From positions 53,545,350 through 53,609,349 of the forward strand of contig OZ024795.1 of the NCBI GenBank assembly GCA_964017045.1: 64,000 nucleotides of DNA, read 5' to 3'. Shown one piece after another: positions 1 to 64,000 of this stretch. The translations under genes and the position numbers were made by a program. The notes beneath the pieces were generated by a model, which worked only from the letters and a program-made list of their open reading frames with translations, was not told the origin of the DNA and did not search any database. This DNA is from Omphiscola glabra (Eukaryota > Mollusca > Gastropoda > Lymnaeidae). Position 1 is the first letter of the stretch. Each line of letters starts with the position of its first letter.

Positions 1-793
1 AGGTGTGAGCGACTGTGTTTCATAGTACCTATAATTATGAGGTAATTTCTACCCCAAATTAACGTTCTTTAAAATTAATTAAAAAAAGAATTTTTTTTCA
101 AAATTAGTCAATTTTAGATTATAAAAAAAAAACGTGACACAAATTTTTGACTCCCCTCCCCCCTGAGCGTGACGTAATTTGCGAACGACCCCTTACAGTC
201 ACGTTAGAGCTCAATTGGAGATCAGGAAGTGGGTCAAAATTTTGATCCGCAGGTCACTCAAGGTTCAATGGATATCACCTTTTACCTACTGATCATCAAG
301 GTTTGTGTTGCCATGGGGGTAGGGGTAAGTGTAGAAAGTTTCAGCAAAATAAGAAATCTAAGTGAGTCATAATTGAAATGCAAGATTTGACCCAGACAGA
401 CAGAACAAACCACAAGCTAAATAAAAGCGTGTAATAAGCAAATCAATCTCTCTTACTTAGGATCAAAATTAACTGTAGGGTTTGGACCAGTATGGAGCTG
501 TCTCCAGTTATACTAATTTCCAAACCCTACTGAGCTATAAAAGTGATGGTTGGATGCAAAATAATTATCAGGAAGTAGCTTGCGACCGTTTGGTTTTCCT
601 TAAGATGGATATCAATGACTGAGTGATAAATCCGTATTTTTATGATTGGTGCAGCACTTATTGAAAGGAAGTGAAAGTTCAAGAAATGCTTCAAAGAGTT
701 TTGGTTGCAGTGTGAAATTTTCGTTAAAACTCTGCACATTAAATGTGGTTCGGGCGGTTTAAAGCTGCTCGTTTTATTCTTAAAAAGAAAATA
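1..793. other. Unannotated left-end sequence
   Basis: AT-rich. I searched the minus strand for the missing ligand-binding-domain exons of the nuclear receptor and found none that I could support. Confidence 0.5.
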
Positions 794-1195
794 TGGGGTG
801 GAACGTGGGTGGTATCAGTAATGTTGATGTGTGGTGGAACGTGGGTGGTATCAGTAATGTTGATGTGTGGTGGAAGGTGAATGGTATCAGCAATTTTGAT
901 GTGTGGTGGAAGGTGGGTGGTATCAGTAATGTTGATGTGTGGTGGAAGGTGGGTGGTATCAGTAATGTTGATGTGTGGTGGAAGGTGGATGGTATCAGCA
1001 ATTTTGATGTGTGGTGGAAGGTGGGTGGTATCAGTAATGTTGATGTGTGGTGGAACGTGGGTGGTATCAGTAATGTTGATGTGTGGTGGAAGGTGGGTGG
1101 TATCAGTAATGTTGATGTGTGGTGGAAGGTGGGTGGTATCAGTAGTGTTGTCCAAGTTGGAAGGTGGGTGGTATCAGTAGTGTTGTCCAAGTTTT
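794..1195. repeat. 36-bp minisatellite, about 11 copies
   Basis: The unit contains GGTATCAGTAATGTTGATGT and GTGGTGGAA. Some units carry the variant CAGCAATTTTGATG. The length is divisible by three, so both strands show spurious open frames. Confidence 0.95.
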
Positions 1196-1307
1196 GATCA
1201 AAGCAAAGAAATCACAAATATTCAAAGAAGCATCTGCTAAGTGACTTAGAACCAGGTATGAAAAAGCTTCACAAAGCTCATCTTAAGCATTAAGAATAGT
1301 TTGGGGG

Positions 1308-2968
1308 CAGGGGGTGTACTCAGGCTGAGTTTATGGCCTCAAGGGGGAGGTGTAGTCAGGCTGAGTTTATGGCCTCAAGGGGAGGTGTACTCAGGCTGAG
1401 TTTATGGCCTCAAGGGGGAGGTGTACTCAGGCTGAGTTTATGGCCTCAAGGGGGTGTGTACTCAGGCTGAGTTTATGGCCTCAAGGGGGTGTGTACTCAG
1501 GCTGAGTTAATGGCCTCAAGGGGGTGTACTCAGGCTGAGTTTACGGCCTCAAGGGGGTGTGTACTCAGGCTGAGTTTATGGCCTCAAGGGGGTGTGTACT
1601 CAGGCTGAGTTTATGGCCTCAAGGGGGAGGTGTACTCAGGCTGAGTTTATGGCCTCAAGGGGGAGGTGTACTCAGGCTGTTTATGGCCTCAAGGGGGGTG
1701 TACTCAGGCTGAGTTTATGGCCTCAAGGGGGTGTATACTCAGGCTGAATTTATGGCCTCAAGGGGGAGGTGTACTCAGGCTGAGTTTATGGCCTCAAGGG
1801 GGGTGTGTACTCAGGCTGAGTTTATGGCCTCAAGTGGGTTGTGTACTCAGGCTGAGTTTATGGCCTCAAGGGGGTGTGTACTTAGGCTGAGTTTATGGCC
1901 TCAAGGGGGGGTGTGTACTCAGGCTGAGTTTATGGCCTCAAGGGAGAGGTGTACTCAGGCTGAGTTATGACCTCAATGGGGGAGGTGTACTCAGGCTGAG
2001 TTATGGCCTTAAGGGGGAGGTGTACTCAGGCTGAGTTTGTGCCTCAAGGGGGGTGTGTACTCAGGCTGAGTTTATGGCCTCAAGGGGGGTGTGTACTCAG
2101 GCTGAGTTTATGGCCTCAAGGGGGGTGTGTACTCAGGCTGAGTTTTGGCCTCAAGGGGGGTGTGTACTCAGGCTGAGTTTTGGCCTCAAGTGGGGGTGTT
2201 TACTCAGGCTGAGTTTATGGCCTTAAGGGGGGGGGGTGTAAGGCTGCGTTTTGACCTCAAGGAGGTGTGTACTAGGCTGAGTTTATGGCATCAAGGGGGT
2301 GTGTACTCAGGCTGAGTTTTGGCCTCAAGGGGGGTGTGTACTCAGGCTGAGTTTTGGCCTCAAGGGGGGGGGTGTACTCAGGTTGAGTATATGGCCTCAA
2401 GGGGGAGGTGTACTCAGGCTGAGTTTATGGCCTCAAGGTGATGTGTACTCAGGCTGAGTTTATGGCCTCAAGAGGGAGGTGTACTCAGGCTGAGTTTATG
2501 GCCTCAAGGGGGGGTGTTTACTCAGGCTGAGTTTATGGCCTTAAGGGGGGGGGTGTAAGGCTGCGTTTTGGCCTCAAGGAGGTGTGTACTAGGCTGAGTT
2601 TATGGCATCAAGGGGGTGTGTACTCAGGCTGAGTTTATGGCCTCAAGGGGGGTGTATACTCAGGCTGAGTTTTGGCCTCAAGGGGGTGTGTACTCAGGCT
2701 GAGTTTATGGCCTCAAGGGGGTGTGTACTCAGATTGAGTTTATGGCCTCAAGAGGGAGGTGTACACAGGCTGAGTTTATGGCCTCAAGGGGGGGTGTACT
2801 CAGGCTGAGTTTATGGCCTCAATGGGGGTGTGTACTCAGGCTGAGTTTATGGCCTCAAGAGGGAGGTGAACACAGGCTGAGTTTATGGCCTCAAGGGGGG
2901 GGGGTGTACTCAGGCTGAGTTTATGGCCTCAATGGGGGTGTGTACTCAGGCTGAGTTTATGGCCTCAA
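1308..2968. repeat. 35-bp minisatellite, about 47 copies, with higher-order duplication
   Basis: The core is ACTCAGGCTGAGTTTATGGC followed by CTCAAGGGGG. G runs vary in length. A variant block with GTAAGGCTGCGTTTTG occurs at about 2,221 and again at about 2,539. The array ends about 25 bp from the exon 9 donor of the nuclear receptor. Confidence 0.96.
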
Positions 2969-2992
2969 AAATACAAACAAATCTGGACTCAC

Positions 2993-4643
2993 CTGATTGG
3001 CCGATTTCAAATGTTGTGATATTATTTTCCCAATGACATTATCCATGGTCATGTGACTGCTGTACTCCACCAGCTTTTGTCTCATCTCCACCAGCTTCGT
3101 TTTCAGGAAGGTGAAGGTCGTATTGTAGGAATCATTCAAACGTGAGATCATGTAGGGGACCGTTAGTTTGATCTCTTCCTTGCCCAACGGGCGTGCCATC
3201 AGACCATCGCTACGTCCCAGGAGTTGCTGGGTGGTGAAGTTGTTGTTGATGCGCTGATGATGGGAGTTCGGCTGAATGGCCTGAACGAGAAGCTCCGCGA
3301 TGGGCCGCGTGCAGTCATTGAAGCTTGAACCGTTGCCGCTGAAGCCCGAAGCGCTGTCTCTACAGTGCAGTGCTTGGGCCAACATCTGGGCACGCGATGC
3401 AATGTCTTGAGACAGGGGCGAGTTGTAGCCCGAAGGACCCCTGACTCTGTCTGAATTTGTTGTACTCGTGGCCACGACCTGCTTTATGACAGGGGAGACA
3501 ACACAAGGGTCTGGTGTGTTGCTGCTTACATTGTTGTTGTTACTTGTAGTGTGATTATTGTTAGCATTACGGCGACGTTTGGGCTTTGGTTCAGAAGATC
3601 CTCGTTTGTTGGAAGCTGATGTTGGGGCCAGTGGTGGGGATGACGATGAAGATGGCACGGACATTGCAGATGTCTCCCCGTTGTCATCAGGATTAGTATT
3701 TGGGATGTACGGCCTCTTCTTTATAGGACTTCTGATAAACTGCTCCACGGCTGAAACCTTTTTGCGAAGGTCAAGACTCGTATTATTTTGCACGATCACA
3801 GATGGGTAATTATTGGCCAGTGAGGGCAAGTCCTCCGCGTCTGCTTCTGTCATCACCAAGTTCTGCGGTACTCCAGATTTGGAAGACGATACAGTGGCAG
3901 TGTTGGGGAGAGAGTGGGAGAAAGATGATGTGGGCGTCACAATCGACTGGAGAAGAGAGGTGGCTATGACACGGGAGACAGCTCCTGAATTTGATGATAG
4001 TGCTTCAAACTGACCAATCGGCTCCATCCGTCCATCTTCCGTCTTGATAAACACCTGGCCAGAAGAGGTTGGTATATTGTAGATCTGATTCTGGGACCGC
4101 ACTAAATTATTGATGTATGTCGTCGTCGCAGAAACTAAATCTCCCCCGTAAGCCCTGCTGTGAGCTGGTAAGATAGTCCTACTTACAGCGGAATCCCCAA
4201 TATCACCATGTGGACTCTGTGAACCTGTTTGCACTTGTGAGGAGGTCGGACGGTGGATCATGATGACAGGGTTTGAAGCACCAGAAGCTAGAGATGTCGG
4301 CCTGTGGTCCGAGTTAATGCCTAGAGATGGCGAGTTCCGCTGTACTTTCAACATGAGAGGTTGGTCCTCTCCGAGTCCACCACCACTCGACTCGGACACA
4401 GCCTGCTGCATCAAGGTCAAAATTTTGTTCTTCAGATCAGATTCATTCAGTCCCAGCTGGTTCTGAGCAGCCACTCGCAGGTCCAGCTCTGATTTGCTCA
4501 TCATCAGGGCCTGGTGGTCAGCAACCATGGGCTGACCAATGAGCTGACCACTGGCAGACCTCTGCTTGAGTAGCATAGACAAGGCAGCCATTGACAGCTG
4601 TGGGTTGGGTTCAGGATTCTGTGGTGTTTGAGAGTCACTGCTA
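2993..4643 (-). CDS. Nuclear receptor exon 9 (long hinge, start of ligand domain)
   Basis: This exon is open for 551 codons, residues 569-1119. The hinge is Ser/Asn/Thr-rich, with a basic NLS-like motif KPKRRRN and a second basic patch [11 protein letters not shown]. The last 63 residues, from [11 protein letters not shown] to SANQ, look like helices 1-2 of a ligand-binding domain. The donor is GTGAGT at 2992-2987. The best acceptor by sequence (CCCCAG, exon from 4651) would shift the frame given the phase of exon 8. The CTCAG eight bases further in restores it, so 4643 is used here. Confidence 0.85.
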
Positions 4644-7600
4644 CTGAGGTTCTGGGGAAAAAACAACACAACGCATTAAATGAGTTTGTACCAGATGACA
4701 GGACAAGATGGTGGACAAAAAGGAATTAATGAGTTTGTACCAGATGACAGGACAAGATGGTGGACAAAAAGGAATTAATGAGTTTGTACCAGATGACAGG
4801 ACAAGATGGTGGACAAAAAGGAATTAATTAGTTTGTACCAGATGACAGGACAAGATGGTGGACAAAAAGGAATTAATGAGTTTGTACCAGATGACAGGAC
4901 AAGATGGTGGACAAAAAGAAATTAATGAGTTTGTACCAGATAACAGGACAAGATGGTGGACAAAAAGGAATTAATGAGTTTGTACCAGACCACAGGACAA
5001 GATGGTGGACAAAAAGGAATTAATGAGTTTGTACCAGACCACAGGACAAGATGGTGGACAAAAAGGAATTAATGAGTTTGTACCAGATGACATGACAGGA
5101 TGGTGGACAAAAAGGAATTAATGAGTTTGAATCAGATGACAGGACAAGATGGTGGACAAAAAGGAATTAATGAGTTTGAATCAGATGACAGGACAAGATG
5201 GTGGACAAAAAGGAATTAATGAGTTTGAATCAGATGACAGGACAAGATGGTGGACAAAAAGGAATTAATGAGGGATAAATGAAATTGTAATCATTTTTGC
5301 TTTAGTTGACATGTTAGAAAAAAATTTTGTTTTTTTAAAGAAACAAATTAAAGAAGTCTAGGCATTAGAACAATCTCAAGTAACTGGACCAGGATGTACA
5401 CGGAATATGACAATTAGGCATTAGAACAGCGGTTCTCAACCTGTGGGTCACGACCCCTTTGGGGGTCGAATGACCCTTTCCCAGGGGTCGCCTAAGAGCC
5501 CCGGAAAGCACATATACTCTACAGTTATGAAGTAGCAACAAAAATAATTTTGGGGTCGGGGGTCGCCACAACATAAGGAATGGTATTAAAGGGTCGCGGC
5601 ATCAGAAAGGTTGAGAAACACTGCATTAGAACAATCTCAAGCAACTGGACCAGGATGTACACGGAATATGGCAATTAGGCATTAGAACAATCTCAAGCAA
5701 CTGGACCAGGATGTACACAGAATGACAATTAGGCATTAGAACAATCTCAAGTAACTGGAGCAGGATGTACATGAAATATGACAATTAGGCATTAGAACAA
5801 TCTCAAGTAACTGGACCAGGATGTACATGGAATATGACAATTAGGCATTAGAACAATCTCAAGTAACTGGACCAGTATGTACATGGAATATGACAATTAG
5901 ACATTAGAACAATCTCAAGTAACTGGACCAGGATGTACATGAAATATGACAATTAGGCATTAGAACAATCTCAAGTAACTGGACAAGGATGTTCACAGAA
6001 TATTTCATAATATTAATACGAAGAATTCCTTCATAATGGTAGTCATAAAGACAACAATCTCATAATGGTATTTGAATTTTAAGCAAAATATTTGCGTTTG
6101 TTGACATCTTTACGTGCAATGTTGGTATTTAAAATACCGTCCCTTATTTTTATTGAACAAGTGAGAGTACAGCTAATCACAGAACCCAGGCTCTCAGAAC
6201 ATCTGATCACAGAACCCAGGCTCTCAGTACAGCTGATCACAGAACCCAGGCTCTCAGAACAGTTAATCACAGAACCCAGGCTCTCAGAACAGCTAATCAC
6301 AGAATCCAGGCTCTCAGAACAGCTAATCACAGAACCCAGGCTCTCAGAACAGCTAATCACAGAACCCAGGCTCTCAGAACAGCTAATCACAGAACCCAGG
6401 CTCTCAGTACAGCTAATCACAGAACCCAGGCTCTCAGAACAGCTAATCACAGAACCCAGGCTCTCAGTACAGCTAATCACAGAACCCAGGCTCTCAGAAC
6501 AGCTGATCACAGAACCCAGGCTCTCAGAACAGCTAATCACAGAACCCAGGCTCTCAGAACAGCTGATCACAGAACCCAGGCTCTCAGAACAGCTAATCAC
6601 AGAACCCAGGCTCTCAGAACAGCTAATCACAGAACCCAGGCTCTCAGAACAGTTAATCACAGAACCCAGGCTCTCAGAACAGCTAATCACAGAACCCAGG
6701 CTCTCAGAACAGCTAATCACAGAAGCCAGGCTCTCAGAACAGCTAATCACAGAACCCAGGCTCTCAGAACAGCTAATCATAGAACCCAAACTCTCAGAAC
6801 AGCTAGTTAAAGAAACCCAGACTCTCATAACAGCTGATCACAGAAGCCAGACTCTCATAACAGCTGATCACAGAAGCCAGACTCTCAGAACAGCTGATCA
6901 CAGAACCCAGACTCTCAGAACAGCTGATCACAGAACCCAGACTCTCAGAACAGCTGATCACAGAACCCAGGCTATCACAGTAAATTGGTACTGTTTATTT
7001 ACCTGATTACACTGGCCAGCACCCCACTTACAGATGGAGGACCCTCTACACTGGCCAGTACCTCACTTACAGATGGAGGTCCCTCTACACTGGCTAGTAC
7101 CCCACTGACAGTTGGGGGTCCCTCTACACTGGCTATTACCCCACTTACAGATGGAGGTCCCTCTGCGCTTGCTGAAGTGACCACCGTGTTGTCCACATTC
7201 AAACTCAGTAGGCCGTGCAATGCCTGCTCCGTCTGTGTGTCCTCGATGTTCCGGATCATTTCCCTCATCTTCCTGGACCGTCTGCCCAGCTTGGCGGCTG
7301 TTGGGCAAAAGCAAAATGAATCAATATGTCATGCTTATAGATCAACGGTAACTCCACTAGTTGCTAAATATGTGTATTGATTGAAAGACTGTACCAGCCA
7401 ATATGTGTATTGATTGAAAGACTGTACCAGCAAATAGGTGTATTGATTGAAAGACTGTACCAGCCAATATGTGTATTGATTGAAAGACTGTACCAGCCAA
7501 ATGTGTATTGATTGAAAGACTGTACCAGCAAATATGTGTATTGATTGAAAGACTGTACCAGCAAATATGTGTATTAATTGAAAGACTGTACCAGCAAATA

Positions 7601-10600
7601 TGTGTATTGATTGAAAGACTGTACCAGCAAATATGTGTATTGATTGAAAGACTGTACCAGCAAATATGTGTATTGATTGAAAAACTGTACCAGCAAATAT
7701 GTGTATTGATTGAAAGACTGTACCAGCAAATATGTGTATTGATTGAAAGACTGTACCAGCAAATATGTGTATTGATTGAAAGACTGTACCAGCAAATATG
7801 TGTATTGATTGAAAGACTGTACCAGCAAATATGTGTATTGATTGAAAGACTGTACCAGCAAATATGTGTATTGATTGAAAGACTGTACCAGCAAATATGT
7901 GTATTGATTGTAAGACTGTACCAGCAAATATGTGTATTAATTGAAAGACTGTACCAGCAAATATGTGTATTGATTGAAAGACTGTACCAGCAAATATGTG
8001 TATTGATTGAAAGACTGTACCAGCAAATATGTGTATTAATTGAAAGACTGTACCAGCAAATATGTGTATTGATTGAAAGACTGTACCAGCACTTTTGACT
8101 AACTGGCCTAAAATCCATACATATCTATATCACTTCAGACGAGTGTGTATCACTAATTAAGTTGAAGCCTTCACAAGAATGTAATATGTTATAACTTATA
8201 GTATATACGTCTTCACAAATATGTTATAACTTATTGTATATACGTCTTCATAAGAATGTAATATGCTATAAGTTAAAATTATTTAAGTATTTAAATCCAA
8301 CCCTTCAGTTGAATGTGTTTTAGTAAAAAATAAAAATAATAATTGGTGATGTTCAGAAAATCTTACATTTACATATTTGGACATTACACAATGTTACAAG
8401 AACTGAAGTGTTCACAATGTTACAAGAACTGAAGTGTTCACAATGTTACAAGAACTGAAGTGTTCACAATGTTACAAGAACTGAGGTGTTCACAATGTTA
8501 CAAGAACTGAAGTGTTCACAATGTTACAAGAACTGAAGTGTTCACAATGTTACAAGAACTGAGGTGTTCACAATGTTACAAGAACTGAAGTGTTCACAAT
8601 GTTACAAGAACTGAAGTGTTCACAATGTTACAAGAACTGAAGTGTTCACAATGTTACAAGAACTGAAGTGTTCACAATGTTACAAGAACTGAAGTGTTCA
8701 CAATGTTACAAGAACTGAAGTGTTCACAATGTTATATCCCTAATGGCATTGGTAAATTTTAACATCCCTATTAGAAAACAAAGTCATCCCCACCTGCTCC
8801 AGACATGCCCACCTGCTCCAGACATGCCCACCTACTCCAGACATGCCCACCTCTTCCACACATGCCCACCTGCTCCAGACATGCCCACCTCTTCCACACA
8901 TGCCCACCTGCTCCAGACTAGCCTCCCTTCCCAGACATGACCAGCTGTCCAGACATCCCCACCTCTTCCACACATGCCCACCTGCTCCAGACTAGCCTCC
9001 CTCCCCAGACATGCCCTGCTGTCCAGACATCCCCATCTGCTCCAGACACGCCCACCTGCTCCAGACACGCCCACCTGCTCCAGACATGCCCACCTGCTCC
9101 AGACATGCTCAGCTGTGAAAAGTGTGTGTGGATTTGGAGGTTGTGAGTGTGCCTGTGTTCAGAACCAGTGATGTCATCTCTTTATCAAACTTGTGTATTC
9201 TCACCTGCCCTAGACATGCCCAGCTGTAAACATTTTTGCAGACGACAATACTGGCATCGGTTCCTTGTCTGCATGTTGATGTCACAGTTTTTCGTGTAGA
9301 AACATTTCTTCCTGGCAGGATCTCCGACATTTTGTAATGCTCTCCTGAAGAAACCCTAAAGACAGAGAAACAGACAACTACATAACAGACATCTCATCTA
9401 AGACTTTACTACATAACAGACAGACTTTACTACATAACAGAACCTCATGTAAGACTTAACATAACAGACGGTAGTAAGCCCCGTCCAAACAACGGCCCTA
9501 ATCGTGAGCCAGTAGTAGTAAGCCCCGTCCAAACAACGGCCCTGATCGTGAGCCAGTAGTAGTAGTAAGCCCCGTCCAAACAACGGCCCTGATCGTGAGC
9601 CAGTAGTAGTAGTAAGCCCCGTCCAAACAACGGCCCTGATCGTGAGCCAGTAGTAGTAAGCCCCGTCTAAACAACGGCCCTGATCGTGAGCCAGTAGTAG
9701 TAAGCCCCGTCCAAACAACGGCCCTGATCGTGAGCCAGTAGTAGTAAGCCCCGTCCAAACAACGGCCCTGATCGTGAGCCAGTAGTTGTAAGCCCCGTCA
9801 AAACAACGGCCCTAATCGTGAGCCAGTAGTAGTAAGCCTCGTCCAAACAAGTTGTTAGTGCTCTACTACGATAAGCTAGGTTGGGGGGGGGGGGTGCTCT
9901 GCTATAGTTTACCTTGCAACCCTCGCACGCCAATACTCCATAGTGGACTCCCGAAGACTTGTCTCCGCACACCAGACACTTGAGGTTAGTTTGGTTGGTC
10001 AGTTTGGACTGTCCATTACCTGTAGGTACAGAGAAATAGTCGTATATAGTAGTGATTAGGAGGACATGGGATACGATGACATACTAGGCGAGGCTTAGTT
10101 TGTCAAGTAAAAATACATGGTGGACAAGGGATTTGATGTACACAGGGATGGACTCAATACATGGTGGACACGGGCTTTGGTGTACACAGGGATATACTCA
10201 ACATATGGACCGGATATGGACTTCTATATACAAACTCTGGACATTTGTAAAACACAATTGAAATGGTAGAGTCCTCTCGTACGTCATCTGATGCACACAC
10301 GTTATATTGTATCACTCTGATGCACACAAGTTATATTGTATCACTCTGATGCACACAATTTATATTGTATCACTCTGATGTAAACAAGTTATATTGTATC
10401 ACTCTGATGTACCACGTTGATAAGATAACCATTAATATTGATTACTGAGATACAGAATATTTCTACCAACGAGATGACATGGAACATTCTACCAACGGGA
10501 TGACATGGAACATTCTACCAAGTAGATGACATGGAACATTCTACCAACGGGATGACATGAAACATTCTACCAACGGGATGACATGAAACATTCTACCAAC

Positions 10601-13600
10601 GGGATGACATGGAACATTCTAACAAAGGGATGACATGGAACATTCTACCAACGGGATGACATGGAACATTCTACCAACGAGATGACATGGAACATTCTAA
10701 CAAAGGGATGACATGGAACATTCTACCAAGGGATGACATGGAACATTCTACCAACGGGATGACATGGAACATTATACCAACGGGATGACATGGAACATTC
10801 TACCAACGGGATGACATGGAACATTCTACCAACGGGATGACATGGAACATTCTACCAACGGGATGACATGGAACATTCTACCAACGGGATGACATGGAAC
10901 ATTCTACCAACGGGATGACATGGAACATTCTACCAACGGGATGACATGGAACATTCTAACAAAGGGATGACATGGAACATTCTACCAACGGGATGACATG
11001 GAACATTCTACCAACGAGATGACATGGAACATTCTAACAAAGGGATGACATGGAACATTCTACCAACGGGATGACATGGAACATTCTACCAACGGGATGA
11101 CATGGAACATTCTACCAACGGGATGACATGGAACATTATACCAATGGGATGACATGGAACATTCTACCAACGGGATGACATGGAACATTCTACCAACGGG
11201 ATGACATGAAACATTCTACCAACGGGATGACATGGAACATTCTAACAAAGGGATGACATGGAACATTCTACCAACGGGATGACATGGAACATTCTACCAA
11301 CGAGATGACATGGAACATTCTAACAAAGGGATGACATGGAACATTCTACCAAGGGATGACATGGAACATTCTACCAACGGGATGACATGGAACATTATAC
11401 CAACGGGATGACATGGAACATTCTACCAACGGGATGACATGGAACATTCTACCAACGGGATGACATGGAACATTCTACCAACGGGATGACATGGAACATT
11501 CTACCAACGGGATGACATGGAACATTCTACCAACGGGATGACATGGAACATTCTACCAACGGGATGACATGGAACATTCTACCAACGGGATGACATGGAA
11601 CATTCTAACAAAGGGATGACATGGAACATTCTACCAACGGGATGACATGGAACATTCTACCAACGAGATGACATGGAACATTCTAACAAAGGGATGACAT
11701 GGAACATTCTACCAACGGGATGACATGGAACATTCTACCAACGGGATGACATGGAACATTCTACCAACGGGATGACATGGAACATTATACCAATGGGATG
11801 ACATGGAACATTCTACCAACGGGATGACATGGAACATTCTACCAACGGGATGACATGGAACATTCTAACAAAGGGATGACATGGAACATTCTACCAACGG
11901 GATGACATGGAACATTCTACCAACGGGATGACATGAAACATTCTACCAACGGGATGACATGGAACATTCTAACAAAGGGATGACAAGGAACATTCTACCA
12001 ACGGGATGACATGGAACATTCTACCAACGAGATGACATGGAACATTCTAACAAAGGGATGACATGGAACATTCTACCAACGGGATGACATGGAACATTCT
12101 ACCAACGGGATGACATGGAACATTATACCAACGGGATGACATGGAACATTCTACCAACGGGATGACATGGAACATTCTACCAACGGGATGACATGGAACA
12201 TTCTAACAAAGGGATGACATGGAACATTCTAACAAAGGGATGACATGGAACATTCTACCAACGGGATGACATGGTACATTCTACCAATGGGATGACATGG
12301 AACATTCTACCAACGGGATGACATGGTACATTCTACCAATGGGATGACATGGAACATTCTACCAACGGGATGACATGGAACATTCTACCAACGGGATGAC
12401 ATGGAACATTATACCAATGGGATGACATGGAACATTCTACCAACGGGATGACATGGAACATTCTACCAACGGGATGACATGGAACATTCTAACAAAGGGA
12501 TGACATGGAACATTCTACCAACGGGATGACATGGAACATTCTACCAACGGGATGACATGAAACATTCTACCAACGGGATGACATGGTACATTCTAACAAA
12601 GGGATGACATGGAACATTCTAACAAAGGATGACATGGAACATTCTACCAACGGGATGAGATGGAACATTCTACCAACGGGATGACATGGAACATTATACC
12701 AACGGGATGACATGGAACATTATACCAACGGGATGACATGGAACATTCTACCAATGGGATGACATGAAACATTCTAACAAAGGGATGACATGGAACATTA
12801 AACCAACGGGATGACATGGAACATTCTACCAACGGGATGACATGGAACATTATACCAACGGGATGACATGGAACATTCTACCAACGGGATGACATGGAAC
12901 CCCCGTACTAACGATAGGACATGGAACCCCCGTACTAACAATATGACATGGAACCCCCGTACTAACGATATGACATGGAACCCCCGTACTAACAATATGA
13001 CATGGAATCCCCGTACTAACGATATGACATGGAACCCCCGTACTAACGGTATGACATGGAACCCCCTACCAGCGAGAATGCATGGAACCCCTCCCTACTA
13101 AATATCATATATAAAATAAACGGGGCTTTCAAAAATGGCAAATTTCCAATATCACGGGGCCATGGACTCTCAGTGTGTTGTACTTCCATATCGTGTAAGA
13201 CCAATTCTATTTTTAACCAAAACTGGCACAGCTGTGTAGCATTCCATAACTTCCTCTGATGAATCTTTTTCTCGTAATAATTCTGTAATACATTTGGCTT
13301 TTATCGTCCAGTGATACAGGCCAAACAATAGAGTGAAAAGTATTTATAACTGCTCTACTGTGCAAAAATGAATCTCAAAGAATATTGAATGTCTGATGCA
13401 CATCTACTGGTTGGACGGGCGGGGGACGGCGATTGTCCTGCTGTGTTTAGGTTTGCCCCCAAACATCTGACCAGCAGATGAAATGATGGCCCGCCAAACA
13501 TCTGACCCGCACATGAATTGATGGCCCGCCAAACGTCGCATGCCAGCTTACACTAAAGTGGCCACTTTTGACTTCCTAGAAAAAGTAATAATAATTAAGC

Positions 13601-15020
13601 CGTAGGTTAATGCTGGCTGTCAATGAGTTGGTCCGGTGACGTCATCCTCACAAGTATGCCCTGACGTCACCATCCTCTCCAAGAATGGGGTCAGGGCTGC
13701 TTGACACAGCTGCCTCTAAAACAAGTTCAGTGGTTCTCTTGTCGTGACCGCGAGCTCAGATGTACTGCCGGACGAGATCAGTGGTTCTCTTGTGACCGCG
13801 AGCCCAGATGTATTGCGCGGAGAGAGGTAGCCAGAGACCTTGGACTATCAGGGCGGCAATTTATTTTTAAAGGGAATCAAAAGTACTATTGGAATTCATT
13901 TTTAAAAAGTTGAAATGTTATCCACGGCATTGCTTTGAACAGCTTGTCACAGTGCAGAGCAATAAATGAACAGCTTGTCACAGCGCAAAGCAAGAAATGA
14001 ACAGCTTGTCACAGCGCAAAGCAAGAAATGAACAGCTTGTCACAGTGCAGAGCAAGAAATGAACAGCTTGTCACAGTGCAGAGCAAGAAATGAACAGCTT
14101 GTCACAGTGCAGAGCAAGAAATGAACAGCTTGTCACAGCGCAAAGCAAGAAATGAACAGCTTGTCACAGCGCAAAGCAAGAAATGAACAGCTTGTCACAG
14201 CGCAAAGCAAGAAATGAACAGCTTGTCACAGTGCAAAGCAAGAAATGAACATCTTGTCACAGTGCAGAGCAAGAAATGAACAGCTTGTCACAGTGCAGAG
14301 CAAGAAATGAACAGCTTGTCTCAGTGCAAAGCAAGAAATGAAACATTTGGAACATGCCTGCCTTTATTAAGATAGTGAGCGCTGCAGCACACAGTCCTAT
14401 TGACCTGAGCTGGTGCTGCAGCACACAGTCCTATCCCGGCCCTATAAAAATGTTTCAATGGCCTAAGATTTATCAAGAAACATAAAATTTGACTGCGTCT
14501 ACGGCATGGTTTTTAACCAGGGTGTGCGCCTGGGGTGGGAGAGGCGGTGTCAGGGGTGTGCGAAACCTTGAAAACTAGGTTTATTTGAATTTTTATTACC
14601 TTTATTTATTATAGCGTGGGGGCGGGACTTGAAATGGAGATGGGAGTTTGAAATCATGAGGGGTGCATCGCTACAAAAAGGTTAGGAGCCCCTGATCTAA
14701 TGCAATATGACCCACGCCGCGAAACGCCGCCATAGTGTAGACATAGAGCCGATATGATTATGATCTGAACTTGTATAAATGCGTGTAATGTGTGAGTGTA
14801 ACACGTGATTACACTGCACGAGCACACCACTAAAACATTGCTGCCAGCAGGCCGCCACAGTGGCCGTCATAACAATTGCATTGACAGTTCCTGACAAATA
14901 GATCAGTTTCTGAAAAAGAATGTTTATTTGTGGGATTATTTTACTATTCCGTTTTAATCATTTTATTTCTTTTTTCTTTAAATATGTGTTATTTAATTAC
15001 CTATATATATATATATATTA

Positions 15021-15052
<32 letters not shown>

Positions 15053-18000
15053 GGGGTTGTCGCAATGAACGGGAATCAAAGACCATCATTTTTCTACCAA
15101 AACTTGGCAGCCGCCGCTGGCCATATCTTAAAGCAGAAAACGAACTGATGCAGTGGTTAAAAAATGGGACGAAGTGCTCCGTGATCAAAAGCAAATGATG
15201 ACCACTGCTTAATTTAGCATTGTATCAAGTGCAGTGCAAACGCAGTCAAAAAGTTTCATTCCTAGTGGGGACAATTGGTGCTGTCCCATAACTCGTAAAT
15301 TTGGTTCAATTAAAGTTTATTGTAGGCCTACTTTGTTTATTAAGTCTACTGTGTTTAATGTAGGTCTAGTGTGTTTATTGTAGGTCTAGTGTGTTTATTG
15401 TAGGCCTACTGTGTTTATTGTAGGCCTACTGTGTTTATTGTAGGTCTAGTGTGTTTATTGTAGGCATACTGTGTTTATTGTTGGCCTAGTGTGTTTATTG
15501 TAGGCATACTGTGTTTATTGTTGGCCTAGTGTGTTTATTGTAGGCATACTGTGTTTATTGTAGGCCTACTGTAATAAGTAAAGAACTTGATTCACGGAAG
15601 CCGTTGTTGAGCATGAAAATATTTTCCGCCTCATTTTCACTCTCTGCCTCATTGTCGCGCTCTGCCTCATTGTGACTATCTGCTTCGTTGTCACTCCCTG
15701 TATCATTGTGACTCTCTGCCTCATTGTGACTCTGCCTCGCTGTTACTTTCTGGCTCACTGTAACTCTCTGTCTCATTGTGACTCTCTGCCTCACTGTGAC
15801 TCTCTGTCTCATTGTGACTCTCTGCCTTATTGTGACTCTCTGTCTTATTGTGACTCTCTGTCTCGTTGTGACTCTCTGTCTCATTGTGACTCTCTGTCTC
15901 ATTGTGACTCTCTGTTTCATTGTGACTCTCTTTCTCATTGTGACTCTCTGCCTCACTGTCTCTCTCTGTCTCATTGTGACTCTCTGTCTCATTGTGACTC
16001 TAAGCATCATTGTGACTCTGTCTTATACTTATTGTGACTATCAGCCTCATTGCCACTCTCGGAAAACACATATTTATGAAGCAGCAACAAAAATATTTCT
16101 ATGGGGGGCAATTTGATTGTTTAAGAAAAAAAAAAGGGGGGGGGGGCCAATTCGAAAATGAGCTGTCTAGAATTTGAAAACCAAAGGTCTACTATTTTTT
16201 AATTTGTATTTTAAAGGAGAATAGTTAAAGTCTCAATATATATAATAGGCTAAAAAATTACTTAGATTTCAATATGTGCTGCTAAAGTAAGGCTAATATG
16301 TTGGGCAAAAAATGGCTGCTTAAAATTGATGATTGATGAAAGATGAGAATCCAGAAATGCTACTTGTGCATTGCGTTATTCATGGGAAAACTTGGTAGCT
16401 AAAGATATTTCACCTGTTCTAAACGAAGTCATCAATTCAGTTCTAAAGTGTATCAATGATATTAAAGCTAATGCCAAAGCCAAATGTGAACGTCTCTTGA
16501 AACTATTTTGTGAAGAAGAAAATGCAGACTTTATTGAGACTTTTACTTCACGCTGAAGTAAGATAGCTTTCGAAAGGGAATTCCTTGTAAATATTTATGG
16601 ACTTTTAAAAATTAAGTATATGATGCATGGGGGGCATAAGAATTTTAGAAAGGTTTATGTGGGGCATGGCACAAAAAAGGTTGGGAAACACTGCTCTAAG
16701 CCGTATGTGTAATGACCCAATTATTCACCAATCGTACTGGCCAACCTTACGGCGCACAGGCACAACTGCCCCGCCCCATTAACCCAACAAGCTTGTCGAT
16801 AGGCTGTGTTCTGGCGTTGATGAGACTGGGTAGGCGGATCTTGTCCTTGTGTCAACAGCGGATGACCCAATTTTACACCACAAACTTCACAACTTGGCAT
16901 GTACCCAACACTTGCTGTGTATACAAGCTGTAGTATTATTCAATAGGAAAGCAAAATACTAGTTGGGTACGCAAAGTTTTAAAATCTAGTTTAAGCTCTA
17001 GTGTCTTTATGTGGATAGGGTCAAGAATAAACGTCGTTATCTCATTTGGCATTCCTAGAAATTAAGAAATGTTAGATCTTGGGATGTCTGCGACCTTAAA
17101 TTAGCCATCCTCACCACACCCACCCATTCATCATGACCCGGTAATTACTAATTATTTAAGGCTGTACAACTATTTTCGCTATAGGGTATGTCGATTACTA
17201 TTAATAGAACATTCGGGCATTCAGTTTGGCCAATCTCATTAAATAACGGAAAGATAATAAAACATCCGGATATTCTGTGTGGCCAACTCTAAACAGTATT
17301 GTTAGTCAGTGTATTGGTTCTAAGACAAAACTTTTTAACAACTTTATTTTACAAAAGATTTTTCTAACAAAATGCTGAAATACATTGTTATCAGCTATGT
17401 TTTACGAATACCTTGTCTAAAAATAGTCAATGCAATGTGATTTTATCGGTCTTAGAAAAGACAAACCCCAAAATTAAGATGGCAGTCTTCTCTGACCTGT
17501 ACTATCGTCCCTACCAGATTGTACGCCACTGCCTTTTTGCGGGGTATCGGTATACAAAATATAGATTACAATAGAATACAAATCATTCAAATAAAAGGAT
17601 AAAGGCCCTTTTAAAAAATATCGATACGTTCGGGTGCAGAATGTGTAGGCCTATATACTCAATACCTTGGGTCCAGAATGTGAAGCCTATATATAGACTC
17701 AATACCTTGGTACAGAATGTGTAGGCCTATATATACTCAATACCTTGGTACAGAATGTGTAGGCCTATATACTCAATACCTTGGTACAGAATGTGTAGGC
17801 CTATATAGTCTACACCTTGGGTACAGAATGTGTAGGCCTATATAGTCTACACCTTGGTACAGAATGTGTAGGCCTATATAGTCTACACCTTGGTACAGAA
17901 TGTGTTGGCCTATATACTCAATACCTTGGGTACAGAATGTGTAGGCCTATATAGTCTATACCTTGGGTGCAGAATGTGTAGGCCTATATACTCAATACCT

Positions 18001-21000
18001 TGGTACAGAATGTGTAGGCCTATATACTCAATACCTTGGGTACAGAATGTGTAGGCCTATATAGTCTATACCTTGGGTGCAGAATGTGTAGGCCTATATA
18101 CTCAATACCTTGGTACAGAATGTGTAGGTCTATATAGTCTATACCTTGGGTGCAGAATGTGTAGGCCTATATACTCAATACCTTGATACAGAATGTGTAG
18201 GCCTATATAGTCTACACCTTGGTACAGAATGTGTAGGCCTATATACTCAATACCTTGGGTACAGAATGTGTAGGCCTATATACTCAATACCTTGGGTGCA
18301 GAATGTGTAGGCCTATATAGTCTATACCTTGGGTGCAGAATGTGTAGGCCTATATACTCAATACCTTGGTACAGAATGTGTAGGTCTATATACCGGTACT
18401 CTATACCTTGTCATCACAATGCAATATTTCAAATAAATAAACAGTAATGTGTTACATTGTTCATACGGTGCCGGTCTTGTAAAGAGAAGACAACTCCACG
18501 CACTGCTAAGTTTTCTTTTTCTTTTGGGTTTTGCATTAATTATGAAAATGAAGTGAAGAATGACGTCAACTTTTTTTAAAACCATCGCAAAAAATACAAC
18601 TGAGTACTGTGACGAGAGAGAAGAGAGGGGGGGGGGGGGAGAGGGACGTGGCGAGAGAGAGAGAAGGAATGAGGGGGTGTGGCGAGAGAGAGTGATCGAC
18701 TGAATGAAGCTTTCACCATGGTATATTTAACTATAATTAGGGATTATAGAGTTAAATGGTGCCATTTTGTTTTGAGTTACAATAATCGGACTTTTGACAT
18801 AACGCCCCCCCCCCCCCCCCAAAAAAATTATTAAAAAAAAAAAAAAAAAAATCCCAACTGTCTATTAATTATGACTCCTTACAAATAGGAACGAATTCCT
18901 ATTTAATGGAACCTATAATTTTTTTAACCCTCTAATTCTAATTTCTTCTAACTCAACATACAATGGCGGCCTGCCGACCCTTTTCAAAACAAGCCTGCTC
19001 TAGTCTACAGACAGCATTTTTTGAAATACCAGCGCGCGATAAAGTAACCTACATTCTTAGGGGAATGCCAAGTTTAACCCAAAGAAATAATGCCACAACA
19101 TAAAAATACGCCCAGCACCGCAAGGCAAGCTTAGTCCCTTGTAGCTGTTAAAACTAGGTCAGACAAAAGGGGGAGGTCACCGCTATGTGCCGTTTTGCCG
19201 TCAAGTTTACGGCCCGCTATGACTATGACTTCACCTCGTTTCTGAGACTCGGGATGTAGGTTGTGTCTCCGTGCGCCCTGCTACAGGACAACACAGATTG
19301 GAAATAAGCGATCGTGGGGTAAACGATAAACACAACACGCAGCGGGCGCGTACACACTGATTTCAAGTTAAGCACCGACAAAGTGGGTCAGCGAAATACC
19401 CCCCCCCCCCGGTAGTTTTTAAAAATTGTGTTTTAATTTCGAATTATTACGCAATGCGACTTGATAGCATATTCCCTTCCTAAAAGACTAAAGTTAAAGA
19501 GAGATATTGACTAACACTAACGTACCTAAAGTATTCATAGACTTCTCCGAGAAATATTTCATGCAACATTTCACTAAACAATATTGACCACAACATTTCA
19601 TTATTTTTAAAAAACAACAGATCTTTAAGAAAGAAAGAAAAAAGCATCAACGAGATTATATTCTTTTAATACTAACATCTTTGTTTTCCCAGGACAAAGA
19701 AGCGGCCCCACACCCCTCCCATCCCCCAGGGTCTGGTTGGCTTCTTATGTCTAGCTTTTAGCGCTGGAACTTTAAAAATTCAAACATAAATCTTAAACTT
19801 TAAACAAACAAGGGATTGAATTTTTTTAAAGACGTTTTCCCAAATGGTTTCTTTTTGGCAATAAATGTATTAATTGTTTTAATGCCTCCCCACCTTGTCT
19901 CGTATATTATTTAATGGCGCGTTGGCCGTGGCCAAATACATTACAGTGTTGGGACACAAAACAAGTTCCAAAAAAAAATCCTGGCTAAAGAAAGCAGGAA
20001 AGAGACAAGAAAATCTTCCACAAAATAGAAACCACTCCTCGGCCAGGACTGATCCAACCTGACTTATTTCCAACAACTTGGAATTGGGTTACCGGGTCAC
20101 GCCAGACAATATTGCACAACTACTGTAAAACTCAGACTACTTGGGGGCTCGAAGGTATTTTAAAAAATAATTCAGCATTGCACTTATTGGGGGAAGAAAA
20201 AAAAAAGGAGGGGGGGGGTCTTTTTTTAAAAACTTGGATTAGTCTCATCCATATTTCAGTTGTCATGAGCTGTGCGTCCAGAGCGTGTCTTATTCTGTCA
20301 TAAGTTGGTCATATTTACTATGAAAAGAAATCCTCATTTTTAGAACTTTACACAGAAATTTTTTTTTAAAATCTCAATAAAGGATAATAATACTGATAAT
20401 AAGCCAACCCGAGAAACTGAAAGATGCTCCACTAACTTCACTAAGCAGATATTTTGAATGGTGTTCAAATGATAAGAGATAAATGGAAACATACGCTCTG
20501 TACCATGGCCCCATACAAATCACCATACAATTATGAATGTCGTATCTGAACTAGCACAAGAGTCCATTCATTCCTAATTTGTTTTTGTATTCAGTCAGAG
20601 GTTACTGACTGCCAACTGGAGTTTATGACAAAATTAACTCTTGGGGCGTGCTATTTACATTGTGTCATTAAATGGTTTACAGAGTTCAGCCCACAGCAGC
20701 ACACAGGAGCACACAATTTATTTATATTTTCAAGAAAATTCGTCTATTTAGGCTGGCTTGGGGAACTGGGACAACCGTTCGGGGAACTGGGACAAATGTG
20801 AGGGGGAACAGTGACAAATGTTTGGGGAACACTATAATTTCCCCCAGGGAACAGTGACAACTGTGACGGTCAAATTAATGATCACGTTTTCATTTCAATG
20901 TTTAGAAGTCCTTGATTCTTGACTTCTGAGTTATTGTATTAGCCATTGTCAACAATTCTATCAAATCTCAGACATGTGGGCCATCACACCGAATTCTATC

Positions 21001-24000
21001 AATTCTCTGCTATTGGAGCCATGGTCACCAATCTTGTCAAGTCTCTGCTGTTGGAGCCAGGATCGCCTACACTCGTCTAATGGAGCCATGGCCCCCAATT
21101 CTGTCCACAGTTCTGCAAAATTGCCTTGTCCCCGGGTCAGATCGATCCAGCCCTGACTAAACCCGTAGCCAGAAGCCGGTGACCCACTTTGTGCCCACTA
21201 TTTATAGTTCGACCCAGGGAATGGCGGTTCATAGCTTTCAAATATCCTTTTAAGTTACGAGATACATTTCAAGGAAAATCCAAAAGTCCAGATCATGTAA
21301 AGTCCCCTATGGCTATAATCAATTATTTATAATTTATAATGGTCTAAATGGTAGCTACTCTTCCTTTAGTAGGGGAAAAGGGGGAGAAAAAAAGGGGGGG
21401 GGGTGGGATTTTGTCACTTTGGGAAATTATTTTTAAAAAAAAAAACCGACTCACAAATATTCCAACTTCTGGTGAGCTGAATGAAATATGGTGAATCGCA
21501 AAACGGCTGACAATATTTAAATCTTTAGTTAAAATTTAGTTGTTTTTGTATACACCCTCATAAAGATAACTACCATTTACCAACGGAGCCTAAATTATGG
21601 TATGGGTCCCATTCCCATAGATATCACTAGAGATGCGAGTTTTTTTGTGTTTTTGTGGGTTTTTTTGGGGGGGAGGGGTATAAATTTAAAAAAAAAATAA
21701 ATAAGTTGTTTGTTGTCCATTGTGTAGTAATGAAGGATTTTTTGTCTTCTTTCAGTGTACTTTTCATCAAATACAAAAAGTCGTTCCAGTTTCCTCCCAC
21801 CTTTGACATTTAAAGTAATTTAAAAGCTGTTGATCTAAAAGTACTGATATTCTAAACAATACATACATACTTATGTTGTACATATATTTAAATATCAACG
21901 TGTATATCAATAATCTCGACGTAATTTATAACAAGTAGCCACTACGAGAGATTATGGTACGTCTAAAGGGTGGACTTACAGTTAAAAGGTTAATAATTAA
22001 AGAATTGTACGACACAAATAGCAACACAAACAACGACACATTACGAGATTACGTGTGACCCCTATAAACGAGATTACAACGTGTGACCCCAATAAACGAG
22101 ATTACAACGCGTGACCCCTATAAACGAGATTACAACGTGTGACCCCTATAAACGAGATTACAACGTGTGACCCCTATAAACGAGATTACAACGTGTGACC
22201 CCCATGAACAAGATTACAACGTGTGACCCCTATAAACGAGATTACAACGTGTGACCCCCATGAACAAGATTACAACGAGTGACCCCCATGAACGAGATTA
22301 CAACGAGTGACCCCTATGAACGAGATTACAACGAGTGACCACCATAAACGAGATTACGAGTGACCCCCATGAACGAGATTACAACGAGTGACATTTATGA
22401 ACGAGATTACAACGAGTGACCTTTATGAACGAGATTACAACGAGTGACCCCTATGAACGAGATTACAACGAGTGACCCCCATGAACGAGATTACGAGTGA
22501 CCCCCCATGAACGAGATTACAACGAGTGACCCACGTGAACGAGATTGCCACGAGAACAAATATTGTAAGGGAGGGCAATGGAACAATGTATCAATGGCCA
22601 CTTGGTTAGTGTTGTAGGGGAGGGCAATGGAACAATGTATCAATGGCCACTTGGTTAGTGTTGTAGGGGAGGGCAATGGAACAATGTATCAATGGCCACT
22701 TGGTTAGTGTTGTAGGGGAGGGCAATGGAACAATGTATCAATGGCCACTTGGTTAGTGTTGTAGGGGAGGGCAATGGAACAATGTATCAATGGCCACTTG
22801 GTTAGTGCAGATAAGGTCACGTGAACCGTTCAGGGTACAACCTCGCTCGATGACATTCAGCCGATATGGCATCTGCACCAATCTACTACATGACATGACT
22901 TGCGATCTCCCGGTGTTGTGACAGATATTGGTATTTGTACATTGTCGAGTCAAATACCAGCTAGTTATCCTTTTGTCAAGTGTGCAGTAGTTTGATTCCA
23001 TGTTATGGTCATAGACAGATTTGCCTGTGTCTGCAGATGTATTTGTGTTGATAAGGTCATGTCATAAACAGACAGATTTGCCTGTGTCTGCAGATGTCTT
23101 TGTGTTGATAAGGTCATGTCATAAACAGACAGATTTGCCTGTGTCTGCAGATGTCTTTGTGTTGATAAGGTCATGTCAAAGACATATTTGCCTTTGTCTG
23201 CAGATGTTTTTGTGTTGATAAGGTCGTCATAAACAGATTTGCCTGTGTCTGCAGATGTCTTTGTGTTGATAAGGTAATGTCATAAACAGATTTGCCTGTG
23301 TCTGCAGATGTCTTTGTGTTGATAAGGTCATATCATAGACAGATTTGCGTGTGTCTACAGATGTGTCTTTATGTAGATAAACCATGACAGATCAAACAGT
23401 TTCAAAATTTAAAAACTATTATTGGTGTACAGACTCCACTCCCACACCCACCTATTATTGGTGTACAGAATCCATTCCTCACCCCCACCTATTATTGGTG
23501 TACAGACTCCACCCCCACCTATTATTGGTGTACAGACTCCGCCCCCACCTATTATTGGTGTACAGACTCCACCCCCAGCCCCACCTATTATTGGTGTACA
23601 GACTCCGCCCCCACCTATTATTGGTGTACGGACTCCATTCCCCACCCCCACCTATTATTGGTGTACAGACTCCGCCCCCACCTATTATTGGTGTACAGAC
23701 TCCGCCCCCACCTATTATTGGTGTACGGACTCCACCCCCACCCCCACCTATTATTGGTGTACGGACTCCATTCCCCACCCCCACCTATTATTGGTGTACA
23801 GACTCCATTCCCCACCCCCACCTATTATTGGTGTACAGACTCCGCCCCCACCTATTATTGGTGTACAGACTCCGCCCCCACCTATTATTGGTGTACAGAC
23901 TCCACCCCCACCCCCACCTATTATTGGTGTACGGACTCCATTCCCACCCCCACCTATTATTGGTGTACAGACTCCGCCCCCACCTATTATTGGTGTACAG

Positions 24001-27000
24001 ACTCCGCCCCCACCTATTATTGGTGTACGGACTCCACCCCCACCTATTATTGGTGTACGGACTCCATTCCCCACCCCCACCTATTATTGGTGTACAGACT
24101 CCGCCCCCACCTATTATTGGTGTACAGACTCCATTCCCCACCTATTCCATAGAGCTATTGAATGCGCAAAAGTCCGGGTGGGGGGCACTGCCACTTTCAC
24201 CCCCCTAACGTTACTCGGAGCACACAGACATGGACCTGCATTAAAACCAAGTGTGAACTTGCATGGGGGGGGGGGGGAGGGGAGGGGTGGCGCACTACCA
24301 CTCCCCCCCCTAACGTTACTCGGGGCACAGAGACATGCACCTGCATTAAAACCAAGAGTGTACCCGCATGGGGGGGAGAGGGGGTGCGTTCAGGCTAAAC
24401 AACCAGAAACCAACAAAAGGTCATAAGAGGACATGGTTACAGCTACTTTATTACTATGACTATGACTAAGCAGCCGTTTCGTCCACGCTGCCAGCACATT
24501 AGTGCTAGGTGCCACTACTTATTAAAGGACGGCTAGGACTCATGGCACGAAGTTAATCAGATTACGGCCGTCAACGTATCCACCCCCGACTCCCTTAGTA
24601 GTTCAGGCGGTATACGTGCCTAGCAAAGTGCGATGCACATCAAGGGCAGGACATGAACATTGGAACCCACGTATAGTGGATGGAGGCAAGGCTACCACAC
24701 CTTGGAAAATTTCCCAAGGTCTTGGGAATTCGCGACCACCATTGGGATCTGGGGAATAATTTTGAAAATTGGGCAAAACCTTGGGAAATCTTAACAGGGG
24801 TAAGATATTTTTTTTTTTTACATATTTCGAAAAAGGCAAATATGTGATAAAAATTAAATTGACAATAAAGCAAGATAATTTTAGAAATAAACAATCGAAA
24901 AAATTAATTTCTTTGATTCTTTTCTGCATAACAAATGGTTTTCCGTTTTAAAACCAATAAGAAATCTTCTGAAATTTAAGTTAATATTGACAATTATTGT
25001 AAAGTATTAAAAGGTTAAAAGGTTAATAATTAAAGAATTTTTTTTTAAAACTTATGTTGAAAATTTACAAGATTACATTCACGTGTTGAGTGCTGATTGA
25101 ATTGACAGTGTACACCTTAGCATAGGACAGTCTCAACAATAAATTAACTGAACATAAATCTTAAAGTCTCAAAGGAAGTCAATATAGCTTATAATTAATA
25201 TTGAATTTGTGGGGGATGGTAGGCTCTGAAACTTTACTTTATCATTAGACATCAATTAGCAACCATACGAAGAACAGGACAAGCCAAAGAGTAAAAGAGC
25301 AGGTATGATTCAATAAAACTGGAAAAGTCAAAGAAATAAGTTAAATGGTATAATCACTTGTACCAGAATATCAACTGAATGTACCAGAATATCAACTGAA
25401 TGTACCAGAATATCAACGGAATGTACCAGAATATCAACTGAATGTACCAGAATATCAATTGAATGAGCTGGATGATCAGCGGAGGAGCTTCTGAATTTCT
25501 GCTGAAAATTTAACTACATCTTATAAAGAATATTCCCCAATATTGGCACTTATTAAGTGATCTTAAAGACAAATTTTCTCTATTATGTTATTTCATAAAG
25601 CACTTGACAGTTTTACCACATTCCTCCGCATGTGTAGTAAGAATCTTCTCACAGATTAATTGCATTCAAACAAAAATTACTAATTCTTTAAAAATGACTC
25701 AGTTAGAGATAGAATCCTTGCAAGAAAGCATATAAATAGATGTACTAACTGGATCCCAACTGAAACTTTAATAAACAGAGATGGCTCTGTTCACAAAAAA
25801 TATAAGAAAAGGCTTTGTATTCAAGAAGAAATAAATGAAACTCTCCACCTGTCTGTTTAGTTCATAGTAAATCTTTATAAGCTCAAAAAAAATCATTATT
25901 GAAATGCATTAATAAAGAGTTGAGATTGTTTCAAATTTATTACATAGGACAAATACTGTATTGTTTATATTGTATTAAATATATTTCTTGAACATTGGTG
26001 AGACAAAATTAATGAAACTCCAAATGTAAGCCAAGATTGCCATACAAAAAATGTTATGTTTTCAATCAAGAATCCCATAGTAAAATTGGATGAATTTCAA
26101 TTACTTCTACTATGTGTGTTTGATTAGATTTATAAAAAATTCTTTGTTGACTAACTATGATGCAATTGTAAAAAATCCACCCTAATTTTCACCAATTGGG
26201 AAAAATATTTGTGGATTGACATACAGGTAATTAAAATATCCATTGTTGGATTATAACTGAAAAGTTCATTTAAACAGTATTTTTTTTTTTAAAGTATAAT
26301 TATAATGTAAATTGACAAAAATTTTTTTTTAAACTTATTGTTTTCATAATAAAATCAATCCATTTTAACTACAATTATTATTATTAAATTCTGCTTGATA
26401 GCTTTCCAAACCCCATTACTATTCAACAGACTTACAATGAGATTAGCCTTGTGAGCTTTGTTTCAAAGTGAATTCTTTTACCAATGTATTGTAGATGATA
26501 TTTTTACCAGAGAATTTGGAGGTCATATTTAGTAGCCCATCTCCAGTGTGTTTTGATATTTTACATTATAAATTAATATAAATTATATATTATTTGCAAA
26601 AAACAAATTGTTTATTTCTTTTATGTGATAAACATTTTTTTTAAAATGTCTTATTACATAAATTTCATTCAGTTACTGTAACATCTGTTTCAGAGGCATT
26701 AATTCAAGCTATTATTGCGTTACTTACATAGAAAATCCCTTTTAAAAAAACCTCTATATTTTGATGATCTTGGGAATTCTTGGGATTTTTTTTATCAAAT
26801 GTGGGGAATTTTAAAAGAAGTGAGTGGCAGCCCTGGATGGGGGCAAAGGCACAGGGCTAAACTTTCAATACGACATAGATGTGGAAGTTAGCATCAATAA
26901 GATGAGGTAGTAAAATCAATAAGATATGGGGAAGTTAACATCAATAAGATATGGGGAAGTTAACATCAATAAAATTTGGGGAAATTAACATCAATAAGTT

Positions 27001-30000
27001 AAGGGTAAGTTAACATCAATAAGATATGGGGAGTTAACATCACAAAGATATGGTGATGTTAGCGTCAATAAGATATGGGGAAGTTAACATCACAAAGATA
27101 TGGTGATGTTAACACCACAAAGCTAAAGGGAAGTTAGCATCAATAAAATATAGAGTAGTTAACATCAATAAGATATTTTGAAGTTAGCACCAATAAGTTA
27201 TTTTGAATTTAACATCAATAAGATATGGTGAAGCTAGCATCAATAAGATATGAGGAAGTTAACATCACAAAGATATGGGGAAGTTAACATCAAAAAGATA
27301 TGGGGAAGTTAACATCAATAAGATATGGGGAAGTTAACATCACAAAGATATGGGGAAGTTAACATCAATAAGATATGGTGATGTTAACATCAAAAAGGTA
27401 TGGTGTAGTAATGTACTCAAAACTTTTCTTAGACTATTCTTACCATTCTTACCTGGACTTGGAACTCCAGAGTTTGAAACTGTGTTAGGAAGATTTCCTC
27501 CTCCTAAAGAGTCTATAGAATGCCTCCTGTCATCCTCTTCCTCCTCCTGGAGGTCACCATCAGACTTCCATTGGGCTAAAAATAGAAGACAACACCATTT
27601 GACTAAGCATGTTTAATCCATAAATTTCATGCAGTTGACCCTCTTTATCACTTTTACATGATTTCATTATACTATTACTTCCATGATTTCATTATAATCT
27701 TACTTCTATGATTTCATTATACTCTTACTTCCATGATTTCATTATACTCTTACTTACATGATTTCATTATACTCTTACTTACATGATTTCATTATAATCT
27801 TACTTCTATGATTTCATTATACTCTTACTTACATGATTTCATTTAATCTTACTTCTAAGATTTCATTATACTCTTACTTACATGATTTCATTATACTCTT
27901 ACTTCCATGATTTCATTATACTCTTACTTCCATGATTTCATTATACTCTTACTTCCATGATCAAATTACACTTTTGCTTCCATGATTACATTAGTTATAC
28001 TTTTATCCATGATTACACCCAAGTCATGAGTTTTTCAATAAAAAAATAGGTGGCATTTCTTGCATAGCCATTATATTTCTATGACACCAAAGGTCATTTA
28101 TATCTAAAATTGTATTCTAATTTGAAGCAACCCCACATCGGGCACCGAGAACCATTAAAACTTACCTTATTCTAGAGAGACATACAATGAGAACCACTGA
28201 GACTAACTTACCTTGTTCTAGAGAGACGTACAATGAGAACCACTGAGACTAACTTACCTTATTCTAGAGAGACATACAATGAGAACCACTGAGACTAACT
28301 TACCTTATTCTAGAGAGACATACAATGAGAACCACTGAGACTAACTTACCTTGTTCTAGAGTGGCGTACAATGAGAACCACTGAGACTAACTGACCTTGT
28401 TCTAGAGTGGCGTACAATGAGAACCACTGAGACTAACTTACCTTGTTCTAGAGTGGCGTACAATGAGAACCACTGAGACTAACTGACCTTGTTCTAGAGT
28501 GGCGTACAATGAGAACCACTGAGACTAACTTACCTTGTTCTAGAGTGGCGTACAATGAGAACCACTGAGACTAACTTACCTTGTTCTAGAGTGGCGTACA
28601 ATGAGAACCACTGAGACTAACTGACCTTGTTCTAGAGTGGCGTACAATGAGAACCACTGAGACTAACTTACCTTGTTCTAGAGAGACATACAATGAGAAC
28701 CACTTAGACTAACTGACCTTGTTCTAGAGTGGCGTACAATGAGAACCACTGAGACTAACTGACCTTGTTCTAGAGTGGCGTACAATGAGAACCACTGAGA
28801 CTAACTTACCTTGTTCTAGAGTGGCGTACAATGAGAACCACTGAGACTAACTTACCTTGTTCTAGAGTGGCATACAATGAGAACCACTGAGACTAACTTA
28901 CCTTGTTCTAGAGTGGCGTACAATGAGAACCACTGAGACTAACTTACCTTGTTCTAGAGTGGCGTACAATGAGAACCACTGAGACTAACTGACCTTGTTC
29001 TAGAGTGGCGTACAATGAGAACCAATGAGACTAACTTACCTTGTTCTAGAGTGGCGCACAATGAGAACCACTGAGACTAACTTACCTTGTTCTATAGTGG
29101 CGTACAATGAGAACCACTGAGACTAACTTACCTTGTTCTAGAGTGGCGTACAATGAGAACCAATGAGACTAACTTACCTTGTTCTAGAGTGGCGTACAAT
29201 GAGAACCACTGAGACTAACTGACCTTGTTCTAGAGTGGCGTACAATGAGAACCACTGAGACTAACTTACCTTGTTCTAGAGTGGCGTACAATGAGAACCA
29301 CTGAGACTAACTGACCTTGTTCTAGAGTGGCGTACAATGAGAACCAATTAGACTAACTTACCTTGTTCTAGAGTGGCGTACAATGAGAACCACTGAGACT
29401 AACTGACCTTGTTCTAGAGTGGCGTACAATGAGAACCACTGAGACTAACTTACCTTGTTCTAGAGTGGCGTATGTGTTGTACTCGGAGTGGGCGTGGTTT
29501 CTCTCTGCCTGCGTCACCGATTCATTTGGTATGACAACTAGAATAAAAGGGAAGTCATCACAATCACACACATTATCATTAATACAGAACTAACATACAA
29601 TACATACACATTGATTTAAACAGCAGAACAAGGTATGTGGAATATTGAAATAGATTTATAGGACAATAAAAGGGCTAATTGTTACTCTTGGTGCCTCATT
29701 TGCAAAACCCTGATTCCGATAGGGTCAAAATCCTGGTTCCGATAGGGTCAAAACCCAGGTTAGGGATACATTTAGGGTTCATATTAGGTTTAGGGATACA
29801 TTTAGGAAATTTTAAAATTATTTTTTAACGTTTTATTCTTAATTTTACGGGTCGCGGCAACCAAGATGACGGCCATGGTAAAAAAACGGGGCACTATCTC
29901 GACCGAATTACCAATAAAAGAAAACTTTTCAGCCAAGTGCCTTCCTCGGCAGACAGGACAAACGAAGAAATAACAATAAATAGAAAGTTCAAAAACTTCA

Positions 30001-33000
30001 GCGTTCGCCATTAATTCATTCAGGCTGCACCTATTGGTACCTGGGTACAAGAATTGAGAGGTTGGGATTAAAAAACGATTTAAAATATTATTGTTAAGTT
30101 TGTACGACCAAATGAGGTATCAAATGAAAGATAATTGAATGTACTATACGTTTGTTATCTTAATTCTTCAGTTTTACTAAAATAAACTACCAAAAATGAC
30201 ATCAGAATAGCATTGAGTCTAATGGTACCCGAGTGCGAATGGCGGCGCTGCGTGTCTGGGTCCATTTTGACTAATGCTATTCGGATGTCATTTGTAGTAG
30301 TTTTTTTTTCCGGTAGACATTCTGGAGTCGAGTTTTCTCATGAGCCACGACCAACTGAATATCTCTTATTAGTAACTGCCTACGGTAACGACTGGAGTCA
30401 CGACCAACTGAATATCTCTTATTAGTAACTGCCTACGGTAACGATTGTTCGTGTTTTTTTAAAATGCGTTTTGTACCGGTAACCTTAATATAAAGTTACG
30501 ATTTCAAACCAAAAAATAAGAATTTATCCTTAAAGAATGTTTTGTATTTCCTGAATTTCTAGGAAGTTGTCTCCCATCAATTTTACTTTCAGTATTGCTA
30601 TCTCTAATCAAGTGCTAAGAGAGGGGTGTGCAGAGGGGGGGGGATTTTTTCTTATATGGCGGGGCTGCATTTTCCACCAACTGCAGAGTTTGTTTTTTCA
30701 TGTGATGGGGCCAGCAAAAATATTGACCCGTACCAGGCGACACCATCTGTTAATACTTACATAGACCAACTTTTGATGAAGACTGCAGTTATACCAGTCC
30801 TATCTTACATAGACCTACTTTTGATGAAGACTGCAGTTATACCAGTCCTATCTTACATAGACCAACTTTTGATGAAGACTGCAGTTATCTCATTATGTAT
30901 AGCGACTTTTTTGGTCATTTAAAGGTTAACATTTAGTATTGATTGGCCTTAAACATTTAGTATTGATTGGTCTTAAACATTTAGTATTGATTGGTCTTAA
31001 ACATTTAGTATTGATTGGTCTTAAACATTTAGTATTGATTGGTCTTAAACATTTAGTATTGATTGGTCTTAAACATTTAGTATTGATTGGTCTTAAACAT
31101 TTAGTATTGATTGGTCTTAAACATTTAGTATTGATTGGTCTTAAACATTTAGTATTGATTGGTCTTAAACATTTAGTATTGATTGGTCTTAAACATTTAG
31201 TATTGATTGGTCTTAAACATTTAGTATTGATTGGTCTTAAACATTTAGTATTGATTGGTCTTAAACATTTAGTATTGATTGGTCTTAAACATTTAGTATT
31301 GATTGGTCTTAAACATTTAGAATTGATTGGTCTTAAACATTTAGTATTGATTGGTCTTAAACATTTAGTATTGATTGGTCTTAAACATTTAGTATTGATT
31401 GGTCTTAAACATTTAGTATTGATTGGTCTTAAACATTTAGAATTGATTGGTCTTAAACATTTAGTATTGATTGGTCTTAAACATTTAGTATTGATTGGTC
31501 TTAAACATTTAGTATTGATTGGTCTTAAACATTTAGTATTGATTGGTCTTAAACATTTAGTATTGATTGGTCTTAAACATTTAGTATTGATTGGTCTTAA
31601 ACATTTAGTATTGATTGGTCTTAAACATTTAGTATTGATTGGTCTTAAACATTTAGTATTGATTGGTCTTAAAGTTCGATTTAAAAATAGTGTGTGTGTG
31701 TTTTAAAATACGACTTTGTTGCTTAAAATATTATTTTGCGAACAATTGCAATTTATTTATTTTATTTTTTTGGGGGGGGGGGGGGGTGTTTTACAGAAAA
31801 CCAAATTGACCAGGTAGGCAAGTATTTTGGTAAATATCGTCCCTCGGCCGCTAAATTGTTTTGCGGGTGGACTCAGGTTCGGGCACAACACTGTCGGCTA
31901 CTAAGGTGGGGTTCTCACCCGGGCCTGCGATTCTCCGTGAGTCTCCGTTTATGGTTACAGTGAAAGTAGAGTTTATGGTTACAGTGGAAGTAGAGTTTAT
32001 GGTTACAGTGGAAGTAGAGTTTATGGTTACAGTGGAAGCATAGTTTATGGTTGCAGTGGAAGTAGAGTTTATGGTTACAGTGGAAGTAGAGTTTATGGTT
32101 ACAGTGGAAGTAGAGTTTATGGTTACAGTGGAAGTAGAGTTTATGGTTACAGTGGAAGTAGAGACTCACCTGAAATCGAATGGCATGACGAAGACTGCAT
32201 GTGTGGCGAGGGGGACTGAAGGTGGGGCGACGGGGATTGCAGGTGGGTTGGTATCAACTTGTCAACACTCTCGGATTTGATCCACAGACCAGTCTCGTGA
32301 CTTTGCTTGATGGCTTGCCAGGACAACCCTGGACGCAATAGAAAGCATGACATTATTATTTCAGTGCACATTTTGATCTCTTATTTCTATCTGGACCCTT
32401 TATAGCACCCGAACCCTTGTTTTCACCTGAACCCTTGTTAGCACCCAAACCCTTGTTTTCACATGAACCTTTGTTTTCACCCAAACCCTATTCACCCGAA
32501 TCCTTGTTTTCACCTGACCCACTGTTTTCACCTGAACCCTTGATTTCACCTGAACCCTTGTTTTCACCTGTACCCTTGTTACCACCTGAATCCTTATTTC
32601 CATGTGAACCCTTGTTTTCACCTGAACCCTTGTTTTCACCTGAACCCTCGTTTTCACCCGAACCCTTTTTTTCCATCTGAACCCTTGTTTTCACCTGAAC
32701 CCTGAAAGACACCACACACAACAATGCTTAAATTCCTGGTGCTGACTCCAAAGACACAACACACGACAATGCTTCAATTCCTGGTGCTGACTCCAAAGAC
32801 ACCACACACGACAATGCTTAAATTCCTGGTGCTGACTCCAAAGACACCACACACAACAATGCTTAAATTCCTGGTGCTGACTCCAAAGACACCACACACA
32901 ACAATGCTTAAATTCCTGGTGCTGACTCCAAAGACACCACACACAACAATGCTTAAATTCCTGGTGCTGACTCCAAAGACACCACACACGACAATGCTTA

Positions 33001-36000
33001 AATTCCTGGTGCTGACTCCAAAGACACCACACACAACAATGCTTAAATTCCTGGTGCTGACTCCAAAGACACAACACACGACAATGCTTCAATTCCTGGT
33101 GCTGACTCCAAAGACACAACACACGCCAATGCTTCAATTCCTGGTGCTGACTCCAAAGACACCACACACGACAATGCTTAAATTCCTGGTGCTGACTCCA
33201 AAGACACAACACACGACAATGCTTCAATTCCTGGTGCTGACTCCAAAGACACCACTCACGACAATGCTTCAATTCCTGGTGCTGACTCCAAAGACACCAC
33301 GCACGACAATGCTTCAATTCCTAATGTGTAAGTCCAAAAAAGGAAGAAGGCGGTACCGTGGCTTTACAAAATGTGTAATACCATACCAAGTTACCCCCCC
33401 CCCTCACCTATTTACCATATCATATCTTGTCAACCAAGCTCCGCCCTTTTAAAAAACATCCTTTATATTAACTTTGCTTTTCCTCGTGTTTCTTTTTGGG
33501 GTTGTGTCAAAATCTTCGGAAGGCCAATTGACCCACTTCCCGTCAACCTATCGACCTGAAACTTGGCCCATAGACTCGATGCCGATGACAACACATCCTA
33601 TCAGATTTTCAGCCCCAAACCCCAAAAAAACAGTTTAAACGTTACCAGATGCCAATGATTTCACGAAATAAAATTCCAGACAACTGCGCTAAATGAGATT
33701 CTTAAAAAACCGCAAGTCCGTTATGTTCATAATATTTTCTTTTGCTTTACAGAAAAAGTTGGTTTAATTAATATGTGGTGTCAAAGCGGGTAAGACGTTA
33801 GAATAGTAATGTAGTTGTTAAATTATTTATATTCTCTTATTAGTAAGATAATGTATCCGTAAATAGGGGGGGGGGGGCTGCGTGCAAGCCTTGTTACACT
33901 ATAACAGAGTAGAATTATTACTACAGCAAAGGTTGGCAGCAGACATTCAAATAGAGCATTCCAAGTTGTTGCTTGTTGGCGACACAATTATTAGACATAC
34001 CTTGACCTTATAATACGTCATATCGCGACACAAAAATTCAGTTTTCGTTTGTAAAATAAGGAGTTAAGTTAAAATGAAACGGAACATACCATCATAATGA
34101 TAATATACAAGAGAAGGACAACATACAAGATAAGGACAAAATATAAGATAAGGACAACATATAAGATAAGGACAATATACAAGATAAGGACAATATACAA
34201 GATAAGGACAAGATATAAGATAAGGACAAGATATAAGATAAGGACAATATATAAGATAAGGACAATATATAAGATAAGGACAATATATAAGATAAGGACA
34301 ATATATAAGATAAGGACAATATATAAGATAAGGACAATATATAAGATACGGACAACATATAAGATTAGGACAATATATAAGATAAGGACAATATATAAGA
34401 TAAGGATAATATACAAGATAAGGACAATGTATAAGATAAGGACAATATATAAGATAAGGACAATATATAAGATAAGGACATTATATATGAGTTGCAAATA
34501 CGAAATTTATGGCGACTCATCACTTGTCGTGAAAATGTTTCAATTTTTGTCCCTTCTAAATATGCTATTAGAGAAAAATAATAACGCTATAGTTCCAAGA
34601 TAAATGGAACTGATTTGACGATGAGCAAACTAACGTGTCAAGACACACATAAGGTGACCAAACTAACATGTCAAGACACACATAAGACGACCAAACTAAC
34701 TTGTCAAGACACACATAAGACGACCAAACTAACTTGTCAAGACACACATAAGACGACCAAACTAACTTGTCAAGACACACATAAGACGACCAAACTAACT
34801 TGTCAAGACACACATAAGACGACCAAACTAACTTGTCAAGGAACACATAAGACGACCAAACTAACGTGTCAAGACACACATAAGACGACCAAACTAACTT
34901 GTCAAGACACACATAAGACGACCAAACTAACGTGTCAAGACATACATAAGACGGCCAAACTAACGTGGCAAGACACACACAGGGTGACCAACTAACTTGT
35001 CAAGACACAAATAAGACGACCAAACTAACGTGTCAAGACACACATAAGACGACCAAACTAACTTGTCAAGACACACATAAGACGACCAAACTAACTTGTC
35101 AAGACACACATAAGACGACCAAACTAACATGTCAAGACACACATAAGACGAACAAACTAACGTGTCAAGACACACATAAGACGACCAAACTAACTTGTCA
35201 AGACACACATAAGACGACCAAACTAACGTGGCAAGACACACACAGGGCGACCAACTAACTTGTCAAGACACAAATAAGACGACCAAACTAACGTGTCAAG
35301 ACACACATAAGACGACCAAACTAACTTGTCAAGACACACATAAAACGACCAACTAACGTGTCAAAACACACACAGGGCGACCAAACTAACTTGTCAAGAC
35401 ACACATAAGACGACCAAACTAACGTGTCAAGACACACATAAGACGACCAAACTAACTTGTCAAGAAACACACAGGGCGACCAAACTAACTTGTCAAGACA
35501 CACATAAGACGACCAAACTAACTTGTCAAGAAACATACAGGGCGACCAAATTAACGTAGCAAGACACACATAAGACGACCAAACTAACGTGGCAAAACAC
35601 ACACAAGGCGACCAAACTAACGTGTAAGACAAACACAAGGCGACCAAATTAACGTGTCAAGACACACATAAGACGGCCAAACTAACTGTCAAAACACACA
35701 TAAGACGACCAAACTAACGTGTCAAGACAACCATAAGACGACCAAACTAACGTGTCAAGACACACACAAGGCGACCAAATTAACGTGTCAAGACACACAT
35801 AAGACGGCCAAACTAACGTGGCAAGACACACATAAGGCGACCAAACTAATGTGGTAAGACACACATTTGGGGAAAGCTCTTTTTACTTAATCCTTTATTT
35901 TAACTTCACTTTAGTTTCTGGGTTTGTGGCAAAATATTCGGCAAGCTAATTGACCCACTCTTCGGCAAGCTAATCAACCCACTTCCCGCCAACCTATCGA

Positions 36001-39000
36001 GTTGAAACATGGCACATAGACTCTTTGCTGACGACAACAAATTCTATCGAATTTTCAACCCTTACCCCCCACCCACAAAAATCAATTTTTCAAGGGAAAG
36101 TTGAGTGAAATGTGACTTGTTCCACGCGTGCGTGGTTTGGTGTGGAGATTAATTGTGCAGCTGTTGCTATGTCTTCTGTATTTGAGTATTCAGTAAAAAA
36201 TTAAATGTCTGTTTGAAGTGGAAAATGAAGTAAATATGAAATGTGTTTTGGCCAGAGTTTACCCATTTTCTTAACTGCTTCTTAATACATGATAAGTCAG
36301 GTACAATGGCATCAATGCTAAAAAAAATGCATATAAAGGATTTAGACGAACTACGTTTTTTCAAGGGGTTGTTTTGATAATGTCTTCAAAGAAGGCATTG
36401 TGTTGTCTGCAGCAAAAGAATACGATATAGAGTTTGTCATTTCTAAGACCGGAAAACAGCACATCGCATTACGTTACTATTTTTAGACAATGTTGTGTAA
36501 ATCACAGCTCCTAAACAATGTATTTCCGCACACACACACACACATATACATATATATAGCAATAACAATTTGTTTGCAAAATCTTTCGTTACATTAAGTT
36601 GTAAACACGTTTTTGTCTAGGTTAAGGCTCACATTAACGTAGAAGTCCCCAACAGCTGTTGAGCGATTGGCCAAACGACATACCAGGATTTTTGTTTAGT
36701 ACTATCTTAATAAGAATGACCAGACTTCACGCCCGGCTGTTCTATTAATAGATTTTCGCCGTTAAATGACGAACCCTATTGGTTGGTGAAAATGGCTGAT
36801 GTAATATCTTCCTAAATCTCAACAGATATGACAAGCTGCAAATTGCCTTATACAAACAGCAACTGTTAATTATTTGTATTTTTTTAATAGATTATAACTG
36901 TTATGAAAATCTGTGATACATTGTTTTACATTGAATAAAGTTTTATGGGTACTTACTTTGGTCATTGACACCTCCACCTATCCGGGCGTCCATGACTACC
37001 ATCTCAGAGTTGTTGTCTGCTTCCTGTTCTCCGGGAGACGCCATCCGATGGGAGTGCGCCATGACGGGAGCACGTCGGCCCTGCTCTGACTGGTGGTCGG
37101 CTAGCCCAGCATGATCGCCATCCCGCGGAGAGCCCATGCGGCTGGACCGGACACCGTACTGGACAGCCGTGTCCTCTCCGGCAATGGGATGCCGAGTTGA
37201 TGACATGCTTTGGTGTGCGCCCTGCGGTCTACCGTAGACCGGGACCGGTCCCGGTCGGTCCCACGAGGGCGCCTCCGTCTGTTCCGGCGAAATCCTTCTA
37301 CTTCCTGAGCTGGACATGGCCAAATCCGTGGGCCTCTGCTCAGAGAGAGATGACGCGGAGCCACTGGACAACCTCGAATCCCGCCTGTCCCTTGCCCGCT
37401 GTGGCTGGGGCGATGGAGACATGTTGGAGGGGGCCGGGGAGAAGACGTGATGTTGTGGGTGCATGGACGGGGACTCGAGGCTCCTACGTTCAACACTGCT
37501 GTTGCTGCCGACGCTGTTCGTCCTGCTGGGGACCCGGTGGGCGGCTTGTGGCTGTTCATGGCGTAGAACACTGGGTGGACTTACGGTCGGCTCTCTGTCT
37601 GGTCTCACTTCTCTTGTCTGACCAGTGTCTGGAGGTCGGTTAGATGGACGGTCCATGCTGCTCAAATTCTCTTCTTTCGACCATGCTGCACACAAGAAAA
37701 ATACCTTTGTTATTTAAAACTCGATATTTTTGCGCATCACTAACTCTTACATTGCCTTACAATCTAATAAAGATATACACAACCGTGTATAGATAATAGA
37801 CATAAAAACGTAATGTATTGACGGAAATGTTACTTATAGCCAAATTAAGTTTGTTACAGATTTATCAAAGTAACAAAATAAACGCCACTAATAGGAATAT
37901 GCAAGACACACCACGGTAGTATTGACAGACACTACTGATACAATAGACACACCCCGGTAGTATAGACAGACACTACTGATACAATAGACACACCTCGGTG
38001 GTGTAGACAGACACTACTGATACAATAACACCCGAAAAGTATAGAAAGAAATCATCGATTTTTTGACTCACGATAAACATCAAATTGAACTTAGTCTTAC
38101 GTCAGCTTGTTTTTTTTAAATGACATCACACATCACCCAGCGCCGGGCCTTACATCACCCAGCGCCGGACCTTACATCACACAGCGCCGGACCTTACATC
38201 ACACATCACCCAGCGCCGGGCCTTACATCACCCAGCGCCGGACCTTACATCACACAGCGCCGGACCTTACATCACACATCACCCAGCGCCGGGCCTTACA
38301 TCACCCAGCGCCGGACCTTACATCAAACATCACCCAGCGCCGGGCCTTACATCACCCAGCGCCGGACCTTACATCACACATCACACAGCGCCGGGCCTTA
38401 CATCACACAGCGCCGGACCTTACATCACACATCACCCAGCGCCGGGCCTTACATCACACAGCGCCGGGCCTTACATCACACATCACACAGCGCCGGACCT
38501 TACATCACACATCACACAGCGCCGGGCCTTACATCACACATCACACAGCGCCGGACCTTACATCACACATCACACAGCGCCGGACCTTACATCACACATC
38601 ACCCAGCGCCGGGCCTTACATCACACATCACACAGCGCCGGGCCTTACATCACACAGCGCCGGACCTTACATCACACATCACACAGCGCCGGATCTTACA
38701 TAACACATCACCCAGCGCCGGACCTTACATAACACATCACCCAGCGCCGGACCTTACATCACACAGCGCCGGGCCTTACATAACACAGCGCCGGACCTTA
38801 CATAACACAGCGCCGGGCCTTACATCACACAGCGCCGGGCCTTACATAACACAGCGCCGGGCCTTACATCACACAGCGCCGGGCCTTACATCACACATCA
38901 CCCAGCACCGGGCCTTTGATGCACTCCATTGCTGGTATACTACATTTCAGTCAGTTTTTCATGTTTATATTTGTCGACCCGTTGCATTGGCAAATTAAAC

Positions 39001-42000
39001 GTTGTGAAGCTGTCCGGGGACGCCGAACCCAAAGGGTGGCCCTGGACCCAGATTCTTGACATTTTCATGACATAAAATTATATATAGAATAAGACCTTTA
39101 TTTAATAGCCACATTCCTTTCTCCCTTACCACGCCAGTGCACGTGTTCCCAAACAACACGCCAAACGTAGTAGCACACAGAAACAGAACGTGTTCAAGGA
39201 ATGCTACGACACAGATAAGTATCGGGAACTGTTGAGTGGATCAATCGTCAAGTCATAATGCAAGTCTGAAGAGTCGAACTTATTTAGGACATACACCGAT
39301 GTGCACCTAAGAACAGCCCACATGGCTCACAATGGCTGGGTACCGTCCATACAGCCCCACGGGCTCACAATGGTTAGGTACCGTCCGTACAGCCCACGGG
39401 GCTCACAATGGTTAGGTACCGTCCGTACAGCCCACGGGGCTCACAATGGTTAGGTACCGTCCGTACAGCCCACGGGGCTCACAATGGTTAGGTACCGTCC
39501 GTACAGCCCACGGGGCTCACAATGGTTAGGTACCGTCCGTACAGCCCACATGGCTCACAATGGTTAGGTACCGTCCCTACAGCCCACAGGGCTCACAATG
39601 GTTAGGTACCGTCCATACAGCCCACAGGGCTCACAATGGTTAGGTACCGCCCCTACAGCCCACGGGGCTCACAATGGTTAGGTATCGTCCGTACAGCCCC
39701 ACGGGGCTCACAATGGTTGAGGACAGTCCCTACAGCCCACGAGGCTCACGATGGTTAGGTACCGTCCGTACAGCCCCACATGGCTCACAATGGTTGGGTA
39801 TCGTCCGTACAGCCCCACGGGGCTCACAATGGTTGGGTACCGTCCGTACAGCCCCACGGGGCTTACAATGGTTAAGTGCCATCCATAAAGTATGTCACGC
39901 TTTTTTTTGGCAACACACTACACTCTCCCTCCCCGTCACACATTTAAACCCCCCCCCCCCCCAACTATTCAATGTATAAAAGTGACATCTTTTGTCATAA
40001 TACATTTATCACAACAGAAAGTTTAACATCACATTGTCTTTTTCAGTTTTTTATTGTATGGTAAAAAATAAGCACATTTTGATGTAACACACGATCTCCC
40101 CCAACCCCATATTTACAAACTGTCCCTCTTTCTAAGATCCATCCATCCTAACCCCCCTTCCATTTTTCCTGAGGTGGTGGTACTTTATGGACGGTCCCTT
40201 GACAAACATGGTGCCCTAATATTGTTATGCACCGAATGCAAAGTTCGAACATTGCCTCCCAATGTTTATACGATATATTTACTGGTTTACTTTTCAGCCA
40301 CTCATTAAGTTTTGTCAGCAATTAAGCAATTGCTCATCACTGTGAAATAGAACAGTACATCATGTGTGCCCTCATACTGCAGTATTTGGTTTGTGTACTC
40401 ACATTGTAGTACTTGGTTTGTGTACTCACATTGTAGTACTTGGTTTGTGTCTGCCCTTTGATTTACTGTCACCAACAGTAAACATCTTTCAATGGCCACC
40501 TCCAGGTCACCAACAGTAAACGTCTTTCAATGGCCACCCCCAGGTCACCAACAGTAAACATCTTTCAATGGCCACCCCCAGTAAACATCTTTCAATGGCC
40601 ACCCCCAGGTCACCAACAGTAAACATCTTTCAATGGCCGCCCTTTGGTTGACTGGCGTCCTAGTTGACCGCTTGTTTTCTTTTACTCCGCCCCCACCCTC
40701 ACCCCACTATTTCTATTACTATTAGTAGACCTGCACTACATACGCCCCCCACCCTCATCCCACTATTTCTATTACTATTAGTAGACCTGCACTACATTCG
40801 GCCCCACCTCACCCCACTATTTCTATTACTATTAGTAGACCTGCACTACATACGGCCCCCACCCTCATCCCACTATTTCTATTACTATTAGTAGACCTGC
40901 ACTACATACGGCCCGCGAAGTAACGAAATACTCTTTATTACTATTTTTTAATAGCTTTCCCCCCTGTCCTATTATCTTCGGCCTGCACACGTTTTCCATA
41001 AAGTATTTCGGCCTACACAAGATTTTCGTAAAGTATAACGGCCTACACAAGTTTTTCATAAAGTATTTCGGCCTTCACAAGTTTTTCATAAAGTATAACG
41101 GCCTACACATGTTTTTCATCAAGTATTACGGCCTACACAAGTTTTCCATAAAGTATTATACGGCCTACACAAGTTTTTCATAAAGTATAACGGCCTACAC
41201 AAGTTTTCCATAAAGTATTACGGCATACACAAGTTTTCCATAAAGTATTACGTCCTACACAAGTTTTTCATAAAGTATAACGGCCTACACAAGTTTTCCA
41301 TAAAGTATTACGGCCCATCTTACATTTTGAGTTGTGCAGGCCCGCTATTAGGGTTTCTTATATTACTTATATCCCGGGTTTTTTGCTTATCCCGGAAAAA
41401 CGGGAATGAATGAAGTTTGGCTCATAAAGGGGTCAAGTTAATGTAATTAAAACTAGCCTATAAACTGAATTCTGAAACTGTCCCTGGGCGCCAGACTAGT
41501 TAGGGGCGCCAAAATGTGCTTTGGTATAATTTTATTGATGAAAATAATGGGTTTGAGGGTTGAAAAAAAGAAAAGTAGGCGCTTTAAAATGAATCTTGTC
41601 CCAGGGCGCCAAACACTCTAGCTACGCCTCTGAATAATTTTTCTAACAACCTGTAACACGGGGTTATTTTCGAATAAAGAACTATTACCTATGTTAATAC
41701 TTGTACCTCTATATGTATAGTATGTCTTACTATCTCTATAAGTATAGTATGTCTTACTATCTCTATATGTATAATGTCTTACTATCTCTATATGTATTTA
41801 TGTCTTACTATCTATATATGTATAGTATGTCTTACTATCTCTATATGTATAGTATGTCTTACTATCTCTATATGTATAGTATGTCTTACCATCTCTATAT
41901 GTATAATGTCTTACCATCTCTATATGTATAGTAAGTCTTACTATCTCTATATGTATTTTATGTCTTACTATCTCTATATGTATAGTATGACTTACTATCT

Positions 42001-45000
42001 CTATATGTATAATGTCTTACTATCTCTATATGTATAGTATGTCTTACTTTCTCTATATGTATAGTATGTCTTACTATCTCTATATGTATAGTATGTCTTA
42101 CTATCTCTATATGTATAGTATGTCTTACTATCTCTATATGTATAGTATGTCTTACTATCTCTATATGTATAATGTCTTACTATCTCTATATGTATAGTAT
42201 GTCTTACTATCTCTATATGTATTTTATGTCTTATTATCTCTATATGTATAGTATGTCTTACTATCTCTATATGTATAGTATGTCTTACTATCTCTGTATG
42301 TTTGTCTTAGTATGTTGATTTTGGAAATTTAAAAAAAAAACACTCCATAATATAAAGGTAGTTTGATACACGAACATCTTGGAATAATCAAGTTACTAGA
42401 GCAGCGGTTCCCATTCTTTAGTTCTTTCTCCCGTACCCCTTGATTAGGTTTTACATCGATGAGTAACGAGTAGGCCCCTTTTTTTCCCCTACACCCCCCG
42501 CCCCACACACCCATCCCTAAAAAGTATTAAAATAGATTCGCTAAGTAATCAAACGAAGCAGATAAATCTAATGACGTCATAGGTTGTTATTTTCTATTTT
42601 AAACGTTATTTCAGCTTCTGTCTCTTTGGTTGAACAAATCAAATGGGACTCTTTAAATTAATAACGACTCAATATGATCATTGAGCTTGTTTCAAGGACA
42701 CCTCCCCCCTCCCCCCACATACACACACTTTTTTTAACGGCTTAAATAAAGACAGCTATCGCATGAAGCTCATTGCGATATTTATTCTTAAAATGTATGC
42801 ATGTATAGAAAACAGATACCAAGTTTTTCTTTACATCTAAGCACCTTAACTTTCTAACTTTAGAAATCGCACCAAAGTATCGTATGAAAAAGGGGAGGAA
42901 AAAAAAAGGAGGTGCAATGTTTTATTGCATGCAACACGTGGTATGACTAGAGATAGACATGCCCCTAAATCATAACTTTGATGCCACCATCTTTTTCTCA
43001 CAACCCATTCAATGTATATATTTTTGGAACAGGTAACTAGAGGATTCACCATATTTTAAACTATGAAAGGGCACTTTGCTTTATACCAAATCTCAACTAT
43101 GTAGGCATTACGCAAACCGGATTTGTAAGTAATCGAATGTGATACCCAAACCAATAAATATTTAAAAATCGCTCACACCATATAACAAGGGAAAAAAGCA
43201 CAAAATAATCCTCGTTTTGTATTAAGATGTCTTCCATAAATGACGTCACGCTATTCCCCCCCCCCCATTTTTTCACCCCCCTGCTTTTCCTTGCGCAAAT
43301 GGTCTATAATTGATCACTTGAAATCTAAAAGTTCAACACCCTCATCACATATCGTCACACATATGTGAAACAAGACCCCTGCCCCGCCCCCTGTATGACA
43401 TCACTTATTGATGGCCCCAGGTTTCAGTTGGTATTTTATTTTCTGCACACTGCAGCACTATTTTTAAACAAAATTTATAAGGCTTAAAAATGCCACCATC
43501 TTTTTTTTTCTTTGCAGATTCAAAAATTTAATTACGTAAATTTCCAACTAAAGATATATTAAATTTAGATCGATTGAATGAAATAAGCCCACTTGACTTA
43601 TACTGAACTGACTAGCATTCCACAAACCAGAGAAATAAGTACCGGTAGTTGAAACTACTTTTAAACAAATGACCAGAACCAAACCAAACATAACATCGTC
43701 CATGTGCAATATTAATAATTAACATTGTAAATATTACGGTACAAATAAAATAGTCCTAGGCTTGACCTACTGGTCTTTTTAAAATTACAAATATGCCTTA
43801 CATTATTTTGAAATGATAGTTTGACAGTCATCTAATGGTGCTTTCCAACAATTTGCCCTCATTTTTTTGGCTCTATAATGAACCATACTTTTTTTTTTAA
43901 ATAATGAAGCTGGTTACTTTATTTTCACAATAAGAAGTTAACACTGCAGGTCACAACGTTTTCTTTTCATGAAATCCCCCCCCCCCCCCAAACCCACCTC
44001 GATCAATAAAATGCAGCAATTGATTTGCTTCACTGCAGAAAACTTCACATTAAAGGCGAGTGGGGCAAGTAATTGTCGAGTACTGACATTTAACTAATCT
44101 CTGGCCATGAAAGCAAGAAACAAGTTTACAGTCACAGAGTCACAACTCTCGATTCTGCAACAGCTCTCTGGGCGTTATGGATATTAAAATTAATTTTCTA
44201 CATTATGAATGCCTACTTTTAGAAAAAAACAAAGTTTAATAACAAAACAAAGTTATAATAACCAGTGTACTGTGTACTCTCATTGACATCCAGTAATCAA
44301 CTTCAACTAGACCAAGACTTACTACTAAGTCTGGTAGTGGTCGATTTTATAAAAAAATAAAAATAAATTTAAAACAACAAACAACTTTTGTTTTGAACAT
44401 ACACAGATTTATCAAAGTTATTATAAGCCAGTCTTCTATTTTAGAGCTGGCAGCATAATCATCAGTAAAAAAAAATTTTTAACGGTGTTGTCGTTTTTTC
44501 CCATATCGCAAATACAAGCCATTGCGACCATGGTACCGTGCCGTTATCAGTGTGTTTCGGTACAGTCCACATAAAATCACACGCTAAAAAAGCATTCACT
44601 AGAAATAATAAGGCCTACTTATATTATAATACGAACGTTTGTGCATAGCTTGCAGTTGTCACAAGAACGGCCACGATACAAGGCCTTATAATGATTATAT
44701 TATTATGTCCTACGGTACATTTTGGAGAGAGAAAAAACTGTTTGGCTACTTAACCTAATTTCTTAGCGGCAAACTGCTTCAATTGTGATTGGTCTAAATT
44801 TAGATTGGCACATCGTATGGAACCCGATTGGTCGATTAGCTCTAAATAGGTCATCTTGACCCCATCAATGCTTCACTAAAGTGACCATCTCAATCTGAGT
44901 TATTTTGTTTTAGAAACGTGTCACATCGACTTACATTTACCATACCCGACTTAGCACTCTTGACCATTAACGTTAGCATCAAATTCACGAATTAACTATG

Positions 45001-46185
45001 TATGTAATATGAATATAATATAAAATGATTTTTTTTTTTTAGAATCTTTTAGAAATGACGTTGACGTTATTTAAAGAAACAGAAGGACAGGGCAAGGCAA
45101 ATATATAATAGTAACAGTTAATTTACAATTGACAACTAGTAAAACTAGTATCCCAATTGAATAGCACATTAAATAAAACAAATCATAAAAATTGTAACAT
45201 ATGTAATATTTAAACAACAAGCAAATACCGGTACAAATAATAATCATACTAAAGCTTAAAAATTCAAATCACTTATTAAACGTTATTATATTGCAAACTC
45301 ACGTCCACGTTTAATGCAAGGCACATCTTTAAAAGAACATTCTTAAATTGTAAAATAAATAACCAAAAAAAAAACCTTTGCAGGCATTAGACATAAGTAA
45401 CCAAGCGACCTATTTAAACTGATGTAATTTTAAACAAATTTCAAATACAATATTAAAACGGCAGCCGTGTTTATCTTGATGATTTTGACACGAAAAGAGA
45501 AAACAACAAAATGTAGAGGTACAACGTGCCACTTACCCAGAACAAGAGATACTTTAAAACCCCTGCTCTACAAAATGAAACTCACGGATCTGCAAAACAC
45601 ACCTTATTACATCACTGCGGCAAAGGACGTTTGCTCCAGCTCGAGAACAAGAAATATAGCACTTAAGGCGCGGTGGAAAAAAAATAAAAAGATACGGTGA
45701 CCCATATATTATTATATCGTCATTACATCGACGACTGACCTCATAACTAAAATCCGGCTATTCACTCGATTTACTCGCTCAGAAGAGGAAACTATTACAA
45801 ATGAATTAAATGGATGACCAGCAATGTACATTAAAAAAAAAATATCAACAACAAATAGTAAACCAAATAAAACCAAAACCTACCACAAGCGCTTCGAAGT
45901 TAAACTAAGTGACTGACCTAGTTTTTCCATGAACAAAGCAAAATGCGGCTAAGCGGAGGCCTACAAAAAACGTCGAACTGGGTAAACCCGAGGAATATTA
46001 TTTCATAATAACAAATAAGTTAATATTTTTCATAGCAAAGTATAATCAGTACACATTTTTTTTTTAATTTTCCGAACCAATGCATAAAATTACATTTAAA
46101 TGCATGTCACACACAATTTTAACATACCGATCGAGCTGGGGGTCCGTGCTTCACCCGTGGGTGACCGACTTTCCTCCATCTCCAT
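2993..46185 (-). CDS. Nuclear receptor gene, NR1-like, nine exons, 3' end not in window
   Basis: Ligand-regulated or orphan nuclear transcription factor. Proposed join on the minus strand: 46185-46128, 37685-36957, 32328-32170, 29537-29454, 27575-27453, 10019-9913, 9355-9205, 7297-7003, 4643-2993. These give 3,357 nt or 1,119 codons with matching phase at every junction and GT/AG introns. Residues 1-384 are a low-complexity N-terminal region. Residues 399-466 are the DNA-binding domain with all eight zinc cysteines (399, 402, 416, 419, 438, 444, 454, 457) and P-box CEGCKG. Residues 467-490 are a basic C-terminal extension ([15 protein letters not shown]). A hinge of over 500 residues follows, then about 63 residues that look like the first ligand-domain helices. 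Helices 3-12 are absent and are probably left of position 1. The GMSRxAxxxGR extension recalls NR1D/NR1E/NR1F (Rev-erb, E75, ROR), but the second finger matches none of them well, so the subgroup is left open. Exon 9 junction phase is the least certain. Confidence 0.88.
4679..5275. repeat. 49-bp minisatellite, 12 copies
   Basis: The unit contains TGAGTTTGTACCAGATGACA and GGACAAGATGGTGGACAAAA. Late units have GAATCAG for GTACCAG. It starts about 28 bp upstream (on the gene) of the exon 9 acceptor region. Confidence 0.96.
5355..6000. repeat. 56-bp minisatellite, about 8 copies, split by the SPIN-like MITE
   Basis: The unit contains GGCATTAGAACAATCTCAAG and ACTGGACCAGGATGTACA. The MITE target site CATTAGAA is part of the unit. 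Confidence 0.95.
5427..5623 (+). mobile_element. SPIN-like hAT MITE with 8-bp target duplication
   Basis: This 197-bp non-autonomous element starts CAGCGGTTCTCAACCTGTGG and ends AAGGTTGAGAAACACTG, so the termini are inverted. Exact 8-bp duplications CATTAGAA flank it at 5419-5426 and 5624-5631. The internal sequence (GACCCCTTTGGGGGTCGAA, AGGGGTCGCCTAAGA, TATGAAGTAGCAACAAAAAT) matches my memory of SPIN, a hAT family known for horizontal spread among tetrapods, Rhodnius and Lymnaea. It interrupts a 56-bp minisatellite. Confidence 0.9.
6166..6985. repeat. 30-bp minisatellite, about 27 copies
   Basis: The unit is built from CAGCTAATCACAGAACCCAG and GCTCTCAGAA. It lies in intron 8 of the nuclear receptor, close to the exon 8 donor. 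Both strands are open for over 200 codons, an artefact of the unit length. Confidence 0.96.
7003..7297 (-). CDS. Nuclear receptor exon 8 (T-box, A-box, coding repeat)
   Basis: This 295-nt exon codes residues 471-568. It opens with the basic extension [16 protein letters not shown], which typically contacts the DNA minor groove, then a helical stretch. It ends with about four copies of a 13-residue repeat of the type [13 protein letters not shown], each a 39-bp unit, the last running into the donor GTAAAT. The acceptor is TTTTGCCCAACAG. It ends with two bases of a split codon. Confidence 0.88.
7015..7165 (-). repeat. 39-bp coding minisatellite inside exon 8
   Basis: About four copies encode a 13-residue unit of the type [13 protein letters not shown] in the hinge. 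The unit keeps the reading frame. Confidence 0.85.
7366..8095. repeat. 33-bp minisatellite, 22 copies
   Basis: The unit contains AATATGTGTATTGATTGAAA and GACTGTACCAGCA. Most units differ by at most one base. It begins about 70 bp upstream of the exon 8 acceptor. Confidence 0.96.
8389..8733. repeat. 26-bp minisatellite, 13 copies
   Basis: The unit is ATGTTACAAGAACTGAAGTG plus TTCACA. It is very homogeneous. Confidence 0.96.
8790..9118. repeat. About 20-bp minisatellite resembling the exon 7 splice junction
   Basis: Units are CACCTGCTCCAGACATGCCC and variants. The last unit continues as CAGACATGCTCAGCTGTGAA, matching the exon 7 end (TAGACATGCCCAGCTGTAAA) about 90 bp away. Confidence 0.9.
9205..9355 (-). 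CDS. Nuclear receptor exon 7 (second zinc finger)
   Basis: This 151-nt exon codes residues 421-470. It runs GFFRRALQ, an unusually long linker (18 residues between C419 and C438, where Rev-erb and ROR have 15-16), the D-box CFYTKNC, then [20 protein letters not shown]. All four cysteines of the second module are present. The donor is GTGAGA. The exon end and donor resemble the unit of the array at 8,790-9,118. Confidence 0.95.
9472..9850. repeat. About 44-bp minisatellite, 8-9 copies
   Basis: The unit contains AAGCCCCGTCCAAACAACGG and CCCTGATCGTGAGCC, with variable numbers of AGT triplets. It lies in intron 6. Confidence 0.95.
9913..10019 (-). CDS. Nuclear receptor exon 6 (first zinc finger)
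   Basis: This 107-nt exon codes residues 385-420 and contains [17 protein letters not shown] and CEGCK, the first zinc module with the P-box recognition helix. The intron falls right after the Lys of CEGCK, at phase 0. The acceptor is CTACAG and the donor GTAAAC. A run of about 12 C (minus strand) and a 44-bp array follow within 100 bp of the donor. Confidence 0.95.
10287..10412. repeat. 29-bp repeat, 4 copies
   Basis: The unit contains TGATGCACACAAGTTATATT and GTATCACTC. Confidence 0.85.
10463..12895. repeat. 26-bp minisatellite, about 93 copies, with higher-order structure
   Basis: The unit is GACATGGAACATTCTACCAA plus CGGGAT. Variant units (AACAAAGGG, ATACCAACGGG, a 24-bp deleted unit ACCAAGGGAT) recur in the same order at spacings of about 620-650 bp, so blocks of 24-25 units have themselves been duplicated. 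Confidence 0.96.
12890..13075. repeat. 27-bp sister array, about 7 copies
   Basis: The unit GACATGGAACCCCCGTACTA plus ACGATAT shares its first ten bases with the adjoining 26-bp array and follows it directly. Confidence 0.9.
13090..13925. other. Intron sequence without recognised feature
   Basis: There are short local duplications (GATGGCCCGCCAAACATCTG twice near 13,480-13,520; AGTGGTTCTCTTGT twice near 13,730-13,790). No exon is supported. Confidence 0.5.
13930..14340. repeat. 31-bp minisatellite, 13 copies
   Basis: The unit contains TGAACAGCTTGTCACAGTGC and AGAGCAAGAA. Two subtypes (GTGCAGAGC and GCGCAAAGC) alternate in blocks. Confidence 0.95.
14514..14692. mobile_element. Probable short hAT-type MITE
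   Basis: The left end reads CATGGTTTTTAACCAGGGTG and the right end AAAGGTTAGGAGCCCCTG. These are imperfect inverted termini of the common non-autonomous hAT type. No clear 8-bp target duplication is visible. Confidence 0.45.
15029..15058 (+). repeat. Poly-G run
   Basis: About 27 consecutive G follow a T run. This is a possible G-quadruplex and a likely assembly-length uncertainty. Confidence 0.85.
15318..15572. repeat. 20-bp minisatellite, about 12 copies
   Basis: The unit is CTACTGTGTTTATTGTAGGC with CTAGT, CATACT and TTGGCC variants. Confidence 0.93.
15640..16055. repeat. 18-bp minisatellite, about 22 copies
   Basis: The unit is ATTGTGACTCTCTGTCTC. It abuts the hAT relic, whose left end may have been lost here. 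Confidence 0.93.
16055..16693 (+). mobile_element. Relic of an autonomous hAT (SPIN/ZBED-like) transposon
   Basis: The right end reads AGGTTGGGAAACACTG, like the SPIN MITE terminus. Near 16,061-16,110 is the subterminal block GGAAAACACATA with ATGAAGCAGCAACAAAAAT, almost identical to the MITE. Between them lies a transposase remnant, and the left terminus is missing. Confidence 0.72.
16336..16556 (+). pseudogene. hAT transposase fragment (ZBED5/SCAND3-like)
   Basis: Reading with one frameshift near 16,385 gives a stretch typical of ZBED/SCAND3-class hAT transposases: [53 protein letters not shown]. It ends at a TGA. It is short, frameshifted and non-functional. Confidence 0.72.
16694..17624. 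other. Intron sequence without recognised feature
   Basis: AT-rich. GGCCAA with AACATTCGGGCATTC and a related AACATCCGGATATTC suggests a diverged short duplication near 17,200-17,290. No exon is supported. Confidence 0.45.
17625..18415. repeat. 33-35-bp minisatellite, about 23 copies
   Basis: The unit contains CAGAATGTGTAGGCCTATAT and ACTCAATACCTTGG. Units end in either TACTCAATACC or AGTCTATACC. Confidence 0.95.
18600..22030. other. Intron 5 interior, no recognised gene
   Basis: Simple-sequence tracts include GA-rich at 18,610-18,690, poly-C then poly-A at about 18,806-18,850, and C10 near 19,400. A short GGGGAACTGGGACAA repeat lies at 20,755-20,865 and a 3-4 copy repeat with TTGGAGCCATGGTCACCAAT near 20,985-21,110. 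An internal promoter for a short isoform is possible but not visible. Confidence 0.45.
22030..22555. repeat. 28-bp minisatellite, about 18 copies
   Basis: The unit is GAGATTACAACGTGTGACCC plus CTATAAAC. A CGTGTGACC subtype leads and a CGAGTGACC subtype trails. Confidence 0.95.
22565..22808. repeat. 49-bp minisatellite, 5 copies
   Basis: The unit contains GGGCAATGGAACAATGTATC and AATGGCCACTTGGTTAGTG. Copies are virtually identical. Confidence 0.95.
23005..23375. repeat. 57-bp minisatellite, about 7 copies
   Basis: The unit contains GATTTGCCTGTGTCTGCAGA and TGTCTTTGTGTTGATAAGGT. Confidence 0.94.
23415..24150. repeat. 30-44-bp minisatellite, about 22 copies
   Basis: The core is CTATTATTGGTGTACAGACT followed by CCGCCCCCAC or a longer CCATTCCCCACCCCCAC. 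All reading frames look open because of the composition. Confidence 0.95.
24168..24390. repeat. About 120-bp direct duplication
   Basis: CCCCCCTAACGTTACTCGG, ACCTGCATTAAAACCAAG and a GCATGGGGGG tract each occur twice in the same order. Confidence 0.85.
25365..25465. repeat. 21-bp repeat, 5 copies, inside the hAT element
   Basis: The unit is TGTACCAGAATATCAACTGA. Confidence 0.88.
25460..25860 (+). pseudogene. hAT transposase C-terminal remnant
   Basis: Three-frame reading recovers the hAT dimerisation region: [39 protein letters not shown] and later [20 protein letters not shown]. Frameshifts and stops separate the blocks. It lies inside the terminal-inverted-repeat element at 24,687-26,835. 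Confidence 0.72.
26880..27405. repeat. About 25-bp minisatellite, about 20 copies
   Basis: The unit is GAAGTTAACATCAATAAGAT plus ATGGG, with many diverged copies. It ends about 45 bp from the exon 5 donor. Confidence 0.92.
27453..27575 (-). CDS. Nuclear receptor exon 5
   Basis: This 123-nt phase 1-1 exon codes residues 344-384. It has an acidic stretch (DLQEEEEDD) followed by a Gly/Ser/Asn-rich tail ending in GVPSP. The acceptor is TTCTATTTTTAG and the donor GTAAGAATG, which is duplicated ten bases further on. It precedes the 17.4-kb intron before the DNA-binding domain, and minisatellites flank it on both sides. Confidence 0.82.
27655..28005. repeat. 25-bp minisatellite, about 14 copies
   Basis: The unit is CATGATTTCATTATACTCTT plus ACTTC. 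It begins about 80 bp upstream of the exon 5 acceptor. Confidence 0.93.
28150..29453 (-). repeat. 46-bp minisatellite made of the exon 4 splice junction, about 28 copies
   Basis: Each minus-strand unit has 19 bp of exon end (TACGCCACTCTAGAACAAG) followed by the donor (GTAAGTTAG or GTCAGTTAG) and about 18 further intron bases. The array runs uninterrupted from the true donor. Confidence 0.95.
29454..29537 (-). CDS. Nuclear receptor exon 4
   Basis: This 84-nt phase 1-1 exon codes residues 316-343 and ends YATLEQ. The acceptor is TTTTATTCTAG and the donor GTAAGT. The last 19 exon bases plus the first 27 intron bases form the unit of the adjoining 46-bp minisatellite, so the real donor is followed by about 28 copies of itself. 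Reading on into the array reaches a stop codon near 29,366. Confidence 0.82.
29690..29815. repeat. Second copy of TTAGGG-like dispersed repeat
   Basis: It contains TTGGTGCC, then TTAGGGATACATTTAGGGTT and TAGGTTTAGGGATACATTTA, as in the foldback at 46.5 kb. Confidence 0.5.
30180..30310. mobile_element. Palindromic MITE-like hairpin
   Basis: Left arm AACTACCAAAAATGACATC and AGAATAGCATTGAGTC pair imperfectly with right arm GACTAATGCTATTC and GGATGTCATTTGTAGTAGTT. A 25-30 bp GC-rich loop lies between. The whole block can fold into a hairpin with arms of about 45 bp. Confidence 0.6.
30342..30445 (+). repeat. 52-bp direct duplication
   Basis: The block beginning CACGACCAACTGAATATCTC occurs twice in a row, the second copy starting about 52 bp after the first, almost without change. 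Confidence 0.7.
30755..30890. repeat. 48-bp repeat, 2.7 copies
   Basis: The unit contains ACATAGACCAACTTTTGATG and AAGACTGCAGTTATACCAGT. Confidence 0.9.
30929..31672. repeat. 24-bp minisatellite, 31 nearly perfect copies
   Basis: The unit is AACATTTAGTATTGATTGGT plus CTTA. 744 bp with only about three substitutions (one GGCCTT unit, and GAATT at 31,320 and 31,440). Confidence 0.97.
31945..32163. repeat. 24-bp minisatellite, 9 copies
   Basis: The unit is GTTTATGGTTACAGTGGAAG plus TAGA. It starts at base +7 of intron 3. Confidence 0.95.
32170..32328 (-). CDS. Nuclear receptor exon 3
   Basis: This 159-nt phase 1-1 exon codes residues 263-315. The acceptor is GCGTCCAG and the donor GTGAGT. It starts [15 protein letters not shown] and then has the tandem motif [21 protein letters not shown] 24-bp minisatellite begins seven bases into the downstream intron, and an 18-bp array begins about 67 bp upstream of the acceptor. 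Confidence 0.8.
32395..32702. repeat. 18-bp minisatellite, about 17 copies
   Basis: The unit is ACCCTTGTTTTCACCTGA with moderate divergence. It lies about 67 bp upstream of the exon 3 acceptor. Confidence 0.93.
32703..33325. repeat. 45-bp minisatellite, about 14 copies
   Basis: The unit contains AATTCCTGGTGCTGACTCCA and AAGACACCACACACGACAAT. Both strands are open, an artefact. Confidence 0.96.
33450..33650 (+). repeat. Dispersed repeat family, copy 1 (partial)
   Basis: It shares TATTAACTTTGC, TTGACCCACTTCCCGTCAAC, CTATCGACCTGAAACTTGGC and CATAGACTC with the copies at 35.9 and 58.7 kb. Only the first 200 bp or so are present. Confidence 0.7.
33650..34095. other. Intron 2 sequence without recognised feature
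   Basis: AT-rich with a G9 tract near 33,868. No exon or element is supported. Confidence 0.4.
34100..34485. repeat. 18-bp minisatellite, about 21 copies
   Basis: The unit is AGGACAATATATAAGATA. Confidence 0.95.
34622..35868. repeat. 33-bp minisatellite, about 38 copies
   Basis: The unit contains AACTAACTTGTCAAGACACA and CATAAGACGACCA. GTGTC, TTGTC and GTGGC subtypes are interspersed, and CACAGGGCGACC variants mark internal block duplications. Confidence 0.95.
35885..36380 (+). repeat. Dispersed repeat family, copy 2
   Basis: About 490 bp. It has the GACCCACTTCCCGCCAACCT block, GTTTGGTGTGGAGATTAATT, TACCCATTTTCTTAACTGC, and an end near GGGGTTGTTTTGATAATG. There is no coding potential and no terminal inverted repeat. 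Confidence 0.72.
36381..36950. other. Intron 2 sequence next to the exon 2 donor, no feature
   Basis: A (CA)n(TA)n microsatellite lies near 36,528-36,556. Unlike most introns here, no minisatellite lies within 1 kb of this donor. Confidence 0.5.
36957..37685 (-). CDS. Nuclear receptor exon 2 (disordered A/B region)
   Basis: This 729-nt exon is open throughout and codes residues 20-262. The acceptor is TGTGCAG at its high end and the donor is a perfect GTAAGT at 36956-36951. The product is rich in Ser, Pro, Arg and Gln, with many SP dipeptides, and has no recognisable fold, as expected for an activation-function region. It is much more GC-rich than the flanking introns, which supports coding. 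Both ends are in phase 1. Confidence 0.85.
37900..38035. repeat. About 44-bp repeat, 3 copies
   Basis: The unit contains GACAGACACTACTGATACAA and TAGACACACC. Confidence 0.85.
38122..38915. repeat. 22/31-bp compound minisatellite, about 33 copies
   Basis: The core CAGCGCCGGACCTTACATCA or its GGGCC form alternates with an optional CACATCAC spacer. Composition is GC-richer than its surroundings. Confidence 0.95.
39315..39885. repeat. 38-bp minisatellite, about 15 copies
   Basis: The unit contains GGCTCACAATGGTTAGGTAC and CGTCCGTACAGCCCACGG. Confidence 0.95.
40365..40640. repeat. Two short adjacent minisatellites (27 bp and about 38 bp)
   Basis: The first has three copies with GTACTCACATTGTAGTACTT. 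The second has four to five copies with ACCAACAGTAAACATCTTTC and AATGGCCACCCCCAGGT. Confidence 0.88.
40682..40912. repeat. About 57-bp minisatellite, 4 copies
   Basis: The unit contains CCACTATTTCTATTACTATT and AGTAGACCTGCACTACATAC. Confidence 0.92.
40975..41320. repeat. About 30-bp minisatellite, about 11 copies
   Basis: The unit contains CGGCCTACACAAGTTTTTCA and TAAAGTATAA. Confidence 0.94.
41700..42310. repeat. 25-27-bp minisatellite, about 23 copies
   Basis: The unit is CTCTATATGTATAGTATGTC plus TTACTAT. Confidence 0.95.
42411..42530. other. Possible hAT terminus remnant
   Basis: CAGCGGTTCCCATTCTTTAG resembles a hAT left end. No right end or target duplication was found. Confidence 0.3.
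42535..46120. other. Intron 1 of the nuclear receptor, minisatellite-free part
   Basis: AT-rich with C tracts near 43,255 and 43,977. No exon, element or array is supported, which contrasts with the repeat-dense introns downstream. Confidence 0.5.
46128..46185 (-). CDS. Nuclear receptor exon 1 (start codon exon)
   Basis: The start ATG is at 46185-46183, with a second in-frame ATG two codons later. An in-frame TGA lies a short way upstream, so this is the first possible start in the frame. The exon encodes 19 codons beginning [19 protein letters not shown] and ends with one base of a split codon. The donor GTATGT follows at 46127-46122. That single base joins the two bases at the start of exon 2 to give Ala, and the phase agreement across an 8.4-kb intron is the main support. 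Confidence 0.72.
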
Positions 46186-46499
46186 TTGACCCACTTTTTG
46201 TCTCCCTGACCCGTGGCGGTCCCGTCATTCATCAGACAAAATGGTTGCCTAACTAAACACACCCACTTCCGTATTATTAAAAAAACAACAACAGTTAACA
46301 GGTATAAACACATAGTTTATCTTTAAAGTTCAATATGTTTGTTGGCGATAAAATCATTTTAAAGATTTACCGTTTTTTAAAAAGGGGGAGAGGAATGAGT
46401 CTCTAAACTATACTAAACGTTTGATTAATAAAAATAACGGGGCCAAAATAACTACTAACTGAACTACTTTCTTCAGCAGGCCAAAAGAAGCATTTGGCT

Positions 46500-46760
46500 A
46501 ATTCAGACTATTGGTGCCATTAGGGATAAATTTAGGGTTCAGGTTAGGTTTAGGGATACATATGATTTAGGGTTCAGGTTAGCTTTAGTGTAAAGTTTAG
46601 GATACATTTTTAGGGTTCAGGTTTTTAGGTTTAGTGAATTTACCAAACATTTCAATTAAGGGTAAAGTAAATTCAGACAATTGGTGCCATGACGTATGCC
46701 ATTTTGGTTGAACTTTTATAATTCACTATCACTAAACCTAACCTGAACCCACAAGATTCT
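46500..46760. repeat. Foldback repeat with TTAGGG-like arms
   Basis: A perfect 18-bp inverted pair, GGGTTCAGGTTAGGTTTA at 46535-46552 and its complement at 46733-46750, brackets degenerate TTTAGGGATACAT motifs. Related sequence occurs at 29,690-29,810, so this is a dispersed family rather than a true interstitial telomere. Confidence 0.6.
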
Positions 46761-46774
46761 GTCCTTGGCGTATG

Positions 46775-47135
46775 ACTGCATAGAAGGCTCTGCACCGGAA
46801 TATCTGAAAGAACTGCTTTATAAACATGTAACCTTAAAGCCTTAAAGAACCTGCGGTCCTCAACTCAGTCGTTACTGAAAACTCCTATTGTGGATAAACA
46901 CAGAATAAAGTCGTACGGACGGAGTGCGCTCTTTTGAAGCGGTAGTGCCAAAGTTATGGAATAGTTTACCACCATCTTTGAGGAGTATTGAAAAGGACAG
47001 AAAACCATTTAGGAAACATTTAAAGACTTTTTTGTTTAATAGATTTGATGAAACCAGAGCACAGTGAGCATGCTAAAGTAGCATAGATACCAGCGCCATA
47101 GAAGTATCCAATCAATCAATCAATTAGCTCAATTA
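46775..47135 (+). mobile_element. LINE 3' tail (reverse-transcriptase ORF C-terminus)
   Basis: Frameshifted reading gives EGSAPEYLKELLYKHV, LRSSTQSLLKTPIVDKHRIK, then the hallmark PKLWNSLPPSLRSIEKDRKP and FRKHLKTFLFNRFDETRAQ with a stop. This pattern is the usual end of ORF2 in CR1/L2/Jockey-like elements. A short tandem tail (AATC repeats) follows near 47,110. It is 5'-truncated and inactive. Confidence 0.78.
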
Positions 47136-47734
47136 AGTTATGGCTACTATTAGTAATTACTAACAACATCGTCATAACAAGTGAACTCACAATCGATACT
47201 ACTTTTAGTGTTAATGTAGGCTTAGACTCTCTAGAGAGTAGAGGCTAAATTAGTAAATACTATACTCAACAAAGTTTTAGTATTATAAATTTAACGTTTG
47301 CCCTAGTTAATTAAGTCACAACTGTAAGTAAATAGAAAGTATAAGTAAATGAAGTATAACTATAAACAATAACATAGTAGCTAAATAAGCCTAGTTGACA
47401 AAAAAGCATCAATTAGTCAATAGTAACAATTTAAACTATATAGCTATCTATTTGAAGGACTATTACTTCAGTAATTGTTATTACAGTAGTAGTAGTAGTC
47501 GTAGTAACATTTATTCATTTAATTATTTTTTATCAGCATATCTGAGAAAATACAGTAATTGTGTATAGTGTGTCTGACAAAGTAACTAATTATGAACATA
47601 CATCCAGAATTGCATAATTAAATTGAACAAAGATCCAGATTTTCAGAATCACTCTCTAGACTTATCTGTTATCATGTATTATAATTATACTCAAAAAGCT
47701 AAAAATAAACAACTTCACAGACTCAGTACACTAA

Positions 47735-48427
47735 TCTAATCTACTTAAGAAAATCAGCAAACTATCGAACCGAAGCTCATGAAGTCTTCCCCAGCCCACC
47801 CCTGCCACTCCCAACCGGCATTCAACAACTCCCCCAGTGGTCTCTATTCCAGTCAGGCAGCGAAGCGGCAATCCGGGGGCTTTTCGCCCCTGAGACAGCA
47901 TCCCCCACCCTTCCACTGGATTGACTATGCGAGTGAGGCGGCACCAGAGAAGCGACGCCTGGACGGCCGGGGTGCTGCTTTCACAAAGCAACCGGGCCGG
48001 ACTTTCTTGGGCTGGGGTGGATATATTTTACGTCTCTAATGTCCCCCCCCCCTTCCCACCCCGGGGGGACGTAGGTGTTTTATAGATGCCCTCTAATAGT
48101 GTTGATGTGGAAGAGAAAAGAGGTCGCCTAGGAGCAGTACCCTCAAAGACTGCATATTTAGATTCATCGGTGAGGGTCGCCACGTTCCCTCACCTCATAT
48201 CCATACGGCAACTGTAATCATGTCCCGACCTGTTACTGCGTTATTTTCAACTGGTAGGAAACCATGCAGCCGTGCTCTTTCTAACGCAGTTTCCGTGCGT
48301 TACCTCAGCGCAGGTCCCCTACACGGTGATCCTGTAACCCGGGTTACGTTTCAGGGGGTTTGTGGCAAATGCCTCTTTATCGACATGCCGTTTTTGGGAC
48401 GGACCTGTCGACTAGAGCCCCGGGGGA
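47735..48427 (-). mobile_element. Unclassified retroelement insertion with 14-bp target duplication
   Basis: A GC-richer 693-bp block is flanked by exact copies of ACTCAGTACACTAA (47721-47734 and 48428-48441). A duplication of this length fits target-primed LINE/SINE insertion. Read on the minus strand its 3' end is TTAAGTAGATTAGATTAG, a short tandem tail. The two open stretches inside (47,731-47,991 minus, 48,220-48,441 plus) have no recognised protein family. Confidence 0.68.
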
Positions 48428-49052
48428 ACTCAGTACACTAAAATGCTAAATAAAAAACCCATCAAACTACTACTTAAAAGACTTGAGCATAATGAGACAT
48501 GGGTGTCTTATCATTTATATTACATATTAGATATTACATTTATTCAATCTGTATTATTTATTTTGTAATTTCATAAAAGAAAAGAAAAGGGATTAGCTTT
48601 CCTTTAAGCTTATTTCCCCCCTCTCATTCCCACCCTTACACTCATCTTATTATTATTGTTAAAAATAAAACTGGGCGGAAATGGCTCATTCATGAACTGT
48701 CACAATTTGGAGGAATGTCTTCTTACAAAAAGGCATCATTGATGCTAATTTACATCTCTGTAGTTTATCAATAACTATCAGAGGGGTGAAAGATTTGATT
48801 TAAATAAGTTGTTTTTTTTACAATGATTTGTACAATAAAAATGGAATGTACAAAATTATAAAATTATGAATGAGCTATACATGAAGCGTAAAATTTTGAT
48901 AGTTTGTTCCACAAGTTACAGCTGTGAATGAAGTGAATCAAATTTTAGATCCAATTTATTTTAAACATAACTTTCAACTTGATTTATTTGAGTTTTTCTC
49001 AACTAAAAATTATATGGGGATAACAATTGTTCATACTTTATTTTATCCACAG

Positions 49053-49236
49053 GGTAAAGAAAACCCTCCCACTAAAATGCCTCATACCATAGAGAAAGAC
49101 TTTTCATATACCTTTCATACAAAGACAACCAATTCAACTCTAAATGTACCTATCACTGTGCCGATGCACACTGACTCAAAAGAGTTTGTTGCTCGTTTGA
49201 CTCACGTTCATAATTTACCATGCTTTGTCCATCAAG
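49053..49236 (+). CDS. FERRY3: FERRY3 exon 1 (with start codon at 49077)
   Basis: The acceptor TTTTATCCACAG at 49052 implies an upstream non-coding exon. The exon is open from 49053, so translation could begin further 5', but ATG 49077 (context ACTAAAATGC) gives a length very close to the human protein. It codes [15 protein letters not shown] and ends LPCFVHQ plus one base. The donor is GTAAAT. Confidence 0.85.
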
Positions 49237-52200
49237 GTAAATGCTATTTTTCTGTAAATTTGTATTTGCAAAGTTAGCTTTACTTTTGGAATAATTTACA
49301 AATAAATTAATAAATGCATCATTTATAATTATTGATCTATTTCACCAGAATTTCAGCAACATAAAATACAATAAGTTCAACAAATTGTTTGTAAAGATCA
49401 AAGATTTTCTTTTAATGAAACAGAAAAATAGATTTAAATCAGTCCCTGTTAATAGAGATTCGTTTCCTTATTTCAGACCTAGAAACTAAACTTGATGACT
49501 TTGTGAGGAAAGAGACATCACAATTATATGACAAAAATGCTAATGAGGCTGTTAAGAGGGTTCAAAATGGAGAGATTGATGCAAATGATCTGGTCAAGCA
49601 ATGGCTGCCAGCTTATTGTCAGGTAATACAAAACACAATCTTTAAAAAAACAAACAAGATAAGTTTTAATAGCAATTAGGGTCGTACTGATTAATTTACA
49701 GATAATCTGTAATCTGCATAATCTGGCATTTGCTCAATGGCCCTAATAGCAATTGCAGACCTATTTAATCTTACGATTTTGATGTGTAAATTATACATAC
49801 TGTATGTTTATTTTTTACTTTTAAAATAATTTATTGAACGATTTTGTGATGATATTGTAAGATTTTAAGATTTTGAGAGTAAACAGGTCTGCAATTGATT
49901 GAACTTTAGTATTTTCTTTGATGTTCTGTTTAAACTTAATTTTGATTGGTGTATTTCTTTATTTGGGGGACAAATGTTTAAGAGCAATTTAAACAAATAA
50001 AAGAAGGCATGTGTAGTTCATGTAAAAAGATATTTAATTCTCCCTTAAATTTAAGGCTTAGCTAATCCAATTTAATAAAGAAAAGGTTGATGTCAAATGC
50101 TTTCTGACAACCAAGGCTTTTATGAGTGTTTATAAACCAAACAAAATGTTAACTTTCAATTCAATGCATTCCAAAAGGTAAACAAAAAATGTAATCAACA
50201 GATTTCTTTTTAACTGTCAGCCTCAAACTTTAACTCACTGATTTCAAAATGGATTGTTTCATATCTTCCCTTGATGCAGGAGTTGAAAATGTATGCTAAG
50301 CCTCACCAGCTGAGTAACGATGAAAGATTTGCAGAAGTCTATCATAAGTTGATTCACTCCCCTGCCCTGGAAACCTTACTCAATCTGGAACATGAGTATT
50401 CCTTGGGAGTGGAAAGAGTAACCAAAGAGAGGGACAGAGACCTACAGCATCTGCAAGACAAGTGCGTGACATAAATTGTTGTTTACTTATATGTTCATTA
50501 ATTTGAACTGATGACAGAAGTGTGTATAGTTATTTCAGTAATATATCATTTTATGCTAGCAGGCAGATGTATACATTGCTAGTTCAATAATATAGTGCCT
50601 GCACAAAGTGTCATAAGTATTTACTGATATTTCGGTACAGTTATATTACAATGTAATTAAATGTCATTAAAGGCGTGTGTGGAGCAAAGTATTTTCAAAA
50701 CTTGATAATTTTCCATTTCAGGCAACGTGCAGACATGGACGAAGCTCTAAAAAGCGTGGGGTCGGTTTATAAAGATGAAGACATCAATTTATTGGCACAA
50801 AAACAGTTTGAAAACACTCAGGTAATTTCATTTAAAAAAACATTTTCATAAGATAATTAATGAAAGCTAAGGCATCATTCACATATTGAAACATTGAACA
50901 TTTGATTTCAAATGGTGATGAAAGTTACTTTACGTATAATTTATTTTGATATTGATTTATTAAAATTTACTCCATTGCAGTATAAAGGTGTACTTGTGTA
51001 CAGGTGTACATATTGAAAATAAAACATATTAGGTTAAATATGGGTGTAGAGAAAAATATATTGTGCCTGATGTGGTTTTTCTATGTTTTCTTTAGATTGT
51101 TGAAGGAAAATGGACCTCAGAACTAAGAACCCTGCACGAGCAACAAAAAGTAGAATATAGAGAATGGGTTTTTCAGGTCCATGAAGACTCACAGGGGAAA
51201 GCCCCTCTTCCTCCTTATGTGTGAGTGAAAAACTTTTGATTTGGGTGTGAAATGTTTCTGTGTGAGTGAAAAACTTTTGATTTGGGTGTGAAATGTTCCT
51301 GTGTAAGTGAAAAACTTTTGATTTGGGTGTAAAATGTTCCTGCGTAGGTGAAAAACTTTTGATTTGGGTGTGAAATGTTTCTGTGTGAGTGAAAAACTTT
51401 TGATTTGGGTGTGAAATGTTCCTGTGTAAGTGAAAACGTTTTATTTGGGTGTGAAATGTTCCTGTGTAAGTGAAAAACTTTTGATTTGGGTGTGGAATAA
51501 TTATGAATTTACATTGATTTTTCTGAATTTTGTGTGTGTGAGACAGCTCTCTTGAGAGTCAGTGGTACTGTGATATATAAAAACCACCTTAATAATAATA
51601 ATAATAATTGAGGAAGCAATGTTATACACAATCTCTGGATTTGTTATATGCAGAAGCAAAAGTTGATCAGAAGTTTTCTCAATCCAACAGACAAAGATTG
51701 CGCAGTTTATCATCAGCACTCCCAGATGCAGGCGTTGAAGAGAGACAAGCTCATGTTAGTAGACTAGAAGAGAGCTTCACCATACACTTAGGTTGGTCAT
51801 CATTCATTTTTCATCAAGAATATATGATATTTTATATTTGTCACAATAATACATTCAGCTCTGATACTATTAAGTGTTAAAGATAGAACCATTTATTGTT
51901 CATCTCATTTTATATAGTTGTTCAACGCACACAGAAATAGTGTCAGGTATCAGGTGTAAGATAGACCTTGACAAGATAAAGACAGTGTCAGGTATCATGT
52001 GTAAGATAGACCTTGACAAGACACATGCTCACAGAAATACTGTCAGGTGTAAGATAGACTTTGACAAGACAGTATCAGGTGTAAGATAGACCTTGACAAG
52101 ATAAGACAGTGTCAGGTATCATGTGTAAGATAGACCTTGACAAGACGCATGCACACAGATATAGTGTCAGGTATCAGGTGTAAGATAGACCTTGACAAGA

Positions 52201-55200
52201 CGCATGCACACAGAAATAGTGTCAGGTATCAGGTGTAAGATAGACCTTAACAAGATAAGACTCATGTACTTGAAGAATATTGAAATTGAGCTTTCGCTAT
52301 GTTACAGGTGCTCAGATGAAGACCACGCACAACTTAAGACTTTTATGTACAGATGTCTTAGACTTGTGCAGACACAAACCTCACACTATTGGGTAGGTAT
52401 AACAAAAACATGGATTAAATAAGCATGAAAGAAAAAAAGAAATTACAACATTATAGCAAACCTGTGTCAGTTGGGTATATTTTAAAATTACAGTATTTGT
52501 AAACATGATGAGTTGACTATAACATTTAGTCAGTTGTAAACATAATGAGTTGACTATAACATTGAGTCAGTTGTAAACATAATGAGTTGACTATAACATT
52601 GAGTTAGTTGTAAACATAATGAGTTGACTATAACATTGAGTCAGTTGTAAACATGATGAGTTGACTATAACATTGAGTCAGTTGTAAACATAATGAGTTG
52701 ACTATAACATTGAGTTAGTTGTAAACATGATGAGTTGACTATAACATTGAGTTAGTTGTAAACATAATGAGTTGACTATAACATTGAGTTAGTTGTAAAC
52801 ATAATGAGTTGACTATAACATTGAGTTAGTTGTAAACATGATGAGTTGACTATAACATTGAGTTAGTTGTAAACATAATGAGTTGACTATAACATTGAGT
52901 TAGTTGTAAACATAATGAGTTGACTATAACATTGAGTTAGTTGTAAACATAATGAGTTGACTATAACACCGAGTCAGTTGTAAACATAATGAGTTGACTA
53001 TAAAATTGAGTCAGTTGTAAACATGATGAGTTGACTATAACATTGAGTCAGTTGTAAACATGATGAGTTGACTATAACATTGAGTCAGTTGTAAACATAA
53101 TTAGTTGACTATAACATTGAGTTATCTGTAAACATAATGAGTTGACTATAACATTGAGTCAGTTGTAAACATGATGAGTTGACTATAACACCGAGTCAGT
53201 TGTAACCATGATGAGTTGACTATAACACCGAGTCAGTTGTAAACATGAGTTGACTATAACATTGAGTCAGTTGTAAACATGATGAGTTGACTATAACACC
53301 GAGTCAGTTGTAAACATAATGAGTTGACTATAAAATTGAGTCAGTTGTAAACATGAGTTGACTATAACATTGAGTCAGTTGTAAACATGATGAGTTGACT
53401 ATAACACCGAGTCAGTTGTATTTGGTTTTGTTTTGCTCAGGGGATTAGTGATCCCACAACCCCAAAGACTCCAAACGGCCATGTCTCTCTACTCCAACAA
53501 CCTGTGCGGACTTGTTTTATTGGCTGATAACCGGTTAAATTCATACACAGGCATCAAGCAAAGTAAGATATCTCATATTACACAATATCCATAAGATCTA
53601 ATGTTACATTTAAAGCACAGAAAAGATTATTTCATTGTATATATATATAGGTCAGCTCATCTCTTGTGCTTTTCAGAATTCGCTCAAATTTGTGACAGTT
53701 CAACAGATTTCCACTTCCCAACACTAGACCACCAGTTTCAAGTCATTGAGGAACAGTTGCCCAAAGCAGCCGATGTCAAGGCCAAAAAGAAAGGATCATC
53801 TGATGAAGTTGACCAACTCAGTCTCCATAGCTCTACGAGCAGCTCAAGTGATGAGAAGGTAGGCACTTACTACAGAGGGTACACATAACCCAAGTGATGA
53901 GAAGGTAGGCACTTACTACAGAGGGTACTCATAACCCAAGTGATGAGAAGGTAGGCACTTACTACCGAGGGTACTCATAACCCAAGTGATGAGAAGGTAG
54001 GCACTTACTACAGAGAGTACACATAACCCAAGTGATGAGAAGGTAGGCACTTACTACCGAGGGTACTCATAACCCAAGTGATGAGAAGGTAGGCACTTAC
54101 TACAGAGGGTACACATAACCCAAGTGATGAGAAGGTAGGCACTTACTACAGAGGGTACACATAACCCAAGTGATGAGAAGGTAGGCACTTACTACAGAGG
54201 GTACACATAACCCAAGTGATGAGAAGGTAGGCACTTACTACAGAGGGTACTCATAACCCAAGTGATGAGAAGGTAGGCACTTACTACCGAGGGTACACAT
54301 AACCCAAGTGATGAGAAGGTAGGCACTTACTACCGAGGTTACACGTAACTCAAGTGATGAGAAGGTAGGCACTTACTACCGAGGTTACACGTAACTCAAG
54401 TGATGAGAAGGTAGGCACTTACTACAGAGGGTACTCATAACCCAAGTGATGAGAAGGTAGGCACTTACTACAGAGGGTACACATAACCCAAGTGATGAGA
54501 AGGTAGGCACTTACTACCGAGGTTACACATAACCCAAGTGATGAGAAGGTAGGCACTTACTACCGAGGTTACACGTAACTCAAGTGATGAGAAGGTAGGC
54601 ACTTTCTACCGAGGGTACTCATAACCCAAGTGATGAGAAGGTAGGCACTTACTACAGAGGGTGCACATAACTCTAGTGATGAGAAGGTAGGCACTTACTA
54701 CAAAGAGTACACATAACTCATGTGATGAGAAGGTAGGCACTTACTACAGAGGGTGCACATAACTCTAGTGATGAGAAGGTAGGCACTTACTACAGAGAGT
54801 ACACATAACTCATGTGATGAGAAGGTAGGCACTTACTACCGAGGGTACACATTACCCAAGTGATGAGAAGGGGGCAGTTACTACAGACAGGGAGCACAAG
54901 TAGCTCTAGTGATGAGAATGGGGCAGTTACTATAGGGGGCACAGGCAGTATTATCACTTTGGTTTATGTATATTATTTGTGTTCAGGTGTTAATTATTTC
55001 TCCTAAATGTTTAGCCAATAATGATGTCTGAGGGTAAGTTGGGACATTGACATCATAAGTTGGGACATTGACATCATAAGTTGGGACATTGACATCATAT
55101 CCTTAAGTCTGAGGATAAGTTGGGACATTGACATCATATTCTTAAGTCTGAGGATAAGTTGGGACATTGACATCATATCCTTAAGACTGAGGGTAAGTTG

Positions 55201-57199
55201 GGACATTGACATCATATCCTTAAGTCTGAGGATAAGTTGGGACATTGACATCATATCCTTAAGTCTGAGGATAAGTTGGGACATTGACATCATATCCTTA
55301 AGTCTGAGGATAAGTTGGGACATTGACATCATATCCTTAAGTCTGAGGATAAGTTGGGACATTGACATCATATCCTTAAGACTGAGGGTAAGTTGGGACA
55401 TTGACATCATATCCTTAAGTCTGAGGATAAGTTGGGACATTGACATCATATCCTTAAGTCTGAGGATAAGTTGGGACATTGACATCATATCCTTAAGTCT
55501 GAGGATAAGTTGGGACATTGACATCATATTCTTAAGTCTGAGGATAAGTTGGGACATTGACATCATATCCTTAAGATGGTTTGAAACTTCTGATAAGGCA
55601 TGTTAAATTTATTTGCAGTATGAACACTAAAAATTGACCTATTTCCAACACATCCTAGAAGACCACCATGTGAATAAGTATGAAGGGTTCTAAAATTTTT
55701 TTAAATATTCAACTTTTACCTACTGTTAGTGTTAGCATGATAAAGTTCACACGTTAATTTAGATAAAATAAATATATCTTCATTTTTGTCACATTTTGAA
55801 TTTCTAATTAGGAGAAAGTGGGTGAAAAGAAACTACATTCCGGAGACTTTTACCTGACAAAACATTCCAACCTTTCTGAGGTGCATGTGGTCTTCCATGT
55901 TGTTACAGATGACAACCTGCGAACATCTGACATAACATCAAGACATCCCGTGATACTTAGTATACGAAACATCATAAAGCTCTGTTTCCGTTATGATATC
56001 CACACCCTAACTGTACCTCTTTTACTTACACATGAGATGTCTGAGGTTAGTTGTACGTCTGCTCAGCTAAATTAGGAAAGAAATATTAACATACTTAAAC
56101 TTAAAGTAAAAATTCCACATAATTTCTCCAATATATCACCACAGTCTATTAAAAATTGAACACTTCAAAATAAAATATCTATCAATTGCATTGTTCATTC
56201 TTAAATGACAGGATTTCTATTTTAAAAATTTAAAAAGAAAACGAAACTAAAAAAAGTTCAGTAAAGAAACATTGAATATTGTCTGTGCTTTTGTTGCTCT
56301 GTTCAGGAGATGACAATTTCCTGGTGCATGAAGCGGGCAGAACTCATGTTTAAATGTGTGAAAGGTTTCATGATAGAAATGGCAACCTACAGCAGCCAGG
56401 AGTCCAGGACCATACAATTTTTAGTGCCAAGAGTAAGAAGTCACATTTAATCTTAATCAACTTAATCTGTCACTGACAGTGGTGGTGACAAAATTTAATT
56501 CACAACATATGTACCAAATAGGTTAGTTAGTTCTTAACCATATTGCTGCATTTGTTCTCACATTGCAGCTATTATTGTCTTTATAAAAAGTTTTGGGTGA
56601 ACATTTTCAAATTTTAAAAATATTTACCTATTTTTTAAAGTAACAAAAGGAACTGACGACTTACAAATCACAAGAATGCGATATTTTTATGTTTAACTAT
56701 ATTTATGCAGAAGAAAGGGTATTTTTATGTTTAACTATATTTATGCAGAAGAAAGGGTATTTTTATGTTTAACTATATTTATGCAGAAGAAAGGGTATTT
56801 TTATGTTTAACTATATTTATGCAGAAGAAAGGGTATTTTTATGTTTAACTATTTTTATACTCAAGTCAATGGTAAAGATATAATTTTACAGCTCGCCAGC
56901 TAAAAATAAATTTTGTCTGATTATAAGACCTGACAATACTTTCCCAAACAGAAAGATACAAGTCTCTTATGTTGTTGGTTAGGATTTTAAATATTAATGA
57001 CAGCCTTTAAAAATATACATTTATAATGGGCCAGCACTCAATAGCTGTGTTTTAAGAGATCCAGCCAACTTGGTGTTTTTATGAAGGTTTTTTTTTTTTC
57101 AATTTTCAGGGCCTGTCAGAAGAGCTGTTTCACCAGATCAGCAACATGATACCAACTATATTTCGACTGTCCAATCCTTTAGTGGTAAAATCAAACTAA
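49077..57199 (+). CDS. FERRY3: FERRY endosomal Rab5 effector complex subunit 3 (C12orf4 orthologue)
   Basis: Subunit of the FERRY complex (TBCK, PPP1R21, FERRY3, CRYZL1, GATD1), which binds activated Rab5 and mRNAs on early endosomes. Twelve coding exons: 49077-49236, 49477-49622, 50280-50461, 50722-50821, 51096-51220, 51691-51791, 52308-52392, 53441-53562, 53677-53858, 55812-56045, 56307-56432, 57110-57199. They total 1,653 nt, or 550 residues plus stop, against 552 in human. Phases match at all junctions. Landmarks shared with the human protein include [54 protein letters not shown], the segment around MSEEMTI-WC, CVKGFM and the EE-F-Q-SNM-P-IFR tail. Several introns hold minisatellites, two of them continuous with a splice donor. 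The least certain point is the acceptor of exon 6. Confidence 0.93.
49477..49622 (+). CDS. FERRY3: FERRY3 exon 2
   Basis: The acceptor is TTATTTCAG and the donor GTAATA. It codes 49 residues beginning DLETKLDDF and ending WLPAYCQ, at phase 0. It is charged and helical, matching the human segment between LPCF and AYAE. Confidence 0.92.
50280..50461 (+). CDS. FERRY3: FERRY3 exon 3
   Basis: The acceptor is CTTGATGCAG and the donor GTGCGT. It codes the conserved core [20 protein letters not shown] followed by an Arg/Glu-rich coiled-coil start. It ends with two bases of a Lys codon completed by exon 4. Confidence 0.94.
50722..50821 (+). CDS. FERRY3: FERRY3 exon 4
   Basis: The acceptor is TTCCATTTCAG and the donor GTAATT. 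It codes [20 protein letters not shown] and then a segment ending QFENTQ. It is part of the predicted coiled-coil region and ends at phase 0. Confidence 0.92.
51096..51220 (+). CDS. FERRY3: FERRY3 exon 5
   Basis: The acceptor is TTTTCTTTAG and the donor GTGAGT. It codes [17 protein letters not shown] through [12 protein letters not shown] to PPYV. Intron sequence from base +1 is repeated about seven times at 41 bp, so several donor-like GTGAGT, GTAAGT and GTAGGT sites follow the real one. Confidence 0.9.
51221..51497 (+). repeat. 41-bp minisatellite starting at the FERRY3 exon 5 donor, about 7 copies
   Basis: Each unit begins GTGAGTGAAAAACTTTTGAT (or GTAAGT, GTAGGT) and ends TGAAATGTTCCTGT. 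The first unit is the true intron start. Confidence 0.93.
51691..51791 (+). CDS. FERRY3: FERRY3 exon 6
   Basis: It codes [19 protein letters not shown] and then [10 protein letters not shown] plus one base; the donor is GTTGGT. The acceptor AATCCAACAG at 51690 is chosen because only it joins exon 5 in frame. A stronger-looking acceptor, ATATGCAG at 51655, gives an immediate stop in that phase. With 51691 the spacing between the flanking conserved blocks is 42 residues against 43 in human. Confidence 0.75.
51930..52262. repeat. Irregular minisatellite in FERRY3 intron 6, about 6 copies
   Basis: The core is GTGTAAGATAGACCTTGACA with variable spacers containing AGTGTCAGGTATC. Confidence 0.9.
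52308..52392 (+). CDS. FERRY3: FERRY3 exon 7
   Basis: The acceptor is ATGTTACAG and the donor GTAGGT. It codes [20 protein letters not shown] followed by CRHKPHTI. This is one of the most conserved parts of the protein. An 85-nt exon ending with two bases of a Gly codon. Confidence 0.94.
52478..53420. repeat. 37-bp minisatellite in FERRY3 intron 7, about 25 copies
   Basis: The unit contains AGTTGTAAACATAATGAGTT and GACTATAACATTGAGTC. It fills almost the whole intron, up to 20 bp from the acceptor. Confidence 0.96.
53441..53562 (+). CDS. FERRY3: FERRY3 exon 8
   Basis: The acceptor is TTTTGCTCAG and the donor GTAAGA. It codes [20 protein letters not shown] and then [13 protein letters not shown] 37-bp minisatellite of about 25 copies ends only some 20 bp before the acceptor. 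Confidence 0.95.
53677..53858 (+). CDS. FERRY3: FERRY3 exon 9
   Basis: The acceptor is GCTTTTCAG and the donor GTAGGC. It codes [20 protein letters not shown], a basic stretch VKAKKKG and a Ser-rich linker ending SSSSDEK, at phase 0. The last 14 exon bases plus donor are the start of the 46-bp unit repeated about 22 times downstream. Confidence 0.93.
53845..54870 (+). repeat. 46-bp minisatellite made of the FERRY3 exon 9 splice junction, about 22 copies
   Basis: Each unit has 14 bp of exon end (CAAGTGATGAGAAG) plus GTAGGCACTTACTACAGAGG and about 12 more intron bases. The first unit is the real exon end. Confidence 0.95.
55020..55577. repeat. 39-bp minisatellite in FERRY3 intron 9, about 14 copies
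   Basis: The unit contains GGATAAGTTGGGACATTGAC and ATCATATCCTTAAGTCTGA. Some units read GAGGGTAAGTTGGG, a donor-like string. Confidence 0.95.
55812..56045 (+). CDS. FERRY3: FERRY3 exon 10
   Basis: The acceptor is TTTCTAATTAG and the donor GTTAGT. It codes 78 residues including [40 protein letters not shown] and [11 protein letters not shown]. It is strongly similar to the human C-terminal domain. Confidence 0.95.
56307..56432 (+). CDS. FERRY3: FERRY3 exon 11
   Basis: The acceptor is CTGTTCAG and the donor GTAAGA. It codes [20 protein letters not shown] and then [20 protein letters not shown] and PR, at phase 0. Confidence 0.95.
56665..56865. repeat. 38-bp repeat in FERRY3 intron 11, about 5 copies
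   Basis: The unit contains GGGTATTTTTATGTTTAACT and ATATTTATGCAGAAGAAA. Units are identical, and TTTATGCAG is acceptor-like. Confidence 0.93.
57110..57199 (+). CDS. FERRY3: FERRY3 exon 12 (stop codon)
   Basis: The acceptor is AATTTTCAG after a T-rich tract. It codes [20 protein letters not shown] and then SNPLVVKSN before TAA at 57197-57199, matching the end of the human protein. Confidence 0.95.
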   Translation, partial: GLSEELFHQISNMIPTIFRLSNPLVVKSN

Positions 57200-58729
57200 T
57201 CAGACAAGTGATTTTATTTGATTTACTTTATGGAGTCTTACTCTGTCTCTGAGAAATTTTTTATTTAACATCGTATTATTTCCCTAAATACTGTGATACT
57301 TAAATGCCTTTATCAAAAACTTTATATTTGTTTTGTACATTGAGGAATATTTGGGTTTACTAGGAGCATAGAATTTAAATAAGTTCCAATTTCCAAATGA
57401 CTTTAACATTTTTTTTACCACAAGCTATTTACGTCAGCAACTACAATGATTTTCCCTGTAACAAAATGCTGTAAGGATCATATCTAGTGTAAATATAAGC
57501 AAGTACCAAAAACCATTATTTACTTTTTGTGTTAACTTTAAAAATGCTAGCTTTTTGCAAGAGTAAGATGAAAACTAAAATTGAATCTTTTTAATATATA
57601 TTTTTCATATTAGCTTTTCTCAGAGGAGAAATTTACTGGTTTTTATCTTGCATTAAAAAAAGATTACGCAAGTGCTGCAACAATTACAATGCTTTTTATC
57701 CCCACCCCTGTGAAAAGTTGTCTTCGTGAGCAGCATTCCTTTGTAATTTTATTGAATTTAAATGCATTTAAAAATGTTGTTATAATAAGGGGCTCTTATC
57801 TGCCTGGAAAGCAAGGGGTCCATGGAACAAAGAAATGTTTTTCAATAACTTACACTATTTAATTTCAGATATGCCCCTTGTTTTTGAAAACTTGCATTGA
57901 ATGATATGTGCAATATAGTTTTGTTACATTTTGTTTAACCAGTTGCAGATGTTAATCATATTGTCACTGTGTTAATTTCTTTTACACAGATGTTAGATGG
58001 GCCTTAGAGGTATTTGCTGATAGTAGATTATCTATCTATGCCCATAATATGTATATTGTATACATTAGTAAGGAGAGTAAAGGGGATTTGTTAGGTGTTA
58101 TTGTTATTTAATACATTTAAATAAAACTATCTGCCACTTGCTTTGTTTTTCCTATTATTGAATCATATTTATTTATCTGCTTTAGACCAGTTGAGTCTAA
58201 AGTTGATTTAATGATGATACTGACACCTCAACACTTATTTTAGGTGTCAAGGTGAAAGATCCCCCCACAAATTAAAATATTTTGACAGCTGGCAACTTTG
58301 CAAAAAAAATATATTTTTTTTAAATCCATATTTTCTTCCGAAGTAATTATCAAATTTGGACACAAAGCTTGATGTAGACACAGGTTTATTGAGGTTCTTG
58401 TTGTACCTCTTACAAAATAACCAACCATCTATCTTCTACTTGAACAATTAAACAAGACACATATAACATTAACATACATATACTTTATAAAGACATGTTC
58501 TTATAATCTAAGTGCTTTAGTCATTTTTTGTATGGAAAGTACAGAAACTTACATTTTAAAACATGTCAGGCCAATATTCAACTCATTATTTTATTAATTA
58601 AATTTTTTTTTTTTTGAAACATGGAACCTGCGACTACTACTTCTAAAGTCAATGGTCTATACTGAGCTTATTTGGTTATACAGACAGCCTGGCACATTCA
58701 GATCAGCTGAAGTTTGTAATTTTTTAAAT
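57200..58729 (+). other. FERRY3 3' UTR and downstream sequence
   Basis: AT-rich, no exon recognised. It contains the candidate polyadenylation signals noted above. Confidence 0.45.
58120..58125 (+). promoter_or_regulatory. FERRY3: Candidate FERRY3 polyadenylation signal
   Basis: This is a canonical AATAAA about 920 bp after the stop codon, followed by a T/G-rich stretch. An ATTAAA near 57,652 is an alternative. Confidence 0.35.
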
Positions 58730-59250
58730 TATTTATATTAACTTCGCGTTTGTTAGTGTTTGTTTCTGGGTGTGTGGCAAAATCTTTGGAAGGCTAGTTG
58801 ACCCACTTCCTGTCAACCCATCGAGCTGAATCTTGACACAAAAGACTCACATTTTCAGCCCCCCCCCCCCAAATCAGTTTTTACTGTTTTTCAAGAGGAC
58901 GATGAATGAAATATGATGGTTTACATGGTTGCTTGTTTTGGTGTGGGGATTAATTGTGTAGCTGTTCCTATGTGTTTATAACATATTTGTTCCGATGTGT
59001 TTATAACATATTTGGGTATGCAGTAAAAAAATGGATTTTGGAAAATGAAGGAAATATGAAAGTGTTTTCAGGAGAAGTTACCCATTTACATAGCCACTTC
59101 TTGATCGATGATAATTACATAACCACTTCTTGAACCACTTCTTGATCGATGATAGATCATGTACAATGACATAAATGCTAACCAAAATTGCATATAAATA
59201 TAATGGATTTATACGATAAACTTTGTTTTTAGGGGTTGCTTTTATTACTT
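58730..59250 (+). repeat. Dispersed repeat family, copy 3
   Basis: About 520 bp collinear with the copy at 35.9 kb: GACCCACTTCCTGTCAACCC, TTGGTGTGGGGATTAATTGT, TTACCCATTTACATAGCCAC, ending near TAGGGGTTGCTTTTATTAC. It contains a small internal duplication of the CCACTTCTTGATCGATGAT segment. Confidence 0.72.
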
Positions 59251-60009
59251 CTGAGGAAAAGAAATACTCTCTTGACATAATGTATATTCTTAATGTTTTC
59301 AGTTGTAAAAAATATTAATATTAAAATAACTAATCCGTATTGCAGTTATTAATGGAACTAATGGAATAGTGTTCTAGAAATGGATTTCCAAATAAAAAAG
59401 ATTATAGAAAAAAAATCGAAGCTTCTAGAATAATCTAGAAACTTCATGAAAGATGACTCAGTGATACTGAGAAAATTCCCAGGAAAGTATAGAATTGAAT
59501 AGAACTAAACTAACATTTCAATAAGCTTTTAGATCCCACTATATATCCCAGTGGAACAATTCTGCTAGATTAAATTTAATAACATCCTCAAAAAATTATT
59601 TTTCGTATTTGAAAAAATTCCACAACTATATGTCATAAATATAATCGTTTTTCATTTAAGTTAAAAGAGAGGCGCTGATGGGGACCCATTCCATAAGTGT
59701 ACCGTTTTAGTTATGCCTGAGAGACTGGGTCCTATAAAAATTATTCAGATAATTAATGGAGTTAAAATTTAATAGTTGTCCCATTAAATGCTTGAGAGAC
59801 CGCAGTCCCTACCGAAAGAAGACGAAGGGTACAATCAGTTTAAAAATGCTCTAGTATAGATATAGTTTTTTAAATGATCAAACTTTCTGAAATATCGGAC
59901 ATTAATTTCCAATCCACCAATATTTTATTACCGGTACATATAATGAAGGGAATTGCTATTAATCTGTAAAGGCTTAGATCAATCAAATCCCATATAACCT
60001 ATAGTGTTG

Positions 60010-60300
60010 TCTAAGCCAAGCCTTATGGTATTTATATAGTTTTTATAAGGAAAAATATAATATTAATAATATGGCCCCCAAAGGAGTGGATATTATGAGT
60101 TCAGTACCCTTTGGTATTTGAATATGGATAGTTAAGAAGTGTATGTATTCTAAGTTTTGTCAAGATCCATCTGCTATATAGGCTATGCAAGTATTTTTTT
60201 GTAATTATATTTATATAGCTCATATAAGGAAAAAATGAATTCAGGGCTCCCGGCCCCAAACGGAATATTTTTTTTAACTTCTAACCCCCCCCCCCCCACC
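60010..60300. repeat. Diverged direct duplication
   Basis: TATTTATATAGTTTTTATAA with a following GGCCCCCAAAGGAGTGGA is echoed about 185 bp later by TATTTATATAGCTCATATAA with GGCCCCAAACGGAATA. It is probably two copies of a short dispersed repeat. Confidence 0.4.
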
Positions 60301-63300
60301 CCAGTATTTCATTCTGGATAAAGATGGATATATCTGTCACTGTCAATTATTCAATTAATATGCATGTAAAAACGCATGAGCAACAATAGCCACAAACAAA
60401 TTTTCAATTTTATATATATTATATGAATATCCATATATGTATTATGTATACAATACACAGTATATTACATAAGCTTCCATTGTATCTATTGTGGTTCATA
60501 CAATACCTACTTCATGTAGGATGTGAACAGCCAAAAGTCTTCCTAACAAATTTCACATCTATTACCATGTTTGGGGGCCAAATAGTAGAAAAGGAATGTC
60601 TAAATACCGCACCAAACGACTGTATTCTTCACACACACAAAAAAACATTTTATCAATGTAAAATAACAAAAATATCCTTCACACTAATAGCATTGGTTTT
60701 ATCAAGTTTCTTCCAAGACTTGAACTTGAAACATTTTAAGCTCAAATATTTGTTTCTGAAGTTTAATGGCAATGTATGAGTACATTTTTGAGTCAGCTGC
60801 TTGCTTCTTATAATTTTTTTTCTTTAAATTCATTGGAATGTGTGAGCAAACATGGTACAGTACAAAGTAGTCATGACAGGGGAGGTATCAATTGGATGGT
60901 ACCAAAATTGTAATGACAAAAGAAATTGTCAGTAGCATCCACATATTTATAAAATATTTCACTTAACCTGACCAAGTGTAGGTTTCTGTCTGCTTATACC
61001 TATGTGCCACATAAACTAAATGTCTTTTGTTAAATTGTTTCTTTCAGAGGCTATATGCTTCATAATTAGTGTAACTATTAATTCTCAATTACACCAAGGT
61101 GAATATAATCCACTACCATGTTCCAAGAAAGAAAAGATAAATTAATGATGCAGTTGTACAACAAATATTTACATGCGCATATGATAAAATGAATTCCTTT
61201 GATAATAGAGCTCCTGAAATAAACAGAGTTGCCTTTGATAAATGAACTGAAAAGTAACAATGAAATCTGGCTCTTAAAAGCAAGACTAAAATATGCAGTT
61301 CACTAGTTCCATCAATAATTACATGTTTTTTAACTTTTAAAGTTAAAGTCTTAATTTCTTCTTTCTAGCATCCTGAAAAAACAACAGCACATAACACTCA
61401 ATTATTTACTCCATTTTAGTGTCCCTTGTAAAACATCTGAGCACTAAGGTTTCTTTGATCGTTGGCATCTCTGCCATGTTTCACAGTGGAGTCAATGGAA
61501 TTTTCAAGCTGATAATAAATCTTAATTAAGAAATTTAAAACTCTATAAAAGCTAAGATGTATCTAACTTTCTACCAAGTTATCTATTAACAGGCAAGCAT
61601 AAGAAAAAGGTCATGGTGAATATTCAAGGATGAACAAATGTCACAAAATGTTCTTTTTTAAAAAAGAAATAAAATGAGTTTCACCCCAGAAAAGCAAAAG
61701 TAATTTAACTCATGGACGAGAATATTAGTTTTAGTATTTTAATATAAGTACCAATTTACATCTTATTAAAGAAAATGTTGTATTAACTGGTCCCCGGTCA
61801 TATAACATCAAGTTTTTTGTTGTTTACCTGGTGTAATGACAACATTAAATAAAGATCACCTCACTATAAATTATAATATCATTATATTGGTTAAATTAAA
61901 AATTGTGATAAGAACATGAATTCATGCCATTGATCTTAAAATCCAAAGGATGACCCACATGAGCTGTGAGATTTTGTGTATTCAGCTAAGATTCTAGAGC
62001 TGAGCTTAAGCGGACAAATGTAGACAAAGCTAAGTAACTGTACAATGTATAGAGACGATTCTATCAAATCTATTCAATTTGTTTAGAGATGACTCTATTC
62101 AACACCAAAAGAATTTGTTATTTCTCTATAGAAAGGTAATAATTTTACATGAAGGGAATTCATTCAAGTAAAGTGCCTTCAGAGAAACACTGACTAACTT
62201 CACCAGCCTGTTTGGTGCCCAAGTCTAAGTGTATTAGCAAGCTAAAAATTGACAAGATATTAAACTCAGAATAATTACTTTTCAATCTTTTTCTGACAGT
62301 CTACAAAATTTTGTAAAAACAAGTATTACTTTGTTTATAAAGAAACAAAACCAAACTATTTTCCCCTATAACTTACTGAATCTATGTCACATATTCCCAG
62401 GTGACCTGAAACCTCAGTGACCCACAACCCAGATCAATGGAAATAAAGACTTTTTTTAAGGGGGTAAATTAAAACACATATATGATAGATATTTCAGTGT
62501 AGTATAATTTATAACTTATACAATGTGATGATTAAAATTGTAACTAAAACACTAAATAACAATGAAAATTAGTTTTTAAAAAATAATTTTTTGAGTTCAC
62601 CGTTTCAACCAGCGACCCCCACTGAAAATCCTTCAGAACCCCATTAGGGGGGGGGGGTCACAATCCATTGCTTGGGAACAGGTGATTAATTTCAGCAAAA
62701 TTGTAGAGAGAATGTTTGAAAACAATTGTGTTTATTAAATCTTGGTCGTCCAATATTGTACCTATTTTATATTCATAATTTTGTTTGGGATAAAGGAAGC
62801 ACAAGAACCAAAGGTAATGAAATGTGTATTGAAGGCAATGCAATTAAATCTAATGATAACTGAAACATATTTGAACTAAATGTGATGAATCATAAGAGAA
62901 CTAAAGCTAATGTAATCCACTCACAAGAACTAAGAGTTTTGGCACATATCTATTTATAATGTTCTCCAACAATGAGTACTCTCCAGTAAACCCAGCAATG
63001 AATTATAAGTGGAGGGCTGTTACAAATTTCTCAGCAGGGCTTAGAAATGAATCCTAATATTCTGGCTTTGAAAGTTTGTCAATCTTTAAGTATATTTTGT
63101 GAGGGCCATTTTAAAGTACCGGTACTCAGAAAATGGTAAGAATCAGTCAGAAATTATTCACAAAACATATTAGTCAAGAGACTAGTAAGTCAGAGAGTTA
63201 TTTCACTTTTCAAGAGTTGACTTGAACAAAACCCATTCAAAATTTAAAGTGGTTAAATAGTGTAAGGAGGTTAATTTATCTCCCTGGGATAAAATCAACA

Positions 63301-63487
63301 TGAATAACTATAATTAGCTTTCGAGTAATTAAAGTGAAGTTGTTCATGTGATCAATTATTGTTGTTTCTTAATGAGGTGAAAAATAAAAGTGAAATCATT
63401 GCTCATTCTAATACTGGTAGTTTAAGTTAGGTAGGTTATATTACATAAATATAGATAGGGAAAAACAGCCAGACTACCTACAATATA
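60301..63487. other. AT-rich sequence without recognised gene
   Basis: No exon could be supported on either strand, and no minisatellite arrays are present, in contrast to the left two thirds of the window. Confidence 0.5.
62585..62690 (-). other. Possible hAT terminus remnant
   Basis: On the minus strand CTGTTCCCAAGCAATGG is followed by GTGACCCCC and GGGGTTCTGAAGGATTTT, like the outer part of a hAT MITE. It is weak and incomplete. Confidence 0.3.
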
Positions 63488-63720
63488 CAGTCGAACCCGC
63501 TTATCTCGACCCCGGTTAACTCGCCAACCCTATTAAGTCGACGTTTTTGAAGTGGAACCCCCAAATTCTCTCTTTGTCTTAGCATTTTCTCATCGGTTAT
63601 GTCGATTCTTTTATGTCGCCGAACCCTAATATCTCAAGCACAAAAGAGGGCCAAATTTGCCACTTTACGTTGGTTATCTTGATCCCCATGACCAATCGTC
63701 AGCTTTTGAAAATGTTAGTT
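63488..63720 (+). mobile_element. Pogo/Tigger-like transposon terminus
   Basis: It begins after a TA with CAGTCGAACCCGCTTATCTC, then several decayed copies of the TATCTCGA/TATGTCGA motif, the style of Tc1/mariner pogo-type inverted termini. The matching right end is not found and may lie outside the window. Confidence 0.6.
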
Positions 63721-64000
63721 ATCGATGCCACGAAAGGAAACCACAAACTTGACTAAGCAATGCATTTTTTACTATGGACGAAACCTTCACATCTTGTGAC
63801 CTCATTCCGCTGATCGCGTCATGCGCAATGACTATATAGTTTATATAAGGCAACGCATCCCCCTATTTCTAAAATACTATTTAGGGTCGACTTATTTTAA
63901 TCTTTCAACTTTGGCACATGAATAAATAATTAAAGCTCTCCCTGACCAATGGTTTAATAGTTTTTGCACACGGCCAACTCTTATGAATGAAATAGTATTA

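Follow-up and report, generated by a model that had tools for sequence, protein, structure and literature searches.

How is an exon spliced in frame when its 5' splice site is followed by a long row of near-identical copies, and do such copies serve the gene or are they simply endured? The window, that is, the whole stretch of 64,000 nucleotides of Omphiscola glabra DNA analysed here, poses this question at exon 4 of a nuclear receptor gene, where the initial annotation had seen either a natural tolerance test for donor choice or a regulatory decoy array. The former view holds up. With a probability of roughly 0.8, we regard the array as a minisatellite of the 'mirage' type, which arose by duplication across the exon-intron junction and is tolerated through the choice of the exon-proximal donor.

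Anatomy of the exon 4 array

28159..29472, minus strand: 46-bp minisatellite across the exon 4/intron 4 junction, with 29 donors at 29454-46k, k=0..28 (TRF and direct reading)
29454..29537, minus strand: receptor exon 4 of 84 nt, a multiple of three, true donor after 29454, AAG/GTAAGT (tblastn and a joined model without stop)
27453..27575, minus strand: exon 5, joined to exon 4 in the orthologue (P0121 comparison)

Direct reading of the minus strand yields 29 donors spaced always by exactly 46 bp (29454, 29408 ... 28166), namely the true donor of exon 4 and 28 copies, all with the sequence AAG/GTAAGT or AAG/GTCAGT, and TRF delimits the array at 28159-29472 with a period of 46, 28.6 copies, 96% matches and 0% indels. 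The consensus unit consists of TACGCCACTCTAGAACAAG (19 exon nt) followed by gtaagttagtctcagtggttctcattg (27 intron nt). Every one of the 29 units carries one of the two donor variants, GTAAGT in 20 and GTCAGT in 9, and 19 of the 28 copies (true donor left out) keep GTAAGT. The initial annotation had thus described the array accurately in giving it about 28 copies after the exon 4 donor, a unit made of the last 19 exon and the first 27 intron bases, and near-identical GTAAGT or GTCAGT donors. The 19-nt exon tail has 29 matches in the 64-kb window at up to 4 mismatches, all inside the array and none elsewhere, and a 29-nt piece of the unit has 21 exact matches in the 745-Mb, 37-contig genome, all 21 of them likewise inside the exon 4 array.

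Mean pairwise identity among the first 28 units is 0.96, and in the last unit (28166) the intron half is mostly different. Change is greatest in the distal units 26-29, of which 26, 27 and 29 read TAT GTC TCT CTA GAA TAA G in the exon half, but three of the distal changes recur in unit 18, so that drift is not confined to the far end. Unit variants follow a non-periodic order along the array. Among units 2-28, 9 of the 46 columns vary (6 of 19 in the exon part and 3 of 27 in the intron part), with only position +3 varying inside the donor motif. Selection on the donor motif of the copies is not evident from this column variation, a weak test that says little either way.

A hairpin that would hide the copies or seed the duplication was considered and rejected: the fold of the unit (-7.5 kcal/mol) has a z of -0.47, with 57 of 200 shuffles equally good, and comparison with shuffles gave z values of -0.49 for a GTCAGT unit, 1.36 for a far-end unit and 0.33 for three units together.

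Identity of the gene and of exon 4

2993..46179, minus strand: nuclear receptor gene, coding exons 1-9 in the window (P0121 matches, zf-C4 profile)
46179-46128, 37685-36957, 32328-32170, 29537-29454, 27575-27453, minus strand: receptor exons 1-5
10019-9913, 9355-9205, 7297-7149, 4651-2993, minus strand: receptor exons 6-9

The closest full-length relative of the receptor is the Lymnaea stagnalis protein P0121 (88% identity over a model lacking exon 3), which has a ligand-binding domain and matches the minus strand one exon after another, that is, exons 1-9 in the window and three outside it; these exons 10-12 lie beyond the window, and the last one reaches the P0121 C terminus. The joined piece of exons 6-8, the DNA-binding exons, matches PF00105 (zf-C4) at 1.4e-28. 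At exon 4 itself, tblastn places P0121 residues 321-352 on 29544-29449 with 87.5% identity, and P0121 reads TYATLEQ/AQWKSDG across the join of exons 4 and 5, which corresponds to the first donor in this predicted protein. The comparison bears out the earlier assignments of nuclear receptor and of exon number 4. It also speaks to the check that had been set for the locus, namely whether 29,454-29,537 is truly an exon with its 3' end at 29454: judged at the protein level from P0121, this appears to be the case.

Biomphalaria and Aplysia proteins retain the exon-4 region in diverged form, with tails reading TTLEQ and TALEQ, respectively, and the more distant relative P0128 (39% identity) is without the LEQ tail. 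The exon half of the consensus unit corresponds to a real coding exon, and units 26, 27 and 29 would not encode YATLEQ, TTLEQ or TALEQ; hence the exon is the source of the copies rather than their product.

Exon 3 of the receptor contains a coding 21-bp repeat of the SPSPHMQ type (32193-32247, minus strand), present in two copies as compared with three in L. stagnalis P0121.

Consequences of donor choice

29368..29370, minus strand: in-frame TAG that exon 4 would contain with donors 3 to 29 (joined model)

The outcome of each of the 29 donors was read from exons 1-9 joined by script. The reading frame stays open with the first donor only: with donor 2, translation would end at a stop 13 nt inside exon 5, with each of donors 3-29 it would meet the TAG given above, and all 28 alternatives are truncating. 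It had been claimed that only the exon-proximal donor keeps the frame. This stands insofar as the 28 others truncate, but not as arithmetic, since donors 4, 7, 10 and so on are in frame (46 x 3 = 138); moreover, the stop, formerly placed near 29,366, begins at 29370 (29370-29368). Skipping of exon 4 keeps the frame in the joined model, and the exon of 84 nt is indeed symmetric, as had been proposed.

Further donor arrays in the receptor gene and in FERRY3

7149..7297, minus strand: receptor exon 8, donor TCT/GTAAGT after 7149 (100% identity to P0121 residues 478-527)
7008..7164, minus strand: 39-bp array across the exon 8 donor, with 4 donors (7149, 7110, 7071, 7032), all in frame with exon 9
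Region L060, 9678-9811: receptor exon 10 donor, 67-bp unit x 2.0, exon tail and intron start copied together
49077..57196, plus strand: FERRY complex subunit 3 (C12orf4) homologue, 12 coding exons (PF10154 matches under the family cut-off; L. stagnalis P0241)
53845..54887, plus strand: 46-bp array across the FERRY3 exon 9 donor (53858), with 22 intact AAG/GTAGGC at 46-bp spacing, 1 true and 21 copies, the 23rd dead
51218..51498, plus strand: 41-bp array (x 6.9) from the FERRY3 exon 5 donor (51220, TGT/GTGAGT), with 5 more GT-bearing copies in register and a sixth out of register

Four more donors, two in the receptor gene and two in its neighbour FERRY3, are found in the same situation. The exon 8 donors would add 0, 13, 26 or 39 residues, and P0121 continues EGPPS/NLSSSDS, which fits the first donor without extension. 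The two-copy 67-bp duplication at exon 10 looks like an early case; its second copy has TTTTATTCTTTAG upstream and GTAACA downstream of it, so that it might represent a new exon. For FERRY3, the best full-length relative is L. stagnalis P0241 (92% identity), and the joined model agrees with it in 539 of 550 residues. All copy positions tested in this gene are truncating (22 at exon 9 and 6 at exon 5), and the most changed units of the exon 9 array are again those at the far end (18-23). P0121 and P0241, as predicted proteins of a related species, fit first-donor use in all five arrays (receptor exons 4, 8 and 10; FERRY3 exons 5 and 9). With the two genes pooled, arrays contain 5 of the 22 donors and none of the 22 acceptors, the last receptor acceptor being judged from exon and array positions.

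Minisatellites of many unrelated units make up about 39% of the window and half of the receptor intron sequence, and region L059 in receptor intron 9 is likewise minisatellite-dense. A contig of 2,200,263 bases is given for both P0121 and P0241, so that the two genes are probably neighbours in L. stagnalis, too.

Arrays at exon junctions elsewhere in the genome

Independently of these two genes, myosin-head exons were surveyed in 20 regions (155 kb) chosen around profile matches, and the count took those 72 of the 81 matches that lie inside these stretches. Their 144 edges are profile-match ends and thus putative splice sites; after 10 at profile ends had been dropped (5 donors, 5 acceptors), 67 donor and 67 acceptor edges were left, not all of which are independent, as regions L039-L041 are possibly close paralogues. 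Arrays include 4 of the 67 donor edges (6%, 95% interval 1.7-14.6%) and 2 of the 67 acceptor edges, two further acceptor edges at 2 nt from an array being left uncounted. Random points outside matches in the same regions would lead one to expect about 9.4 and 9.3, respectively. Junctions are hence partly cleared of arrays rather than enriched in them, and it follows that tolerance is partial. Five of the nine remaining matches were inspected and have no array at the match edges.

Reading by eye of the six myosin cases revealed that exon end and splice signal were copied together, that some copies lack the signal, and that the inner copies in region L053 have mostly lost GTAAGT. The nine donor arrays (unit lengths modulo 3: 1,0,1,2,1,1,1,2,2) give no sign of frame keeping, although the test is weak, as a single in-frame array among the nine has a P(<=1) of 0.14 if one third are expected. 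Donors and acceptors lie in arrays in 9 of 89 versus 2 of 89 cases (Fisher P 0.057); this pool includes the exon 4 finding itself, and we do not claim a donor excess.

We considered, and rejected, a general rule by which arrays cluster at splice sites. Of the 17 exon edges that the receptor gene has in the window (9 donors, 8 acceptors), 12 have an array within 100 bp, as compared with 6.6 expected (P 0.0024; P 0.22 at 60 bp and 0.058 at 30 bp), but this signal is not repeated in the myosin regions (donors 11/67 versus 13.3 expected, acceptors 9/67 versus 12.9).

In regions L045 and L046 (G000:C2:7913775-7917853), five consecutive matches fall on one and the same myosin-head stretch, as mutually exclusive exons would give.

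Probable origin and tolerance of the array

The mirage reading draws on the anatomy of the array, the identity of the exon, the exon-proximal joining in the orthologue, the stop that awaits all 28 alternatives and the recurrence in other genes. A tandem duplication over the exon 4/intron 4 junction would have occurred in a minisatellite-rich genome, and the array would then have expanded and turned over into the intron. Growth from a junction duplication fits with a consensus unit that equals the exon and with far-end units being the most changed at exon 4 as well as at FERRY3 exon 9. The exon would be recognised as a unit, so that among near-identical donors the one nearest to the exon's acceptor pairs with it, as in minigenes, and all 28 copies would leave with the intron. 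Transcripts slipping to a copy would acquire a premature stop and presumably be degraded.

Experimental grounds for such a choice are found in PMC9225289: when two 5' splice sites of equal strength competed at a distance of 52 nt in transfected minigenes, with flanking introns of 365 nt, only the upstream one was used. Introns 3 and 4 of the receptor measure 2632 and 1878 nt and are in the exon-definition range (above about 250 nt for the introns on either side); taken together with the minigene result, exon definition offers a natural reason why the minimal exon would be made. The intron upstream of FERRY3 exon 9 is shorter than that (114 nt), so this exon is not clearly exon-defined on its upstream side. 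It counts against our explanation that about 60% of the human events in the same study preferred downstream sites before strength filtering. First-donor joining is, furthermore, deduced from protein predictions in related species, and these predictions may themselves rest on gene models.

We consider it unlikely that the copies act instead as a regulatory decoy, that is, that the 28 copies bind U1 snRNP and compete with the true donor, thereby setting exon 4 inclusion or the amount of productive mRNA, with array length as the dial. The calculated U1 duplex energy is -10.6 kcal/mol for GTAAGT versus -6.5 kcal/mol for GTCAGT, the former being kept by 19 of the 28 copies, and both the premature stops and the in-frame skip would suit such a switch. 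However, a like layout occurs at donors of unrelated genes and also at acceptors, junctions are depleted of arrays, the copies bear no sign of selection (in weak tests), the unit folds no better than its shuffles, and the exon-4 stretch is included in the L. stagnalis protein and, diverged, in those of Biomphalaria and Aplysia. A single locus is also an implausible global sink for U1. The decoy, U1 sequestration and exon-skipping reading of the initial annotation thus finds no support.

It is far less probable still that the copies are in use, with distal donors giving longer exons or isoforms. The four exon 8 donors, all in frame, would permit this, but at exon 4 every one of the 28 copies truncates, and P0121 is without extensions of exons 4 and 8. 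Equally improbable, in our judgement, is an assembly artefact or a collapsed or expanded repeat. Arrays are difficult to assemble and a single assembly is the basis here, so that the exact copy number at exon 4 is unproven; the non-periodic order of the unit variants, the similar arrays elsewhere with unrelated units, and the two-copy cases, which are independent of long-array assembly, nonetheless argue for the structure being real.

Accepting the array as a tolerated mirage, it is tempting, if decidedly tentative, to go further and to propose that donor rows beside coding exons form a standing genome-wide class, harmless through strict exon-proximal choice, in which a fraction of transcripts, set by array length, would slip into premature-stop products; this fraction would be heritable and perhaps somatically unstable. 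If this were true, the genome would constitute a ready natural experiment on how the spliceosome chooses among many equal donors, a choice for which minigenes with two sites are the usual test system. Rows of 2, 4, 6-7, 22 and 29 similar donors stand beside conserved exons in one snail genome, with frame-keeping as well as frame-breaking units; given this range of length and frame, ordinary long-read RNA can test both the exon-proximity rule and the leak rate.

Comparison with known systems

Repeats at or near splice junctions have been described in several settings. Human duplicated genes have internal tandem repeats at exon-intron boundaries, with units of about 30 bp on average, and splicing can change (PMC2812944). 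They share with the snail arrays the position of a minisatellite at the boundary, but they were picked for paralogue variation and novel introns and have about 4 units on average, and the accessible part of that report describes no long intact donor row beside a conserved exon. Minisatellites within an intron are known from earthworm metallothionein (PMC12783039), and an intronic minisatellite in C. elegans has been linked to alternative splicing (PMC4039745). For snail haemocyanin introns, the accessible text of PMC7931591 gave no match for 'repeat', and our search of the PMC literature, outside of which many journals lie, found no paper on mirages in molluscs.

The exon-centric proximity rule of PMC9225289 shares with the snail loci donors of equal strength about 50 nt apart and long flanking introns, with the exon-proximal donor being chosen in minigenes; it differs in that two sites compete there, whereas the snail presents rows of 2 to 29 sites in its genomic DNA.

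The closest parallel is provided by amphioxus, in whose globin genes minisatellite-like duplications of intron-exon boundaries were reported under the name 'mirages', taken from earlier Adh work (PMC3087553). They affect Adh3 and the globins BflGb6 and BflGb9, and a later report (PMC3902484) adds TnC as well as similar imperfect repeats in PGBD5; either the donor or the acceptor side is involved. Units measure 150-160 bp in the globins and 10-72 bp in Adh3; the two haplotypes of BflGb6 have 6 units and 3 units, respectively, and BflGb9 has one duplicate (PMC3087553). Data for Adh3 and the authors' own RT-PCR suggest that regular splicing is undisturbed, and intron gain from mirages was proposed (PMC3087553). 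The exon 4 array has the anatomical features of a mirage that can be tested, in that (i) a tandem unit spans the exon-intron boundary and (ii) the splice signal is repeated along with the units. Regular splicing may be undisturbed here too, going by the first-donor use that the predicted proteins P0121 and P0241 indicate. The snail case differs in belonging to a mollusc, in having 29 donors in one array and in the presence of five such arrays at donors of two genes that are neighbours. The kind itself is thus known from amphioxus (PMC3087553), and what is new here is a mirage in a mollusc, as far as the literature search shows, together with the length of the row and its recurrence. Mirages, whose range had been that of the cephalochordates, would thereby be widened from lancelets to a mollusc whose nearest full-length relatives are L. 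stagnalis proteins, a point of interest for models that derive new introns or exons from duplications of this kind.
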